DNA of 64,000 nucleotides from an uncultured Flavobacteriales bacterium (GTDB lineage Bacteria > Bacteroidota > Bacteroidia > Flavobacteriales_G > Salibacteraceae). Location: the NCBI GenBank assembly GCA_937121175.1, contig CAKZKD010000028.1, forward strand, positions 220,506-284,505, written 5' to 3'. Under the pieces are notes generated by a model. That model saw only the letters and a list, made by a program, of their open reading frames with translations, searched no databases and was not told the origin of the DNA. The translations under genes and the position numbers were made by a program. Shown piece after piece: positions 1 through 64,000 of the stretch (position 1 is the first letter of the stretch; every line of letters starts with the position of its first letter).

Positions 1-121
1 AGGAAATGTTGAAGAACTAACGGGAGTTGGTGAGAACAAGAAAGCACTGATAAACTTCCAAAATGCAGGCCAAAAGCAACTGCTTTTGCGTTTTGCCAAG
101 CTTCAGATTTTAGAGAATTAA
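1..121 (+). CDS. UvrD/PcrA-type DNA helicase, C-terminal end only (partial)
   Basis: The frame that begins at base 2 is open for 39 codons and stops at TAA 119-121. The residues include GQKQLLLRFAKL, which resembles the conserved tail of Bacteroidota UvrD/PcrA superfamily 1 helicases, a small SH3-like segment ending in a 'LLLKFAKL' motif. Only this tail lies in the window, so the helicase motifs cannot be checked. The call rests on recognition of a short motif and is moderate. The next gene begins 50 bases downstream behind its own promoter-like box. Confidence 0.55.
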   Translation, partial: GNVEELTGVGENKKALINFQNAGQKQLLLRFAKLQILEN

Positions 122-137
122 ATGAATTTGGAATAAC

Positions 138-145
138 TACTTTTG
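138..145 (+). promoter_or_regulatory. Bacteroidota -7 promoter box (TACTTTTG) for DUF4290-murA
   Basis: TACTTTTG fits the Bacteroidota -7 consensus TAnnTTTG and lies 26 bases before the ATG at 172. I see no matching TTG at the usual -33 spacing, so only half of the promoter is supported. Confidence 0.4.
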
Positions 146-171
146 AATGCGATAAAGAAGCATAAAAATTT

Positions 172-771
172 ATGAATTATAATACAACAAGAACCGACCT
201 TACTATCCCAGAATATGGGAGACACATCCAAAACATGGTGAATTTAGCCGTAGAACTTGAAAATCGTGATGACCGAAACCTTGCGGCTAAAACTATTATT
301 CGCGTAATGGGACAGTATAACCCTAGTTTGAGAGATGTTGAGGAGTTTAACAACAAACTATGGGATCACCTACACATTATGTCTAACTACAAATTGGACG
401 TTGACACTCCTTTTCCTGTTCCAACTCCGGAAGAACGTAAAAGTGCACCTGAAAAACCTAGTTACGGAACAGAACAAAAGAGGTTTAAGCACTACGGTAG
501 GTTGATTCTTGAGTTTATCGAACATGCCAAGAAAATTGAAGACGCAGAAGAAAAAAAGGCTCTTTGTGTTATGATAGCCAACATGATGAAAAAGGCATAT
601 CTAATGTGGAACAAAGACTCGGTTCAAGATGATGAAATCATTGGAGAACTTAAACGTGTTTCTGGCGGAGACCTAATCTTGCCAGAAGATACTGAGCTAG
701 TTAAAAACATTGACCTTGGAGCAAAACCGAGCAAGCGAAAAAATTACAAGTCAAAAAAGAAAAGAAGATAA
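172..771 (+). CDS. DUF4290 domain-containing protein
   Basis: This 199-residue soluble protein has no signal peptide or membrane segment. It matches the DUF4290 family, which is confined to Bacteroidota and has no known function. The N-terminal half is helical, with motifs such as PEYGRHIQNMV and YNPSLRDVEEF. The last 20 residues are almost all lysine, arginine and serine, a basic tail that could bind nucleic acid (inference). It ends six bases before murA, and this pairing is common in the phylum as I recall, so the two are probably co-transcribed and the protein may be linked to cell-envelope growth. That functional link is guesswork; the family call is firm. Confidence 0.8.
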   Translation: MNYNTTRTDLTIPEYGRHIQNMVNLAVELENRDDRNLAAKTIIRVMGQYNPSLRDVEEFNNKLWDHLHIMSNYKLDVDTPFPVPTPEERKSAPEKPSYGTEQKRFKHYGRLILEFIEHAKKIEDAEEKKALCVMIANMMKKAYLMWNKDSVQDDEIIGELKRVSGGDLILPEDTELVKNIDLGAKPSKRKNYKSKKKRR

Positions 772-777
772 AAAAGC

Positions 778-2091
778 ATGGGTTCATTTGAAATAACTGG
801 TGGAAGAAAATTAAAAGGGGAAATCATTCCTCAAGGTGCGAAAAACGAAGCGCTTCAGATTCTTTGTGCGGTTCTTATGACACCTGAAAAGGTTACCATT
901 AATAAGGTTCCTGATATTGTTGACGTAAACAAACTCATTAACCTACTCCGAAATCTAAATGTAAAAGTTGAAAAACTTGGACCGGAATCCTATTCTTTTC
1001 AAGCAGACGATGTAGATATTGAGTATCTGCACTCCCCTGATTTCATGAAAAAAGGTGGTGGACTTCGAGGTTCAATTATGCTCGTAGGCCCACTTCTTGG
1101 ACGTTTTGGAAAAGGTTATATTCCTAAACCAGGCGGTGACAAAATTGGGAGACGAAGAGTTGACACACACTTTATTGGATTTGAAAAGTTAGGTGCAACG
1201 TTCAGCTACGACCCCGAAACAAGTGTTTACAGAGCAAATGCAAAAAACCTAACCGGTTGTTACATGTTATTGGACGAAGCATCGGTAACGGGAACTGCCA
1301 ACATTGTAATGGCAGCTGTTTTTGCGAAAGGAAGAACAACCATTTACAATGCTGCTTGTGAACCGTATTTACAGCAGTTGTGTAACATGCTAAATCGTAT
1401 GGGTGCTAAAATCAGCGGCATTGGTTCTAACATGATTCACATTGATGGTGTATCAGAACTTGGTGGAACTGACCACACCATTTTACCTGACATGATTGAA
1501 GTTGGTTCTATGATTGGCCTCGCAGCCATGACAGAATCTGAAATCACCATTAAAGGTGTGGGCTATGAACATCTAGGATTAATTCCTGAAGTTTTCAGAA
1601 AGCTTGGTATTATTTTAATCCACAAGGATGATGACATTATTATTCCTTCCCAAAAGAATTACGAAATAGATACGTTTATTGACGGTTCAATTATGACTAT
1701 TACTGATGCTCCTTGGCCAGGGTTTACACCAGATTTATTGAGTATTATTTTAGTTGTTGCAACTCAAGCAAAAGGAAGTGTTCTAATTCATCAAAAAATG
1801 TTCGAAAGTCGATTGTTCTTTACGGATAAATTGATTGATATGGGCGCACAAATTATACTTTGTGACCCGCACCGGGCAACTGTTATTGGATTAAACCGTC
1901 AATATGCTCTAAGAGCAATTGAAATGACATCGCCTGATATTAGGGCTGGAGTTTCATTGCTTATTGCAGCGATGTCCGCTGAAGGAAAGAGTGTAATTCA
2001 CAATATTGAACAAATAGATAGAGGCTACCAAAACATTGACACGCGACTAAATAATATTGGCGCAGAAATTGTTAGAAGGGAATCCTACTAA
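778..2091 (+). CDS. murA: UDP-N-acetylglucosamine 1-carboxyvinyltransferase (MurA)
   Basis: MurA transfers enolpyruvate from phosphoenolpyruvate to UDP-GlcNAc, the first committed step of peptidoglycan synthesis, in the cytosol. The 437-residue length is normal. The substrate-binding Lys-Asn pair is at residues 22-23 (AKNEA). The active-site loop reads PKPGGDKIGRRRVD, so the position of the classical catalytic cysteine (Cys115 in E. coli) is Asp121. Cys-to-Asp enzymes are known in several bacteria, remain active, and are not inactivated by fosfomycin, so intrinsic fosfomycin resistance at this target is expected. It follows the DUF4290 gene by six bases and precedes a TlpA-like gene by 12. 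The enzyme assignment is very secure. Confidence 0.96.
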   Translation: MGSFEITGGRKLKGEIIPQGAKNEALQILCAVLMTPEKVTINKVPDIVDVNKLINLLRNLNVKVEKLGPESYSFQADDVDIEYLHSPDFMKKGGGLRGSIMLVGPLLGRFGKGYIPKPGGDKIGRRRVDTHFIGFEKLGATFSYDPETSVYRANAKNLTGCYMLLDEASVTGTANIVMAAVFAKGRTTIYNAACEPYLQQLCNMLNRMGAKISGIGSNMIHIDGVSELGGTDHTILPDMIEVGSMIGLAAMTESEITIKGVGYEHLGLIPEVFRKLGIILIHKDDDIIIPSQKNYEIDTFIDGSIMTITDAPWPGFTPDLLSIILVVATQAKGSVLIHQKMFESRLFFTDKLIDMGAQIILCDPHRATVIGLNRQYALRAIEMTSPDIRAGVSLLIAAMSAEGKSVIHNIEQIDRGYQNIDTRLNNIGAEIVRRESY

Positions 2092-2103
2092 ATTGAAGAA
2101 AAA

Positions 2104-2661
2104 ATGAAAGTTTTACAAATAATAGGAATATCGGGTGTGCTTTTAGCCTCGCTAATTTTCCTTCCATGCACTAATGTATTCTCTGAGCTTCCTGCACAAG
2201 GAGTATTAATAGGTACACGAATTGGCGATAAGGCTCCTGAAATTAAAATGAACAACCCTGATGGCAAGCCAATAGCTTTAAGTAGCCTTAAAGGCAAGGT
2301 GGTGTTAATTGACTTTTGGGCAAGTTGGTGTGGACCATGCAGAAGAGAAAACCCAAATGTGGTAGCAGCTTACAACAAATACAAAAAAGCAAAATTGAAA
2401 AACGCAAAAGGTTTCGAAATTTACAGTGTATCTCTCGATAGAGCAGTTGGCCCTTGGAAAGCAGCTATTATCCAAGACAAACTAAACTGGGAATACCATG
2501 TAAGTGATTTACAGTTTTGGAACAATAAAGCGGCAAGAGATTACCAAGTAGAAGGAATTCCTACCAATTTTTTAGTTGACCCAAACGGCATTATTATCGC
2601 CAAAAATTTAAGAGGTTCCGCCTTACACATGGAACTTGATAAAATTGTAGAGAAACTATAA
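2104..2661 (+). CDS. TlpA/ResA-like periplasmic thiol-disulfide oxidoreductase
   Basis: This 185-residue protein starts with a hydrophobic signal segment (about residues 5-20) and then carries an AhpC/TSA-thioredoxin-like fold. The redox motif WCGPC has cysteines at residues 76 and 79, in the context FWASWCGPCRRENP. A cis-proline is likely at GIPTNF near the C-terminus. Such proteins reduce or exchange disulfides of exported proteins in the periplasm. A cysteine at residue 22 (FLPC) does not make a good lipobox, so it is probably soluble or anchored by an uncleaved signal. It lies 12 bases after murA and is followed by a clear terminator, so it is likely the last gene of the DUF4290-murA unit. 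The substrate is unknown. Confidence 0.85.
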   Translation: MKVLQIIGISGVLLASLIFLPCTNVFSELPAQGVLIGTRIGDKAPEIKMNNPDGKPIALSSLKGKVVLIDFWASWCGPCRRENPNVVAAYNKYKKAKLKNAKGFEIYSVSLDRAVGPWKAAIIQDKLNWEYHVSDLQFWNNKAARDYQVEGIPTNFLVDPNGIIIAKNLRGSALHMELDKIVEKL

Positions 2662-2681
2662 CGGATTTAAATTAAAAGTTG

Positions 2682-2708
2682 AACCTCGACTTCGGTCGGG
2701 GTTTTTTT
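2682..2708 (+). terminator. Rho-independent terminator after the murA operon
   Basis: A nine-base-pair stem (AACCTCGAC 2682-2690 with GTCGGGGTT 2695-2703, one G-T pair) closes a TTCG tetraloop and runs into a T tract at 2702-2708. It lies 21 bases after the TlpA-like stop codon. Confidence 0.85.
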
Positions 2709-2777
2709 ATGCCATTCTGGCAAGTTTTTCATTTGGCAAACTATTAGACAAACAAGGCAGGAATAAAAAATAGCAAA

Positions 2778-3350
2778 ATGAGTTCAGAAAACGTGACAAA
2801 CCAGACAGAAGAATCGGAAGAAACGTCAGTTAAAAACAACGAAACTACGGAGGCTAAAACTGAGGAAAAAGAAACGGTTGATACCAAGCAACAGGAAGAA
2901 AAGAAAGAACCTACGGCAGAAGAAAAATATCAAGAAATAAATGATCGATACTTACGCTTGTACTCGGAGTTTGAAAACTTTAGAAGAAGAACTGCGAAGG
3001 AGAAGCTAGAGCTTATTTCTAATGCTGGCGGGCAGGTGTTAGGTGATTTACTACCAATAATAGATGATTTTGAGCGTGCCATAAAAAACAACGCTGACGT
3101 GGATGATGCTGCCGCAATTAAAGAAGGCATTGCTCTTATCCACTCAAAACTGGATAATACGTTAAAAAACAAAGGCCTTAAAGAAATTGAGGCTCATGAA
3201 AAAGAGTTCAATTTAGACTTTCATGAAGCCGTAACCAAAATTCCAGCGCCAAAAGACGACTTAAAAGGTAAAGTGGTTGACGTTGTTGAAAAAGGCTATA
3301 TGCTAAATGACAAAGTATTGAGATACGCTAAGGTAGTTGTAGGAGAATAA
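2778..3350 (+). CDS. grpE: GrpE nucleotide exchange factor
   Basis: GrpE releases ADP from DnaK and resets the Hsp70 chaperone cycle in the cytosol. The 190-residue protein has an acidic, low-complexity N-terminus (about residues 1-50, rich in Glu, Thr and Lys), then a long helical dimerisation region containing YLRLYSEFENFRRRTAKEK, a GrpE signature. The C-terminal beta domain ends with VEKGYMLNDKVLRYAKVVV, another family signature. It sits three bases before dnaJ, so the two form a heat-shock operon; dnaK is not in this window. No heat-shock operator was recognised upstream. Confidence 0.96.
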   Translation: MSSENVTNQTEESEETSVKNNETTEAKTEEKETVDTKQQEEKKEPTAEEKYQEINDRYLRLYSEFENFRRRTAKEKLELISNAGGQVLGDLLPIIDDFERAIKNNADVDDAAAIKEGIALIHSKLDNTLKNKGLKEIEAHEKEFNLDFHEAVTKIPAPKDDLKGKVVDVVEKGYMLNDKVLRYAKVVVGE

Positions 3351-3353
3351 GTT

Positions 3354-4481
3354 ATGGCTAAAAGAGATTTTTACGAGATTCTAGGCGTTTCGAAATCAGC
3401 TGATAAAGCTGAAATAAAAAAGGCTTACCGAAAGTTGGCGATTAAATTTCATCCCGATAAAAACCCAGATAACAAAGAGGCCGAGGAGAAATTTAAGGAA
3501 GCAGCAGAAGCTTATGAGGTACTAAGCGACGAAAACAAGCGAGCGAGATACGACCAATTCGGTCACCAAGGAATGGGTGGCGGTTTTGGAGGCGGAGGTG
3601 CTGGTGGAATGAATATGGACGACATATTCAGCCAATTCGGCGATATTTTCGGCGGTGGCGGCTTCGGAGGCTTTGGAGGCGGTGGCGGCTTTCGCGGAGG
3701 TGGAGGAAGTAGAAGAGTTAAAGGCTCGAACTTGCGCATCAAAGTGAAGCTTACCTTGGAAGAAATAGCCAATGGAGTTTCCAAAAAAATCAAACTAAAC
3801 AAACTTACGAATAGTCCTGACACTAAATTTTCTACATGCGGAACATGTGGTGGAAACGGACAGGTTACTAGAGTTACCAATACCATTTTAGGCCAAATGC
3901 AAACTGCATCGACTTGCCCGACTTGTAATGGTAGCGGAAAATCAGTTGGTTCTCGAGCAAAAGGAAGTGACCAAAATGGTCAGCTTAGAAAAGAAGTTGT
4001 TGAAACCATTGAAATTCCAGAGGGAGTTGAAGACGGCATGCAGCTGTCTTTAAGAGGAAAAGGTAACGAAGGACCATTTGACGGCGTTCCTGGTGATTTG
4101 ATTATTGTTATTGAGGAAGCCAAGCACGAGCACTTTCACAGAGATGGTCAAAACTTGTACTATGATTTGTACTTAAATTTTGCCGATGTTGTGTTAGGTA
4201 CTCAAGTTGACATTCCTACACTCGATGGAAAGGCTAAGATTAAAATTGCCCCAGGCACACAGGCTGGCAAACTTCTTAGACTTAAAGGCAAAGGATTACC
4301 TAGCGTAAACGCATACGGAAAAGGTGATTTGATGGTGACGGTAAACGTTTGGACACCAAAGGAAATTTCTAAAGAAGAAAAGCAGATTATGGAGCAATTA
4401 AAAAGCGCTTCGAATTTTGACCCAAATCCGGGTGAAAACGAAAACAATTTCTTTAGCAGAATGAAGGATTTTTTTAGTTAG
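3354..4481 (+). CDS. dnaJ: Chaperone DnaJ (Hsp40), reduced zinc domain
   Basis: DnaJ delivers unfolded proteins to DnaK and stimulates its ATPase. The J domain is at residues 1-70 with HPD at 33-35. A Gly/Phe-rich region covers about 72-120 and the two C-terminal substrate-binding domains follow. The zinc domain has only two CxxCxGxG-type motifs (cysteines 162/165 and 188/191) instead of four. By position these correspond to the middle pair that forms zinc centre 2, and the outer pair forming zinc centre 1 is absent. I recall the same reduction in Flavobacterium DnaJ proteins, so it is probably a lineage trait and not damage. It follows grpE by three bases and ends before a strong terminator. 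Confidence 0.96.
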
Positions 4482-4509
4482 AATCGACACTCTGTATTGT
4501 ATATATTTG

Positions 4510-4541
4510 AACGCTGATAAAACTTTATCAGCGTTTTTTTT
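4510..4541 (+). terminator. Rho-independent terminator after dnaJ
   Basis: AACGCTGATAAA (4510-4521) pairs with TTTATCAGCGTT (4524-4535), followed by T residues to 4541. The innermost pairs would open to form the loop. It lies 28 bases after the dnaJ stop and directly before the next gene. Confidence 0.85.
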
Positions 4542-4549
4542 GAGCTATA

Positions 4550-5488
4550 ATGAATGACATTTTAGACATAAAAGGAGTAAGTAAATTTTACGCAAATCAC
4601 ACTGCACTTAATCAAGTTGATTTGTCTATTGCTCCTAACAAAATATTTGGACTTCTCGGGCCAAACGGGGCTGGAAAAACAAGTCTCATACGAATCATTA
4701 ATCAAATTACAGGCCCGGACGAAGGTCATCTGTTTTTTGATGGGCAACCCCTTTCGCCTGAGCACCAACAATCAATTGGATACCTCCCCGAAGAACGAGG
4801 GTTGTATAAAAAAATGAAGGTCGGTGAACAAGCGCTCTATTTAGCTCAACTGAAAGGTATGTCGAAAGCAGAGGCACTCTCCAATTTGAAGGAATGGTTC
4901 CTGAAATTTGAAATAACTGACTGGTGGAACAAACGCATTGACGAACTATCGAAGGGCATGCAACAAAAAGTGCAGTTTATTGTAACGATAATGCACAAAC
5001 CAAAACTGTTGATTTTAGATGAACCGTTTTCTGGTTTTGATCCAATAAATGCAACCTTAATTAAAAATGAAATTCTTCAACTGAAGGAAGAAGGAACGTC
5101 CATCATTCTTTCAACCCATAACATGTCATCAGTGGAAGAAATTTGTGATGACATTGCATTGATTTACAAATCGAACAAAATTTTGGACGGCTCGGTTGAA
5201 GAAATCAAAGAAGCACGAAGCGGAAATGAGTTTAGCGTGAAATACGCAGGCGACCACATGGCCTTCACCAAGGCTCTGTGGGTTGATGCAGAATTAAAAA
5301 ACACTCAAACTTTTGCTAACGGCATTCATAATTCGACAATTAAACTTTCTGAAAGTAAAACCACGAATGATTTATTGAAAGCAATTCTGCCTCATGTTAG
5401 AGTGTTGGGGCTTGAAAAGGTAATTCCATCCATGAACGATATTTTTATATCTCGCGTAAACGAAATAAACCAAGAAAACGATGAATAA
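4550..5488 (+). CDS. ABC transporter ATP-binding protein (NatA-like, with DUF4162-type tail)
   Basis: This 312-residue ATPase should power the exporter encoded by the next gene at the inner membrane. Walker A is GPNGAGKT (about residue 37), the ABC signature is LSKGMQQK and Walker B is LLILDEPFSGFD, followed by a switch histidine in LSTHNM. About 90 residues after the ATPase core resemble the DUF4162 extension of NatA-type sodium or antibiotic exporters. It overlaps the permease gene by eight bases, so translation is coupled. The substrate cannot be read from the sequence. NatAB is one possibility, but similar pairs export drugs or peptides. Confidence 0.88.
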   Translation: MNDILDIKGVSKFYANHTALNQVDLSIAPNKIFGLLGPNGAGKTSLIRIINQITGPDEGHLFFDGQPLSPEHQQSIGYLPEERGLYKKMKVGEQALYLAQLKGMSKAEALSNLKEWFLKFEITDWWNKRIDELSKGMQQKVQFIVTIMHKPKLLILDEPFSGFDPINATLIKNEILQLKEEGTSIILSTHNMSSVEEICDDIALIYKSNKILDGSVEEIKEARSGNEFSVKYAGDHMAFTKALWVDAELKNTQTFANGIHNSTIKLSESKTTNDLLKAILPHVRVLGLEKVIPSMNDIFISRVNEINQENDE

Positions 5489-6821
5489 GACTTGGTTAAT
5501 CATTCAGCGCGAATACGCAACACGAGTTAAGAAAAAATCATTCTTGCTTATTACTTTTCTAGGCCCTTTATTATTGGCCGCAGGCTTGTCTTTGGTAATG
5601 TACTTAAGTGTAAAGGAAAACATCAATCATCGTGTGTTAATCATCGATGAAAAGGCTCCTGCATTTAGCAACCTTCAAAATACGCCCAACATTGAATTTA
5701 ATTACGGTACTGGCATGGATATCAATCATGCAAAGGATGTTTTGTTTAATTCAGACTACACCTGTGTATTATACATTCCACGAAATATTGAGCGCAGTAA
5801 CACTTCTAAACTGTACTATAAAAAACAACCAAGTGGTGCGGTCATTCGAGTAATTGAAGACAAGGTGGAAAGCGTAGTGGAGGAGTTGAAATTAAAGCAA
5901 TACAATATCTCTAGAGATGAGTTTTATGACGTAAAAACAAACTTTGTGTTGAACTCAGTAAAGTTTACCGAATCAGGTGAGGAAGAAAAGTTAGACAAAG
6001 CCAAATCTTATGTAGGGTTCTTTTTTGGAGCCATGATATACATTTTCATTTTCTTGTATGGCGTTCAGGTCATGCGTGGTGTAATTGAAGAGAAATCGAA
6101 TCGCATTATAGAAGTCATCATTACTTCAGTAAAACCGTTTCAATTGATGCTTGGAAAAATAATTGGTGTAGCGTTTGTATCCTTAACCCAGTTTATTCTT
6201 TGGATAATCCTAACCATGGGAATTCTTACTACTGTTCAATCCACTCTATTCAAAGATTATTATGACCCCACCACAATTGCTACCCAAACTCAGGTGACTC
6301 CTGAAATTGCAATGCAGATGCAAATGGAACAAATCGACCAAAAGAAATTCGACCTCCTCGACCCTAATAACATTATTAATCGAACAAATTGGCCATTAAT
6401 GATTGGTCTATTCATTTTTTACTTCCTCGGTGGATACCTATTGTACAGCGCACTGTTTGCTGCGGTTGGTTCTGCAGTCGATAATGAAACTGATACACAA
6501 CAGTTTATGTTACCTGTAACACTTCCACTTACACTCGCCTATGTCCTATCAACAGCAATTGTAGAAAACCCCGAAGGAAGTTTAGCTTTTTGGTTATCCA
6601 TTATTCCTCTCACCTCGCCTATTGCAATGTTGGTCCGAGTGGCTATTGGTATTGGCGAAGGAGGAATTCCGATTTGGGAATTGGTACTTTCAGTGGTTTC
6701 TCTCATTGTAGGATTTATTCTCGCCGTTCTTTTGGCGGCCAAAATTTACAGAACAGGCATTTTGATGCACGGTAAAAAAATATCATATCTTGAACTTTGG
6801 AAATGGTTAACGCATAAGTAA
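5481..6821 (+). CDS. ABC-2 type transporter permease (NatB/YhaP-like)
   Basis: This 446-residue membrane protein is the partner of the preceding ATPase. One membrane segment near residues 20-42 is followed by an exposed domain to about 170, then about five more segments between about 175 and 430. This arrangement is typical of NatB-like ABC-2 permeases. The motif RGVIEEKSNRIIEVIITSVKP, just after the second segment, is characteristic of the family. The start ATG lies inside the end of the ATPase gene. The stop codon (TAA 6819-6821) abuts the ATG of the response regulator with no gap, so exporter and regulator are probably one transcript. The substrate is unknown. Confidence 0.88.
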   Translation: MNKTWLIIQREYATRVKKKSFLLITFLGPLLLAAGLSLVMYLSVKENINHRVLIIDEKAPAFSNLQNTPNIEFNYGTGMDINHAKDVLFNSDYTCVLYIPRNIERSNTSKLYYKKQPSGAVIRVIEDKVESVVEELKLKQYNISRDEFYDVKTNFVLNSVKFTESGEEEKLDKAKSYVGFFFGAMIYIFIFLYGVQVMRGVIEEKSNRIIEVIITSVKPFQLMLGKIIGVAFVSLTQFILWIILTMGILTTVQSTLFKDYYDPTTIATQTQVTPEIAMQMQMEQIDQKKFDLLDPNNIINRTNWPLMIGLFIFYFLGGYLLYSALFAAVGSAVDNETDTQQFMLPVTLPLTLAYVLSTAIVENPEGSLAFWLSIIPLTSPIAMLVRVAIGIGEGGIPIWELVLSVVSLIVGFILAVLLAAKIYRTGILMHGKKISYLELWKWLTHK

Positions 6822-7979
6822 ATGGCAAGCATTTTAGTAATTGACGATGAAAAAAGTATTCGAAACTCATTAAAAGATGTTTTAGAATACGAAGGACATA
6901 CTATAGCTGAAGCGGAAAATGGAATGGAAGGATTGTCGGCTGTTCGTTCAAACGATTACGACCTCATTCTTTGTGATATTAAAATGCCAAAAATGGACGG
7001 CACCGAATTCTTGGAGATGGCACTAAAGTCAAAACCAGAATTAAGTATCATCATGATTTCTGGTCATGGGGATATTGAAACGGCAGTAGATTGTATTAAA
7101 AAAGGAGCCTACGATTATCTAGCAAAGCCATTGGATTTAAATCGCTTGCTGGTAATCGTTCGAAACGGTCTGGACAAGAGCAACCTAATCACTGAGACCA
7201 AAACATTAAAGAAAAAAATTAATAGATACTCAAATTCCAAAATCATTGGCTCCTCCATGGCCCTAAATGCAATTCATGAAATCATTGGTAAAGTAGCACC
7301 GACTGATGCTCGTGTTTTAATCACTGGTCCAAATGGCTCGGGGAAAGAGCTCATTGCAAAAGCATTGCACAACCAAAGCAACCGAGCAAAAAACCCGTTC
7401 ATAGAAGTGAACTGTGCTGCCATTCCTAGTGAATTAATTGAAAGCGAATTATTCGGCCACGAAAAAGGTGCCTTTACTTCGGCGGTTAAAACTAAAAAAG
7501 GGAAATTTGAGCAAGCAGAAGGCGGGACAATTTTCCTTGATGAAATTGGAGATATGAGTGCAAGCGCTCAAGCTAAAGTGTTAAGAGCATTGCAGGAAAA
7601 TAAAATAACCCGAGTTGGAGGCGAAAAAGAGATTAAAGTAAACGTTCGTGTTTTGGCGGCGACTAACAAAAACCTGAAAGAAGAAATTAAAGAAAGTAAC
7701 TTCAGAGAAGATTTGTATCACAGGTTGAGCGTAATTTTAATTAAAAACCCTTCATTAAATGATAGAGTTGAGGACATTCCAGAACTTGCACAATTCTTTT
7801 TAGAACAAGCTTGTAACGAAATGGGCGTTGCTCAAAAATCAATTGAAGAAAGTGCGATCCATGAGCTTCAGAAAAAAGAATGGACAGGGAATATTCGCGA
7901 GCTAAAAAACGTAATAGAACGATTGGTAATTCTATCCGGAAATAAAATTGATAAAAATGATGTTCAGAAATATGCGTAA
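6822..7979 (+). CDS. NtrC-like response regulator: receiver plus AAA+ domain, no DNA-binding domain
   Basis: The 385-residue protein has a receiver domain (1-120) with acidic pocket residues DDE at 8-10, the phospho-acceptor Asp52 and Lys102. A sigma-54-activator-type AAA+ domain follows (about 140-365), with Walker A GPNGSGKE at 169-176 and Walker B around GGTIFLDEIGD. Two things are odd. The sigma-54 contact loop reads GAFTSA (216-221) instead of the near-invariant GAFTGA. The protein also stops right after the AAA+ lid (VIERLVILSG), with no Fis-type helix-turn-helix. I recall similar short proteins across flavobacteria, so this looks like a lineage form whose output may not be classical sigma-54 activation (inference). 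No histidine kinase is adjacent. Confidence 0.88.
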   Translation: MASILVIDDEKSIRNSLKDVLEYEGHTIAEAENGMEGLSAVRSNDYDLILCDIKMPKMDGTEFLEMALKSKPELSIIMISGHGDIETAVDCIKKGAYDYLAKPLDLNRLLVIVRNGLDKSNLITETKTLKKKINRYSNSKIIGSSMALNAIHEIIGKVAPTDARVLITGPNGSGKELIAKALHNQSNRAKNPFIEVNCAAIPSELIESELFGHEKGAFTSAVKTKKGKFEQAEGGTIFLDEIGDMSASAQAKVLRALQENKITRVGGEKEIKVNVRVLAATNKNLKEEIKESNFREDLYHRLSVILIKNPSLNDRVEDIPELAQFFLEQACNEMGVAQKSIEESAIHELQKKEWTGNIRELKNVIERLVILSGNKIDKNDVQKYA

Positions 7980-10900
7980 TACTATTTTAAATTCGATTTG
8001 GCAGATCTTAACGGTTACCCTTGTCAGTTTAACTGTTACTTCTTGCGGAGATGCCGAACCTTCAAAAAACAAACTGGCAGAGGCAAAAAAAACATCTAAT
8101 AAATTAAAAATGTTTGAACGTTTGGCTTCATCCGAGACCGGAGTCAAGTTCGCCAATACTCTTAGTCCAGAACAAGAACTTGTATTTTATGATTTTCAAT
8201 ACCAATTCAATGGAGGAGGTGTTGGAGTAGCCGATTTTGATAACGATGGATTACAAGACATCTTTTTTACCGGTAATGAAGTATCCAATAAATTGTACAA
8301 AAATTTGGGAAACCTAAAATTTGAAGATGTAACCGAAAAAGCGGGTGTAGGTCAAGAAGGTTTTTGGTGTAATGGCATCACAATTATAGACATCAACAAT
8401 GATGGGCTTCAAGATATATACATAAGTCGAGGTGGTTTCATGCCTCGTGAAAAAAGAAAAAACAGCTTACTCATTAATAAAGGTAACTTCCAGTTTGAGG
8501 AAAAAGCTGATGAATTTGGCATTGCAGACACAGGCTACACCACTCAATCTGCATTTTTAGATTTTGACCAAGACGGAGATTTGGATTTGTATGTTCTCAA
8601 TCATGATAACAATTGGCAAGGGGGAATGCAAATAAATAAAGAAGACTATAAGAGGCATCTTGTCACTGAAGATCGATTTTACATTAATAACGGTGGGCAA
8701 TTTGTTGAAGATTCCCGTCGAATTGGCTTAGTACAGGAAATTGCTGGTGGATATGGGCTTGGGGTTTCTGTTTGCGATGTAAATAATGATGAATACCCAG
8801 ACTTATATATTTCAAATGACTATGATTCACCAGACAGGCTCTATGTAAATCAACAGAATGGAACATTTAAAGAAGAAATAAAAGAACGAATGACCCATGT
8901 TGCATTGTACAGCATGGGAAATGACTACGCGGATTTAAACAATGATGGTTTTGGTGAAATAGTTGCCTTAGACATGTCTGCCGAAGATCACGTAAGAATA
9001 AAAACTCAAATGGGTGCAATGGCTCCTGAAAAATTTTACGAACTGGTGAAATTTGGATTTCCTCACCAATACATGTACAATTCTCTGCAGTACAATAATG
9101 GAAACGGAACCTTCAGTGATATTGCTCAGTTGGCAGGCATAAGTTCAACAGACTGGAGTTGGGCTCCTTTGATTGCCGATTTTGATAATGATGGGTTTAA
9201 AGATATATTCATTTCCAATGGCTATAGGCTAGATGATAGAGATAACGACTTTAACAAAAGGGCCTTGAGAGAATTTGGAGATCGTGCAAAAGTTAAAAAA
9301 GAAAATAGAAGAAAGGTCTTTGATTTAACCCCTAGTACACCAATCAGTAATTACATGTACCAAAATGATGGAGATTTAACTTTTTCTAAAAAAACATACG
9401 AGTGGAATTTAGGGGAAAAAGGATTTTCAATGGGATCCGCTTTTTGCGACCTCGATAAAGATGGGGATTTAGATTTAATTGTAAATAACCTAGAAAAAGA
9501 ATCGTTCATATATAAAAACAATTCATCAGAAAAAAACAACAATAATTATCTAAGAGTAAAACTAAACTTTGATGGCAAAAGCGTGGTTGGGACAAAAGTG
9601 GAACTAAAAACCACAACATTCTCTCAAACACAATTCATCAACCCTACCCGCGGATATGTATCATCTGTAGAGAAAATTGCGCACTTTGGCATACCCAACG
9701 GAGAGACGATAAAACAAATAATTGTCACTTGGCCAGATAGGACTGTTAAAGTATATACCGACCTAAAGTTAAATCAAGAAGTTGAGATTTTCTATTCAGA
9801 CGGCAAAGCAAAAGGACCGAAAGAAACCCAGGTAAAAAAAATATTTGAGCATATTGAAATTGAAGGGTTAACCTATACACACCAAGAAAACTCTTATGAT
9901 GATTTTGAAAAAGAAATTTTACTTCCACATAGGAATAGTCAACACGGCCCAGAGATAGTTAGCAGCGACGTTAACGGTGATAATTTGGATGATGTATTCA
10001 TTTGTGGTGCCCATAACCAACCTGGCACACTGTTCATTCAAAACTTAAACGGGTCTTTTTCAAAAAACACATCTAAAGGAATCATTCAAGACAGAGCCTA
10101 CGAAGATGTAGGAGCACATTTCTTTGATGCAAATGGTGATGGTGCAATTGATTTATACGTGGCAAGTGGTGGAAATGAGTTTCCAAAAAACAATAACATG
10201 TACCTTCATCGTCTTTATTTAAATGACGGAAAAGGAAATTTCGCGAAATCGAAAAATATTCTACCCAATATTGTAACCAGCGGAAAAGAGGTTACTTCCG
10301 CAGATATCGACAAAGATGGTGACTTAGACTTGTTTGTTGGGGGGCGTATAGTTCCGGGAGAGTACCCTTTTGCCCCGCGTAGCTACATTCTAATTAATGA
10401 AAACGGAAAGTTCATAGACCGTACAGAAACTTTAGCACCCGACTTAATGTACCCAGGGCTAGTTACCGATGCACAATGGGTCGATATTAATAGTGACGGT
10501 AACATGGACATTGTAGTTGTAGGTGAATGGATGCCCATACTTGCACTTATTAATAAAAACGGAAAGTTTGAAAAAGACGAAAAATACGAGAACCTATATA
10601 AAACAACCGGTTGGTGGTTTAGTATTAATGTAGGCGATTTTAATAAAGACGGCCAACCTGACTTCTTAGCTGGCAATCTTGGAAAAAACTACAAATACAA
10701 AGCATCTCATGATGAGCCATTTCAAGTATGGTGTCATGATTTTGATAACTCAGGTTCTTTAGACATTGTTTTAGGTTATTTCGACCATGGAGTGTGTTTC
10801 CCTGTTCGAGGGAGATCGTGCAGTTCGCAACAGATGCCGTTTATAAAATCTAAATATCCGACGTTTGAATCGTTTGCAAACGCGACGATTTCAGATATTT

Positions 10901-11310
10901 ATGGAAAATCATTGAACGAAGCATTAAACCTCAAGGCTTCAACATTTTCAAACTCTGTAATTCTTAGTACCACAGAAAGAAACTATAAAGTAACACCCCT
11001 ATCCAATCAATTTCAGTTCTCCTGTATTCAAGATGCAATTATAGAAGATTTTGATGGAGACGGTGCATTGGATGTTGTTGGTGGTGGCAACCTTTATACA
11101 GCAGAAGTTGAAACTCCAAGAAACGACGCTTCAATCGGTTTCTTTGCAAAAGGCGACAACAGTGGCAATTTTACATTTATCCCATACTCTAAATCAGGAA
11201 TATCTATGTCAGGAGATGTGAAAGACTTGGAAAGAATAAATGGAAACGACGACAAAAAAATCATTTTGGTTGGGTCAAATGATTTTAAACTTGACATAAT
11301 CGTAAAATAA
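7957..11310 (+). CDS. Large FG-GAP/VCBS-repeat lipoprotein with ASPIC/UnbV domain (CRTAC1-like)
   Basis: This protein of about 1,117 residues is probably exported and lipid-anchored: a hydrophobic signal ends in VTSC, a good lipobox. Many FG-GAP/VCBS blade motifs follow, of the form DFDNDGLQDIF or DKDGDLDL, whose acidic loops usually bind calcium, arranged as beta-propellers. An ASPIC/UnbV domain lies near residues 540-620 and includes TRGYVSSVEKIAHFG. A second set of blades fills the C-terminal half. ATGs at 7957, 7960 and 7972 are all possible; each overlaps the regulator gene, and 7972 gives the neatest 25-residue signal. Family members are found at the surface of Bacteroidota, often near polysaccharide-uptake genes, but none is seen here. 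The role is unknown. Confidence 0.85.
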   Translation: MMFRNMRNTILNSIWQILTVTLVSLTVTSCGDAEPSKNKLAEAKKTSNKLKMFERLASSETGVKFANTLSPEQELVFYDFQYQFNGGGVGVADFDNDGLQDIFFTGNEVSNKLYKNLGNLKFEDVTEKAGVGQEGFWCNGITIIDINNDGLQDIYISRGGFMPREKRKNSLLINKGNFQFEEKADEFGIADTGYTTQSAFLDFDQDGDLDLYVLNHDNNWQGGMQINKEDYKRHLVTEDRFYINNGGQFVEDSRRIGLVQEIAGGYGLGVSVCDVNNDEYPDLYISNDYDSPDRLYVNQQNGTFKEEIKERMTHVALYSMGNDYADLNNDGFGEIVALDMSAEDHVRIKTQMGAMAPEKFYELVKFGFPHQYMYNSLQYNNGNGTFSDIAQLAGISSTDWSWAPLIADFDNDGFKDIFISNGYRLDDRDNDFNKRALREFGDRAKVKKENRRKVFDLTPSTPISNYMYQNDGDLTFSKKTYEWNLGEKGFSMGSAFCDLDKDGDLDLIVNNLEKESFIYKNNSSEKNNNNYLRVKLNFDGKSVVGTKVELKTTTFSQTQFINPTRGYVSSVEKIAHFGIPNGETIKQIIVTWPDRTVKVYTDLKLNQEVEIFYSDGKAKGPKETQVKKIFEHIEIEGLTYTHQENSYDDFEKEILLPHRNSQHGPEIVSSDVNGDNLDDVFICGAHNQPGTLFIQNLNGSFSKNTSKGIIQDRAYEDVGAHFFDANGDGAIDLYVASGGNEFPKNNNMYLHRLYLNDGKGNFAKSKNILPNIVTSGKEVTSADIDKDGDLDLFVGGRIVPGEYPFAPRSYILINENGKFIDRTETLAPDLMYPGLVTDAQWVDINSDGNMDIVVVGEWMPILALINKNGKFEKDEKYENLYKTTGWWFSINVGDFNKDGQPDFLAGNLGKNYKYKASHDEPFQVWCHDFDNSGSLDIVLGYFDHGVCFPVRGRSCSSQQMPFIKSKYPTFESFANATISDIYGKSLNEALNLKASTFSNSVILSTTERNYKVTPLSNQFQFSCIQDAIIEDFDGDGALDVVGGGNLYTAEVETPRNDASIGFFAKGDNSGNFTFIPYSKSGISMSGDVKDLERINGNDDKKIILVGSNDFKLDIIVK

Positions 11311-11372
11311 CTGGCGCTAGTCGGCTTAATTTACCAGTAGTAGAAACTATTTCACGAAACATATATTTTTTT

Positions 11373-11401
11373 TTGTTAAGTAGTTAATATTTCTATATTT
11401 G
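11373..11401 (+). promoter_or_regulatory. Full Bacteroidota promoter, TTG-N18-TATATTTG
   Basis: TTG at 11373-11375 and TATATTTG at 11394-11401 are separated by 18 bases, matching the Bacteroidota -33/-7 consensus in both halves. The ATG of the first beta-helix cargo gene is 43 bases downstream. This is the best promoter in the window and probably also drives the second cargo gene at 14791. Confidence 0.7.
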
Positions 11402-11444
11402 GTGGTTCATTCGAAACTTGTACACAGTAATTTAAATAGAGAAT

Positions 11445-14400
11445 ATGAAAAAACTTCTACTTCGAACATTATTAATTTGCTTGCCTTTTATTGCAATTGG
11501 ACAATCAAAAAGAGTTGCTACTTATCCTACATTATTCAACAACAATGGTTCTAGTGGCGTTGCGTTCAACCTGACCACAGGCAGCGCTCCCATTCTAGTT
11601 AAGGATATTTTTAACGCAGCAAATAATGGTGCAACCCATGAAATTTTATGGAGCCCTAATCCAATTAACAATCCAGCTACGGGTTGGGCAGTAAATGCCA
11701 GTTATACAAGCTTAGGCACATGGCCAACAGTTGGAGGGAACGGTACTGTACCCGTTTCCATTTCTGGTGGAACCCTCAATTGGATCATACCTGCAAATAC
11801 CACTGTTGCAGTAGTGATAGATGGGGGCATGAGCTATTTCAACACCGGCACCACATGGCCAGCTGGTGTCCCAACAAGTTTCTCATCCCCAGGAAATGAA
11901 TTAACGATTACTACCGGTCCTGGTGTTGGCTACGGAGGCGGAAAAAACGCAATGAGTTTCTCTCCGCGTGGTTTTGTTGGTTGGGTTGACTTTGAGATAT
12001 TTGGTTTTCCTAATGACGCTGGTGTTTCTGATGTGTACAATCCTGGAATTCCAACTTGTGCAACATTATCAGACACAGTTGAATTTGAAATACAAAATTT
12101 TGGTTTAACCGGCTTAGATAGCTGTTTGTTCAATTGGTCATTCAACGGTGCAGTGCAATCGCCGATTAAATTCATCGGGCCATTAACAAATAGAAATTCT
12201 TTCTCAAGTGTAGTGGTTAACGCACCTAGAGTTCTAATTGAAGGTGACACGATTAAAGCTTGGACATCAATGCCAAATGGTGTTATGGACAGTTTGACAT
12301 CTAATGACACAATTGAATTTATAATCAGAAAAGGGATACTCTCGGGTCTTTATACCGTGGGAGGTCCATTTGCCGACTATGATTCTTTGCATAAAGCAAT
12401 CGATGACATAAATTTCAAAGGAATTTGTGGAGATATAACTTTTAGACTTAACAATGGTAATCATTATGCATTATGTGATATTGGTGATGTCGATGGAATG
12501 GATAATGGAGAAAAAATAACATTTACTTCTTTAGGTCAAAATCCAGATTCTTCTACCATTATTTGGAATGCAACAAATGCCTCTGAAAATAGAGTCATTG
12601 GGTTCTATGGTTCACAGAATTTTTACTTTGAACACCTTACAATAGCAGATTCAAGTGGGGCTACATATTCAGGACTTATTGAACTCGAGAATGCTTCTAA
12701 CATTAACTTCTTTAATTGTAATTTCAACACAACTTATGCCGGAACAAGTAATCGTTCTCGATTGGTTTACAACTCTGGTAGTATTGACGGGTTATCCTTC
12801 AAAAACTGTGCTTTTAACAATGGCTATGAAGCCTTTTTTATTGAAGGAAATTCTAAGGGTATTGAAATAGAATTTTGTGAGTTCAATAATTTTTACCGTG
12901 GAGCAATTGCTTTATCCGAAGTCGAAAATGTGCTTATAGACAATAATGAAAATTTTAATTCCACACGTTCACCTCAAACTTCATCTGCATTTTTAAGATT
13001 AAATGAGGTTGCTGGTAGTCTTTATATTACTAACAACAGTAACATCCGAACCGAAACTACTATGAGAAATGGATTTATTGTCAATGAGGCAAGTGGTTCT
13101 CCTTCAAATCCAATTCTCATTGCTAATAATAGAATCGTAATGGGCGATACCAACCTAACAGGACAATATAGAGGTCTGAGTTTTAACGACATTAAATTCA
13201 CTTCAATTGCTCACAACTCTATTGTTGTGTTAGGAACCAATGCGAATTCAACCCCAATTTATACAAACCTGGGTAACAGTAATGATATCGTAAATAATGT
13301 ATTTGTAAATTATGGTTCAGGATTGTGTTTTGATGTAGTTAACAAATCGTTTATTAACGATATGAATAATAATGTCATTTTTAATTCCTCTAGAACTCTT
13401 GGAGAATATACTAATGGAGGTGTTACTTCGTTTAACGATTGGAATACCAATTTCGGATTTGATGTTAATGGAGCCTCCGCTGATCCAATGTTCCTAGATA
13501 GTACTCTTGTTTTTTGTTCTTCAGCAATAGATAACATTGGTACTCCAACTGTTATATCATCTGATGTTACAGGCGTAAACAGATCTACTACTAATCCAGA
13601 TCCTGGAGCTTTTGAATTTTCTACACCAGATAAGTTCTCAGCTGGAGATGTTTTCAGTATTTGCAACGGAGATGTTGTTACTATTACTCCAGATGTATCC
13701 GCTAGTGATATTATTATCTGGGATGGTATTGATACATCGAAAACTAAAGGGTATAGCCAAACTGGAATGTATCAGGCTACTCTTGTAGGAGTTTGTGGCA
13801 CCTCAACTGATACATTTCATGTTGTCATCAATGATGTAGTGCAATTACCAAACGATACCAATATTTGCGCTGGAGATACTTTTAACATAATTACTAACCT
13901 ACCTACCGCAAATCATTCTTGGAATACTGGTAGTGGGTCATCGTCCATTGACATTCATCGTCAAGGGCAATATTATGTTGGTGTAAATGATAGTGATAAC
14001 TGTTTTTCTTCAGATACCATTGAAATTACTTTTTCTAGAGGGGTTGATTTAGCGAATGATACAACTCTCTGTAAAACTGCTAACTCCTCAATTGATCTTA
14101 ATCCAGGAACAGGTGTTGGTTCATATTTATGGAGTAATGGTTCTTCTGCAAACAGACAAATCGTAGATAGTAGTTCGACCTACTGGGTGCGCTACACTGA
14201 TAATAGCAACTGTGTATCAACAGACACGATGATGGTGAATTTCGTTCCATTGCCGTTTGCCACGTTTACCCAAAGTCAGTTTTCACAAAGTAACTGGGAA
14301 TTTATTGCTGATGACCAGTCAGGAGACGACTACTTATGGTCGTTTGGAGATGGTAATATTGATTCAGGTAAAATCTGGAAAACGGTAAACATTTATCAAT

Positions 14401-14762
14401 CCAACGGTATCTATAAGGTAGAGCTTACTGTTAAGTCTAACTTATGTGGTGAAACGAAATTCAGTAAAGAAATTGAGGTAATTACAGTCGGAAATGAAGA
14501 ATTCATCTCTAACAATTCATTTACTGTTTATCCAAACCCTGTTAGTTCCAATGGTATTATTGTTATTGATTACAAATCAATTGGTAGTGCTTATCAAGTT
14601 AAATTAATTTCATTAGACGGTGCTACCGTACTTGAACGAGTGGTAAATCAAAACGCTACCAGCTCAATTAATGTTAGCAACTTGGATATTTCTACAGGTG
14701 TTTATATTATAGAGGTTGAAGATCAAAACAAAATTCAACGTACAAAAATTCAAATTCACTAA
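11445..14762 (+). CDS. T9SS-secreted protein with parallel beta-helix and PKD-like domain
   Basis: This 1,105-residue protein is predicted to be exported by Sec and then moved across the outer membrane by the type IX system. It has a signal peptide (about residues 1-19, ending IAIGQS). A region around 325-620 is full of short Asn-rich strands of the kind seen in right-handed beta-helices, for example FKNCAFNNGYEAFFIEG. Several Ig-like segments rich in Asp and Ser follow, then a PKD-like module (YLWSFGDGN). The C-terminus is a type A sorting domain starting at FTVYPNPV and ending in TKIQIH. It resembles the next gene in overall plan, which suggests duplication. Beta-helices often bind or cleave polysaccharide, but no catalytic residues were identified. 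Adhesin is the safest guess. Confidence 0.85.
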   Translation: MKKLLLRTLLICLPFIAIGQSKRVATYPTLFNNNGSSGVAFNLTTGSAPILVKDIFNAANNGATHEILWSPNPINNPATGWAVNASYTSLGTWPTVGGNGTVPVSISGGTLNWIIPANTTVAVVIDGGMSYFNTGTTWPAGVPTSFSSPGNELTITTGPGVGYGGGKNAMSFSPRGFVGWVDFEIFGFPNDAGVSDVYNPGIPTCATLSDTVEFEIQNFGLTGLDSCLFNWSFNGAVQSPIKFIGPLTNRNSFSSVVVNAPRVLIEGDTIKAWTSMPNGVMDSLTSNDTIEFIIRKGILSGLYTVGGPFADYDSLHKAIDDINFKGICGDITFRLNNGNHYALCDIGDVDGMDNGEKITFTSLGQNPDSSTIIWNATNASENRVIGFYGSQNFYFEHLTIADSSGATYSGLIELENASNINFFNCNFNTTYAGTSNRSRLVYNSGSIDGLSFKNCAFNNGYEAFFIEGNSKGIEIEFCEFNNFYRGAIALSEVENVLIDNNENFNSTRSPQTSSAFLRLNEVAGSLYITNNSNIRTETTMRNGFIVNEASGSPSNPILIANNRIVMGDTNLTGQYRGLSFNDIKFTSIAHNSIVVLGTNANSTPIYTNLGNSNDIVNNVFVNYGSGLCFDVVNKSFINDMNNNVIFNSSRTLGEYTNGGVTSFNDWNTNFGFDVNGASADPMFLDSTLVFCSSAIDNIGTPTVISSDVTGVNRSTTNPDPGAFEFSTPDKFSAGDVFSICNGDVVTITPDVSASDIIIWDGIDTSKTKGYSQTGMYQATLVGVCGTSTDTFHVVINDVVQLPNDTNICAGDTFNIITNLPTANHSWNTGSGSSSIDIHRQGQYYVGVNDSDNCFSSDTIEITFSRGVDLANDTTLCKTANSSIDLNPGTGVGSYLWSNGSSANRQIVDSSSTYWVRYTDNSNCVSTDTMMVNFVPLPFATFTQSQFSQSNWEFIADDQSGDDYLWSFGDGNIDSGKIWKTVNIYQSNGIYKVELTVKSNLCGETKFSKEIEVITVGNEEFISNNSFTVYPNPVSSNGIIVIDYKSIGSAYQVKLISLDGATVLERVVNQNATSSINVSNLDISTGVYIIEVEDQNKIQRTKIQIH

Positions 14763-14790
14763 GTCACATAGATAAAAAATACGTAACAAT

Positions 14791-17700
14791 ATGAAGAAAT
14801 TATATACTTCCTTAGCAGTTTTCACTCTACTTCTTGTGGCAGGTGTTGATGTACTTGCTCAAAACTATTGTACTCCTCGTTTTACAAGAAACTGGACATC
14901 CATGTCAAGTTTTCAAACTACTGGAGGAATTCAAGATGTTAATGTGGGTAGTCTTACAAGAACAAATGGAAACAATGGTTATACCGATGCAACTAATCTG
15001 GCCACGTTAATCGTTGCACCTAGTTCTACAGTTCAATTTACTTTCACCTATGATTGGATAAATGGTAGTGCTTACGATCGAATGTGGATTGATTGGAATC
15101 AGAACGGAACATTTGACGCTGCTGAACGATTAATAACAAGTCCGCGTTATGGACGTGGTTCTAGAACTTCAACTACCTATTCTGTGACCATGCCTGATGC
15201 TTCGGGTATGGTTCCGGGATCTACGAGACTAAGAGCGCGAACCGAAGAGAGCACAAATACTAATCCATGTTACAATGGTTCATGGGGTGGTAGTGTTGTT
15301 GACATTGAAGTTTTTGTACCTCAAAATTCATCCACGATTAGTGAAGTAATTTCACCTGGAAATCCAGTTTGCCCTGGTGTTCTATTTCAGGATTTAACCA
15401 TTAAAGTTTGTAACGACGGTATTGCTAGATTAGACACATTTCAAGTAGGAGGTTTGTATAGAACTACCGACGCTATTGGTAACCCTATCCCCGAAATAAC
15501 AATGCCAAATATCACATATGTTGATTCTTTAGCGCCAGGTGAATGTAGAGATGTTCTTGTATATCAGCACTCTCCTGGATTTAAAACTGGTGATACCATT
15601 ATTATCTGGAGTTCTATGCCAAACGGAGTTGTTGATTCTGTTGATAATCGTGATACTATAATGTACATAATTGATCCGTATTTAGCTACCAAGAGATTCA
15701 GTGTTGGCGATACCACTGCTGGTGCTAATGATTTCTCATCATTGAATATAGCCCTAAACTATTTTGATTCTATTGGAGGTCTTTGTGATTCGTTAATTAT
15801 TGAATTAGACACTAGCTACAGTGGAACAGTAGACCAATACGCCATCCCAAATTTGAGTGGCGCTGGGTCTAATGCACCTATTATCATTAGAAATAAAGTA
15901 CCTGAGACTCAAATTACTCTTCGATATGATTCTGCTGATGTTGATAATAATTATGTAATGTTAGTAGGTGATGTAAGTTACGTTTTCTTTGAGAACATTA
16001 ACTTCTATACTGCAGACGGTTTTGCAACTAATCACGGACAAAACATTCTCATTTCCGATGAATCAAATAACATTCATTTCATTCATTGTAATTTTGAAAA
16101 TGAATTTTTCAACAACACGAACAGAAACAACAATAGTTTAGTTCGAGGTACTGATGTTGGTTCAACAATAACTTTTAGTGATTGTAACTTTACCAATGGT
16201 AGTGATGCTATTTATTTTCAGTCCGGCTCAGAAATTATGATTTCAGACGCAAAAATAATTGATGCCACATTAGTAGGTATCCATCTTAATAATTGCACGA
16301 ATATTTCAGTTTCCAATTCGGAGATTAAATCCTTAACTAACAATTCTTATGCTTTTACAAACATTAACCTAATTGGCATGGGCATGTGGTTTGTTAATCC
16401 AAGGGGTGATTTCTTCATCGACAACAACTTAGTTGGCGCTTCGAACAGTCAATGGCCTAGATATGGTGTTTTCATTAATAACTATTCAAAAATCAGTGGT
16501 GTTGGTAATATTCAAAATAATGTTATAAATATCGGACAGCCATGGAGTTCACTTGCGATAAGGGGTCTCTATTTGAATCAATCTAGTGCATTGAATATTC
16601 AGCACAATAGTATTGCCGTTAATGGTAATTCAAACGCTAACAGTTCGTTATTTATCTCTGGAGGTTCAGGAAATAAATTATTCAATAATATTTTCTCTAT
16701 CGAAGTAGCTGGTGAAGCTATGACGCAAAGTACATTGGGGGTAGCACAAAGTGATTACAATAACTACTACTCTTTTGGTAATGACATTATTTCTATTGGG
16801 GGTACTGGCTACGCAAATATTACCGGTTTCAGAAATGCATCTTCTTATGGCATGAATTCGTATAATTTAAACCCATTTTTTTACGATACAAAAAGAAATG
16901 ATTTACACGTTTGTAATAATTTACTTTCTAGAGGCGGAACTGCATTTAGTTCAGTGTCCTCGGATATAGATGGCGACTCTCGTGATATGGTTACTCCAAG
17001 TATAGGAGCAGATGAATTTACTCCAATATCTGAAGTAAGATTAGTTGATGACTACGGTCTTTGCCCAGGAGATACTACTAGGCTTTCTGCTGGTGGTGGA
17101 AACTTTGGAGAAACTGCTATTTGGAAGTCTATTGCTACTGGCTCTACAATTGATACTAATCAATGGATTGATGTTACTGTTCCTGGAGAATTTGCCGTAA
17201 CCTTTTTCAACACTTGTGGTGTTGTTGTTGATACAGTTGAAATTATTGCTCCAGAAGCGGCCAACTTGCCAAGTGATACTAATCTTTGTGACGGTGCAGT
17301 GTATAGTGTAGATGCATCTATCACAAATGGAACTTCCTACATGTGGTCAACTAACGATACTGGTAATGCAATTGTTATTGATAAGCAAGCTACCTATTTT
17401 ATTACAACTACTGATGTTTGGGGATGTATCTCTTCTGACCAATTTGATGTCACCTATTCACCTGCTGCAGGAATCGTAGAAGTAGATGAAGAAATTTGTG
17501 ATAGAGATTTTATTCAACTTAACTCTAATGTATCGAATACAATCGGTGCTACTTTCACTTGGACTGGTTATGATGGAAGTGTATCTGAAACTAATTCAGT
17601 TGCTGCCTTCCTAGGTAGCGATTTACCTGTAGGTGGAGGGAAAGTTAAAGTTTTAGTTAATCATTTAGGTTGTATTACAGAAGACAGTGTTCAGTATTCA

Positions 17701-18210
17701 GTACTGGGAACCCCTAGTATTCAAATTAGTGATACAACTAATGGTTTATTGTTCAAAGTGGTTTCTAATACTTCTGCTGGCAACAACCACTCATGGGACT
17801 TTGGAGATGGAGATACTTCAGGTTTCCGCTCTCCAAAACACATATATTCAGCTAACGGCACGTATGAAGTAAAATACACTAATAGCAACAAGTGTAAAAC
17901 CGCTGATACAACCTTTGAAGTAACAGTGCTTACATTAGATGTCGAATTGAATTCTAAAGAAGGTAGATTAACTCTATTTCCTAACCCAAACAACGGGTCT
18001 TTTAATCTTGAATTTAATGACATGAACGCGGAAAATGTAACTATTAGTGTTACAGACTTAAACGGTAGAACAGTATTCACAGAGAATATCGGAACAATTT
18101 CTACCAATACTAATCACAACGTGAATATTGAGAATATCGCCTCAGGATACTATAACATTAATATAGATATTGACGGAGCAATTTCTACAGAACGTTTCAT
18201 TGTGAAATAG
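14791..18210 (+). CDS. T9SS-secreted protein with GEVED domain, beta-helix and PKD-like domain
   Basis: This 1,139-residue protein starts with a signal peptide ending near VLAQN. A GEVED-type domain follows (about 30-175), recognisable from MWIDWNQNGTFDAAE and TRLRARTE. An Ig-like segment and then an Asn-rich beta-helix region (about 340-700) come next, with several SDTNLCDG-type modules after them. A PKD-like module contains HSWDFGDGDT, and the type A sorting domain begins LTLFPNPNNG and ends ERFIVK. It lies 28 bases after the other large cargo gene with no promoter box between, so the two are likely co-transcribed. The shared modular order points to a common origin, with the GEVED domain gained or lost in one copy. 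The function is unknown and likely at the surface. Confidence 0.86.
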   Translation: MKKLYTSLAVFTLLLVAGVDVLAQNYCTPRFTRNWTSMSSFQTTGGIQDVNVGSLTRTNGNNGYTDATNLATLIVAPSSTVQFTFTYDWINGSAYDRMWIDWNQNGTFDAAERLITSPRYGRGSRTSTTYSVTMPDASGMVPGSTRLRARTEESTNTNPCYNGSWGGSVVDIEVFVPQNSSTISEVISPGNPVCPGVLFQDLTIKVCNDGIARLDTFQVGGLYRTTDAIGNPIPEITMPNITYVDSLAPGECRDVLVYQHSPGFKTGDTIIIWSSMPNGVVDSVDNRDTIMYIIDPYLATKRFSVGDTTAGANDFSSLNIALNYFDSIGGLCDSLIIELDTSYSGTVDQYAIPNLSGAGSNAPIIIRNKVPETQITLRYDSADVDNNYVMLVGDVSYVFFENINFYTADGFATNHGQNILISDESNNIHFIHCNFENEFFNNTNRNNNSLVRGTDVGSTITFSDCNFTNGSDAIYFQSGSEIMISDAKIIDATLVGIHLNNCTNISVSNSEIKSLTNNSYAFTNINLIGMGMWFVNPRGDFFIDNNLVGASNSQWPRYGVFINNYSKISGVGNIQNNVINIGQPWSSLAIRGLYLNQSSALNIQHNSIAVNGNSNANSSLFISGGSGNKLFNNIFSIEVAGEAMTQSTLGVAQSDYNNYYSFGNDIISIGGTGYANITGFRNASSYGMNSYNLNPFFYDTKRNDLHVCNNLLSRGGTAFSSVSSDIDGDSRDMVTPSIGADEFTPISEVRLVDDYGLCPGDTTRLSAGGGNFGETAIWKSIATGSTIDTNQWIDVTVPGEFAVTFFNTCGVVVDTVEIIAPEAANLPSDTNLCDGAVYSVDASITNGTSYMWSTNDTGNAIVIDKQATYFITTTDVWGCISSDQFDVTYSPAAGIVEVDEEICDRDFIQLNSNVSNTIGATFTWTGYDGSVSETNSVAAFLGSDLPVGGGKVKVLVNHLGCITEDSVQYSVLGTPSIQISDTTNGLLFKVVSNTSAGNNHSWDFGDGDTSGFRSPKHIYSANGTYEVKYTNSNKCKTADTTFEVTVLTLDVELNSKEGRLTLFPNPNNGSFNLEFNDMNAENVTISVTDLNGRTVFTENIGTISTNTNHNVNIENIASGYYNINIDIDGAISTERFIVK

Positions 18211-18224
18211 GAATAATAAACTAG

Positions 18225-18260
18225 AAAAAAAAGGGGCTGAAATTCAGCCCCTTTTTTTTT
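18225..18260. terminator. Bidirectional terminator between cargo genes and alaS
   Basis: GGGGCTGAA (18233-18241) pairs with TTCAGCCCC (18243-18251). An A tract precedes the hairpin and a T tract follows it, so it can end transcription from both directions. It sits between the convergent genes ending at 18210 and 18274. Confidence 0.88.
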
Positions 18261-18273
18261 ATTAAGACAAACT

Positions 18274-20904
18274 TTAAGTTTTAGACACCGATACCCAACG
18301 TTGCAGCTCTGAGAAGGCAGTATCAATTCCTTCAATATTCTTTCCACCGGCGGTTGCAAAAAATGATTGGCCACCTCCACCACCTTTAATAATTGGCGCA
18401 ATTAACTTAATACCTTCGTTAGCCTTAATTCCTTTGGAAAAAACTACAGTCTCAGAAACCAATAAACTAAAAGTCAATTTCTCAGAACCAAGTGAAGCTA
18501 TTCCAATCACAACATCATTTACCTCTGCATTTATCTGAAATAATATATCTTTAATTAATCCTGCCTGTACATCAGTTTTACCGAAATATACCTGACTGCC
18601 ATTAATATTGGTTAATGATGATAGAATGGATGATTTTAAATCTTTTGCCCTACCCTTCTCTATATACTCCATCTTCTTTTTCAAAGCCTTTTCTGAGCTT
18701 AGTAGGTTTTCAGCTGCTTGAACTACATCTTTTGGATTATGAAACAGGGTTTCAACTTTACTTAAAACTTCTGCCTTGTTATTTAAGAGATTTAAAGCAC
18801 CTTCACTGGTTAATGCCTCAATTCTGCGAATTCCAGCGGCAACCGAATTTTCAGCAGTAATTTTGAATATTCGGATTTCACTGGTATTAGAAACATGAGT
18901 ACCTCCGCACAATTCCTTTGAATCGCCGAATTCAATCAATCTAACCTTATCGCCATACTTTTCTCCAAAGAGCATCATTGCTCCAGAATCTTTAGCAACT
19001 TCGATATCAATTTCTCGATGTTCATTTAGAGGAATTGCCTCTGCAATCAAACCATTGACATCCTTTTCAATTTCTTGAATAGTTTCTTCCGGAATCTTTT
19101 GGAAATGAGAAAAATCAAATCGCAAATAATCTGATGAAACTAGGGAACCTTTTTGCTCAACATGCTCACCTAATTGGTTTCTTAGTACATGATGTAATAG
19201 GTGCGTTGCAGTATGATTAGCTTGTGCTTGGATTCGCATTGGCTTATTTACGTAACATAAAACCGACTTTAAGCTATCAATATTTAATTCCTTAGTAAAT
19301 ACTATAATAAGATCATTTTCTCTTTTAGTGTCGAAAACAATCACCTTGGTTTCATCCTGCACCAACATTCCTTTATCGCCAACCTGGCCTCCACCCTCAG
19401 GGTAAAAAGGTACTTGATTCAATACAATCTGATACATTTTTTTACCCTTGGACTCAACACATCGATATTTAATTACCTCAGATTCACATACAAGTTCGTC
19501 GTAACCAATAAAGTTCTGTTCAAGATTAGGTTTAACATCAATCCAATCGTCCGCGGTAATAATATTTGAATTTCTTGACCGGTTTTTTTGTTTTACTAAC
19601 TCCTTATTAAACCCAACCATATCTACTTTCACTCCTTGTTCAGCAGCAACTAGTTCAGTTAAATCTATAGGAAATCCAAACGTATCGTACAATTCGAATG
19701 CAACATTTCCTGTAAGTTCAGATTCAGAGTTCAACGCCTCATTTAACCTCATTAGACCTTTAGACAGCGTTCTCAAAAATGAGTCTTCCTCTTCCTTAAT
19801 TACAGCTACAATTAATTGTTGTTGTGCAGAAAGTTCAGAAAAATGAACTCCAAAATCGCCAACCAACCTAGGAATCATAGTATTAATAAAGGAAGTTTTA
19901 ATGTCTAAAAAACTATAACCGTATCTAATTGCACGCCTTAGAATTCGGCGAATTACATATCCAGCTCCAGTATTTGAGGGTAATTGACCGTCAGCAATAG
20001 AAAAAGCAACCGCTCTTACGTGATCCGCAATTACCCTAAAAGCTACATCATGCTTAGAATCGGTTTGAGTATATTTCAGACCAGAAATTTTCTCCAACTC
20101 AGAAATTAATCCACCAAAAACATCGGTATCGTAGTTGGATATCTTTTTTTGAAGCGCCATTACAAGTCGTTCCAGTCCCATTCCAGTATCTACGTGTTGC
20201 TGTGGTAAAGCACTTAGTTCGCCTTTCGAATCTCGGTTAAATTGAATAAAAACTAAATTCCAAATTTCTATTACCTCTGGATGGTCTTCATTAACCAATG
20301 TTTTACCATCAAGTCTTAGCCGGTCTTCAACTGAACGTAAATCGATATGAATTTCTGAACATGGACCACACGGCCCCATCTCACCCATTTCCCAGAAATT
20401 ATCTTTTTTATCACACCTCAAAATTCTATCCGCAGGTAATAAATTTTTCCAAATATTCTCAGCTTCAATATCTGGTTCAGTTTTATCGTCTTTATCACCT
20501 TCAAAAACTGTAATATATAATCTGTCTTTGTCTAATTTATAGACCTCTGTAAGCAATTCCCACGCCCATTCAATCGCTTCTTTTTTAAAGTAATCTCCAA
20601 AAGACCAGTTTCCAAGCATTTCGAACATTGTATGGTGATAGGTATCTACCCCAACCTCTTCAAGATCATTATGCTTTCCTGAAACTCGTAAACATTTCTG
20701 AGAATTACTTATTCGCTTATTCCTTGGAACACTATTGCCTAAAAAAATATCCTTAAACTGATTCATTCCGGCATTTGTAAACATAAGTGTTGGGTCATCC
20801 TTTATTACCATAGGAGCAGAGGCTTCTATTTTATGACCTTTTGACTCAAAAAACTCTAAGTATTTTGCTCTTATTTCATTAACCGTCCAGTTCATTTCTT
20901 CCAT
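18274..20904 (-). CDS. alaS: Alanyl-tRNA synthetase
   Basis: AlaRS charges tRNA-Ala and edits mischarged serine or glycine in the cytosol. The 876-residue length is standard. The N-terminal class II catalytic core shows FTNAGMNQFKDIF and the MFEMLGNWSFGDYFK region. The editing domain has the zinc-binding HTATH (about residue 560) and CGGTHV (about residue 666). The C-terminal region contains the glycine-rich KGGGGGQ motif typical of AlaRS. An alternative ATG three codons in (20895) is possible, because the protein begins MEEMNWTVNEIR. It diverges from the M23 peptidase gene; an alaS-M23-MerR neighbourhood is, as I recall, common in flavobacteria. Confidence 0.98.
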   Translation of the reverse strand: MEEMNWTVNEIRAKYLEFFESKGHKIEASAPMVIKDDPTLMFTNAGMNQFKDIFLGNSVPRNKRISNSQKCLRVSGKHNDLEEVGVDTYHHTMFEMLGNWSFGDYFKKEAIEWAWELLTEVYKLDKDRLYITVFEGDKDDKTEPDIEAENIWKNLLPADRILRCDKKDNFWEMGEMGPCGPCSEIHIDLRSVEDRLRLDGKTLVNEDHPEVIEIWNLVFIQFNRDSKGELSALPQQHVDTGMGLERLVMALQKKISNYDTDVFGGLISELEKISGLKYTQTDSKHDVAFRVIADHVRAVAFSIADGQLPSNTGAGYVIRRILRRAIRYGYSFLDIKTSFINTMIPRLVGDFGVHFSELSAQQQLIVAVIKEEEDSFLRTLSKGLMRLNEALNSESELTGNVAFELYDTFGFPIDLTELVAAEQGVKVDMVGFNKELVKQKNRSRNSNIITADDWIDVKPNLEQNFIGYDELVCESEVIKYRCVESKGKKMYQIVLNQVPFYPEGGGQVGDKGMLVQDETKVIVFDTKRENDLIIVFTKELNIDSLKSVLCYVNKPMRIQAQANHTATHLLHHVLRNQLGEHVEQKGSLVSSDYLRFDFSHFQKIPEETIQEIEKDVNGLIAEAIPLNEHREIDIEVAKDSGAMMLFGEKYGDKVRLIEFGDSKELCGGTHVSNTSEIRIFKITAENSVAAGIRRIEALTSEGALNLLNNKAEVLSKVETLFHNPKDVVQAAENLLSSEKALKKKMEYIEKGRAKDLKSSILSSLTNINGSQVYFGKTDVQAGLIKDILFQINAEVNDVVIGIASLGSEKLTFSLLVSETVVFSKGIKANEGIKLIAPIIKGGGGGQSFFATAGGKNIEGIDTAFSELQRWVSVSKT

Positions 20905-20970
20905 TTATGCAATTTGGATAATTTCAACCTAAAAAAGCGCGGAAAATCACACTCCTTTTCTAATAGCGTG

Positions 20971-20978
20971 CAAATTTA
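20971..20978 (-). promoter_or_regulatory. -7 promoter box (TAAATTTG) for alaS
   Basis: On the minus strand TAAATTTG matches TAnnTTTG and lies 66 bases before the alaS start. Only 11 bases separate it from the opposite-facing box of the M23 gene, so the two promoters would compete for RNA polymerase. Confidence 0.4.
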
Positions 20979-20989
20979 GGTTTATTCAA

Positions 20990-20997
20990 TAACTTTG
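20990..20997 (+). promoter_or_regulatory. -7 promoter box (TAACTTTG) for the M23 peptidase gene
   Basis: TAACTTTG matches TAnnTTTG and lies 33 bases before the ATG at 21031. Its last three bases form a TTG that could be mistaken for an upstream start codon. No TTG stands at the -33 spacing. Confidence 0.45.
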
Positions 20998-21030
20998 CGT
21001 AAGATACACAGTGTCTTTCGGAACTTGATT

Positions 21031-22002
21031 ATGGCCGCTAAAAAGTACAAATACAATACAAAAACGCTTAGTTACGAGCAGATTGAACTAACGGCGAAGG
21101 ATCGGTTGTTCAAACTAATCACTTATGCACTAAGTGGTGTTGTTTTATCTGTGATTTTTTTATCCATTACATTTTACTTTTTTGATACTCCAGAAGAGCG
21201 TCAGCTTAAAAGAGAAAATGAAAAGCTTGTTCACGAATATGAACTATTGAATAATAAGCTTGATAATGTTTCTAAAGTATTATCAAACATTCAAGATCGT
21301 GATGACAATATTTATCGCGTAATTCTTGAAGCAGAGCCTATTGCTGATAACTTAAGGAAATCTGGCGTTGGAGGTGTGAACCGTTATCAAAATCTCGAAG
21401 GGTTTAGTAGTTCCCATTTACTCATTGCGACGTCCAAAAAAATGGATAAACTGACTAAACAAATCTATATCCAATCTAAATCATTTGATGATGTAATGGA
21501 AATGGCAAGTAAAAAGGAAGAAATGCTCGCAAGTATTCCATCCATTATGCCTGTAAAAAGTGAAGATTTAAAAAGAATTAGTTCTGGATATGGAATTAGA
21601 ATGCATCCAATTCTAAAAATAAGAAAAATGCACTTTGGACAAGATTTCACTGCTCCCACTGGAACAGAAATTTTTGTTTCTGGAAACGGAAAGGTGAAAG
21701 AAGTTAAAAAACAACGGTTTGGATTTGGATACCATGTTATTGTAGATCACGGATATGGTTATGAAACCATATATGCTCATATGAGTAAAATTTTGGTTAG
21801 AAAGGGTCAGCGCGTGAACCGCGGTGATATACTTGGCCTTGTTGGCACTACTGGCAGCAGCACGGCGCCTCACCTCCACTACGAGGTTGTGAAAAATGGT
21901 AAAAAGATCGACCCAGTAAATTATTATTATCAAGACTTATCTCCCGATCAGTTTCAACAAATAATTGATTTGTCCGACCAACCTATTCAATCATTCGATT
22001 AA
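21031..22002 (+). CDS. M23-family (LytM-type) metallopeptidase, membrane-anchored
   Basis: The 323-residue protein has a short cytosolic N-terminus, one membrane segment (about residues 35-55), a coiled-coil region (about 60-95, EERQLKRENEKL) and a C-terminal M23 domain. The zinc-site residues are visible as HFGQDF and HLHYEV, with MHPI upstream, so it is probably an active peptidoglycan endopeptidase facing the periplasm. I chose the ATG at 21031 because the in-frame TTG further upstream is part of a promoter box. It diverges from alaS and precedes a MerR-type gene. The role in cell-wall remodelling or division is from family knowledge. Confidence 0.9.
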   Translation: MAAKKYKYNTKTLSYEQIELTAKDRLFKLITYALSGVVLSVIFLSITFYFFDTPEERQLKRENEKLVHEYELLNNKLDNVSKVLSNIQDRDDNIYRVILEAEPIADNLRKSGVGGVNRYQNLEGFSSSHLLIATSKKMDKLTKQIYIQSKSFDDVMEMASKKEEMLASIPSIMPVKSEDLKRISSGYGIRMHPILKIRKMHFGQDFTAPTGTEIFVSGNGKVKEVKKQRFGFGYHVIVDHGYGYETIYAHMSKILVRKGQRVNRGDILGLVGTTGSSTAPHLHYEVVKNGKKIDPVNYYYQDLSPDQFQQIIDLSDQPIQSFD

Positions 22003-22067
22003 CACTACCATTCGTTTACCACTAGTTTTATTACTTTAGCAAACGCAAACTAAATAGTTGTAAAACT

Positions 22068-22406
22068 GTGCCTTATAAGGAACGAGAAATAACAAAGCTG
22101 TATTACAGTATAGGAGAAGTTTCCAAATTGTTTGAAGTAAATTCTTCACTTATTCGTTTTTGGGAAAGTGAATTTGATTTGCTAAAACCAAAAAAGAATA
22201 AGAAAGGCAATCGATTATTTACTCAAAAAGACCTTACCTACCTGAAGATTATTTACGAACTAGTTAAAGTAAAAGGCTATACTCTGGAAGGCGCTAAGCG
22301 TGCATTGAAGGACGATAGAAATACCCTTTTAGAAAAGCAAAACTTGATAGATGCCCTTTCTAAAATAAAAATTCAACTTGAATCTTTAAAAAAAGACCTC
22401 TACTAG
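22068..22406 (+). CDS. MerR-family transcriptional regulator
   Basis: This is a 112-residue DNA-binding protein with a MerR winged helix at the N-terminus. The recognition region reads YYSIGEVSKLFEVNSSLIRFWESEF, followed by the wing KKNKKGNRLFTQKDL. It lacks the long C-terminal effector domain and the conserved cysteines of metal sensors, so the ligand is unknown; a short coiled coil at the end may support dimerisation. The start is GTG at 22068. A box TACTTTAG (22032-22039), one base off the promoter consensus, lies upstream. The stop codon overlaps the convergent epimerase gene by four bases. Confidence 0.9.
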   Translation: MPYKEREITKLYYSIGEVSKLFEVNSSLIRFWESEFDLLKPKKNKKGNRLFTQKDLTYLKIIYELVKVKGYTLEGAKRALKDDRNTLLEKQNLIDALSKIKIQLESLKKDLY

Positions 22407-23374
22407 TAATAACCGCTATTGATTAGGTAATTACCAACGTACTCAGAAACTCCTTCCTCTAAAGTTCTAAATCCCTTGTCGTATCCGACTGAAAGCAATT
22501 TTGCCATATCGGCTTCTGTAAAATACTGGTATTTGTCGCGAATGTCTTTTGGTGTAGGAATGTAGGAAATTTCCTCAGGTAAATTCATTGCTTTAAAAGT
22601 AGCTACTACCAAATCGTTGAAACTCCTAGCCTTTCCAGTTCCAAGATTGTACAAACCGCTATTTTCTGGCTTTCTGTTCTGCATCATAAAGAAAAGTACC
22701 TCAACTACATCCTTTACATAAATAAAATCCCGTAATTGTTCGCCGTCTTTATAATTCGAATTGTGCGATTGAAATAACTTCATCGCGCCCGTTTTTGTTA
22801 TTTGATTAAACGCATGCCATATAACTGAGGCCATTCTACCCTTGTGATATTCGTTGGGTCCATAAACATTAAAAAACTTAAATCCACCCCAAAAAAACGG
22901 TTTTTTCTCCTGCTTAAGCGCCCAAACGTCAAAGTCATTTTTTGAATCTCCGTATGGATTCAATGGTTGTAACTTAGCTGATAATTCATGATTGTCGGAG
23001 TAACCAAATTCCCCTAAACCATAAGTAGCAGCAGACGAAGCATATATGAAAGGAATACAATGTTCAGCACAGATACTCCATAAGTCCTTGGTATAATTTA
23101 GGTTTAACTCGTTAAAAATATTTACATCAAATTCAGTTGTATCTGTTCTGGCACCAATATGAAAAACAAATTCAGTTAGTTTATGGTTCTTTTTTAACCA
23201 ACTTGCAAAATCTTTGCGGTCAACTAACCCACGATATTTCTTTGACGAATAATTCGGTTTTTTACTTTCAGCAGAAAAGTCATCTACCAAAATCAGCTCG
23301 TAAAAACCTTCTTCGTTCAGCTTTTCAATTAAACAACTACCAATAAAACCCGCTGCTCCTGTAATTACAATCAT
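22403..23374 (-). CDS. rfaD: ADP-L-glycero-D-manno-heptose 6-epimerase
   Basis: This enzyme (RfaD/HldD) converts ADP-D-glycero-D-manno-heptose to the L-glycero form used in the LPS inner core. It is a 323-residue short-chain dehydrogenase with the NADP-binding motif GAAGFIGS at the N-terminus, HIGARTDTTE, the catalytic YxxxK in NPYGDSK, and FFNVYGPNEYHKGRMAS, a signature of this epimerase. I chose the ATG at 23374. An in-frame TTG seven codons upstream is the end of a promoter box (complement 23393-23400) and so cannot be translated from that promoter. It fits with the lipid A genes elsewhere in the window, although the locus is separate. Confidence 0.92.
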   Translation of the reverse strand: MIVITGAAGFIGSCLIEKLNEEGFYELILVDDFSAESKKPNYSSKKYRGLVDRKDFASWLKKNHKLTEFVFHIGARTDTTEFDVNIFNELNLNYTKDLWSICAEHCIPFIYASSAATYGLGEFGYSDNHELSAKLQPLNPYGDSKNDFDVWALKQEKKPFFWGGFKFFNVYGPNEYHKGRMASVIWHAFNQITKTGAMKLFQSHNSNYKDGEQLRDFIYVKDVVEVLFFMMQNRKPENSGLYNLGTGKARSFNDLVVATFKAMNLPEEISYIPTPKDIRDKYQYFTEADMAKLLSVGYDKGFRTLEEGVSEYVGNYLINSGYY

Positions 23375-23392
23375 TTTCCAATCCTTATTCAA

Positions 23393-23400
23393 CAAAGTTA
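23393..23400 (-). promoter_or_regulatory. -7 promoter box (TAACTTTG) for the heptose epimerase gene
   Basis: On the minus strand TAACTTTG matches TAnnTTTG and lies 18 bases before the ATG at 23374. It overlaps the alternative TTG start, which supports the shorter reading frame. Confidence 0.45.
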
Positions 23401-23449
23401 GCTTTTGAGAAATTAATTTAGGAATATCGGTTCGCTATTTTCGGTCAAT

Positions 23450-23457
23450 TATATTTG
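23450..23457 (+). promoter_or_regulatory. -7 promoter box (TATATTTG) for fabD
   Basis: TATATTTG is a perfect match to TAnnTTTG, 24 bases before the fabD ATG at 23482. The in-frame TTG at 23455 is again the end of the box and not a start codon. Confidence 0.55.
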
Positions 23458-23481
23458 CCCAAAATTTTAAATACCACAAGC

Positions 23482-24363
23482 ATGAAAGCATATGTATTTC
23501 CAGGTCAAGGTTCACAATTTATTGGAATGGGAAAAGACCTTTACGACTCTAGTTCAACATCGAAAGCATTATTTGATTCAGCAAACGAAATACTAGGTTT
23601 CGACATCGTAAATACTATGTTTAGTGGTACGGATGAAGAATTGAAACAAACTAAGGTAACACAACCTGCAATTTTTTTACACTCCACCATACTTGCCAAC
23701 CATTTGGGTGATGCTTTTCAACCAGATATGGTTGCTGGACACTCTCTTGGAGAACTTAGCGCGTTGGTTGCCAATAAAACGCTAAAATTCGAAGATGGAC
23801 TAAGGTTAGTTTCTCAAAGGGCTTTAGCAATGCAAAAAGCATGTGAAGCACAGCCATCAACAATGGCCGCAATACTTGGACTTGACGACGCTATCGTAGA
23901 AAATATTTGTAAAGAAACTGAAGGGATTGTTGTTGCCGCTAACTACAATTGTCCGGGGCAATTGGTTATTTCTGGAAGTGTTGATGCTATTGATAAAGCG
24001 TGTGAAGCATTAACCGAAGCCGGTGCAAGAAGGGCTTTAGTTTTGCCAGTTGGTGGTGCTTTTCATTCTCCTCTCATGGAGCCAGCGCGTGCAGAATTGG
24101 CCAACGCAATTGAAAATACTGATTTTGCACCTGGAATTTGTCCAATATACCAAAACGTAACAGCAAGTGCAGTAACTAATCCCTCTGAAATAAAAGAAAA
24201 TTTAATGGCACAATTAACTGCACCGGTACGATGGACTCAAACCATGAAAGCTATGGTTGCAGATGGTGCAAATCATTTTACGGAAGTTGGCCCAGGAAAA
24301 GTGCTACAAGGATTGGTTAAAAAAGTTGACCGTTCTATTCCTACGGAAAGTGCTGCAGTATAG
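23482..24363 (+). CDS. fabD: Malonyl-CoA:ACP transacylase
   Basis: FabD loads malonyl groups from CoA onto acyl carrier protein for fatty acid synthesis in the cytosol. The protein has 293 residues from this ATG and begins MKAYVFPGQGSQ, the usual start of the family. The nucleophile is in GHSLGE and the catalytic histidine in AFHSPLM; QKACEAQPSTMAAILG is also typical. The next gene, an unrecognised lipoprotein, begins six bases after the stop and may be co-transcribed. Length and motifs leave little doubt. Confidence 0.96.
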   Translation: MKAYVFPGQGSQFIGMGKDLYDSSSTSKALFDSANEILGFDIVNTMFSGTDEELKQTKVTQPAIFLHSTILANHLGDAFQPDMVAGHSLGELSALVANKTLKFEDGLRLVSQRALAMQKACEAQPSTMAAILGLDDAIVENICKETEGIVVAANYNCPGQLVISGSVDAIDKACEALTEAGARRALVLPVGGAFHSPLMEPARAELANAIENTDFAPGICPIYQNVTASAVTNPSEIKENLMAQLTAPVRWTQTMKAMVADGANHFTEVGPGKVLQGLVKKVDRSIPTESAAV

Positions 24364-24369
24364 CCATCA

Positions 24370-25272
24370 ATGCGAGTTACCTTTTGTACATTTTTACTTG
24401 GCTTCATCGTTTGGGGATGTAACAATCAATCAAAACTTGTAGATAAAAGCGATAAAAAACCCAAATGGGTGAAAGAGGAATCAAGCGATTTAACCAGAAT
24501 TACGGTGAAGTCGCAGACCCTTTTTGATGCTAAAAACAAGGCTTTCGAGAGTTTTGAGAATACGCTAATTCACAGTATTGCAAAACATGAAAATGCTTCT
24601 TCGGACACTGGAAAAATCAAAATTATCACGAAGTTCGTTCAGGAATACGATTGGTCCGTAATTAAAGGGCCAGCATACCAAAACAAACAAGGCATCCATG
24701 ACACATTGTTACTGGATAAATACTGGGAAAAGGAAAAGCTAAGTCGAGGCGGATATTTATTCACTTACTACAGTTTATTTGATTGCACAACAGACGAAAT
24801 CAAGAAAATAGCAAATCAATACAACCGTAAATACAATTATACCGGTGAACAACTAGAAAGTATTAATCAAAAAATCACCCAAACCAACTCCATTGACACC
24901 CTCGTAAATTGTAGAAAAAGACTCTTTGAACTTGAATATAAATCTGGCTTGCATTATCTTGAAGAAATAGAGGAACATAAAAAGCGGCTGGACAGGATTA
25001 TAGAATCCATTCGCGTACAAGTACTTGAACAAACTTCATCTGTTCTAGTCTTTGAGGTATTGATGAACGGTGAAAAAACAATAATGTCACCAACTCTAAA
25101 AATTGGTTCGAATTGCGCTAAAATCGAAAATTATACAGTTGAAAAACACTCGTGCACTGTGGTATATAACTCCAAATATTGCCTTACACAAGATAGGAGT
25201 AACAGTATTTCAATTCATCTAAATACTACTAAGAACCCCATCATCACGAGAAATATTCCATTAATTGAATAA
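24370..25272 (+). CDS. Putative lipoprotein of unknown function
   Basis: I do not recognise this 300-residue protein. A short hydrophobic N-terminus ends in VWGC (Cys17), a plausible but imperfect lipobox, so it is likely lipid-anchored in the envelope. After it comes PKWVKEESSDLTRITVKSQTLFDAKNKAFESF, broken here only for description; this pattern loosely recalls LPP20-type lipoproteins, in which PxW precedes an alpha-beta domain with many alanines and lysines. A helical, probably coiled region covers about 150-220. It follows fabD by six bases and converges on another secreted protein with a five-base gap. The two unknowns may act together, but nothing in the sequence proves it. Confidence 0.6.
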   Translation: MRVTFCTFLLGFIVWGCNNQSKLVDKSDKKPKWVKEESSDLTRITVKSQTLFDAKNKAFESFENTLIHSIAKHENASSDTGKIKIITKFVQEYDWSVIKGPAYQNKQGIHDTLLLDKYWEKEKLSRGGYLFTYYSLFDCTTDEIKKIANQYNRKYNYTGEQLESINQKITQTNSIDTLVNCRKRLFELEYKSGLHYLEEIEEHKKRLDRIIESIRVQVLEQTSSVLVFEVLMNGEKTIMSPTLKIGSNCAKIENYTVEKHSCTVVYNSKYCLTQDRSNSISIHLNTTKNPIITRNIPLIE

Positions 25273-25277
25273 GAAAA

Positions 25278-26240
25278 TCAATAGTATTGGCCTAACCAGT
25301 CTTGATTGCCAATTACCTGCATATAGGAATCAATTAACAACTCATTTTTGAGCTCTAGCTCTTTTCTTGCAATTTCAATTTGTTTATCCGAAGAAATCGT
25401 CCCCATGGCATTGTTTAGTGCATCGTTTAGCTGACCCCAATACTCTGCATAATATTTCTTTTCTTTCAATATCGTTTGCAACCGATTTGACGCATAAGGA
25501 TTCAAAAGTATTTTTTTCGTAAACTCATTTACCTTATCCTTCATTCCTTTTTGAGATAAGAAGTACTCGTATTCTTGAGCAATATCGAAAGAACGATACT
25601 TTAAAAACACAGTTGCTGCTTGCTCAACTAAAGGATTGAATTCCATGTTACACTGAATGTCGTTTTTTGGAAAGTCGTAGTTGGCATTAACCACCAGTTC
25701 AAATTCTCTTTTAGCTAATCCATTTTCTAGCCCCGACATGAATGAATTACAAATACTCGGAATTTCACCAAATAGCATTAATCTGGCACTATCCAAAAAG
25801 GCATCTAATTGTTTTGGATTGTTCATTATTGAATCTATGGCTTCGATTTTTGCTGCTCGATTTTCGGAACTTGGACACGTTTGTCTAATTCTTTTAGCCA
25901 AAAGAACCGTATCGTTTAATAAATCCCCAACGTAAAAGTCAAGCGTAACTACACTTACCGAATAATCTTCTCCTCTTGGGTCCAGAAGCGGTATAGCATT
26001 CATCTTTACCATTAGCACATAGGGTGAAATGTGCTTATCAGAAACGTTGCCACTTCTTTTAATGATTGAACTCAATTTAGAATTTATCGTGACCAAATCC
26101 TTTTGTTGAAAATCCTCTACCGGGATCACTAGTGGACTAAGTGCAATATTTTTGAATAAGATATCACTGGTTTGTGCTTTGGTGCACACATTGAGAAAGA
26201 AAACGGTCAGTACAATTAAGGAAACAACTTTTTTGCTCAT
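25278..26240 (-). CDS. Secreted protein of unknown function
   Basis: I do not recognise this 320-residue protein. It starts with a clear Sec signal peptide (about residues 1-22, cleavage after TKA). Residues 30-110 look like an alpha-beta domain (LSPLVIPVEDFQQKDLVTI). The rest is mostly helical, with no sorting domain, lipobox or membrane segment, so it is probably periplasmic. A promoter-like pair lies just upstream (complement 26266-26297). It converges with the putative lipoprotein gene at 24370, which hints at a shared process. Confidence 0.6.
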   Translation of the reverse strand: MSKKVVSLIVLTVFFLNVCTKAQTSDILFKNIALSPLVIPVEDFQQKDLVTINSKLSSIIKRSGNVSDKHISPYVLMVKMNAIPLLDPRGEDYSVSVVTLDFYVGDLLNDTVLLAKRIRQTCPSSENRAAKIEAIDSIMNNPKQLDAFLDSARLMLFGEIPSICNSFMSGLENGLAKREFELVVNANYDFPKNDIQCNMEFNPLVEQAATVFLKYRSFDIAQEYEYFLSQKGMKDKVNEFTKKILLNPYASNRLQTILKEKKYYAEYWGQLNDALNNAMGTISSDKQIEIARKELELKNELLIDSYMQVIGNQDWLGQYY

Positions 26241-26265
26241 CGAGTATTTTTTTGGAAACGAATTT

Positions 26266-26297
26266 CAAATGTAATCACAATGATTCATGCAAATCAA
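26266..26297 (-). promoter_or_regulatory. Promoter-like pair TTG-N21-TACATTTG
   Basis: On the minus strand TACATTTG (26266-26273) matches TAnnTTTG, and TTG (26295-26297) lies 21 bases upstream, within the permitted 17-23. The ATG at 26240 is 25 bases downstream. Confidence 0.5.
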
Positions 26298-26368
26298 AGA
26301 CCAATATTTTCCTTTTGTTGAATTTAACTAAATTCACGACTTCATTCATTAACCAAAATACTCTCCTC

Positions 26369-27904
26369 ATGTTAGTAAAAACATACGGTAGCGCTGTGTA
26401 TGGAATTAACGCACAATCTATTACCATAGAAGTCAATGTTTCAAGAGGGGCTAAATACTTTTTGGTTGGCTTACCTGATAATGCGGTAAAAGAAAGTCAA
26501 CAGCGTATTACTTCTGCTCTGGACCAATACGGTTATAAAATGCCTGGAAAAAAGATTGTCATTAATATGGCTCCAGCCGATATTCGAAAGGAAGGCAGCT
26601 ACTACGATTTGCCATTGGCAATGGGAATATTAGCAGCAAGCGAACAAATTCCGGAAGCTAATCTAGACAAGTATGTAATTATGGGAGAACTTTCATTGGA
26701 TGGGAGTTTGCAGCCCATGAAAGGAGCTTTACCCATCGCCATTCAGGCAAGGGCTGAAGGTTATAAAGGAATTATTTTACCAAAACAGAACGCACGCGAG
26801 GCTGGAATTGTAAACAATTTGGATGTACATGGTGCAACCAATTTAAAGGAGGTTATTGAGTTTGTTGAAACTGGAGTTGGTATTCCAAAAGAAGAAATTG
26901 ACACAAGGAGTGAATTCAATAAGAAACTAGATGAATTTGATGTTGACTTTGAAGACGTAAAAGGGCAGGAATCTACTAAACGTGCGCTAGAAATAGCTGC
27001 TGCAGGTGGTCATAATGCCTTATTAATTGGCCCACCTGGTGTTGGAAAAACCATGCTTGCCAAACGAATTCCGACTATACTTCCCCCACTCACTTTGGAA
27101 GAGGCCCTAGAAACAACCAAAATTCATTCTGTTGCGGGATTGCTCGGCACCAAAACATCTCTGATGACAACCCGCCCTTACCGATCACCACATCATACAA
27201 TATCAAACGTTGCCCTTATTGGAGGAGGCTCGAACCCACAACCGGGAGAAGTCTCTTTGGCTCATAATGGGGTGTTGTTCCTTGATGAACTACCTGAATT
27301 TCAACGACAAGTTTTAGAGGTATTGCGTCAACCATTGGAAGACCGAACGGTTACGATTTCAAGGGCAAAAATGACTGTTGATTATCCTGCTTCACTCATG
27401 CTCATCGCTTCGATGAACCCCTCGCCTAGCGGTAATTTCTACGACCCTAACGACCCCAACTCTGATGCGGAGCATGTGGTAAGAAGATACCTCAGTAAAG
27501 TTTCGGGGCCACTACTCGATCGAATAGATTTACACGTAGAAGTAAACCCTGTTCCTTTTGATGATTTGGCGCACAGACCTGCTGGGGAGAGCTCCTTGTC
27601 CATAAGAAATCGGGTGGTAGCAGCACGAGAAATTCAGTCCAAACGATTCGAAAATTTCCTGGGTATATACAGCAACGCTCAATTAACTCCAAAACTGATA
27701 AAACAAGTTTGTAAGATTGACGAAACCGGAAACCTATTGATAAAACAAGCAATGGATAAACTTGGGTTTTCAGCGAGGTCCTATACTCGTATTTTAAAAG
27801 TAGCAAGAACTGTGGCTGATTTGTCGGCAACCGAAAACATAGAGGCTAGTCACATAGCTGAAGCTATTCAGTATAGAAGTTTGGATAGAGAGGGTTTTAA
27901 TTAG
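26369..27904 (+). CDS. comM: YifB/ComM-family Mg-chelatase-like AAA+ ATPase
   Basis: ComM is a hexameric helicase that promotes branch migration during natural transformation. The 511-residue protein starts MLVKTYGSAVYGINA, the normal family start; in-frame sequence upstream is not conserved-looking, so I use the ATG at 26369. The N-terminal Lon-protease-like ChlI domain (1-170) is followed by the AAA+ core with Walker A GPPGVGKT and Walker B LFLDELPEF, then the C-terminal Mg-chelatase lid (GFSARSYTRILKVART). Its presence suggests the organism can take up DNA, though YifB is widespread and its role in Bacteroidota is not established. It overlaps the convergent mtfA by four bases. Confidence 0.92.
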   Translation: MLVKTYGSAVYGINAQSITIEVNVSRGAKYFLVGLPDNAVKESQQRITSALDQYGYKMPGKKIVINMAPADIRKEGSYYDLPLAMGILAASEQIPEANLDKYVIMGELSLDGSLQPMKGALPIAIQARAEGYKGIILPKQNAREAGIVNNLDVHGATNLKEVIEFVETGVGIPKEEIDTRSEFNKKLDEFDVDFEDVKGQESTKRALEIAAAGGHNALLIGPPGVGKTMLAKRIPTILPPLTLEEALETTKIHSVAGLLGTKTSLMTTRPYRSPHHTISNVALIGGGSNPQPGEVSLAHNGVLFLDELPEFQRQVLEVLRQPLEDRTVTISRAKMTVDYPASLMLIASMNPSPSGNFYDPNDPNSDAEHVVRRYLSKVSGPLLDRIDLHVEVNPVPFDDLAHRPAGESSLSIRNRVVAAREIQSKRFENFLGIYSNAQLTPKLIKQVCKIDETGNLLIKQAMDKLGFSARSYTRILKVARTVADLSATENIEASHIAEAIQYRSLDREGFN

Positions 27905-28752
27905 CCAAAAAAACCACGCATTTTCGGTCTGTAATCCAGTTTAGCGTTCCTTGGGTCTTGGTTCATTAAACGCACTAACCCTACATAGATATCAGGAAAG
28001 GCGCGAACAAATTCATTTGGACGTTCAAAAAACTCCTCTACCATTACAGGGAATAGCTCGGTTGGAATTTTACGGATATCCCTTCGAAAAAACTTTCGTT
28101 CTTGTGCTGATGCATTTCTCAATTTAGAATGCGCAAATGCCATCCAGTTTTCATAAATCACCAACCAATCTGCTTCCCAAACCATTCCTTGTCGGTGTTG
28201 CAGATATAATGCGTGAGCAAATTCATGAATTGCTAAATTCACTCCATCAGAATAGTCTTCATAACCTTTTTCAACATGTGCCCAACTAAACCAAATTAAA
28301 CCCTTTGGAGAAGTGGCACCGTACATTCTAGGATGACGTTTAGAAAGCTTAAATGAACGTGGATAAACATGATATTCTGGGAAATACCTCAAAAATGAAA
28401 AGTCTAAACCAAAGGTCAATTGAGCAGCTCCAGCGCTGATTAGTGTTTTTACTTCCCTAGTGATTACCTGGCCTTCTTGAGATATGAATTCCTTTCCGAT
28501 GTAATGATTTAGAACACGGTTAAGAAACTTCTCTTTCCCTCCTATACTAAGTGCATTAAAATATGGTACTTTCCTTTTGAGAATGGTTTTTATAGCTGCC
28601 CTATCAAATTTAGAAACCTCTTTTCTCCTTCTCCAAAGGGTAACACCTAGCACATGATCTTCGAAAATGAAATTGAAAATTTTGTACGCCACGAATAGCA
28701 ACATAGAAATGGTAATACCAATAATGAGAATTCCCATGAATAAATCAACCAT
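27901..28752 (-). CDS. mtfA: MtfA-like zinc-dependent peptidase
   Basis: This 283-residue protein has one N-terminal membrane segment (about 5-27) and a gluzincin-type domain with the zinc-binding motif HEFAH in NLAIHEFAHALYL. MtfA in E. coli binds the repressor Mlc and has aminopeptidase activity, but no Mlc homologue is visible here, so the target is unknown. Motifs such as WFSWAHVEKGYEDYSDG and EFFERPNEF support the family. It is the last gene of the long minus-strand run beginning at porX, 26 bases after the DUF983 gene. Confidence 0.85.
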   Translation of the reverse strand: MVDLFMGILIIGITISMLLFVAYKIFNFIFEDHVLGVTLWRRRKEVSKFDRAAIKTILKRKVPYFNALSIGGKEKFLNRVLNHYIGKEFISQEGQVITREVKTLISAGAAQLTFGLDFSFLRYFPEYHVYPRSFKLSKRHPRMYGATSPKGLIWFSWAHVEKGYEDYSDGVNLAIHEFAHALYLQHRQGMVWEADWLVIYENWMAFAHSKLRNASAQERKFFRRDIRKIPTELFPVMVEEFFERPNEFVRAFPDIYVGLVRLMNQDPRNAKLDYRPKMRGFFG

Positions 28753-28778
28753 GAGCCAAATGTACGTATCGAGTGAGA

Positions 28779-29183
28779 TTAGTTATTCGCTTCTTGAAAG
28801 TCTTCTATCGCTCTAGGGTCGTATTTAACAAAGAAATTGATGTAAATGGCCCTGCATAATTTAAATATTACTGGTGCTAGAACGATGATAGAACCTATGG
28901 CCACAAATAGATATTCATTTACGTTAAAAGATGGATATAATACCAACATAGCCACAAAAACCGATATCATCCAGGCCACTGACACACCGTAAGAAACGTA
29001 CATAGCTCCGTAATAAAAAGCAGGTTCCAATTCAAACCGTTGCCCACATCTTGGGCAGGTTTTAGGCATGGCGAAAAACTTATCGTATTTGTAGTGGTTT
29101 TTGTTTTCAAACAAAGGCGTTTCATGGCACTTTGGACAACGCATTTTGAAAATACTGTACAGTTTGGAACCTTTGCTAAACAT
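28779..29183 (-). CDS. DUF983 membrane protein with zinc-ribbon-like N-terminus
   Basis: This 134-residue protein has two CxxC pairs near the N-terminus (CPKC and CPRC) that can form a zinc ribbon, then two or three membrane segments (about 60-85 and 90-112). This is the layout of the DUF983 family, which is found in Bacteroidota and Alphaproteobacteria and has no settled function. It sits between aroB and mtfA on the same strand with short gaps, so it is likely part of the same transcript. No enzyme motif is visible. Confidence 0.8.
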   Translation of the reverse strand: MFSKGSKLYSIFKMRCPKCHETPLFENKNHYKYDKFFAMPKTCPRCGQRFELEPAFYYGAMYVSYGVSVAWMISVFVAMLVLYPSFNVNEYLFVAIGSIIVLAPVIFKLCRAIYINFFVKYDPRAIEDFQEANN

Positions 29184-29230
29184 GCTGCAAAATTAAGGAA
29201 GAACCTGAGATTAAAGGTGATAATTATTAC

Positions 29231-30298
29231 TCAATACACTGTAATAAAAGACAAAGACGCTTCTATTTGATTCAAGGTTGGTTGCACGTCAATGTTACAT
29301 TTACCAATTGGACCAATCAATGAAAATGAAACCGAATCTCCTCTATTTTTTTTATCGAATTTGATAAGTTCTAAAACTTTTTCTACTTCTAAATCAGTAA
29401 AATATTTTTCGATTTCAAAATTGGAGTTTATCCAACTAAAAATGCTTTGACTGTCTTCTTTTGAAAGTAACTTTAACTCGACTGCTAAATTATTTTCCAA
29501 CACAATTCCGATTAGTACAGCAATTCCGTGAGGAATCGATTTTTCTTTTTCCTGAAAATAACTTTCTGCTGCATGCCCAAATGTATGTCCGTAGTTAAGC
29601 GCTTTTCTGACTCCTTGTTCCGTAAAATCCTCCGTTACCAAATCCAGTTTTACTTGAGCCGTAGTAGCTATTGAATCAGAAGACACTTCAAATAGGCCTT
29701 CATCTAATTTTTGTAAGGCATTTTCATCGGAGATCAGTAAATGCTTTACCATTTCACCGATTCCAGATTTTAGTTCAGGTTCGGGTAATGTTTCTAGAAA
29801 AACAGTTGAGATAAAAACTGCTTTTGGCTCACAAAATGTTCCAATTTGGTTTTTAGCTTCAATAGAATTTATTCCAGTTTTGCCGCCAACACTTGCATCA
29901 ACCATTGCCAATAAGGAAGTAGGAACATTAACAAAGTCGATTCCTCGCTTAAAAGTGCTCGCGACAAATCCACCTAAATCTGAAATAACCCCACCACCTA
30001 GGTTGACCAAAATTGATGATCGGTCAGCTCCTAAAGCAAGAAGCGTTTCTAGTACTTGGTGATAGACCTCAATGGATTTAGACCCTTCTCCAGGTTCAAC
30101 TTCCAAAACCTCAGCGTCTTTTATGCTCTCCAATTCCATCCAATCGAGCTTTGGAAGACATTCAGACAACGTATTGGTGTCGCAAAGAATAAAAACAGAA
30201 GCGCCCTTATAATTCGATAGTAAAAAACTATCTAATTCTCGAAGTACGTCTTCGTCGCCAACTAAAACATCGTAATTGTCATTAATCAATCTATTCAC
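29231..30298 (-). CDS. aroB: 3-dehydroquinate synthase
   Basis: AroB makes 3-dehydroquinate from DAHP in the shikimate pathway, using NAD and a divalent metal. The 355-residue protein has the NAD-binding region VNLGGGVISDLGGFVAST, the substrate motif KTGIN and the metal-site histidines in LNYGHTFGHA and PHGIAV. I place the start at GTG 30298, which overlaps the upstream stop codon by eight bases (GTGAATAG). An ATG at 30343 would add 15 basic residues not expected in the family and enlarge the overlap to 53 bases. It lies in the porX-to-mtfA run. Confidence 0.94.
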   Translation of the reverse strand: MNRLINDNYDVLVGDEDVLRELDSFLLSNYKGASVFILCDTNTLSECLPKLDWMELESIKDAEVLEVEPGEGSKSIEVYHQVLETLLALGADRSSILVNLGGGVISDLGGFVASTFKRGIDFVNVPTSLLAMVDASVGGKTGINSIEAKNQIGTFCEPKAVFISTVFLETLPEPELKSGIGEMVKHLLISDENALQKLDEGLFEVSSDSIATTAQVKLDLVTEDFTEQGVRKALNYGHTFGHAAESYFQEKEKSIPHGIAVLIGIVLENNLAVELKLLSKEDSQSIFSWINSNFEIEKYFTDLEVEKVLELIKFDKKNRGDSVSFSLIGPIGKCNIDVQPTLNQIEASLSFITVY

Positions 30299-30704
30299 AA
30301 CCACACTCTTTTTTGGTCTTTTGTGATTGCCCTTCAATGTCAATAAAACTCACAAAAACACTATCCTCGGTTAAGCCAAACTCTGCTTGTATTTTTTTTT
30401 TAGACTCTAATTGAACTTCCACCAAATAGCTTTTATCGCCCCCTTGGGTCGTACTTTTACTAAAATCAACATCTCCTTCGTCCAACAAAAAATCAATGTC
30501 TGAGTTGAAAATACCTGCGCATTTTGTCCAACAACTTAGTAGCTGTGGTTGTTTGTCTAATCCCGTTCTGATTTTTTTTAGAACTCTGCCTTCAGGTAAC
30601 CATGAGCCATAAAATTCGCGATCGGTTCCTTTAATTATTAACTGATAAACCATTACACTACCCATGAGCAGTCCAATGGAAAAAATAAAAAATCGTCTTC
30701 CCAT
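30291..30704 (-). CDS. Small membrane-anchored protein, possible DUF4258 family
   Basis: This 137-residue protein has one N-terminal membrane segment (about 5-22) and a short soluble domain, probably facing the periplasm. The motif GDVDFSKSTTQGGD and its position just after ald resemble small Bacteroidota proteins annotated as DUF4258, but I am not certain of that assignment. It ends in CGCE. The start is three bases after the ald stop and the end overlaps aroB by eight bases, so it is certainly translated as part of the run. The function is unknown. Confidence 0.65.
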   Translation of the reverse strand: MGRRFFIFSIGLLMGSVMVYQLIIKGTDREFYGSWLPEGRVLKKIRTGLDKQPQLLSCWTKCAGIFNSDIDFLLDEGDVDFSKSTTQGGDKSYLVEVQLESKKKIQAEFGLTEDSVFVSFIDIEGQSQKTKKECGCE

Positions 30705-30707
30705 TTT

Positions 30708-31928
30708 TTAAAACATTCCTAGTAGGAGATTCAAATCTTTGTGATTTAAATCGAAGGCCTCGGCCAATGGCTGGCTTGTTACTGTTCCTTTGTACAAATA
30801 CACGCCGTTTCTTACTCCTTTGAAGTTGCGCAGCACATTTGCAAGGCTTCCTTGTTCACCAAATTTTATAAGGATGGGTGAAAAAATATTACTCAGTGTC
30901 TTACTCGCGGTTCTGGAAACACGACTCGGAATATTTGGAACACCGTAGTGAATAATGTCGTGTTTTATAGCAATTGGGTGCTCCAATGTAGTTACTTCCG
31001 AAGTTTCGAAACAACCGCCTTGATCAATGCACACATCAACAACCACCGAACCTTGTTTCATATTCATTACCATTTCTTCGGTAACCAAGCACGGCGAACG
31101 TCCAGTATCTGAACGAACTGCTCCGATAACTACATCGCACGTTTTTAAGGCATTAGACAAAGATTCCGGATGAATAGTACACGTATTTAGTCGAACCCCA
31201 ATATCGTTTTGAAGACGTCTTAATTTATACATAGATCGGTCAAAAACTTGAACCGAAGCTCCTAATCCAAGAGCAGCCCTTGTGGCATATTCACCAACGG
31301 TTCCGGCTCCAATAATTACTACTTCGGTTGGAGGCACTCCGGTTATATTACCAAACATAGCCCTTCTGCTATGTTTTCCTGAACATAATAATTCTGCTGC
31401 AATTAAGATGGCAGTGTTTCCCGCAATCTCCCCCATGGAACGAACTATTGGAAAAACCCCGTCGTCACCTTGAATAAAATCCCAGGCAATTGCTGTTACC
31501 TTTTTCCGCATCAATGCCTCTAAGTGAGCTTTTGGTTGAGTGGAAATCTGCAATGCAGAAATTAAAGTTTGCCCCTCTTGCATCAGTTTAATTTCTGACA
31601 TGGAAGGAGGAGCTACTTTCATTAAAATATTGGCTCGGTAAACTTCTTTTTGGTCGTTACTTATTTCTCCTCCAGCCGTTATATATTGATTATCGTCGAA
31701 ATTTGAGCCTAATCCAGCACCAGATTCCACCATTACACGATGCCCCCTTGAAACCAATAAGGCAACCGCGTCGGGAGTTAATGCAACCCTTCTTTCTTGA
31801 AAAGATGATTCTTTAGGAACTCCAAAGTATATTTTATCGGATTTAGTTTCTATTGCTTGTAACTGCTCTTTTGGAGTGTAGGCCGCAGATGCCGAAAGTT
31901 TTCGTAATTCTTCTGAGGAGAGATTCAT
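30708..31928 (-). CDS. ald: Alanine dehydrogenase
   Basis: Ald interconverts L-alanine and pyruvate plus ammonia with NAD in the cytosol. The 406-residue protein has the N-terminal AlaDH/PNT domain (GVPKESSFQERRVALTP) and the nucleotide-binding domain with GAGTVGEYATRAALGLGA. It is about 30 residues longer than classical Ald because of an N-terminal extension, a form I recall in Bacteroidota. I use the ATG at 31928. A TTG three codons upstream is part of TATCTTTG (complement 31935-31942), a promoter-like box; if that box is used the message would be almost leaderless. It lies 38 bases after tsaE. Confidence 0.9.
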   Translation of the reverse strand: MNLSSEELRKLSASAAYTPKEQLQAIETKSDKIYFGVPKESSFQERRVALTPDAVALLVSRGHRVMVESGAGLGSNFDDNQYITAGGEISNDQKEVYRANILMKVAPPSMSEIKLMQEGQTLISALQISTQPKAHLEALMRKKVTAIAWDFIQGDDGVFPIVRSMGEIAGNTAILIAAELLCSGKHSRRAMFGNITGVPPTEVVIIGAGTVGEYATRAALGLGASVQVFDRSMYKLRRLQNDIGVRLNTCTIHPESLSNALKTCDVVIGAVRSDTGRSPCLVTEEMVMNMKQGSVVVDVCIDQGGCFETSEVTTLEHPIAIKHDIIHYGVPNIPSRVSRTASKTLSNIFSPILIKFGEQGSLANVLRNFKGVRNGVYLYKGTVTSQPLAEAFDLNHKDLNLLLGMF

Positions 31929-31966
31929 AATTATCAAAGATAAATAATCCCTAACCTATTCCACTA

Positions 31967-32386
31967 TTACTCTACAATATCTGCCGAAATGTTGCGAAGT
32001 TCATTTTCCACCTCTAATCGCACAACTACCATTTTATCAGGTAAAAGTTGTTCCACTTTATCAGGCCATTCAATGAAGCAATAATTCCCACTTTCCAAAT
32101 ACTCTTCGAAACCCATATCAACTGCTTCTTCCAATTTTTCTATCCGATACATATCGAAGTGATAAACCTTTTCACCTTGTTTCGTTTGGTATTCGTTCAC
32201 AATAGAAAAAGTAGGACTACTCATGTTTTCTTCTACACCCAATTGGGCACAAATTCGTTGAATGAAGGTGGTTTTACCGGCTCCCATCGTACCAACAAAA
32301 ACAAATATTCTTTCAGCAGAAAACTCTCCAAGCAACGATTTAGCAATGCCATCCAAACTTTCTAAAGATTCAGCAATAGCTTTCAT
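31967..32386 (-). CDS. tsaE: tRNA threonylcarbamoyladenosine biosynthesis ATPase TsaE
   Basis: TsaE is the ATPase that works with TsaB and TsaD to make the t6A modification at position 37 of ANN-reading tRNAs. The 139-residue protein shows Walker A GTMGAGKTTF, the SSPTFSIVNEY switch, and HFDMYRIE and FIEWPDKVE, all strong family motifs. It begins six bases after the porX stop and is followed by ald; the order porX-tsaE-ald is, to my recollection, conserved in flavobacteria. No functional tie to PorX is known. Confidence 0.95.
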   Translation of the reverse strand: MKAIAESLESLDGIAKSLLGEFSAERIFVFVGTMGAGKTTFIQRICAQLGVEENMSSPTFSIVNEYQTKQGEKVYHFDMYRIEKLEEAVDMGFEEYLESGNYCFIEWPDKVEQLLPDKMVVVRLEVENELRNISADIVE

Positions 32387-32392
32387 TGAAAT

Positions 32393-33943
32393 CTACTTTG
32401 GTGTTAAGGACACAAAAGGAACAAGAATTTCTTCTAGGGAAATACCCCCATGTTGAAAGGTATTCTTGTAATGACCCACAAAATGATTGTAGTTATTTGG
32501 GTAAACAAAGAAATCTTCGGATTGAGCGAAAATGTATCGCGACGACAAATTATTTGCAGGCAAATGAGCCTCCTTAGGGTTCTGCACTTCAAATACATCT
32601 TTTGGGTTGTAATCTAATGACTTTCCGCGCTTGTACCTGAGATTCGTATTGGTATTTCTGTCTCCAATAATTTTTACAGGATTTTTAACTCGTACACTTC
32701 CATGGTCGGTGGTAAACAATACAGGTATTTTCTTTTCACTAAAATACTTCAATACGTCTAACAACGGAGAATGCTCAAACCAAGAAGCAGTAACTGAGCG
32801 ATAAGCAGATTCATCGTCGGCCAATTCCTTTATAACCTCCATGTCTGTTTTAGAATGCGTAAGCATATCTACAAAATTGAAGCTCAACACTAATAAATCA
32901 TTGTGCATGTACTCATCAATTTTATCCGCTAATTTTCGACCTTCTTCAAGGCCACTTACATTAACTACATCAGACTTAATTTGCTTACCATGGAGTTTAA
33001 GCATCGCGTCTATCAATTGCTTTTCATCCACTAAATCTACGTCCTCATGGTCCCATTGTTGTCCAAATCGACTTTCAATTTCAGTAGGAAGTAACCCGCC
33101 AAACATTGTATTTCTGGAAAAAGAAGTTGCCGTAGGAATTGTACAGTAATACATATCCTCGTTCTCGATTCTATAATATTCCGTTATCTTATTCTTAATG
33201 GCGCGCCATTGGTCAAATCGAAAATTATCCAAGCAAACTACTATCGTCGGAAATTCACTTTCTTCCTTAATTAAGGGTAAAATTCGTTTAGGGAAAAGTG
33301 TATGCGACATTATCGGTGCGTCATCCACCCTACCGTTAATCCAATCGAGATAATTATCTGCATAAAAATTAGAAAATACATTGTTCGATTCCGTTTTCTG
33401 CATCTGAATAATCTCTTCCATTCCTTGGTCGTCAGAGGCATCTAGCTCTATTTCCCAATGCACCAGTTTTTTATAGAAATCAACCCATTCTTCAGCGTCC
33501 ATTCTATCGTTTAATCGCATGCTAATTTGCCTAAACTCTTGCTGGTAATTATGAGTCGTTTTAGCAGAAACCAATCGTTTGTTATCCAAATTTTTCTTTA
33601 CAGAAAGTAATATTTGCTTAGGGTTTACGGGCTTAATTAGATAATCGGAAATTTTGGCACCAATGGCATCTTCCATAATGTACTCTTCCTCACTTTTTGT
33701 AATCATAATTACTGGGAGCGAGCTGTCTTTTTCCTTTATCTTTTCCAGAGTTTCAAGGCCAGAAAGACCGGGCATATTTTCATCCAAAAACACAATATCC
33801 ATTTGTTCGTATTCAAGGTATTCGATAGCCTCATCACCATTGTTGGTGGTGAATACTTTGTAACCCTTATCCTCCAAAAAAAGAATGTGCGGTTTTAACA
33901 AATCTATCTCATCATCGGCCCATAATATCTTTACTTCTTCCAT
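32393..33943 (-). CDS. porX: PorX-type response regulator with PglZ domain, T9SS regulator
   Basis: PorX controls type IX secretion in Porphyromonas and Flavobacterium, and its PglZ domain is a phosphodiesterase acting on oligonucleotides. The 516-residue protein has a receiver domain (1-125) with DDE at 10-12 and phospho-acceptor Asp54, a helical linker, and a PglZ/alkaline-phosphatase-like domain containing CLDNFRFDQW, PTATSFSRN, TTDHGS and a late FVGHYKNTFQHGG. These give the metal-binding Asp/His residues expected for activity. The sensor kinase PorY is not in this window. The presence of at least five T9SS cargo genes here makes the assignment biologically consistent. It heads a seven-gene minus-strand run. 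Confidence 0.93.
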   Translation of the reverse strand: MEEVKILWADDEIDLLKPHILFLEDKGYKVFTTNNGDEAIEYLEYEQMDIVFLDENMPGLSGLETLEKIKEKDSSLPVIMITKSEEEYIMEDAIGAKISDYLIKPVNPKQILLSVKKNLDNKRLVSAKTTHNYQQEFRQISMRLNDRMDAEEWVDFYKKLVHWEIELDASDDQGMEEIIQMQKTESNNVFSNFYADNYLDWINGRVDDAPIMSHTLFPKRILPLIKEESEFPTIVVCLDNFRFDQWRAIKNKITEYYRIENEDMYYCTIPTATSFSRNTMFGGLLPTEIESRFGQQWDHEDVDLVDEKQLIDAMLKLHGKQIKSDVVNVSGLEEGRKLADKIDEYMHNDLLVLSFNFVDMLTHSKTDMEVIKELADDESAYRSVTASWFEHSPLLDVLKYFSEKKIPVLFTTDHGSVRVKNPVKIIGDRNTNTNLRYKRGKSLDYNPKDVFEVQNPKEAHLPANNLSSRYIFAQSEDFFVYPNNYNHFVGHYKNTFQHGGISLEEILVPFVSLTPK

Positions 33944-33959
33944 ATACCCTGCTTAATCT

Positions 33960-33967
33960 TACTTTTG
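33960..33967 (+). promoter_or_regulatory. -7 promoter box (TACTTTTG) for the HD-domain gene
   Basis: TACTTTTG matches TAnnTTTG and lies 29 bases before the GTG start at 33997. It is in the 53-base gap shared with the divergent porX gene. No -33 TTG was found at normal spacing. Confidence 0.4.
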
Positions 33968-33996
33968 GTTTATTACAAACTTGAACTACAATCGTT

Positions 33997-35223
33997 GTGT
34001 ACAATAAAAAACGAAAAATTTTAAACGACCCTGTTTACGGCTTTATTACAATTCCGTACGAAATTATTTTCGACCTAATTGAACACCCCTACTTTCAACG
34101 TTTAAGACGCATTACCCAATTGGGATTAACCAACCTAGTTTATAGCGGCGCCAACCACACTCGTTTTCAACATGCCATTGGCGCAATGCATCTTATGGGC
34201 AAAGCTATTGATGTTATTCGTTCTAAGGGTGAAGAGATCACAGAAGAAGAGGCTATTGGAGTAACAGTTGCCATTTTATTGCACGATATCGGACATGGAC
34301 CTTATTCTCACACGTTAGAAAACAGCATTGTAGAAGGTGTAAGTCATGAGCAAATTTCGGAAATTTTCATGCAAAAGCTCAATGACGAATTTGAAGGCCG
34401 ACTCGATACAGCCATTCAAATATTTAAAAACGAACATCCAAAAAAATTCCTCAATCAGCTAGTTTCTAGTCAATTAGACATGGATAGGTTAGATTATTTG
34501 AGAAGAGACAGCTTTTTCACTGGTGTATCCGAGGGGATTATTGGTGTCGATCGCATTATAAAAATGCTTGGCGTTGTAAATGGGAATTTGGTAGTGGAAT
34601 CGAAAGGTATTTATAGTATTGAAAAGTTTCTGGTTGCTCGCAGACTGATGTATTGGCAAGTGTATTTGCATAAAACCGTAATTGCTGCCGAAAGTATGCT
34701 ACTTCAAATTTTGAAAAGGGCAAAGGAGCTGTCTCAAAAGGGAGTACATTTACCTTGTACTTCTCAGCTTGAAGTATTCCTAAAATCAAGCGTGAGTCAA
34801 ATGCAACTTTCTAACGATTCGTCTTATTTAGAATCCTTTGCACAACTCGACGACTATGACATTTTGTGTTCCATTAAAGAATGGCAATTTCATTCTGATG
34901 GAGTATTGAGCTATCTCTCAAAATCATTGGTTGACCGAAAATTGCTAAAAGTTAAACTGCAAAATGAGCCCATTGAAAATGGGTTTATTAAAGCGAAAGA
35001 ATCCGCAACTAGATCAAAACTCAAATACGCTACTGAAGAACTGAAATATTTAGTTTTTTCGGGCGCTATTGATAATCGAGCTTACACCATAGGCCGGGGA
35101 GAGATACTGATGCGACATAAAGATGGAACCGTTGAAGACATTGCACAGGCAGCCGATTTATTCAATATTTCGGCAATGAGCGAACCAGTGACCAAACATT
35201 ACGTGTGCTATCCTAGTTTATAA
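33997..35223 (+). CDS. HD-domain phosphohydrolase (SAMHD1/dGTPase-like)
   Basis: This 408-residue cytosolic protein has the HD signature: HTRFQHAIGAMHL and the metal-binding LLHDIGHGPYSH, followed by a conserved QLDMDRLDYLRRD. Family members cleave dNTPs or related nucleotides; this specific subfamily, widespread in Bacteroidota, is uncharacterised as far as I know. The start is GTG (33997) and the first residues (KILNDPVYGFI) are the usual start of the family. It is divergent from porX and lies before the lpx operon, from which it is separated by a likely promoter. Confidence 0.88.
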   Translation: MYNKKRKILNDPVYGFITIPYEIIFDLIEHPYFQRLRRITQLGLTNLVYSGANHTRFQHAIGAMHLMGKAIDVIRSKGEEITEEEAIGVTVAILLHDIGHGPYSHTLENSIVEGVSHEQISEIFMQKLNDEFEGRLDTAIQIFKNEHPKKFLNQLVSSQLDMDRLDYLRRDSFFTGVSEGIIGVDRIIKMLGVVNGNLVVESKGIYSIEKFLVARRLMYWQVYLHKTVIAAESMLLQILKRAKELSQKGVHLPCTSQLEVFLKSSVSQMQLSNDSSYLESFAQLDDYDILCSIKEWQFHSDGVLSYLSKSLVDRKLLKVKLQNEPIENGFIKAKESATRSKLKYATEELKYLVFSGAIDNRAYTIGRGEILMRHKDGTVEDIAQAADLFNISAMSEPVTKHYVCYPSL

Positions 35224-35247
35224 GTTCATTATTGGGTGTTGAAAAGT

Positions 35248-35279
35248 TTGAAAGCACCAAAAAACCTAGCTTAATTTTG
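35248..35279 (+). promoter_or_regulatory. Promoter-like pair TTG-N21-TAATTTTG for the lpx operon
   Basis: TTG (35248-35250) and TAATTTTG (35272-35279) are 21 bases apart and fit the Bacteroidota consensus. A second -7-like box, TATTTTTG, lies at 35283-35290. The lpxD ATG at 35351 follows after a leader of about 60-70 bases. Confidence 0.45.
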
Positions 35280-35350
35280 TTTTATTTTTGAAGCCATTAC
35301 GGGCATTACAAGCAAAATGTAGGCTCAGATTTAAAACACTTAACACCCAA

Positions 35351-36391
35351 ATGGAATTTACCGCATCGCAGGTAGCCGAGTTACTGAATGGACGGATTGA
35401 AGGAAATCCAGAAATTACTGTAAATCAATTGGCCAAAATTGAAGAAGGTATTCCAAATGCTCTCACTTTTCTATCGAACGAAGCATACGTCGATTATGTT
35501 TACGACACTGATGCGTCAATTTGCATCATTGACAATAGCTTTAAGCTAGACAAAAAGGTAAAAGGCACTTTGACGCTAGTATGGGTAGAAGATGCCAGGA
35601 TGTGTTTTGTGAAGGTATTAGAAATGTACCAACAGTACAAGTCCAATAAATCGGGTATAGACTCGTCTGCACAAATTAGCGAATCGGCTAAATTAGGAAG
35701 CAATGTTTATGTAGGGGCTAATGTAACTCTAATGTCGAATGCAGAGATTGGTGATCATGCCAAAATCTATGGCAACGTTTATATCGGTGAAAATGTAAAA
35801 ATTGGCTCCAACACGGTTATCCAATCAGGTGCTATTATCCAAGACGATTGTGAAATTGGTGCCGACTGCAAAATATACTCTGGAGTAATAATTGGCGGAG
35901 ACGGTTTCGGCTTTGCACCAAATTCAGAGAACAACTACTCAAAAGTAATTCACATTGGAAATGTTGTGATTGAAGACCATGTAGAAATTGGGGCTAATAC
36001 CACAATTGACCGTGGCACTTTGGGTTCTACCCGAATCAAAAAAGGGGCGAAACTGGACAATTTAATTCAAATTGCGCACAACGTTGAGGTTGGCGAAAAC
36101 ACTGTGATGGCGGCCCAAACTGGAGTTGCAGGTTCAACCAAAATTGGCAAAAACTGCATGATTGGCGGACAAGTTGGTATTGTTGGGCATCTGAGTATTG
36201 CGGATGGTGTTAAAATAGCTGCACAATCTGGCATAGGAACAACGATAAAAGAAGAAAACTCAATTTGGCAAGGCTCTCCAGCATTCCAAATTGGAGATTA
36301 TAAAAGGTCGTATGTAATGTTCAGAAACTTACCTGCCCTTAAGGAAAGAATAGACAATTTATACAAAATAGTTAGCCCAAAAAGTAACTAG
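35351..36391 (+). CDS. lpxD: UDP-3-O-acylglucosamine N-acyltransferase
   Basis: LpxD adds the second hydroxyacyl chain to UDP-glucosamine in lipid A synthesis. The 346-residue protein has the N-terminal uridine-binding domain (EFTASQVAELLNG) and a long left-handed beta-helix of hexapeptide repeats. The catalytic histidine region is IQIAHNVEVGENTVMAAQTGVAGS. The ATG at 35351 gives the typical start; the in-frame TTG at 35288 lies inside a promoter-like box and would add 21 residues outside the family pattern. It precedes the LpxC-FabZ fusion by four bases. A second, more divergent LpxD-like protein lies in the same operon. Confidence 0.94.
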   Translation: MEFTASQVAELLNGRIEGNPEITVNQLAKIEEGIPNALTFLSNEAYVDYVYDTDASICIIDNSFKLDKKVKGTLTLVWVEDARMCFVKVLEMYQQYKSNKSGIDSSAQISESAKLGSNVYVGANVTLMSNAEIGDHAKIYGNVYIGENVKIGSNTVIQSGAIIQDDCEIGADCKIYSGVIIGGDGFGFAPNSENNYSKVIHIGNVVIEDHVEIGANTTIDRGTLGSTRIKKGAKLDNLIQIAHNVEVGENTVMAAQTGVAGSTKIGKNCMIGGQVGIVGHLSIADGVKIAAQSGIGTTIKEENSIWQGSPAFQIGDYKRSYVMFRNLPALKERIDNLYKIVSPKSN

Positions 36392-36395
36392 ACTT

Positions 36396-37796
36396 ATGAG
36401 CGACAAGCAGAAAACTTTAAACCAACCCTTTTCCGTTTCAGGAATTGGATTGCATACCGGAAAACAAGTCAACATAACGGTTAAACCCGCACCAGAAAAT
36501 CACTGGTTTGTTTTTAAAAGAATTGACATTGAAGGTTCTCCTGAGGTAAAAGCAGATGTTGATAATGTATTTCACACGCAGCGTGGCACATCTCTAAAAA
36601 GTGGAGAAGCGGAAGTTCATACAACGGAACATTTACTTGCTTCACTTTATGGAATGGGAATAGACAATGCTCTTATAGAAATTGATGGACCAGAAATCCC
36701 AATTCTAGACGGAAGTGCAAGACATTTTATAAGTGCCATCAAGGAAGCTGGAATCAAAGAGCAAGACTTCGACAAAAACTACTATACGCTAACGGAAAAC
36801 ATGGCGTACGAAGATGTTGACAAGCAAATTGAAATGCTCGCTGTTCCTACCAACGGAGGTGAATTTCGAATTACTGTAATGGTGGATTACAATTCACCAT
36901 TACTCGGCACCCAGCATGCTTCCATGTACCATTTAGGAGAGTTCGAAAAAGAAATTTCGAACTGTAGAACTTTCGTTTTCTTAAGGGAACTTATACAGTT
37001 GGTAAATGCTGGTTTAATTAAAGGTGGTGACGTTGATAATGCCATTGTTATGGTTGACACGGAACTTGAAGAATCTGAAAAAGATAAATTAGCCGAAACA
37101 TTCAATAGAGATAAATCAGAATTGGAAGCAGTAGGGATTGGCATCTTGAACAACGTAAACCTTCAATTCGAAAACGAACCTGCAAGACATAAATTATTGG
37201 ATATTGTGGGTGATTTGGCTTTGGTTGGAAGACCCTTAAAAGGTCATATTCTTGCTGCAAGACCAGGTCATTTTGGAAATGTACAATTTGGCAAATTGAT
37301 AAAGGCCCAGATTAAAGCGGAAGAGAATAAACCGCCGAAATACGATGACACAATTGCTCCAGTTATGGACATTGATAAAATAACCAGTTTGCTACCACAC
37401 CGTTACCCTTTTTTATTGGTGGATAAAATAATTGAACTTACCGGCGAGAAAATAATTGGGGTAAAACACGTTACTCGAAACGAAGAATTTTTTGAAGGCC
37501 ACTTTCCTGGAAATCCAGTAATGCCTGGTGTCCTCCAAATTGAAGCAATGGCACAAACGGGAGGTATTTTGGTACTAAATTCTGTTGATGACCCAGAACG
37601 CTACTCAACCTACTTTATGAAAATCGATAAAGTTAAATTCAAGAGAAAAGTGATTCCTGGCGATACTATAGTTATGGAATGTAAGTTAATCCAGCCTATT
37701 CGTCGTGGGATTTGTGTAATGAGAGCAAGAGCATACGTGGGTGGGAAATTAGCTACTGAAGGTGAGTTAATGGCACAAGTAGTTAAAGACAAATAA
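36396..37796 (+). CDS. lpxC: Bifunctional LpxC deacetylase / FabZ dehydratase fusion
   Basis: The N-terminal part (about 1-305) is LpxC, the zinc deacetylase that commits UDP-3-O-acyl-GlcNAc to lipid A. It shows SGIGLHTGK, the zinc-site region HTTEHLLASLYGMGIDN and PILDGSA. From about residue 325 it is FabZ, the 3-hydroxyacyl-ACP dehydratase, with LPHRYPFLLVDK and the active-site HFPGNPVMPGVLQIEAMAQ. The 466-residue reading frame is continuous, and this fusion is well known in Bacteroidota, so it is not a sequencing error. Joining the two activities may balance hydroxyacyl-ACP use between lipid A and phospholipids. It lies between lpxD and lpxA. Confidence 0.96.
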   Translation: MSDKQKTLNQPFSVSGIGLHTGKQVNITVKPAPENHWFVFKRIDIEGSPEVKADVDNVFHTQRGTSLKSGEAEVHTTEHLLASLYGMGIDNALIEIDGPEIPILDGSARHFISAIKEAGIKEQDFDKNYYTLTENMAYEDVDKQIEMLAVPTNGGEFRITVMVDYNSPLLGTQHASMYHLGEFEKEISNCRTFVFLRELIQLVNAGLIKGGDVDNAIVMVDTELEESEKDKLAETFNRDKSELEAVGIGILNNVNLQFENEPARHKLLDIVGDLALVGRPLKGHILAARPGHFGNVQFGKLIKAQIKAEENKPPKYDDTIAPVMDIDKITSLLPHRYPFLLVDKIIELTGEKIIGVKHVTRNEEFFEGHFPGNPVMPGVLQIEAMAQTGGILVLNSVDDPERYSTYFMKIDKVKFKRKVIPGDTIVMECKLIQPIRRGICVMRARAYVGGKLATEGELMAQVVKDK

Positions 37797-37805
37797 CAAT
37801 ACAGC

Positions 37806-38582
37806 ATGATACATCGTCGAGCGGAGGTACACCCAAATGCAAAAATTGGGAAAGACGTAGAAATTGGTCCATTTACCTGTATTTATGGCGATGTAGAAAT
37901 AGGTGATGGAACATGGATTGGACCTAACGTGACCATTTTTGACGGTGCAAGAATTGGCAAAAACTGTAAGATTTTTTCAACCGCTGTTATCTCTGCAGAT
38001 TCGCAAGATTTAAAGTACGAAGGGGAAAAAACAACTGTCGAAATTGGAGATAACACAGTAATTCGTGAGGCTGTTACTATTCATAAAGGAACCGCGGACA
38101 GATGGAAAACCGTTATTGGAAACAACTGCTTACTAATGGCATACGTTCATATTGCACACGATTGCATTATCGGAAACAATGTAATTATTGCAAATGCCAC
38201 TGGACTAAGTGGACATATTACAATTGACGACAATGTTGTCATTGAAGGGATGGTTGGAGGTCAGCAGTTTACTCATGTTGGCAAATACGCTTTTGTTGGA
38301 GGAACTTCTAGAATTAGAAAAGATATTCCTCCTTTTGTTAAAGCGGCAAAGGAGCCTCTTTCTTTTATGGGCGTGAACACAATTGGTTTAAAACGTCGAG
38401 GATATGCTGAAGATGCCATCCGAAGGATTGAGGATATTTACAGACTAATTTTTGTTCAAAATAAGAACATCACAAAAGGTGTTGAAGCGGTTAACGCAGA
38501 AATTGAAGACTGTGAAGAGAAGACCATTATTCTGGACTTCATCAGAAACTCCAAAAACGGCCTCATCAAAGGTCTGCAATAA
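37806..38582 (+). CDS. lpxA: UDP-N-acetylglucosamine O-acyltransferase
   Basis: LpxA performs the first lipid A step, moving a 3-hydroxyacyl chain from ACP to UDP-GlcNAc. The 258-residue protein begins with hexapeptide repeats (HPNAKIGKDVEIGPF). The catalytic histidine lies in AYVHIAHDCIIGN, and the C-terminal helical domain contains GLKRRGYAEDAIRRIEDIYR, a family signature. It follows lpxC-fabZ by nine bases, and its stop overlaps the start of the next ATPase gene by one base (TAATG), so translation is coupled. Confidence 0.97.
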   Translation: MIHRRAEVHPNAKIGKDVEIGPFTCIYGDVEIGDGTWIGPNVTIFDGARIGKNCKIFSTAVISADSQDLKYEGEKTTVEIGDNTVIREAVTIHKGTADRWKTVIGNNCLLMAYVHIAHDCIIGNNVIIANATGLSGHITIDDNVVIEGMVGGQQFTHVGKYAFVGGTSRIRKDIPPFVKAAKEPLSFMGVNTIGLKRRGYAEDAIRRIEDIYRLIFVQNKNITKGVEAVNAEIEDCEEKTIILDFIRNSKNGLIKGLQ

Positions 38583-39226
38583 TGGATAACCTGCGCTTAG
38601 AACAGGTATCAAAACGATTTCAAACTAATTGGATTTTTAGAAAATTATCCGTTGAACTTTCTACGGGAGAATCACTGTTTGTTAATGGCCCAAACGGATC
38701 AGGAAAATCGACGTTACTTAAAGTCATTAGCGGCTGGGTATCCCCAAATGAAGGAACAGTAGTTTACAGAGGTGCTTCCGGAGAAATATCAGTTGACGAC
38801 GTATTTAACTACGTTTCTATCTGTGCCCCTTACCTAGAATTACTGGAGGAATTTACACTGGAAGAATTACTGAATTTTCATCAAGGCTTTAAACCGTTGA
38901 GTGAACATAATAAGGCAAATGAATTTGCAGGAGCAATTGAAATTGAGTTTTTTTCAGATAAACCAATAAAATTATACTCCTCGGGCATGAAACAAAGAGT
39001 AAAACTAGGTTTAGCCCTTTTTGGAAACTCTGAATTAATCTTACTTGATGAGCCTACTTCTAACTTGGACAAAACCGGAATCGATTGGTACAAAAAGACA
39101 ATTATAGAGAAGGCGAAATCAAGAATTGTAGTCGTATGTTCAAACGACGTAGAAGCAGAACACTTTTTTTGCACTAAAAAAATTGACCTCACCGACTTCA
39201 AGCAGCACAAAACGCTAGATTTGTAA
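38582..39226 (+). CDS. ABC-type ATPase without an adjacent permease
   Basis: This 214-residue protein is a minimal ABC ATPase: Walker A GPNGSGKST, signature YSSGMKQR, Walker B LILLDEPTSNLD. It has no membrane segment and no permease next to it. It lies between lpxA and efp and overlaps the lpxA stop by one base, an arrangement I recall from other Bacteroidota. It resembles CcmA/LolD-like ATPases in size, so it might energise an envelope step supplied by a permease elsewhere, but that is inference. The substrate and partner are unknown. Confidence 0.82.
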   Translation: MDNLRLEQVSKRFQTNWIFRKLSVELSTGESLFVNGPNGSGKSTLLKVISGWVSPNEGTVVYRGASGEISVDDVFNYVSICAPYLELLEEFTLEELLNFHQGFKPLSEHNKANEFAGAIEIEFFSDKPIKLYSSGMKQRVKLGLALFGNSELILLDEPTSNLDKTGIDWYKKTIIEKAKSRIVVVCSNDVEAEHFFCTKKIDLTDFKQHKTLDL

Positions 39227-39242
39227 GACTAAAGAAGAAATT

Positions 39243-39806
39243 ATGGCAACGACATCAGATATAAAAAACGGATTGTGTTTAAACCACAACAACGACCTTG
39301 TACAAATCATTGAATTCCTGCATGTAAAACCGGGTAAAGGACCTGCATTTGTGCGTACAAAAATTAGAAGCTTGATGTCTGGGAAGGTATTAGACCACAC
39401 ATTTCCTGCAGGTCATAAAATTGAAGTGGTTAGAATAGAAACTCGGAAGTACCAGTTTTTATACAACGATAGTCAAGGATACCACTTCATGAATACATCA
39501 GACTATGAACAAACTTTTTTGGATGAAAAACTAATCAATGCACCTCAGTTTTTGAAAGAAGGTGATATGGTTGATATTATGTTTCATGCAGATGAAGAAA
39601 GAGCATTATCAGCAGAAATACCTCCATACGTTGAAATGGAAGTTACCTATACAGAACCTGGTATCAAAGGAGACACAGCAACAAATACTATGAAACCTGC
39701 TACGGTTGAATCGGGTGCTGAAGTTCGCGTTCCGTTATTTATTGACACAGGTGACAAAATCAAAATTGACACACGTAACGGTGTCTATAGTGAGCGCGTA
39801 AAGTAA
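39243..39806 (+). CDS. efp: Elongation factor P
   Basis: EF-P rescues ribosomes stalled at runs of proline. The 187-residue protein has the three-domain EF-P layout with the tip loop [11 protein letters not shown]; the lysine at residue 32 is the position modified in many bacteria. The C-terminal OB domain ends [20 protein letters not shown], as is usual. It lies inside the lipid A operon, 16 bases after the ATPase and four bases before the second lpxD-like gene, so expression should follow that operon. Confidence 0.97.
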
Positions 39807-39810
39807 AGAG

Positions 39811-40731
39811 GTGAAATTTAACCCACCACAAACCCTTACCGGGATTGCCCAAATTATTGGAGCAAAACCCATTGGTGATACCCAATTCGAGGTTCTTGGA
39901 TTGAATGAGATTCATGTCGTAGAACCTGGTGATATAGTGTTTGTTGACCATCCAAAATACTATGATAAAGCACTTAATTCAGCCGCAACCATCATCCTCA
40001 TCAACAAGGAAGTAGATGTACCACCTGGGAAAGCTTTGCTTATTAGTGACGATCCTTTTCGAGACACATTAAATTTAATTGAACACTTTAGCCCTTTTCA
40101 GAAAGCCGACAAACCCATTACTGAATCGGCCAAAATTGGAAATGGAACTATTATCCAACCCAATGTATTTGTTGGAAACAATGTCATTATTGGCGATAAT
40201 TGTCTAATTCATGCTGGTGTTTCAATCTATGACAACACGGTAATTGGCAATAATGTAATTATTCACGCCAATACTACGCTCGGCGGTGATGCATTTTATT
40301 ACCAAAAGCGAGAAGGAGCCTATCAGCAATTTACTTCTTGTGGTCGAGTGATTATTCAAGACAACGTTCATATTGGCGCCAATTGCTCGATAGACAAAGG
40401 AGTGACCGGAGATACAACCATAGGAGAAGGCACCAAAATTGACAATATTGTTCATATTGGCCATGACACAGTAGTTGGAAAAAACTGTTTGTTTGCAAGT
40501 CAAGTTGGAATTGCAGGTTGCGTCATAATCAAAGATAATGTTACGCTTTGGGGACAGGTTGGTGTAGCCAGCGACCTCACCATCAACAATAATGTAACAG
40601 TTTACGCCCAATCTGGAGTTGGAAAAGATTTGGAGGAGGGAAAAACGTACTTTGGCTCACCGTGTGAAATTGCAAAAGAAAAAATGCGTGAAATGTACAC
40701 GCTAAAACGTATTGCTAAAGAACACCAATAA
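39811..40731 (+). CDS. Second LpxD-like N-acyltransferase
   Basis: This 306-residue protein has an LpxD-like N-terminal domain ([15 protein letters not shown], then [22 protein letters not shown]) and a hexapeptide beta-helix with [24 protein letters not shown], keeping the catalytic-type histidine. It is shorter and more divergent than the lpxD at 35351. It may be a second acyltransferase with different chain preference, or may act on another nucleotide sugar. The start is GTG 39811, four bases after efp. Its stop overlaps the phosphatase start by one base. Two LpxD-like genes in one operon are, as I recall, common in flavobacteria. Confidence 0.87.
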
Positions 40732-41963
40732 TGGCGCTCAGTTCCTCTCAGAAAGATAAGCTGTTGGATACTAAATTCAAGTTTCGAAGAATTCTTGAAA
40801 TTACAAACGCTATAAATGAAAACGAAAAAGCCAGCGAATTATTTAAACTTTTTGCTGAAATCTTAGGTAAAGATTTAAAGCTTAATAAAGCTGTTTTTAT
40901 TTCACAATTGAATAAGGAATGGAAGGTTGCATTCCAGCTCAACAACGAAGACTTTATCATTTCTGAAGCGATAATTGATGAGCTTTCTGTTTTTACAGAT
41001 ATTGGCAATTTGTCGGATGCACAGAACAAATCGCTTCGAGATTTTGACATTTTGATACCCATACTTCACAAGACTAGGCCGATTGGTTTTCTATTATTGA
41101 AAGACGATGAGGAGGAAACCAATAAGGTCAGTAAACTCATAAAGAACCTGAATTACATTCAATCTACCGCCAATATAATTATGGTTGCCATTGAGAATAA
41201 AAGAATGGCAAAAGCACAACTTGAACAAGAAGGGTTTAAGCGGGAATTACAATTGGCTGAGCACATTCAGAAAGGACTTTTGCCGAACAATTTACCAGAC
41301 AATAAAAGTATTGCTTCAGATGCTGTGCATCAGTCGTATGGTGAGGTTGGAGGTGACTATTACGACCTAATTGAAAGTGCTCCAAACGAATACTATTTCT
41401 GCATTGCTGACATAAGTGGAAAAGGTATTTCGGCAGCTTTATTAATGTCAAACTTTCAAGCAACATTTAGGGCTTCCGTTAACCAGCGGATGCCCTTGAC
41501 ATCACTAGTGCGCATATTAAACAAATCGGTACTAGAAAGTAGCAGAGGAGAAAAGTTTATCACATTTTTCGTAGCTCGATATGATTGTTCCAACAAAGAA
41601 CTTGAATACCTAAATTGCGCGCATCCTAGTGCTTTGTTGTTTAATGAAAGTAGGGTCCGAGAATTACGCTCAAGCATTCCTGGGCTGGGAATGGTTGATG
41701 AGTTGCCACCCTTTGAAACAGAATCCATTACACTTACTGGCAATTCAATTTTAACTTGCTACACAGATGGAATTACTGAATTGGAAAACGAACATGGTGA
41801 ACTTTTTGGAGTTCAGCGTTTAAAAGAAAGTTTAAGAAACTTCAATAAAATGACCTTAGATGGACTTGTGGAACATGTTACATCTGATTTACAAGAATTT
41901 GCTACCAACTCGAAGGTTACCGATGACATTGCTGCTCTAAATATCCTCTTCAAAATCAATTAA
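40731..41963 (+). CDS. GAF-like plus SpoIIE/PP2C-type serine phosphatase (RsbU-like)
   Basis: The 410-residue protein has an N-terminal GAF-like sensory region (about 20-165), a short coiled linker (KAQLEQEGFKRELQLAEHIQKGL) and a C-terminal SpoIIE phosphatase domain. Metal-binding aspartates are visible in GEVGGDYYDL and FCIADISGKGISAALLMS, with late signatures LTCYTDGITELEN and VTDDIAAL. Such proteins dephosphorylate STAS anti-anti-sigma factors in partner-switching systems, but no STAS or RsbW-like gene is nearby. It is coupled to the second lpxD-like gene by a one-base overlap, which suggests it responds to or monitors envelope synthesis (inference). Confidence 0.88.
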   Translation: MALSSSQKDKLLDTKFKFRRILEITNAINENEKASELFKLFAEILGKDLKLNKAVFISQLNKEWKVAFQLNNEDFIISEAIIDELSVFTDIGNLSDAQNKSLRDFDILIPILHKTRPIGFLLLKDDEEETNKVSKLIKNLNYIQSTANIIMVAIENKRMAKAQLEQEGFKRELQLAEHIQKGLLPNNLPDNKSIASDAVHQSYGEVGGDYYDLIESAPNEYYFCIADISGKGISAALLMSNFQATFRASVNQRMPLTSLVRILNKSVLESSRGEKFITFFVARYDCSNKELEYLNCAHPSALLFNESRVRELRSSIPGLGMVDELPPFETESITLTGNSILTCYTDGITELENEHGELFGVQRLKESLRNFNKMTLDGLVEHVTSDLQEFATNSKVTDDIAALNILFKIN

Positions 41964-42066
41964 GAATTCAAAATTAAATGTAAACTTTGAATTCTTTAAA
42001 ACTAAAAGACACTTTGCAATTCTAAAAAGCGAATCGGGATTTATTTGTGAATTAATTTTTATCCCA

Positions 42067-42747
42067 ATGACTCGATATTTAATTTTTGCATTTTCTATTG
42101 TTCTTTCGTCTAATCTTCACTCTAAGGTTGATACGCTTACATTTACTGTTGATAAAGAGTTTACAACCTTCAAAGCATTTCATTATGATTGTAAGCAGCA
42201 GGTTCTTGACTTAGGTTGTTTGCTTAATAGCAAGGCATTGTGTTTAAAATGTAAGAACCCAATTACAGAAAAAGATTCCATTTTACAAAACCGAAAACGC
42301 GGTAATGACTCACTCTACATAAATCTTCTAGATAAAAACGGGACATTGAGAATCGAATTCTTTCGTCCACATTCGGAAGTATTTATCGGCAACGTTAAAT
42401 TATATGATAAAAGGGGCAGGCTTATGGCAATTGAAAATTATGGCACTAGTTTTAAAGGAATCTGCAATTCTAATTTAGTTACGGTGCATCAATTCCCAAT
42501 TAGAATTGGTACATGGAGTTATTACAATACTGAAAATCAAATTACTAGAACAGTTGAATACGAAGTTTTAATGGACAACCAACAATCTGATTTTCATGTT
42601 TTAGTGCGAGAAAGAAAATTCAACACACAAAATGGACATGTCAAAATTCAAAAGGAATATACCAAGACTATTGACGATTTAGAATTAGGGATCAAACAGG
42701 TGAAATTCGGGAAACCATTTTACAAGACCAGAGGAAAAAAATTATAA
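42067..42747 (+). CDS. Secreted protein of unknown function
   Basis: I do not recognise this 226-residue protein. It starts with a signal peptide (about residues 1-19, ending LHSKV). The mature N-terminus has a cysteine cluster (CKQQVLDLGC, ALCLKCKNP) with five cysteines within about 35 residues, followed by a beta-rich region in which KLYDKRGRLMAIENYG and WSYYNTENQITRTVEYE look like MORN/toxin-repeat-type strands. It has no sorting domain, so it is likely periplasmic. It stands alone, 103 bases after the phosphatase, and overlaps the convergent DUF5655 gene by six bases. Confidence 0.6.
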   Translation: MTRYLIFAFSIVLSSNLHSKVDTLTFTVDKEFTTFKAFHYDCKQQVLDLGCLLNSKALCLKCKNPITEKDSILQNRKRGNDSLYINLLDKNGTLRIEFFRPHSEVFIGNVKLYDKRGRLMAIENYGTSFKGICNSNLVTVHQFPIRIGTWSYYNTENQITRTVEYEVLMDNQQSDFHVLVRERKFNTQNGHVKIQKEYTKTIDDLELGIKQVKFGKPFYKTRGKKL

Positions 42748-43272
42748 TGCCTTTTCGTAGGCTTCTTTAATCCAATCCAAGAGTTCTATATCGATTTGTT
42801 CAATTTCAGAAATGCGTACCCGATGCGTGCACATAGCACCAAAAGGCCCGGAGAACTCCAGTCTTTCTGAGGTTGGCTTATCTTTTATTTTCAAACCGAA
42901 GTCTATTCTGGATTTTGTTGCTGGTTTAACTAATGCAAACTGTCTTTTGCGAATGAAACTCACAGCTTCCTTTTTAGGAGAGATAGTTATGTCATTTCCA
43001 AATTGGCCGATTTCAGCTACCAATTTTTGATAAATAAGAAATAGATTCTCTTTTCCCTCATACTGATTCGCGATTAAGTCGGCTTCAGTATGAGAACCTG
43101 CGTCCGCTTCCCTAGTTTTGAGTGCAACAAAATTTGCAAAACCATGAGTAAACCCATGTTCCGATTTCAAAAATGAAACCATTTGTCCATGTTTTTCTAC
43201 ATTAGAATTGAGCAACACTTTTTTCCAGTGCGACAAGTCTTTTCCTGTTTTCTCTAAAAGTCCTTTTTCCAT
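42742..43272 (-). CDS. DUF4287/DUF5655 domain protein
   Basis: This 176-residue cytosolic protein has an N-terminal DUF4287-like segment (KTGKDLSHWKKVLLNS and HGFTHGFANFVALKTRE) and a C-terminal DUF5655-like domain (ITISPKKEAVSFIRKRQFALVKP). Proteins with this pair are common in bacteria and have no known function. The gene appears monocistronic: the next gene upstream on this strand begins far away and the convergent gene overlaps its end by six bases. A perfect 14-base palindrome (TAACTAATTAGTTA, 43307-43320) lies 34 bases before its start and could be an operator. Confidence 0.78.
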   Translation of the reverse strand: MEKGLLEKTGKDLSHWKKVLLNSNVEKHGQMVSFLKSEHGFTHGFANFVALKTREADAGSHTEADLIANQYEGKENLFLIYQKLVAEIGQFGNDITISPKKEAVSFIRKRQFALVKPATKSRIDFGLKIKDKPTSERLEFSGPFGAMCTHRVRISEIEQIDIELLDWIKEAYEKAL

Positions 43273-43317
43273 AAAAGATATATTTTAAACTAAAATATAC
43301 TTTTTATAACTAATTAG

Positions 43318-44763
43318 TTAGTTTAAGGTTTTCTTTGTTTTCTCGGCGTACAAATCCAAAGCAACTACAATAGCCATACATCCCCAAAAAGGGACTGAAG
43401 CTTTATCTGTATCTAAGAAATTATTCAGGAAACCATGAATTAGGTATGTCGTTATTCCCAATATGGCCGCTAAATTCAATAGCTTCATGGATTGTTCTTC
43501 CAGCTTGTAATACAGAGGAATTGAGGTATAGTAAAAAAGAAAAATAATAATCAGAAACGTAACTAAACCAAGCACGCCTGTTTCTGCCAATGGCCCAAAA
43601 TATTCACTGTGTGCATTGCCCCCATCTCCAAAATTGGTTGATATAATGGTCAGCAAACTTGAATGCTGATAAGGAGCATATAAAAAGGAATAGGTACCTG
43701 GACCGTGACCAAAAACGGGTCGTTCGGCAAACATATCTAATGCAGCGTTCCAGCGATTCAATCGTTCAACATTACTTGCATCGGTAGCCACATTAGACAT
43801 AGATTCTACGTGTTCCGATAAATCACCAGAGGAATCCTGTCTGTTTTTTTCCAGCTTTTGCATTATCTCCGTCTGAAGATTGAAAAGAAGAAAGAGTGCA
43901 AAGGCAGCGACCGCCAATAAATATTTTATATGAATTCGCCAATGGATTACCAGAGCTACCAATAATGCTCCTACAAGACTTAACCAAGCAGCTCGGGTGT
44001 AGCTAAAAATTACACCTACAATAAAAAGAATTAACACCAAAAAGAACTGGATTTTAGCCGTTGCTCGGATTTTTTTAATCCATAAAAAACAAAGAATAAC
44101 TGGAATGTAAAATGCAATTAAACCACCATAACTGGTATGATCTTTATAAAAGGGCTGCATTACCCAATGCGCAGGTTTTTCTTCAAATCCCCGAATAGCA
44201 TGGTTTATTACTGTGTAAATAATAACTCCACCTAAAGGGATTATGTACAACCACAGAAATCTGTCAATGTTTTTACTGTCCTTAAACAGGAGTACAGCCA
44301 TAAAGAAAAAAGGCACTACAAACCACATTCTGGATACGAAAAACTTAAAGGAAACTAGCGGCAATTCACTTGGAAAAACGCAGATAAGAATCCAAACCAA
44401 GTTCAATAATATAGCGATGGAAAGTGGGTGCTTTAGTATTCGCATATCGTACTTCCAATCGTAAAGCACTTTAGCGAAGAAAATGAGCATTGCTCCAAAC
44501 ATTAGTGGCTCCGTAGGCAAATAAACTCCTAGCCCGAATTCGAGTTGTTCTAAGTTTTGTGAAAGCGGGGTAAAGAATACAATTCCGAGCAGTAGCCAGT
44601 CCAATTTAAACAATGCAATTCCAACTACGGCTACTACTAAAGGTAACCCCCAGAGGTAATAGAACTCGAATGCCGAAGCTACTGAGGCTATTGCAACAAA
44701 GGCCGCCATTACCAAATAAAAGGTATTGGTTTTGCCTTGTTCTGTTGCCAAGCTAAATGTCAA
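43318..44763 (-). CDS. O-antigen ligase/polymerase-like membrane protein (WaaL/Wzy_C)
   Basis: This 481-residue protein has about ten to twelve membrane segments and a large loop between about 300 and 395 containing DASNVERLNRWNAALDMFAERPVFGHGPGTY, broken by family-typical residues: the R..W and GHGPGTY pattern marks the Wzy_C superfamily. A conserved HSEYFGPLAETGVLG follows. Such proteins ligate O-polysaccharide to lipid A-core (WaaL) or polymerise it (Wzy); sequence alone cannot separate these. It lies 15 bases after the Wzz-like gene, so the two probably work together. In T9SS organisms a WaaL is needed to make the anchoring LPS, so this is a candidate for that role (inference). Confidence 0.85.
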   Translation of the reverse strand: MTFSLATEQGKTNTFYLVMAAFVAIASVASAFEFYYLWGLPLVVAVVGIALFKLDWLLLGIVFFTPLSQNLEQLEFGLGVYLPTEPLMFGAMLIFFAKVLYDWKYDMRILKHPLSIAILLNLVWILICVFPSELPLVSFKFFVSRMWFVVPFFFMAVLLFKDSKNIDRFLWLYIIPLGGVIIYTVINHAIRGFEEKPAHWVMQPFYKDHTSYGGLIAFYIPVILCFLWIKKIRATAKIQFFLVLILFIVGVIFSYTRAAWLSLVGALLVALVIHWRIHIKYLLAVAAFALFLLFNLQTEIMQKLEKNRQDSSGDLSEHVESMSNVATDASNVERLNRWNAALDMFAERPVFGHGPGTYSFLYAPYQHSSLLTIISTNFGDGGNAHSEYFGPLAETGVLGLVTFLIIIFLFYYTSIPLYYKLEEQSMKLLNLAAILGITTYLIHGFLNNFLDTDKASVPFWGCMAIVVALDLYAEKTKKTLN

Positions 44764-44778
44764 AATGAATGGTTTAAA

Positions 44779-45792
44779 TTACCCTTTTTGAATTCGTTGA
44801 TAATTCTCTAATCCAATAATGACCAGAAGTGACAATACAAAAGTTGCCATAACAGACACCACAACAATTAACCAACGAATTGGGTAAGCCTTCTTTTCTG
44901 AAGCCCATGCTTGGTTTACTGTAAACTTATGCGTTACATTTTGAGAAGCATCTACTTTCAATTCTTCATACTTGGCTCGAAGCAACAGCAAACGCTCCAA
45001 TTCAAATTCACGTTGATCGCTCAATCTTTCTTGGAGCGGGCCATATTTCCCTAAGGTATCCAACTCATCTTTCAACCGTTTTGCAGCACCACTATTTCCC
45101 TGCGCCAAAACCTTGTAATATTCCTGAGAAAGCATTTCGGTTTGTTTTTCCGCATTCGCAATACCTTTTTCACCTAGCATTCTCAAAGTATCATCAGCAG
45201 ATTTCATGCGATTCTCCATTTTTTCATATTCCTTCTCAATTACCTGCAATGCTTGTTTAGCTCTTTGATGAATCATATTATTCTTTGCAGAGTCTAACAA
45301 AGCGGCAATATCATTTGCGATAGCGGCAGCCATATTCTTATCCTTATCCAGCACACGGATTTCAATGGACTGGAACTCAGTTCGTTTGTACGAAACATTA
45401 TCTTCCCAAGTCTCAATCAATTTGGTTTGTGGAAAATCTTCATCAGGCTCTATCTCGTAATGACTCATCAATTGATACTTAGCCACAATCCTATCGCGAA
45501 TCATTTCTGAATTTAAAATCTGAAGCATTTGTTCTGCTTGTTCCTCTTCTCCAAACTGAACAATATCATTCTTGGCTCCTGCATCTTCAGTCATCACGCC
45601 TTTCGAAATTGAACTCGAAAAAGCAGGGAAAAACACATAAGTAGATTCAAATTTTTCTGGAATAATTAATGAAACCCCTGCCGATATTACTGCGGCTAAG
45701 CCACACACAATAATTAATTGCTTTTTCCATTTGAGTAAAAACACTAATAAATTAGTGCTATCAAACTGTTCATTGTGCTGTTCTGTACTCAT
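44779..45792 (-). CDS. Wzz-like polysaccharide chain-length determinant
   Basis: This 337-residue inner-membrane protein has the Wzz layout: a membrane segment near residues 28-50 preceded by LLVFLLKWKKQL, a long periplasmic coiled-coil region, and a final segment (about 307-330) just before the C-terminus. IPEKFESTYVFFPA after the first segment is typical. It lacks a C-terminal tyrosine-kinase domain, so it belongs to the simpler class that sets O-antigen length. It is followed by the WaaL/Wzy-like gene and diverges from a glycosyltransferase gene, supporting a role in surface polysaccharide. Confidence 0.85.
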   Translation of the reverse strand: MSTEQHNEQFDSTNLLVFLLKWKKQLIIVCGLAAVISAGVSLIIPEKFESTYVFFPAFSSSISKGVMTEDAGAKNDIVQFGEEEQAEQMLQILNSEMIRDRIVAKYQLMSHYEIEPDEDFPQTKLIETWEDNVSYKRTEFQSIEIRVLDKDKNMAAAIANDIAALLDSAKNNMIHQRAKQALQVIEKEYEKMENRMKSADDTLRMLGEKGIANAEKQTEMLSQEYYKVLAQGNSGAAKRLKDELDTLGKYGPLQERLSDQREFELERLLLLRAKYEELKVDASQNVTHKFTVNQAWASEKKAYPIRWLIVVVSVMATFVLSLLVIIGLENYQRIQKG

Positions 45793-45814
45793 TTTTCAAT
45801 TTTAAAAAGTCCGT

Positions 45815-45822
45815 CAAAAGTA
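45815..45822 (-). promoter_or_regulatory. -7 promoter box (TACTTTTG) for the wzz-waaL-like pair
   Basis: On the minus strand TACTTTTG matches TAnnTTTG and lies 22 bases before the ATG at 45792, in the 55-base gap shared with the divergent glycosyltransferase gene. No TTG is found at normal spacing. Confidence 0.45.
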
Positions 45823-45847
45823 AGCGAATTCAATTAGTTTAGCCCCT

Positions 45848-46969
45848 GTGAAAATTGCCGTAAACACCCGTCTTTTAATCCAAAATAAATTGGATGGAAT
45901 TGGGTGGTTCACGTACGAAACCTTGAGGCGAATCGTCCACCAACGACCAAATGATGAATTTATTTTCATTTTCGACAAAGATTGGGACAATTCTTTTGTC
46001 TTCGCTGACAATGTAACTCCTGTAAAAATCGGACCACCTAGCAGACACCCCTTTTTATGGTATTTGTGGTTCGAACATTCTATTCCTACTATTTTAAAGA
46101 AATACAAACCATATGTTTTTCTTTCTCCAGATGGCTATCTTTCTCTGAATACTTCTGTGCCTAGTATACCCGTAATTCACGATTTAAATTTTGAGCACTA
46201 CCCCAAAGATTTGCCTTTTTGGTATCGAAATTATTACCAACATTATTTTCCCAAATACGCCCAGAAAGCGGAACGAATTGCCACGGTAAGTGAATTCTCT
46301 AAACAAGACATAGTTTCTCGTTACGGAATTTCGGAAGAAAAAATCGATGTGGTTTATAATGGATTTTCAGAAGCATTCCATCCTTTGAAAGAACATGAAA
46401 TTACTGAAAGTCATAAACAGTTTGCAAATGGCAAACCCTACTTTGTTTTTGTAGGCACTTTACACCCACGAAAAAACATTGCTCGTTTGTTGGCGGCGTT
46501 CGAAGATTTTAAAAACTCCGGCAGTTATCGTCAGCAATTGGTAATCATTGGACGTAGAAAATGGTGGACATCAGAAATGGAAAACACTTTCCAAAGCATG
46601 AAATTTAAAAATGAAGTAATTTTTCACGAAGGTGTTTCACAATCAGATATCGCTAAAGCCATCGGCGGAGCAGATGCACTGCTCTATCCCTCCACATTCG
46701 AAGGTTTCGGAATACCTATTCTAGAGGGCATGAAGTCGGGCGTTCCTGTCATCACAAGCAACGTAAGCTCCATGCCCGAGATTGCCGCAGGCTCTGCATT
46801 AATGTGTAATCCGTTTGAAGTAAAATCCATTGCCGAGCAACTTAAAAAACTGCAACACGAGCCGAATCTTAGAGAATCTTTAATCGAAAAAGGAAGAACG
46901 AGGGCTCATGATTTTTCTTGGAAAAAAACTGCTGAGTTACTTTGGAAAAGTGTCGAGAAGACGGCATAA
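45848..46969 (+). CDS. GT4-family glycosyltransferase
   Basis: This 373-residue protein has the two-domain GT-B fold. The C-terminal half contains FVGTLHPRKNIARLLAAFEDF and the sugar-nucleotide motif YPSTFEGFGIPILEGMKSGVPV, with the paired Glu residues of retaining GT4 enzymes. It transfers a sugar to a lipid- or polysaccharide-linked acceptor at the inner membrane; donor and acceptor are unknown. The start is GTG 45848 (MKIAVNTRLL), divergent from the Wzz-like gene, so it probably belongs to the same O-polysaccharide pathway. The giant cargo gene begins 88 bases downstream. Confidence 0.9.
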   Translation: MKIAVNTRLLIQNKLDGIGWFTYETLRRIVHQRPNDEFIFIFDKDWDNSFVFADNVTPVKIGPPSRHPFLWYLWFEHSIPTILKKYKPYVFLSPDGYLSLNTSVPSIPVIHDLNFEHYPKDLPFWYRNYYQHYFPKYAQKAERIATVSEFSKQDIVSRYGISEEKIDVVYNGFSEAFHPLKEHEITESHKQFANGKPYFVFVGTLHPRKNIARLLAAFEDFKNSGSYRQQLVIIGRRKWWTSEMENTFQSMKFKNEVIFHEGVSQSDIAKAIGGADALLYPSTFEGFGIPILEGMKSGVPVITSNVSSMPEIAAGSALMCNPFEVKSIAEQLKKLQHEPNLRESLIEKGRTRAHDFSWKKTAELLWKSVEKTA

Positions 46970-47057
46970 ATCTTCATTTATCGAATTTTTCTGTCTTAAG
47001 GCCGACTCATTATTGGTTAGGGTAACCGTAGGTATTGAATAGGCGTACATTCGCGGC

Positions 47058-50000
47058 ATGATGATAAATTCGATAAGAGTATGTGCGGTACTCCCATTCC
47101 TTCTATTACATATCCAACTATTTTCTCAAGTTTTACATGAAGCTGCAACTTGCCCTACTGGAATGGTTCCAGGTCAAGTGGTTTGGAGCGATCCCGCTGG
47201 CGCCAATGAATTTGATTGGACAAATCGTGCAACAACATTTACAGCAAACAACGTAAGCGGAACTCAAGTAGATGTAACTTATACTTGGACAGGACAAACT
47301 GGGACATTCGTAGATTTTTCTGGTATTCTTTCCCCGGACGTAAAAACTACCTTAACTGCAGGCGAAGAAGCTGTAACATTCGTTACAAGTGGATTTACAA
47401 CTGGCATGACACTTACTATGTCACTTTCACCGCCTATTCCTGGTTATTTGGGTTATGAAATTTACCACATGAACGATGATGGAAATGCTGGCGATCAATA
47501 CACCATTTCTGCAACCACAACATCTGGAAATACTATTTACCCAACTTTTACTGCCAATGGAACTCCTTCTTGGACAACAACGGCGACACCCGGAAATGTA
47601 GATGGTACAGGTTCAAGTACCGATGGACAAAACGACCAAGTAGGTGTTAACTTTAATTCTGACGAATTTATTAGTAGTGTTACTATGGAATGGGAAGATT
47701 GTTCTACTTGTAACCAAAATGAATTACATGGTGCAGCATTCGGAGCGTTCTCTTTCTGCATTGATGATTGGGATAAAGATGGGATTCATAACAAATCTGA
47801 TATTGATGATGACAACGATGGAATTTTAGATTCAGACGAACAATGCGCAAATAGTAATGCGGGCGGTACTTTAGATTGGGACTCTGAAAATTGGGTGAGC
47901 GGCTCAAATTCTGGTTCATTTACAGTTGCTGGGGTGACCGTGTCCGCTAACTTTTCTTCTACAGGAAATGCTTTAACTTCTATTGACGACCAAACTAATT
48001 TTACCGGTGGTTTAAACCCTGTTCAAAGAGCATTAAGGTACAGAGTTAATCAACCTTCCAGAGATGACATTGTAACCAGTTCTTGGGATTTTTCTGATGC
48101 AGTAGATGGTCTCTCTTTTTCCATTTTTGATGTCGATGCTAACGGCACCAATAACATTGATGATATTAGAATTGTTGGCTATGCTTTTGGAGCAATTGTA
48201 CTTCCGACTCTGACTCAGGGAGCATCAAATAATGTTACTGAAAATAGAGTTACCGGAACTGCAGGGTCAGGAAATACTTCTGCTAATGGCAATGTTTCTG
48301 TACTGTTCCCAGAGATGATTGACAGTATGGTTATTTACCATACAAATGCCCCTCCGGCAAACTCCAACCCAACAACTAATGCTGTTGCCATACACGATTT
48401 AACTTGGACGCGCAGCTGTCCTTCTTATGATTTAGATGGGGATGGCGTTGGAAATAGTTTTGACGCGGATTCAGATAACGATGGTGTTTTTGACTTTTAT
48501 GAATCTGGTGTTTCTGCTGCTCAAATTGCAGTATTGGATGCAAACAATGATGGCATCATTGACGTTTCGGTTGCTGAAGGTACTAACGGACTAGCTGATG
48601 CCCTAGAAACTGTTGCAGACAATGGAGTCACAAACTTTATTCCTGTTGATACAGATAACGACGGTGCGCTTGACCGCTACGATTTAGATAGTGACAACGA
48701 TGGAATCTATGATGTTGTCGAAAATGGAAATGGAACAGACGCGAATAATGATGGTATTGTTGACGGAACTGCTGATGACGACGAAGACGGTATTCTTAAC
48801 TCAGCCGATAGCGACGTTGCCAACCTTGGTTCACCTTCAACACCTATGGCAAATGCAGATGGAGATGCTTTTCCAAATTACATTGACATTGATAGCGACA
48901 ATGATGGTATTCTTGATAACGTTGAAGCCCAAGCTACAACGAATTCCCCAAGAAGACCTTCTGGAACTGATACTGATGGCGATGGATTAGATAATAATTT
49001 CGAAGGTGGAAATCACTTAACTCCGGTTGACACTGAAAACGATGGAACTCCTGATTACTTGGATTCCGATTCAGACAATGATGGAGAATCTGATTTCCTA
49101 GAGGCTTATGATACTGATAACAACGGCGTTACAAACACAACGCTTTCAGGTTCTGACGGAGATGGAGACGGGTTTGACAATACCTTGGATATTGTTAATG
49201 GATGGAATAATACTACCAACATATACAATTCTAATCAAGACGCCGAGGACTTCCCTAACTTTGACAACTCAGCAACTAATGAAAGAGATTGGAGAGAATT
49301 TAGTGACTTTGACGGTGACGGAATAGGAGACGGAAACGACCTTGATTCGGATAACGACGGAATATTAAACACTGACGAGGGTACTGAAGATACTGACGGT
49401 GACGGCTTGCCTAATTACCGAGATTTAGATAGCGATGGCGACGGTATTCCCGACTTAGTAGAAGCTGGTGGAACTGATGCAAATGGAGATGGGATAATTG
49501 ATGGATTTACCGATGTTGCTGTAGCTGAGGGTTACAGCGATAATACAGGATGTAGCACTACTCCATTAACCATAAGTTCTCCCACAAGTCCGGCCCTTAC
49601 AGACGATGGTTACGTTACCGTTCCAAAACCTTTTAGTTTCGATTTTTTCGGTAACTCCTTCGCGGGTTCGCTGAGACTGAACATGAATGGCTGGGTGAGC
49701 TTTGACAACATTTCACCAGGGTCAAATTTCACAGCTGTCTCATTTCCGAATGCAAATTATACAAACACTATTGCCTTTAATCATACTGACATATCTCCGA
49801 ACAATGGTGGTACAGTTCGGTACGGAACAAACGGTGCAACCCCAAATAGAATTACAATAATTGAATTTAACGCAACCCCATTTTTTAGTGGGTCAGGTTC
49901 AGCTACAATGCAATTACAGTTGTACGAAACAACTAATGAGGTTAGAATTGTAACCACAAATTATGCGACAAGTGGAAATAACAGTACAATGGGATTAAAC

Positions 50001-53000
50001 CAAAATGGCACAACTTCCTATAACGTAACTGGCAGAAATAACGCCTCCTATACAATAAACTCAGCAGAATGTCGGTCATTTACCTATGCGGCTGGACAAG
50101 TTCAAGACGGATATCATGACCCATTTCAAACCACTCCACTTGCTGTTCCAAATAAGGACGGTGATGCCGTTGCAGATTACCTAGATACTGATTCAGATAA
50201 CGACGGTATTACTGACGTGGTTGAAGCTGGCGGAACAGACTCAAATGGCGATGGAATAATAGACAACAACAACTCTGATACCGATGAAGATGGTTTGCCA
50301 AATTCTGTTGACCCAAACAACGGAGGCTCTGCATTGGCAAATGCCGATACTGATGGCGATGGTTTCAGAGATGCTCTAGATGTTGATTCTGACAACGATG
50401 GAATTACCGACCTAATAGAAGCCGGAGGAATTGATTCCAATAGTGATGGAATCGTTGACAACTTAACCGATTCAGATGGCGATGGAATGGCCAATTTGCA
50501 CGACTCCAACAATGGAGGAACTGCTATTGGAACTCGAGATTCTGACGGAGATAACGTAACCGACGACAAAGATAACGACTCAGACAACGATGGTATCTTA
50601 GACATCATTGAAGCGGGCGGAGTTGACGCCAACCGAGATGGGCGAGTTGATGTGACCACAGATACAGACCAAGATGGACTGGCAAATATTTTTGACGGTA
50701 CAAATGGAGGTGTCCCCCTAACGGTTCCAAACACAGATGGAGACAACAACGCTAACTATCGCGATGCAGATTCTGATAATGACGGTATCGCGGATGTTAT
50801 TGAAGCACAATTGAGTAGCGGTTATTCAGCCCCTTCAAATTCAGATGCTGATAACGATGGTATTGTAAACAACTACGACGGTGGAAACGGTTTAGTTCCG
50901 GTAGACACAGACTCTGATGGCACTCCCGATTATTTAGATTCTGACTCTGATAATGACGGATACTACGATTATAATGAAGCCTACGACACAGATGGAGACC
51001 GCATCCCAAATACGCTCATATCTAGTACAGCTGATGCAGACGGTGATGGAGTTTACAACGTTTTTGATTCGGATGGGGCTAGCGCAACCAATAACGGCGG
51101 TTCCGATAATAATAACCAGACCCCTACTTCTTTTCCTGATGATGATGATGCAGGTAACGACCGAGATTGGAGAGACGACCATGATGCAGATGGCGATGGT
51201 GATTCCGATTTAAACGATTTGGATAGTGATGGTGATGGAATTCCAAATACAGCAGAATCACCAAATGGAGCTAATCCACTTTTAGATTCAGATGATGATG
51301 GTTTCCCAGATTACTTAGATGTTAACAACGGTTCTTGTGGTGGTTTAAATTCAGAAGGTGTCTGTAATAACTACGATGCCGACGGTGATGGCGTTCCAGA
51401 TTTTCTCGATTTAGATTCTGATAACGATGGCGTTGCAGATGTTGTTGAGGCTGGTGGAACAGATTCGAACGGGGACGGTATCATTGACAACAACAACACC
51501 GACACAGATGGTGATGGACTACCAAATTCAGTGGACCCTAACAACGGCGGTTCAGCTTTGGCCAATGCAGATACTGATGGTGATGGAACAAATGATGTTT
51601 ATGACGTAGATTCTGATAATGACGGTATTACCGATTTAATTGAAGCGGGTGGTACAGACAGCAATAACGATGGCCGAGTAGATGCTTTTGCTGATACTGA
51701 TGGAGACGGTTTCTCTAATCTATTTGATACCGATAATGGTGGAACAGCAATTACTAATACAGATACAGATGGTGATAACGTACCCGACAGCAAAGATTCT
51801 GATTCAGACAACGATGGAATAATGGATATTATTGAAGCTGGTGGTGTTGACGCAAATGGGGATGGACGAGTCGATTCCAACACCGATACCGATGGTGATG
51901 GTCTAGCAAACACATTTGATGCTAATAACGGGGGAACAGCCTTGACAAGACCTGACACAGATTCTGATGGTATTGAAAACTACAAAGATGCAGATTCTGA
52001 CAATGACGGAATTGCTGATGTAATTGAAGCGCAATTGACAAGTGGATATACAGCTCCAAGTGGTTCTGACGCGGACAACGATGGTATCGACAATAGTTTT
52101 GATGGTGGAAACGGATTAGCTCCGATTGATACTGACTCTGATGGCACGCCCGATTATTTAGATTCCGATTCTGATAATGACGGCAAGAGCGATTACAACG
52201 AAGCCTATGACACTGATGGAGATGGTGTTCCAAATACTCTAATTTCTAGTACAGCAGATGCAGACGGTGATGGCATTTACAACGTTTTTGATTCTGATGG
52301 AGGCAGTGCTACTAACAATGGTGGTGCAGACAATAACAATCAAACCCCTTCTTCTTTCCCAGATGATGATATAGTTGGTGGCGATAGAGATTGGAGAGAT
52401 GGTTTGGATTCTGACAATGACGGAGACCCCGATGGAGTTGATGCAGATAGCGACGGAGACGGAATACCAAATATAGCAGAAACACCAAATGGAGGAAATC
52501 CTTATGCAGATGGAGACAATGATGGAACACCAGATTACTTAGATGTAAACAACGGTGCTTGTGGAGGAATTAATGCAAACGGAATTTGTATTAATTACGA
52601 TGCTGATGGTGACGGAATTCCAAATTTCTTAGACCTAGACTCTGATAACGACGGCACTGCAGATGTAATAGAGGCTGGCGGAGCAGATTCTAATGGTGAT
52701 GGAATAATTGACAACAACAATTCTGATACAGACGGAGATGGACTCCCTAATTCTGTTGACCCCAACAATGGTGGTGCGGCATTAACAAATGCAGATACCG
52801 ATGGTGATGGTACCAACGATATTTACGATGTAGATTCTGATAATGATGGTATTACTGACTTAGTTGAAGCAGGAGGCACCGATACTGATAATGACGGAAG
52901 AGTGGACAGTTTTGTAGATGGTGACGAAGATGGTTTCTCTAACTTACACGATACTGATAATGGAGGAACTGCAACTTCTAACAGAGATTCCGATGGAGAT

Positions 53001-55562
53001 AATGTACCCGACAGTAAAGACAATGATTCCGATAATGATGGAATTATGGACATTATTGAAGCGGGTGGCGTTGATGCAAATGGTGACGGACGGGTTGACT
53101 CCAATACCGATACCGATGGTGACGGTTTAGCCAATACATTTGATGATGACAACGGTGGGTCAGATTTACCAAGACCAGATACAGACAGCGATGGTATCGC
53201 AAACTACAGAGACGCTGATTCTGACAATGACGGTGTTGCAGATGTCATTGAGGCTCAATTAACAAGTGGCTATTCTGCTCCTTCAAATTCCGATGGCGAT
53301 AACGATGGTATCGTAAACAATTTTGATGGTGGTAATGGGCTAGTACCTATTGACACAGATTCAGATGGAACTCCGGATTACCTAGATTCAGATTCGGACA
53401 ACGATGGTTTTAGTGATTACAACGAGGCTTACGATACAGATGGTGACCGAGTTCCAAATACACTAATATCAAGCACAGCAGATGCTGATGGTGATGGCAT
53501 TTATAACGTATTCGATTCCGATGGAGCCAGTGCTACCAACAATGGTGGCTCCGATAACAACAACCAAACGCCTGCTTCTTTCCCTGATGATGACAATACT
53601 GGCGGAGACAGAGATTGGAGAGAAGGCGCTGATTCAGATGGTGATGGTGACCTTGATGGCAATGATGGCGATAGTGATGGCGATGGCATTCCCAATACGG
53701 CCGAATCTCCAAATGGAGCTAACCCAATGCTAGATGGCGACAATGACGGTATCCCAGATTATGCAGACACCGACAATGGTTCTTGTGGCGGACTAAATGC
53801 TAATGGAATTTGCAATAATTATGACGCTGACGGAGATGGAATTCCTGATTTCTTAGACCTTGATTCAGACAACGATGGAACCTCTGATGTTGTAGAAGCT
53901 GGTGGAACTGACTCCAATGGTGACGGTATTATCGATAATAATAACTCTGATTCCGATAATGATGGAATTCCTAATTCCGTTGACCCTAATAATGGTGGAA
54001 GCGCACTTGCAAATCCTGATTCTGATGGTGATGGTGTACGTGATGCCTATGATGTTGATTCCGACAATGATGGAATCACTGATTTAGTTGAATCTGGAGG
54101 AACTGACAATAATAACGATGGCCGCATTGATGCTTTTGTAGATACAGACGGTGATGGGCTTTCTGACACATTTGATACTGATAACGGAGGAACCGCTATT
54201 GAAAATAGAGATTCGGACAATGACAATATTCCTGACAGTAAAGACCGAGATTCTGATAACGATGGAATCGCTGATATAATAGAAGCAGGTGGAGTTGACT
54301 CAAACGGTGATGGAATGGTCGATTCTAATACCGATACTGATGGAGATGGGCTTGCGAATACTTTTGATGATGACAATGGCGGTTCTGACTTATCAAGACC
54401 AGATACTGATGGAGATGGTGTTCCAAATTACAGAGACCAAGATTCAGACAACGATGGAATTATAGACCTAGTAGAAGGGCAAACTACCGCTGGATTTAAC
54501 AATCCGACAGGAATTGATACCGACGGTGATGGTATTGATAATCGATTTGACCCAGACTGTTCGCCATGCGCCGGAGTAAATGGCGAAGCTGTAGTACCCA
54601 CAAATACAGATAATGCTGGTGCGCCTGATTATCTTTCGCAAGATACAGATGGCGATGGTGCCCCTGACTACACAGAAGGATTTGATACTAATGGTGATGA
54701 AGATGCATTAGGCGAACTAATTGCTCGAGCTGCTGCTTATGAAACGGCAAATGGAAATCCAGGACACTATCCAACAACAGACTCAGATGCAGATGGAATT
54801 CCAAATTGGGCTGAAGACGCAGATAATGACGAAATCAGAAATTATTTAGACCCTAATAGTACCTTCTTTAGGGATGATGATGGAGATGGGCTCATCAATT
54901 TATTTGATACTGACGAAAGTGGTGTAGCAAGTGACTTACCTGATTCAGATTCAAATGGTATCGACGATTTTAGAGATATGTCTCACAATGCGTGGGCTCT
55001 TCCTATTGAATTAATCAGCTTCAATGCTAAAATTGAAGGCGATAATGTTCGATTAGATTGGGAAGTGGCAACAGAGATTAACTCAAGCCACTACGTTATT
55101 GAGCGTAAACATCAATCCGAATCTGAATTCTATTCAATACTTGAGGTTCAAAGTTCTGGCAATTCCAATAGCTTGTTAAGTTATTCTGATTACGACCTAA
55201 ATCCGTTTATTGGAATTTCTTACTACAGGTTGATTCATTTTGATATCGATGGTTCTACAACTTATTCAGATGTTAAATCTGTTCATTTCAATTCTAATAG
55301 TCAGGCATTACAACCCGAGTTATATCCTAACCCGGCAAACGATAAAGTCTATATTTCGATAAATGAAGAAACCATTTTTGCAGAACTATCATTGACTATA
55401 CTTGATGCAAATGGTCGAATTGTACTTTCCACTACTTCAACTTCAAACTCGTTGAAAGAAAACGGCATCAATACCATGGAGTTCCCTAACGGTTCATATA
55501 CCGCCATTGTAGAAAATGCTTCTGGAAATCCTGTAAGATTCCAAATCGTAGTAAATCACTAA
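47058..55562 (+). CDS. Giant thrombospondin-type-3-repeat, T9SS-secreted surface protein
   Basis: This 2,834-residue protein has a signal peptide (about 1-24), a beta-rich N-terminal region, and from about residue 236 onward dozens of acidic calcium-binding motifs of the thrombospondin type 3 form DxDxDG. Two non-repeat insertions interrupt them (about 265-465 and 835-1015); the second reads like a beta-sandwich (LNMNGWVSFDNISPG). Residues about 1045-2450 are a super-repeat of 408 residues. Each unit carries a conserved cysteine pair (CGGLN...VC). After about 2645 a domain beginning LPIELISFNAK precedes the type A sorting domain starting LYPNPANDK. The ATG at 47058 is followed directly by another at 47061. 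A calcium-stiffened adhesin or stalk is likely. Confidence 0.9.
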   Translation: MMINSIRVCAVLPFLLLHIQLFSQVLHEAATCPTGMVPGQVVWSDPAGANEFDWTNRATTFTANNVSGTQVDVTYTWTGQTGTFVDFSGILSPDVKTTLTAGEEAVTFVTSGFTTGMTLTMSLSPPIPGYLGYEIYHMNDDGNAGDQYTISATTTSGNTIYPTFTANGTPSWTTTATPGNVDGTGSSTDGQNDQVGVNFNSDEFISSVTMEWEDCSTCNQNELHGAAFGAFSFCIDDWDKDGIHNKSDIDDDNDGILDSDEQCANSNAGGTLDWDSENWVSGSNSGSFTVAGVTVSANFSSTGNALTSIDDQTNFTGGLNPVQRALRYRVNQPSRDDIVTSSWDFSDAVDGLSFSIFDVDANGTNNIDDIRIVGYAFGAIVLPTLTQGASNNVTENRVTGTAGSGNTSANGNVSVLFPEMIDSMVIYHTNAPPANSNPTTNAVAIHDLTWTRSCPSYDLDGDGVGNSFDADSDNDGVFDFYESGVSAAQIAVLDANNDGIIDVSVAEGTNGLADALETVADNGVTNFIPVDTDNDGALDRYDLDSDNDGIYDVVENGNGTDANNDGIVDGTADDDEDGILNSADSDVANLGSPSTPMANADGDAFPNYIDIDSDNDGILDNVEAQATTNSPRRPSGTDTDGDGLDNNFEGGNHLTPVDTENDGTPDYLDSDSDNDGESDFLEAYDTDNNGVTNTTLSGSDGDGDGFDNTLDIVNGWNNTTNIYNSNQDAEDFPNFDNSATNERDWREFSDFDGDGIGDGNDLDSDNDGILNTDEGTEDTDGDGLPNYRDLDSDGDGIPDLVEAGGTDANGDGIIDGFTDVAVAEGYSDNTGCSTTPLTISSPTSPALTDDGYVTVPKPFSFDFFGNSFAGSLRLNMNGWVSFDNISPGSNFTAVSFPNANYTNTIAFNHTDISPNNGGTVRYGTNGATPNRITIIEFNATPFFSGSGSATMQLQLYETTNEVRIVTTNYATSGNNSTMGLNQNGTTSYNVTGRNNASYTINSAECRSFTYAAGQVQDGYHDPFQTTPLAVPNKDGDAVADYLDTDSDNDGITDVVEAGGTDSNGDGIIDNNNSDTDEDGLPNSVDPNNGGSALANADTDGDGFRDALDVDSDNDGITDLIEAGGIDSNSDGIVDNLTDSDGDGMANLHDSNNGGTAIGTRDSDGDNVTDDKDNDSDNDGILDIIEAGGVDANRDGRVDVTTDTDQDGLANIFDGTNGGVPLTVPNTDGDNNANYRDADSDNDGIADVIEAQLSSGYSAPSNSDADNDGIVNNYDGGNGLVPVDTDSDGTPDYLDSDSDNDGYYDYNEAYDTDGDRIPNTLISSTADADGDGVYNVFDSDGASATNNGGSDNNNQTPTSFPDDDDAGNDRDWRDDHDADGDGDSDLNDLDSDGDGIPNTAESPNGANPLLDSDDDGFPDYLDVNNGSCGGLNSEGVCNNYDADGDGVPDFLDLDSDNDGVADVVEAGGTDSNGDGIIDNNNTDTDGDGLPNSVDPNNGGSALANADTDGDGTNDVYDVDSDNDGITDLIEAGGTDSNNDGRVDAFADTDGDGFSNLFDTDNGGTAITNTDTDGDNVPDSKDSDSDNDGIMDIIEAGGVDANGDGRVDSNTDTDGDGLANTFDANNGGTALTRPDTDSDGIENYKDADSDNDGIADVIEAQLTSGYTAPSGSDADNDGIDNSFDGGNGLAPIDTDSDGTPDYLDSDSDNDGKSDYNEAYDTDGDGVPNTLISSTADADGDGIYNVFDSDGGSATNNGGADNNNQTPSSFPDDDIVGGDRDWRDGLDSDNDGDPDGVDADSDGDGIPNIAETPNGGNPYADGDNDGTPDYLDVNNGACGGINANGICINYDADGDGIPNFLDLDSDNDGTADVIEAGGADSNGDGIIDNNNSDTDGDGLPNSVDPNNGGAALTNADTDGDGTNDIYDVDSDNDGITDLVEAGGTDTDNDGRVDSFVDGDEDGFSNLHDTDNGGTATSNRDSDGDNVPDSKDNDSDNDGIMDIIEAGGVDANGDGRVDSNTDTDGDGLANTFDDDNGGSDLPRPDTDSDGIANYRDADSDNDGVADVIEAQLTSGYSAPSNSDGDNDGIVNNFDGGNGLVPIDTDSDGTPDYLDSDSDNDGFSDYNEAYDTDGDRVPNTLISSTADADGDGIYNVFDSDGASATNNGGSDNNNQTPASFPDDDNTGGDRDWREGADSDGDGDLDGNDGDSDGDGIPNTAESPNGANPMLDGDNDGIPDYADTDNGSCGGLNANGICNNYDADGDGIPDFLDLDSDNDGTSDVVEAGGTDSNGDGIIDNNNSDSDNDGIPNSVDPNNGGSALANPDSDGDGVRDAYDVDSDNDGITDLVESGGTDNNNDGRIDAFVDTDGDGLSDTFDTDNGGTAIENRDSDNDNIPDSKDRDSDNDGIADIIEAGGVDSNGDGMVDSNTDTDGDGLANTFDDDNGGSDLSRPDTDGDGVPNYRDQDSDNDGIIDLVEGQTTAGFNNPTGIDTDGDGIDNRFDPDCSPCAGVNGEAVVPTNTDNAGAPDYLSQDTDGDGAPDYTEGFDTNGDEDALGELIARAAAYETANGNPGHYPTTDSDADGIPNWAEDADNDEIRNYLDPNSTFFRDDDGDGLINLFDTDESGVASDLPDSDSNGIDDFRDMSHNAWALPIELISFNAKIEGDNVRLDWEVATEINSSHYVIERKHQSESEFYSILEVQSSGNSNSLLSYSDYDLNPFIGISYYRLIHFDIDGSTTYSDVKSVHFNSNSQALQPELYPNPANDKVYISINEETIFAELSLTILDANGRIVLSTTSTSNSLKENGINTMEFPNGSYTAIVENASGNPVRFQIVVNH
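50190..54480 (+). repeat. Tandem super-repeat, unit exactly 1,224 bp (3.5 copies)
   Basis: The same block starts at 50190, 51414, 52638 and 53862, with spacing of exactly 1,224 bases (408 codons) each time. The first three copies are complete; the fourth stops matching at about 54480. Protein sequence and length are kept closely, while codons differ. In a 21-codon comparison beginning near 51599 and near 52823, 12 codons differ and 10 of those are silent. Confidence 0.9.
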
Positions 55563-55563
55563 C

Positions 55564-55617
55564 AAATTAGCTCTTTGCGAATATATTTTGCGAAGAGCTA
55601 ATTTTGATTTTTTTGAT
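55564..55617 (+). terminator. Rho-independent terminator after the giant cargo gene
   Basis: A 15-base-pair stem (55564-55578 with 55590-55604, one G-T pair) closes an 11-base loop and is followed by a T-rich tail to about 55617. It begins two bases after the stop codon. Confidence 0.8.
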
Positions 55618-55752
55618 TCCTAGTTTAATCATTCCTCTTATTTACTTCGTTCTGTCGAATTGATTATTGTTCTCATAATTCCTATTCACAATAGGAACTA
55701 AAATCATACTTAATTGTACTACCCTAGAAGAAAGCAATCGCTCATTTTGGGC

Positions 55753-55760
55753 TATTTTTG
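55753..55760 (+). promoter_or_regulatory. -7 promoter box (TATTTTTG) for korA-korB
   Basis: TATTTTTG matches TAnnTTTG and lies 16 bases before the korA ATG at 55777. No TTG is seen at the -33 spacing. Confidence 0.45.
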
Positions 55761-55776
55761 CAGCTACTCTACACGC

Positions 55777-57615
55777 ATGAACGAAACTCAACAAGAACTT
55801 AAAGAAATTACCATTTTATTCGCTGGAGATTCAGGAGATGGAATGCAATTAACGGGTAATGAATTTGCCAATACCAATGCATTGTTTGGTAATGATTTGG
55901 CTACTTTCCCAAACTTCCCAGCTGAAATTCGAGCACCGCTCGGTACAGTTGCAGGTGTATCTGGTTTTCAAATGAAATTTGGAAGCACGGAAATATTCAC
56001 TCCAGGAGACCAAGCCGATGTAATGGTGGCTATGAACTCAGCAGGTCTAAAGTCAAGCTTGCATAATTTAAGGCGTGACGGATTAGTAATTATCAACTCC
56101 TCTGGTTTTGATAAAAAGAACCTAAAACTAGCCAAATACGAGACGAGTCCACTAGAAGATGATACGCTTAAATATTATCGAGTGTACCAAATGGACATCA
56201 CCAAATTGACCCAAGAAACGCTCAAAGATTCTGGTCTTGGACGAAAAGATGTTGAGCGCTCCAAAAACATGTTTGTGCTGGGTTACCTGTACTGGATGTT
56301 CAATCGAAAAATGGACGGTACCGAATCTTTCTTAAAAAGAAAATTCGCTTCAAAACCTGAAATTTTAAATGCTAACCTTGCTGTTTTAAAAGCTGGTTAC
56401 CACTATGGAGATACTACTGAAACCTTCACTTCAAGATACGATGTAAAAAAAGCAGATTTACCAAAAGGAAAGTACCGTTCAATCATGGGAAATCAGGCGA
56501 CAGCGATGGGATTGATTGCCGCTGCACAGAAATCGGGTTTACAATTATTTTATGGTTCCTACCCTATTACACCTGCTTCGGATATTTTACATGAATTGGC
56601 CAAACACAAAAATTTTGGCGTAAAAACTTTTCAAGCGGAAGACGAAATTGCAGCAGTTACCGCATGCATTGGAGCTTCTTTTGGAGGGGCTTTAGCAACA
56701 ACAGGTTCATCTGGACCTGGCATCGCCCTGAAAGGTGAAGCGCTCGGATTGGCCGTGATGTTAGAAATTCCTTTGGTGGTGGTCAACGTTCAACGTGGTG
56801 GCCCTTCAACTGGTTTACCCACCAAAACAGAACAATCGGATTTAATGCAAGCACTTTACGGAAGGAATGGAGAAGCGCAAACTATGGTTATTGCTCCTTC
56901 AACGCCAAAAGACGCATTTGAAACAGCATTTGAAGCCTGCCGATTAGCAGTGGAACACATGATGCCTGTAATGATGTTGAGTGACGGATATATTGCCAAT
57001 GGTTCTGAGCCTTGGGCGTTTCCAAAAGCAGCAGATTTACCAGAAATAACTCCAAAATTTGCCAACCCAAAAGCGTACGAAGACAAGGAATATTTGCCTT
57101 ATAAACGTGACGAAAATTTGGTTAGAGAATGGGCTATTCCGGGAATGCCGGGATTGGAGCACCGAGTTGGTGGTTTGGAAAAAGAGGAGTTAACGGGTAA
57201 TGTTTCGTACGACCCAGACAATCACGAGCACATGGTAAAAACACGTGCGGCTAAAATCCAGAAAATTGAAGACGATATTCCACTTCAAACGATTGACCAA
57301 GGTGCCGAAAAAGGCAAATTGTTAATCTTGGCTTGGGGTTCTCCTCATGGGGCAATTAAAACAGCGGTTCGTCAATTACTAGAAGATGGTTACGACGTGA
57401 GTCACGCGCACATTAAATACCTCAACCCATTCCCAAAAAACTTGGGAGATATTCTAAAGAACTTCGATAAAGTATTGATTCCAGAAATCAACGACGGGCA
57501 ATTGGATATTCTGATTCGAAATAAATTTTTGGTGCCTTCTGAGCGATTGTGTAAGATTAAAGGCTTGCCGTTTACGGCAAAAGAAATTATCGAAAAAGTA
57601 AAAGCGATTTACTAA
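55777..57615 (+). CDS. korA: 2-oxoacid (2-oxoglutarate):ferredoxin oxidoreductase, fused gamma-alpha subunit
   Basis: This 612-residue protein has the N-terminal gamma-type domain (FAGDSGDGMQLTG, residues about 10-190) fused to the alpha-type pyrimidine-binding domain (from about 225, MGNQATAMGLIAAAQKSGL, then YPITPASDILHEL). The alpha part keeps FQAEDEIAAV and TTGSSGPG. With KorB it oxidises 2-oxoglutarate to succinyl-CoA with ferredoxin, a variant TCA step. The 2-oxoglutarate choice is by family resemblance and is likely but not proved. The start ATG 55777 is preferred to an upstream TTG (55714), which lies before the promoter-like box. Confidence 0.92.
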   Translation: MNETQQELKEITILFAGDSGDGMQLTGNEFANTNALFGNDLATFPNFPAEIRAPLGTVAGVSGFQMKFGSTEIFTPGDQADVMVAMNSAGLKSSLHNLRRDGLVIINSSGFDKKNLKLAKYETSPLEDDTLKYYRVYQMDITKLTQETLKDSGLGRKDVERSKNMFVLGYLYWMFNRKMDGTESFLKRKFASKPEILNANLAVLKAGYHYGDTTETFTSRYDVKKADLPKGKYRSIMGNQATAMGLIAAAQKSGLQLFYGSYPITPASDILHELAKHKNFGVKTFQAEDEIAAVTACIGASFGGALATTGSSGPGIALKGEALGLAVMLEIPLVVVNVQRGGPSTGLPTKTEQSDLMQALYGRNGEAQTMVIAPSTPKDAFETAFEACRLAVEHMMPVMMLSDGYIANGSEPWAFPKAADLPEITPKFANPKAYEDKEYLPYKRDENLVREWAIPGMPGLEHRVGGLEKEELTGNVSYDPDNHEHMVKTRAAKIQKIEDDIPLQTIDQGAEKGKLLILAWGSPHGAIKTAVRQLLEDGYDVSHAHIKYLNPFPKNLGDILKNFDKVLIPEINDGQLDILIRNKFLVPSERLCKIKGLPFTAKEIIEKVKAIY

Positions 57616-57637
57616 CCTCAGCCAAAAACAAAAGATT

Positions 57638-58651
57638 ATGTCAGATACACTTACAGCTAAAGATTTTGCGACAGATCAAGACGTCAGATGGTGTCCGGGT
57701 TGTGGTGACTACTCCATATTAAAACAGGCGCAAAGCGTTGTAGCTGAATTGGGCCGAAAACGCGAAGAAATCGTTTTCATTTCTGGAATTGGTTGTTCTA
57801 GTCGTTTCCCTTATTACATGGAAACCTACGGTATGCACTCCATTCACGGAAGAGCAACTTCTATTGCTAGCGGACTTAAAGCTACTCGCCCAGAATTGGA
57901 TGTTTGGATTATTACTGGTGATGGCGATTCACTTTCGATTGGTGGCAATCATTTGATTCACCTTCTGCGAAGAAATTTTGACGTGAATATTCTATTATTC
58001 AACAATGAAATTTACGGCCTTACCAAAGGACAATATTCACCCACCTCACCAGAGGGAAAAGTAACGAAGAGTACTCCTTTTGGAGCGCTAGACCATGCGT
58101 TTAATCCTTCGGCAGTTGCCCTTGGTGCAGATTGCAGCTTTTTTGCCCGCACCATGGACCGCGACCCAAAACATTTAAAAGAAATTTTGAAACGAGGAAA
58201 TGCACATGCTGGTGCTTCTCTAATTGAGATTTACCAAAACTGTAACGTATTTAACGACGGTGCTTTTTTCACTTTCACTGATAAAGCCACAAAAGGCGGT
58301 TCTACCCTATTCTTAGAGCAAGGTCAACCTTTGGTTTTTGGAGCAGAAAAAGAATTTGGCGTCAAGTTAGACGGCTTCAAACCCCAAGTGGTAAACCTAA
58401 ACGAAGGTCATTCTTTAGACGATTTATGGGTGCACGACGAACACGATTACATGAAAGCTACCTTGCTTTCCAGAATGTTTGATGTACCAAGCGAAGGGAG
58501 TTTACCTCGTCCGTTTGGAGTTTTCTATTCCGCAGAGAGAGGTACTTATGAAGTTGCACTTGATGCTCAAATTGCAGAAGCTACTGAAGCACTTGGAAAA
58601 GGTGATTTGGATGCTTTATTGGCTGGTAATAGTACTTGGGAGATTAAGTAA
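57638..58651 (+). CDS. korB: 2-oxoacid (2-oxoglutarate):ferredoxin oxidoreductase, beta subunit
   Basis: This 337-residue subunit binds thiamine diphosphate (GDGDSLSIGGNHLIHLLRRN) and has the WCPGCGDYSIL cysteines that help ligate the iron-sulphur cluster, together with FISGIGCSSRFPYY. It completes the enzyme with korA, 22 bases upstream in the same operon. The separate ferredoxin-like delta subunit found in some organisms is not present here, as expected for two-subunit enzymes. Confidence 0.94.
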   Translation: MSDTLTAKDFATDQDVRWCPGCGDYSILKQAQSVVAELGRKREEIVFISGIGCSSRFPYYMETYGMHSIHGRATSIASGLKATRPELDVWIITGDGDSLSIGGNHLIHLLRRNFDVNILLFNNEIYGLTKGQYSPTSPEGKVTKSTPFGALDHAFNPSAVALGADCSFFARTMDRDPKHLKEILKRGNAHAGASLIEIYQNCNVFNDGAFFTFTDKATKGGSTLFLEQGQPLVFGAEKEFGVKLDGFKPQVVNLNEGHSLDDLWVHDEHDYMKATLLSRMFDVPSEGSLPRPFGVFYSAERGTYEVALDAQIAEATEALGKGDLDALLAGNSTWEIK

Positions 58652-58686
58652 TCGATTGTAAAACAAACGATTCTCTCCTTCCAATA

Positions 58687-58855
58687 CGTCATTCCGTAAG
58701 TGTAATTAAACCCAACTTTCTTTTTCGAAAGTTGGTGTGAAATAGCTGTACGGAATCTTTTCTCTATTGGAATACACGCATTTAAAAATAGATTCTGTAT
58801 AGAAGTTTCTCTAAATTCCTTCGTCATTAAGTTCAACTAATCTTACGGAATGACG
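58687..58855. repeat. 169-bp MITE-like element with 14-bp terminal inverted repeats
   Basis: CGTCATTCCGTAAG at 58687-58700 is exactly repeated in reverse complement at 58842-58855. Inside are a perfect hairpin (58712-58720 with 58727-58735, six-base loop) and a weaker pair (GTACGGAATCT near 58748 with AGATTCTGTAT near 58790). No open reading frame or clear target duplication is present. It fills most of the gap between korB and the DUF4143 gene. Confidence 0.6.
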
Positions 58856-58878
58856 GTGAAATTTTTAAGTAATGCAGA

Positions 58879-60003
58879 TTATTCTGTAATAAAGTCCATG
58901 TAATTCTCATTCGTAATGAGTTGTGTAATCGCATTGGGGTATGCGTTGGTAAACGCCTTGGTAATTTTTCCTTTTGAGAGCGGATTCCATTTAAACTCGT
59001 AACCGTACAAATTTCCTTCGCGCTCTTCTAAGTAATCAACTTCTTGCTGCGCCTTGGTTCTCCAAAAAAAACGATTAGCCCTTATTTTGTTGTAGTTCAA
59101 GTACTTCATACGTTCCGAAATCATAAAATTCTCCCACAAAGCACCAACGTCTTGTCGTAAGTCAATTTGATTGTAATTGGCAATGAGTGCATTGCGAACA
59201 CCGTTGTCGTAGAAGTATACTTTTCGTGTTTTAGTCAACTCGTTTCTTGGGTTTCGGCTGTAGGTGGGTAACCGGAAAACAATAAAACTTTGTTCCAATA
59301 AAAGAATGTAATTCTCCACCGTTTCGCTACTAAGCCCTACAATTTTACCCAACTCATGATACGATACTTGATTGCCCAATTGAAACGCCAATGCCTGAAG
59401 TAATTTGACCAGCTTATCGCTTTTCATAAGATTGCCAAGCATCAAAATGTCTTTGAATAAATAACTATCAACCAATTGAGAAAGCAACTCGACCTCATCG
59501 CCTTCGGCCGTAATTATTTCTGGATAAAAACCGTAAATGAGGCGGTGTTTTAGTAACCTGTGTTCGGTAATGGCTCCGTGGTGGTTTATCATTTCTTCTA
59601 CCGAAACAGGAAACATGATGTATTCAAACTTTCGACCAGTGAGTGGTTCGTTGAGTTTATTAGAAATTTCAAAAGCCGAAGAGCCGGTTGCAATAAGCTG
59701 CACACCTTGTAATTCGTCGGTTATCAATTTTAGTTTTCGGCCAATATCAGGAATTTGTTGGGCTTCGTCAATTATCAGCAATTTAACACCAGCCAAATCT
59801 TTCTTAAGCCATGAAGTATTCGGGTTTTCAAAAAAAACACGAGTATCTTGGTTGTCAGCGTTTAGTCTTAAAACGCCTTCTGTCGATTTTGCAATTTGGT
59901 TAATTAACGTGGTTTTACCAACCTGCCTAGCTCCTATAATTATAAGTGCCTTTCCTTTAAAAAGTCGATTTTCTACATTTTTTACTAACTGCCTGTAAAT
60001 CAT
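58879..60003 (-). CDS. AAA ATPase with DUF4143 domain
   Basis: This 374-residue protein has an N-terminal AAA_14-type P-loop domain (Walker A GARQVGKTTL at about residues 24-33, Walker B KLLIIDEAQQIPD) and a C-terminal DUF4143 domain that contains EVDYLEEREGNLYGYEFKW, reminiscent of the ExK-like core of PD-(D/E)XK nucleases. Such proteins are patchily distributed and often duplicated in bacteria; their role is unsettled. It stands alone. The region upstream holds unusual palindromic repeats and a promoter-like box almost touching the start, and downstream lies the MITE-like element. These surroundings suggest a mobile or recently acquired gene, but that is inference. Confidence 0.85.
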   Translation of the reverse strand: MIYRQLVKNVENRLFKGKALIIIGARQVGKTTLINQIAKSTEGVLRLNADNQDTRVFFENPNTSWLKKDLAGVKLLIIDEAQQIPDIGRKLKLITDELQGVQLIATGSSAFEISNKLNEPLTGRKFEYIMFPVSVEEMINHHGAITEHRLLKHRLIYGFYPEIITAEGDEVELLSQLVDSYLFKDILMLGNLMKSDKLVKLLQALAFQLGNQVSYHELGKIVGLSSETVENYILLLEQSFIVFRLPTYSRNPRNELTKTRKVYFYDNGVRNALIANYNQIDLRQDVGALWENFMISERMKYLNYNKIRANRFFWRTKAQQEVDYLEEREGNLYGYEFKWNPLSKGKITKAFTNAYPNAITQLITNENYMDFITE

Positions 60004-60007
60004 ACAA

Positions 60008-60015
60008 CAAAAGTA
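60008..60015 (-). promoter_or_regulatory. -7-like box (TACTTTTG) next to the DUF4143 start
   Basis: On the minus strand TACTTTTG matches TAnnTTTG but ends only four bases before the ATG at 60003. If used, the message would be leaderless or nearly so; it could also be chance. Confidence 0.3.
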
Positions 60016-60048
60016 GGTAATAATTTTATAATCGAAAAATTAATAGTT

Positions 60049-60109
60049 TTTTTTCGAATCAATCTTAAAAATTGATATGATTTTTTCAAATCAATCTGAA
60101 AAAATCATA
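60049..60109. repeat. Paired direct repeats forming palindromes upstream of the DUF4143 gene
   Basis: Two copies of TTTTTTCrAATCAATCTkAAAAA start at 60049 and 60081, 32 bases apart. The second copy sits in a perfect 13-bp inverted repeat (TATGATTTTTTCA 60076-60088 with 60097-60109, loop AATCAATC). They lie 45-105 bases upstream of the DUF4143 start and could be operator or recombination sites. Confidence 0.6.
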
Positions 60110-60139
60110 GTTTTTATTGTTGAGATTTTGAAAAATGAG

Positions 60140-60160
60140 ACTCTGAAACAAGTTCAGAGT
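60140..60160. repeat. REP-like hairpin
   Basis: ACTCTGAA (60140-60147) pairs with TTCAGAGT (60153-60160) around the loop ACAAG, followed by GACG. Similar hairpins recur as dispersed repeats in several Bacteroidota genomes, to my recollection. This is the only copy I found in the window. Confidence 0.45.
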
Positions 60161-60194
60161 GACGTGGGATAAGCAACTAAAATCAAGAGAGCAA

Positions 60195-60908
60195 TTAATC
60201 TTCAGACATGTTGTGATACACGTTAATCACATCATCGTCTTCTTCAATTTTTTCGAGGAGTTTATCTACGTCTTTGCGCTCTTCATCGTCAAGCGTTTTG
60301 GTATCGTGTGGAATTCTTTCAGTACCCGATTCCATTACTTCGATATTCTTTTCGTCTAACCCTTTTTGGATATTGCCAAATTCGGTAAACGGTCCCATTA
60401 CCATCAAATCTTCCTCGTCACCTTCAATTTCATCAACTCCATAGTCGATTAATTCAAGTTCCAATTCTTCAATATCTAGTCCTTCAGGATTTACTTTAAA
60501 GAAACACTTATGGTCGAACATAAACTCAACGCTTCCGCTGGTTCCGAGACTTCCGTTGCACTTATTAAAATAGCTACGCACGTTGGCCACCGTTCTTGTG
60601 GTATTATCCGTAGCCGTTTCAATAAGCACGGCAATTCCATTGGCGCCATAACCTTCGTAAACCATTTCCTTAAAGTCGGCCATATCCTTATCGGTAGCTT
60701 TCTTTATGGCACGCTCCACATTATCCTTGGGCATATTGGCTGCTTTGGCATTTTGAATTGCCATGCGCAACCGAAGGTTACTATCAGGAGAAGGCCCACC
60801 TTCTTTGGCAGCAAGGGTAATTTCTTTACCAATTCGGGTAAACGCTTTGGACATTGCTGACCAACGTTTCATCTTTCTTGCCTTTCTGAATTCAAATGCT
60901 CTTCCCAT
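60195..60908 (-). CDS. YebC/PmpR-family protein (TACO1 homologue)
   Basis: This 237-residue protein begins MGRAFEFRKARKMKRW, and NPKDNVERAIK-type sequence (MPKDNVERAIKKA) and EGYGANGIAVLIE are strong signatures of the family. Members bind DNA as regulators in some bacteria; recent work on others links them to translation of proline-rich stretches, as for human TACO1. The acidic C-terminus (LLEKIEEDDDVINVYHN) is normal. A TAGCTTCG box (complement 60928-60935), one base off the promoter consensus, lies 19 bases upstream. Confidence 0.93.
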   Translation of the reverse strand: MGRAFEFRKARKMKRWSAMSKAFTRIGKEITLAAKEGGPSPDSNLRLRMAIQNAKAANMPKDNVERAIKKATDKDMADFKEMVYEGYGANGIAVLIETATDNTTRTVANVRSYFNKCNGSLGTSGSVEFMFDHKCFFKVNPEGLDIEELELELIDYGVDEIEGDEEDLMVMGPFTEFGNIQKGLDEKNIEVMESGTERIPHDTKTLDDEERKDVDKLLEKIEEDDDVINVYHNMSED

Positions 60909-60983
60909 GATAAATTGTATTGAAAAGCGAAGCTAAGAAAATGGACGAAATCACCCTACAGTAAACAGCGGGTTTTACAGAAT

Positions 60984-62306
60984 TTAATGCCTAATAACAA
61001 TGGTCTCTTGGTACACTTTGTTATTGGCTATTGCTTGAATAAAATAAATGCCATTTTCCAATTCAGCAACATCTACTTGTTTTGCTGGTTGCACTAGTGC
61101 TATCTCCTGACCAACCGAATTGTAAATATTTAATTCCGAGATTCCCTCTAAATCAATATTCAGAACATCATTTGCGGGGTTAGGGTAAATAGAAAATTTA
61201 GGTTGAATAATAGCCTCCACAACCGTTGTAGTATCTTTTGGTTTGGTTGTATCTCCCGGGTTGGTTGTGCCAGAAGAACCATTGATTCTTGCTAGCTTTA
61301 CATTCCAAGTATTAGCTGTAATATTTACGCTATCTCTTGCTCTGCCTACCGTTACAAATCCACCGCCAACACACGCAGCTGTAGATTGAAAAATTCCACC
61401 GCCATTTACCGCAGAAATATTCTCGGTTAATCGAAGAGAAGTAAGGCTATCAAAATTCATCGTTCTTGTCTCCACGTAAGGCATGTTGTCTTTTGACCCA
61501 ACCATATAAATGGTATCATTCTCTACATGAGTATCCCAAATGTTATCCTCCAAATCAGTAACGCTTTTTTCTTTCCCGTTGGCATCAAGAATAATAACCT
61601 TAGTTTGTGCAATTAAAATCAATTCACCATTTGCCCTTTCGATTGCATTCATTTTATTGAAACTAATAAAAACCACTTCATTGTATGTCCATATAGTATC
61701 ACCATTACTGTCAAACTTAACAGCCAAGGGGTAATCATCCCAATTACCAGAAGCAAGAAAATTACCATCGTTCAACTTTATTATAGACGAAAACTCAGAA
61801 AATGAGGATTGAGGGACGCCCATAGTCCAAACCGTATCTCCCATTTGGTCTAGCTTTGACACAAAAGGCGTTCTAGAATTTACAGAACCTCCAACATAAA
61901 TATCGTTACCCTCTAATAAAATTGAAGCAACGCCTCTTGTAGAACCCGTTTCGTAAACGGTCTTTGTCCATACGGTATCAAAATTTGCATCAAGTTTGGC
62001 CAAAGCAGGCTTTCTTCCAATAGTTCCACCCACATAAATTCCATTTGAATTTGACGCTAATGCTTGATGACGACCTATGTTATAATCAGCCGCACCAGCT
62101 CCTGTTGAATCTCCATTGTCATTAAACGTATAATACTTATCTCCATATAGAGCAAAGTAGGAATCAGCACCAAGGGTGGTTACCAATCCGTTTGAAAATA
62201 GACTCACTCTATCGTATTGTTTTACCCAATTTGTATCTATTCGTTGACCACACAAAGCGATTGAACTAATGACACCAATTAACCCTAGAAATAAACCCTT
62301 TTTCAT
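60984..62306 (-). CDS. T9SS-secreted beta-propeller-like protein
   Basis: The 440-residue protein has a signal peptide (about 1-20, ending ALCGQ) and a series of repeated beta-strand units such as KLDQMGDTVWTMG and KFDSNGDTIWTYN. These resemble the DxxGDTxWT repeats of secreted propeller-type proteins in Bacteroidota. A Thr/Pro-rich linker (about 350-365) leads to a type A sorting domain that starts FSIYPNPAND and ends ETIVIRH. It is predicted to be exported by T9SS and anchored or released; its ligand is unknown. It diverges from the small sorting-domain gene at 62475. Confidence 0.87.
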   Translation of the reverse strand: MKKGLFLGLIGVISSIALCGQRIDTNWVKQYDRVSLFSNGLVTTLGADSYFALYGDKYYTFNDNGDSTGAGAADYNIGRHQALASNSNGIYVGGTIGRKPALAKLDANFDTVWTKTVYETGSTRGVASILLEGNDIYVGGSVNSRTPFVSKLDQMGDTVWTMGVPQSSFSEFSSIIKLNDGNFLASGNWDDYPLAVKFDSNGDTIWTYNEVVFISFNKMNAIERANGELILIAQTKVIILDANGKEKSVTDLEDNIWDTHVENDTIYMVGSKDNMPYVETRTMNFDSLTSLRLTENISAVNGGGIFQSTAACVGGGFVTVGRARDSVNITANTWNVKLARINGSSGTTNPGDTTKPKDTTTVVEAIIQPKFSIYPNPANDVLNIDLEGISELNIYNSVGQEIALVQPAKQVDVAELENGIYFIQAIANNKVYQETIVIRH

Positions 62307-62474
62307 ACCCTTTTAGTTTTTACAATGCAAAAGAACATACTACCCTACAAATCGAAATACGTACATCACCGTAAAAATTTACGTGAAAACCGTATTTATC
62401 CGACCAATACTTACCAATGAGTTCATTATCTCCCTCTCAAATCATTACCTTCGCATGGCTAAAACCATTCGGCA

Positions 62475-62957
62475 ATGAATTTAAAAACACAGACAATATC
62501 GTTCCTTTTTTTATTGACGACATTCGCAAGTTTTGGACAGGAAATTATTGGAACTTCGGGGGGCACTGACTCGATTGCAAATGCGGAAGTTTCTTGGAGT
62601 ATCGGTGAAGCAATTATTGAAACTGCAACTGTAGGTTCTACGGATATTACCCAAGGATTTGTTCAACCAAGTTTTACTATAGTCTCGGTCGAAGAAAAAA
62701 ACCTCAACAATTGGAACGTTTCAATATTTCCAAATCCGGCTAAGAATTATTTTTCTGTATCACTTTCAGAATTCTCGAACCAAGAGTTAATTGTAAAGAT
62801 TTCGGCCATTAATGGTCAATTAGTCAAAGAATTATTACTGACATCAAATAATCAGGAAGTATTCATTGACGAGTTACTTCCAGCAACCTATACGGTTGAA
62901 ATATTAAGTTCAAACGGTAAATATTACCAAAATCTACGTCTTGTTAAGACCCACTAG
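62475..62957 (+). CDS. Small T9SS sorting-domain protein
   Basis: The protein has 160 residues: a signal peptide (about 1-21, ending SFGQ), a short beta-rich segment (IGTSGGTDSIANAEVSWSIG and ITQGFVQP) that is common in small Bacteroidota surface proteins, and a type A sorting domain beginning VSIFPNPAKN and ending LRLVKTH. More than half of the protein is therefore secretion signal, leaving only about 55 residues for a function. It lies nine bases before the repeat protein at 62967, so the two are probably co-transcribed and may be exported together. A TACCTTCG box (62446-62453), one base off the promoter consensus, precedes it. Confidence 0.85.
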   Translation: MNLKTQTISFLFLLTTFASFGQEIIGTSGGTDSIANAEVSWSIGEAIIETATVGSTDITQGFVQPSFTIVSVEEKNLNNWNVSIFPNPAKNYFSVSLSEFSNQELIVKISAINGQLVKELLLTSNNQEVFIDELLPATYTVEILSSNGKYYQNLRLVKTH

Positions 62958-62966
62958 TTCAATACT

Positions 62967-64000
62967 ATGAAAAGAATTCTTTCCCTTGTAGTTTTACTCT
63001 CAAGTTTGAGTGTATTGGCTCAATCTCCACAAAAATTTAACTACCAAGCAGTTGTTCGAAATGCGGACGGCACTTTGATTACCAATCAATCCGTGAATTT
63101 TAGAATGTCTATTTACATAGGTTCTTCTGCAGGAACGATTAAATATCAAGAGACACAAGTTGCTACAACCAACAAATATGGATTAGTGGCACTTTCGATT
63201 GGTTCTGGAATCATAGTTTCGGGAAGCATGAGTTCAATAAACTGGGGAAATGATGCCCATGTTCTTCGAGTTGAAATTGACCCAACTGGTGGAAATAGTT
63301 TCAATATTCTAAGCACATCAGAATTAAACTCAGTTCCTTATGCGCTATATGCATTAAGCTCCGGAAATGGTTCTGGAGGGGGAAGCGACAATGATGCAGA
63401 CAGTACCAATGAAATTCAAACCATTTCAGTTTCCAACGATACCGTGTTTTTAAGTAAAGGAGGATTTGCGGTTATTCCCCCTTCAAGTGCTGTTACCAAC
63501 GACAATGATTCTACCAACGAGCTACAGACGATTACAATATCTACTGACACGCTATTTTTAAGTGATGGTGGCTTTGCCGTACTTCCTTCTGTTGGGGGAA
63601 CCAACAACGACAATGATTCTACTAATGAATTAAACACTGCGGTTGCTTTAGTTGGAACGGATTTAAACGTAACTGATGCAGATGGAACTTTAACTGCTGA
63701 TTTAAGTAGCCTCGAAGAATCGCAAGCAATTATTGATACGGCGGCAGCTATTCGAGCTGACTTTCCGGCTGGATTGATTAACAACGACAATGATTCTACT
63801 AATGAACTAAACACTGCAGTTGCTTTAGTCGGAACGGATTTAAATGTAACTGATGCAGATGGAACTTTAACTGCGAACTTAAGCAGCCTCGAAGAATCGC
63901 AAGCTATTATTGATTCGGCCGCGGCTATTCGAGCTGACTTTCCGGCTGGATTGATTAACAACGACAATGATTCTACTAATGAACTAAACACTGCAGTTGC
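62967..64000 (+). CDS. Secreted 59-residue-repeat protein, partial at window edge
   Basis: An open frame runs from ATG 62967 to the window end (344 codons seen). It has a signal peptide (about 1-19, ending VLAQS), then an N-terminal domain starting PQKFNYQAVVRNADG. In Bacteroidota this domain heads long secreted proteins with collagen-like, tail-fibre-like or other repeats. From about residue 150 come Asp/Asn-rich units (NDNDSTNELQTI), and from 63603 a 59-residue tandem repeat continues past the edge. The rest of the gene, including any sorting domain, is missing. The role is probably a surface fibre or adhesin. Confidence 0.82.
   Translation, partial: MKRILSLVVLLSSLSVLAQSPQKFNYQAVVRNADGTLITNQSVNFRMSIYIGSSAGTIKYQETQVATTNKYGLVALSIGSGIIVSGSMSSINWGNDAHVLRVEIDPTGGNSFNILSTSELNSVPYALYALSSGNGSGGGSDNDADSTNEIQTISVSNDTVFLSKGGFAVIPPSSAVTNDNDSTNELQTITISTDTLFLSDGGFAVLPSVGGTNNDNDSTNELNTAVALVGTDLNVTDADGTLTADLSSLEESQAIIDTAAAIRADFPAGLINNDNDSTNELNTAVALVGTDLNVTDADGTLTANLSSLEESQAIIDSAAAIRADFPAGLINNDNDSTNELNTAV
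63603..64000 (+). repeat. 177-bp (59-codon) tandem repeat, at least 2.2 copies
   Basis: Units start at 63603, 63780 and 63957, each 177 bases apart. The first two differ at 12 of 177 positions by my count (about 93% identity), with only two amino-acid replacements. The array continues beyond the window. Confidence 0.9.

Follow-up and report, generated by a model that had tools for sequence, protein, structure and literature searches.

A putative calcium-dependent stalk protein whose 408-residue repeats have kept their protein sequence while their silent sites decayed

Repeat-rich surface proteins of bacteria are often discussed as length-variable (PMC8201768, PMC9704523). For the Periscope Proteins, the parts of these two papers considered here describe tandem protein repeats of high similarity, with the proposed role of carrying an N-terminal domain out from the surface, and genes whose highly similar DNA repeats permit recombination and length change (PMC8201768, PMC9704523). 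A second class for comparison consists of large proteins from Bacteroidota and other bacteria (P0001, P0019, P0034, P0055) that resemble thrombospondin type 3 (TSP3) proteins; some sources name them "large repetitive" or "gliding motility-associated," and they carry the same DSDNDG-type repeats as the protein analysed here. TSP3 repeats themselves are disulphide-linked. Motifs, module spacings, and indels were surveyed in 133 proteins, comprising P0001 to P0132 and the protein encoded in our window, with the glycosyltransferases from P0133 on left out. The EAQ, E-YDT, and RDWR modules occur in this order in 81 of the 133, and long-period super-repeats are present in 88. The periods of these other large proteins differ from the one described below (266, 312, 433, 440, 500, 542, 695, and more residues), and many of their arrays, unlike the present one, retain silent similarity between copies. 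A literature search recognized no paper as describing this array.

The array lies in the window, the whole 64,000-nucleotide stretch of DNA that was analysed, within a single large gene whose parts and neighbours are as follows.

45848..46969, + strand: left neighbour, a glycosyltransferase gene
47058..55562, + strand: the whole gene, encoding 2,834 aa, Asp-rich (18.9% D) and TSP3-like, with a type IX secretion system (T9SS) type A tail
47058..47126, + strand: likely signal peptide upstream of 47127 (about aa 1-23; a hydrophobic N-terminus, judged by eye)
47127..48437, + strand: N-terminal region, without a Pfam match; candidate binding end
48414..49502, + strand: diverged upstream TSP3-like segment with one cassette-like module (m1, at aa 620)
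49536..50072, + strand: interposed non-repeat domain (aa ~827-1005), without a Pfam match and present in other proteins too
50166..51389, + strand: super-repeat copy 1, 408 aa
51390..52613, + strand: super-repeat copy 2, 408 aa
52614..53837, + strand: super-repeat copy 3, 408 aa
53838..54551, + strand: super-repeat copy 4, partial, ~240 aa (~0.6 unit), diverging after that
55320..55532, + strand: type IX secretion C-terminal sorting domain (PF18962, aa 2755-2825)
55564..55604, + strand: intrinsic-terminator-like hairpin directly 3' of the stop codon, 18 pairs
55714..57615, + strand: right neighbour, 2-oxoacid:ferredoxin oxidoreductase alpha-like, which we take from its sequence to be KorA

The protein runs from a hydrophobic N-terminus through the N-terminal region, the TSP3-like repeats, the interposed domain, and the array to the type IX tail, and it is very acidic, with 620 D+E residues vs 74 K+R. 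Relatives of the neighbouring glycosyltransferase at 64-68% identity carry names that tentatively place the organism in Flavobacteriales, close to Crocinitomicaceae or Salibacteraceae. Five hairpin sites like the one behind the stop codon were found in the region, where 5.6 were expected by chance. Stretches related to the interposed domain are also present in a protein of the same genome (C28:137886-138359) and in proteins of genomes G006 and G016.

Among self-offsets from 30 to 6,000 tested over positions 45,000-60,000, 1,224 was the strongest. The first three copies align without a gap over 408 aa, and the period is exactly 1,224 bp with zero indels, as a first-pass annotation of this DNA had reported. 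That annotation placed four copies at 50190, 51414, 52638, and 53862. These positions do share one frame of the open reading frame (ORF) 47058-55562 and are spaced as claimed, but the register is arbitrary, as homology starts slightly upstream of 50190, at about 50,160-50,166. The repeats themselves are present, but as three full copies and a partial fourth, which stays in register until about 54,550. In-register protein identity is 78-85% among the full copies and 67-77% against the fourth; consequently, the similarity between copies is not chance. DNA identity among the full copies is 72-77%. Aspartate is nearly invariant: of the columns in each case, 95 of 100 Asp, 50 of 63 Gly, 18 of 34 Ser, 14 of 25 Thr, and 10 of 18 Ile are unchanged across the three full copies. 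Each full unit contains 100-102 Asp and a pair of Cys at unit positions 391 and 400, and it can be divided into six sub-blocks of 65, 64, 64, 58, 93, and 64 residues, as counted by hand between successive DSDNDG/DSDGDG starts in the unit alignment.

At silent sites, by comparison, the copies resemble each other little more than random codon choice would predict. Where two copies encode the same residue, they use the same codon in 45-51% of cases vs 44-45% expected if codons were drawn at random according to the usage of this gene; the excess over random has a z of 0.1 to 2.3 by permutation in the six pairs, and a second estimate places it between -0.002 and 0.118. The proportion of silent differences, pS, is 0.75-0.87, and the Jukes-Cantor dS is infinite in five of the six pairs and 3.9 in the remaining one, with dN of 0.09-0.27. 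Thus, dN/dS is far below 1, rather than near 1, but has no reliable value because the silent sites are saturated. Over the full compared length (408 codons, or 240 in pairs with copy 4), 150-260 codons differ, 89-181 of them silently. The earlier count of 12 differences in 21 codons, 10 of them silent, is exact for copies 2 and 4; across all six pairs, the first 21 codons hold 11-15 differences, of which 8-12 are silent. The longest in-register exact run between two copies is 11-19 bp, depending on the pair, and the longest exact repeat anywhere in the array is 24 bp. No conversion tracts between copies are visible, given that in-register exact runs do not exceed 19 bp. These results bear out three proposals of the first-pass annotation: that the duplication is old (saturated silent sites in copies whose proteins are 78-85% identical), that the protein is under strong purifying selection (the Asp columns and dN/dS), and that gene conversion, of which no recent instance can be seen, is not homogenising the DNA. 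The saturated copies most likely reflect an ancient duplication after which only the protein sequence has been held.

How old the duplication may be was gauged against four neighbouring genes: a presumed Wzc-like gene with no Pfam match, the glycosyltransferase, and the KorA-like and KorB-like genes. The pooled same-codon excess over random is 0.060 (0.019-0.101) for unit pairs, and for the neighbouring genes it is 0.136 (0.091-0.176), 0.166 (0.123-0.204), and 0.157 (0.109-0.199) against the same-genus genomes G001, G002, and G003, respectively; this is a rough comparison, in which the values of individual genes within the genus span 0.043-0.254, the silent rate may not be the same in every gene, the G001 interval overlaps that of the units, and the unit pairs are not independent. 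Against other genera, the excess is 0.080 for G005 and 0.098 for G008, the latter from three genes. At silent sites the copies thus differ roughly as much as orthologues do between these species or genera. The array is therefore likely to have about the age of the genus or a greater one, and its copies seem to have parted either before the species of the genus did or at about that time.

At the site of the gene in G001, G002, and G003, all of the same genus, about 100 bp separate the aligned ends of the glycosyltransferase and the KorA-like gene, and the intervening gene is absent; the corresponding gap is about 120 bp in G008, which belongs to another genus, about 1.0 kb in G005, and about 2.6 kb in G014. 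Thus, none of the three same-genus genomes (one, G001, listed as 83% complete and another, G002, as 7% contaminated) has the array gene at this site, and neither has G008; the site is read through in all three same-genus genomes. Alignment of the joined flanks defined no insertion point. Searches of these three genomes with the 408-residue unit and with the first 1,036 residues of the protein gave no match, while the unit has some match in 23 of 60 genomes, the own genome included; among the 59 other genomes searched, no close relative and no second strain carrying the gene was found. What is new beside the first-pass annotation is this combination: three same-genus genomes lack the gene at the site, and its copies are nonetheless about as diverged as orthologues. 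KorA identity is 93.3% between the own genome (G000) and G002 and 91.9% between G001 and G002, with corresponding glycosyltransferase identities of 76.4% and 79.0%. G001 and G003 are near sisters, and by these genes the branching of G000 and G002 can be drawn either way; consequently, one gain here and an older gain followed by one or two losses both fit. The content of the interval 46970-55713 also differs more widely (loci L169-L174), being about 0.1 kb in four genomes, about 1 kb or 2.6 kb in others, and an 8.5-kb gene here, and the interval between these two genes may therefore be an insertion-prone spot.

Relatives of the protein are found elsewhere. A search with its N-terminal region, in which the 7,989 candidates with the most words in common were scored, gave 14 proteins, and in P0039, P0121, and P0122 the identity is 57-60% over 95-98% of the region. 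These three share with the window protein the N-terminal region, an upstream cassette at aa 618-635, and a T9SS type A tail, and P0039 and P0121 also have the interposed domain. However, they differ in copy number and in module spacing, which is 626/408/408 here and 434/587/500/500, 434/430, and 420/509 in the three, respectively; P0122 has other domains between its cassettes, and a period of 408 is absent from all three. More distant homologues, P0125 and P0126 (N-terminal region 36% identical), show partial periods of 410 and 411, so the window protein is not alone in having a unit length close to 408. In module trees built from EAQ/E-YDT/RDWR, the upstream module m1 of the window protein groups with modules of the N-terminal homologues, whereas the three array modules form their own clade (100/100) on a long branch, apart from the homologues' backbone modules. 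In P0039, an array of 500-residue units groups with the first module of that same protein; amplification of cassettes thus seems to have happened independently in different proteins.

One explanation for an old array at a site that is empty in its relatives is that its copies had already diverged when a transfer, whether of the entire gene or of the cassette array, brought it into the lineage ready-made. The three empty same-genus sites, together with G008, a unit divergence about equal to that between these species or genera, and the separate clade of array modules all point in this direction. However, the separate origin of array and backbone suggested by the trees was not significant, the AU test not rejecting a single clade of array and backbone modules (p 0.118). 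One or two losses would explain the empty sites equally well, and the data also fit a gain shortly after the split with later duplication. A search for foreign base composition likewise gave nothing, as GC3 (0.285) and GC4 (0.229) fall inside the span of values for the 14 ORFs measured in the window. We regard a ready-made arrival as a tentative alternative and, on balance, a somewhat unlikely one.

The protein is predicted to be a type IX export substrate. The sorting tail scores above the curated cut-offs of both PF18962 (40.5 bits; cut-off 27) and TIGR04183 (28.2; cut-off 23), and the own genome encodes type IX components, with matches to GldM of 299.7 bits (cut-off 180) and SprA of 2341.8 bits (cut-off 200). 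With 150 of 213 candidates scored, this genome gave at least 150 matches to the type A sorting tail, one of which lies in a frame open for 11,098 aa, and it appears to be a heavy user of type IX secretion. Elsewhere in the window, at 7948-18210, three consecutive ORFs of 1,105-1,139 aa encode one protein with FG-GAP and ASPIC/UnbV domains and two that combine PKD domains with a type IX tail.

The evidence on calcium motifs is more mixed. A profile of 53 cassette-like segments, three of its 53 rows being window copies, matches solved structures of COMP (E 1.6e-18), thrombospondin-2 (2.4e-11), and a bacterial OmpA (4.7e-07). It also matches calmodulin (E from 9e-5), more weakly than COMP and the thrombospondins, so composition contributes to these matches. 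By profile match, then, the array shares Asp-rich calcium-loop motifs with the TSP3 repeats of COMP, thrombospondin-1 and -2, and bacterial OmpA (5wtl). It is unlike them in that no Pfam TSP3 family matches the window protein (only Por_Secre_tail and a sub-threshold DUF3244 were found), in having two Cys per 408 residues rather than the disulphide-linked pattern, and in that a profile built only from the four window copies has no match among solved structures at E 0.01. The NCBIfam matches to MtsC, BamM, and CglD are all under cut-off; the TSP3-type cohesion protein MtsC (NF047638) was considered as an identity and set aside, its 82 bits being far below the equivalog cut-off of 350. Taken with the sorting tail and with the matches to GldM and SprA in the genome, the Asp-rich repeats of TSP3-like type suggest a secreted stalk that depends on calcium.

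Alternatively, the protein might serve as a calcium store or as a matrix cross-linker of a neighbouring exopolysaccharide rather than as an adhesin stalk. Its strong acidity is compatible with such a role, as are an O-antigen-ligase-like gene (PF04932) and a glycosyltransferase gene close upstream. However, same-genus genomes have these neighbours without the array gene, and the neighbourhood therefore says little about function. A store or cross-linker is considered unlikely.

The first-pass annotation further proposed that the exact length of 408 residues is selected and that the unit is a structural module, such as a stalk segment of fixed geometry. With zero indels in three full copies at 78-85% identity, the array does stand somewhat apart: of the 88 long-period arrays, 32 (the window array counted) are free of indels in the pair examined, and at 70-90% identity this holds for 24 of 71 (again counting the window array), indels in this set averaging 0.39 per 100 aa. 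(A variant count, with 7 of 43 pairs indel-free, was blurred by array edges, and the 88-array version is used instead.) Given that average, the gap-free 408-aa set is somewhat unusual, and some constraint on length may exist. In addition, a period of 266 residues recurs in 13 of the 88 arrays. However, the modules of the N-terminal homologues are 420-587 residues apart, and those of another protein from the same family of organisms are 429 and 455 apart. Many in-frame indels in the unit among homologues of close relatives were what the annotation had said would argue against a selected length, and this was borne out in part: spacings vary, but in homologues that are not close relatives. Furthermore, an AlphaFold2 model of one unit from the 53-row alignment has no compact fold (pLDDT 63, pTM 0.29), a result that might be expected for a chain ordered by calcium and is not proof of absence; of the six Foldseek matches to this model, to thrombospondins, COMP, an OmpA, and a BAM complex, none reaches E 0.001. 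The near-constant piece across proteins is instead a smaller step within the unit, of about 61 residues: E-YDT and RDWR are 59-62 residues apart in 183 of 213 motif triplets, from 81 of the 133 proteins, and in 171 of the 186 triplets from the 54 proteins with two or more. Neither the selected length nor the 408-residue module is supported by these data, and fixed geometry of the whole unit is decidedly unlikely.

The 266-residue super-repeat is a contrasting case of a recurrent unit length. It is found in many TSP3-like proteins (L018, L034, L055; P0058, P0061, P0068, P0069, and others), some of whose carriers are named Zobellia, Maribacter, or Cellulophaga, and its arrays retain a silent similarity of 0.41-0.53. 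Across surveyed arrays generally, silent similarity spans about 0 to 0.7 with locus L068 set aside; of the 44 rows of that survey, six are the present array and three are frames of one stretch at L068.

Finally, it had been suggested that silent divergence is itself favoured, since identical DNA copies would recombine and alter the length of the stalk. For arrays of at least 75% protein identity among the fetched loci, the present one does have the lowest silent similarity (0.07-0.12 vs 0.21-0.72 in 12 other rows), although the loci compared differ in codon bias and the best gap-free offset was chosen for each. Moreover, this genome can harbour homogeneous repeats, since a different gene of the window carries a near-identical one of 177 bp. 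Selection for silent scrambling is nonetheless very improbable, because codons agree about as often as random or slightly more, which gives no sign that silent identity is avoided, because exact 12- to 24-mers are not depleted relative to 400 synonymous shuffles (29 exact 18-mers observed vs 18.2, sd 9.4), and because plain saturation accounts for everything seen. The 177-bp repeat itself lies at 63603-64000, in an ORF from 62967 that runs off the contig end; its copies have 93% DNA identity, with 57 of 59 residues the same and 48 of those 57 encoded by identical codons, and the array is probably longer, since the contig stops at the repeat.

Taken together, these results make it quite probable that the locus holds an old array of Asp-rich calcium-motif cassettes in a predicted type IX surface stalk, whose protein sequence has been held while its silent sites decayed. 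In such a stalk, motifs of the DxDxDG type would bind calcium and stiffen the chain, and the N-terminal region would be carried outward as the binding end. Indels may have been purged for breaking calcium ligation within sub-blocks, and not because a length of 408 matters. Copies that lack a long identical run would now rarely undergo unequal recombination, and copy number would in effect be locked, as a consequence of the age of the array and not as its cause.

A bolder reading combines several of these points: the copies split before the species of the genus did, arrived ready-made at one intergenic site, and form a stalk whose length recombination can no longer alter. It is doubtful as a whole. 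If it were true, silent decay would be a general switch from variable-length to fixed-length bacterial stalks. The same-codon excess over random is a simple measure that needs one genome for each array, and it could sort young, recombining arrays from old, locked ones.

Set beside the Periscope Proteins, as described in the parts of the two papers drawn on above, the window array is alike in its tandem, similar protein repeats and in an N-terminal domain that they may project. It is unlike them in its DNA, with 72-77% identity between full copies and no exact repeat above 24 bp, and a length-locked stalk would be the opposite of a Periscope Protein. On the best reading, the window protein belongs to the large TSP3-like class of type IX stalks and is unusually old among them.
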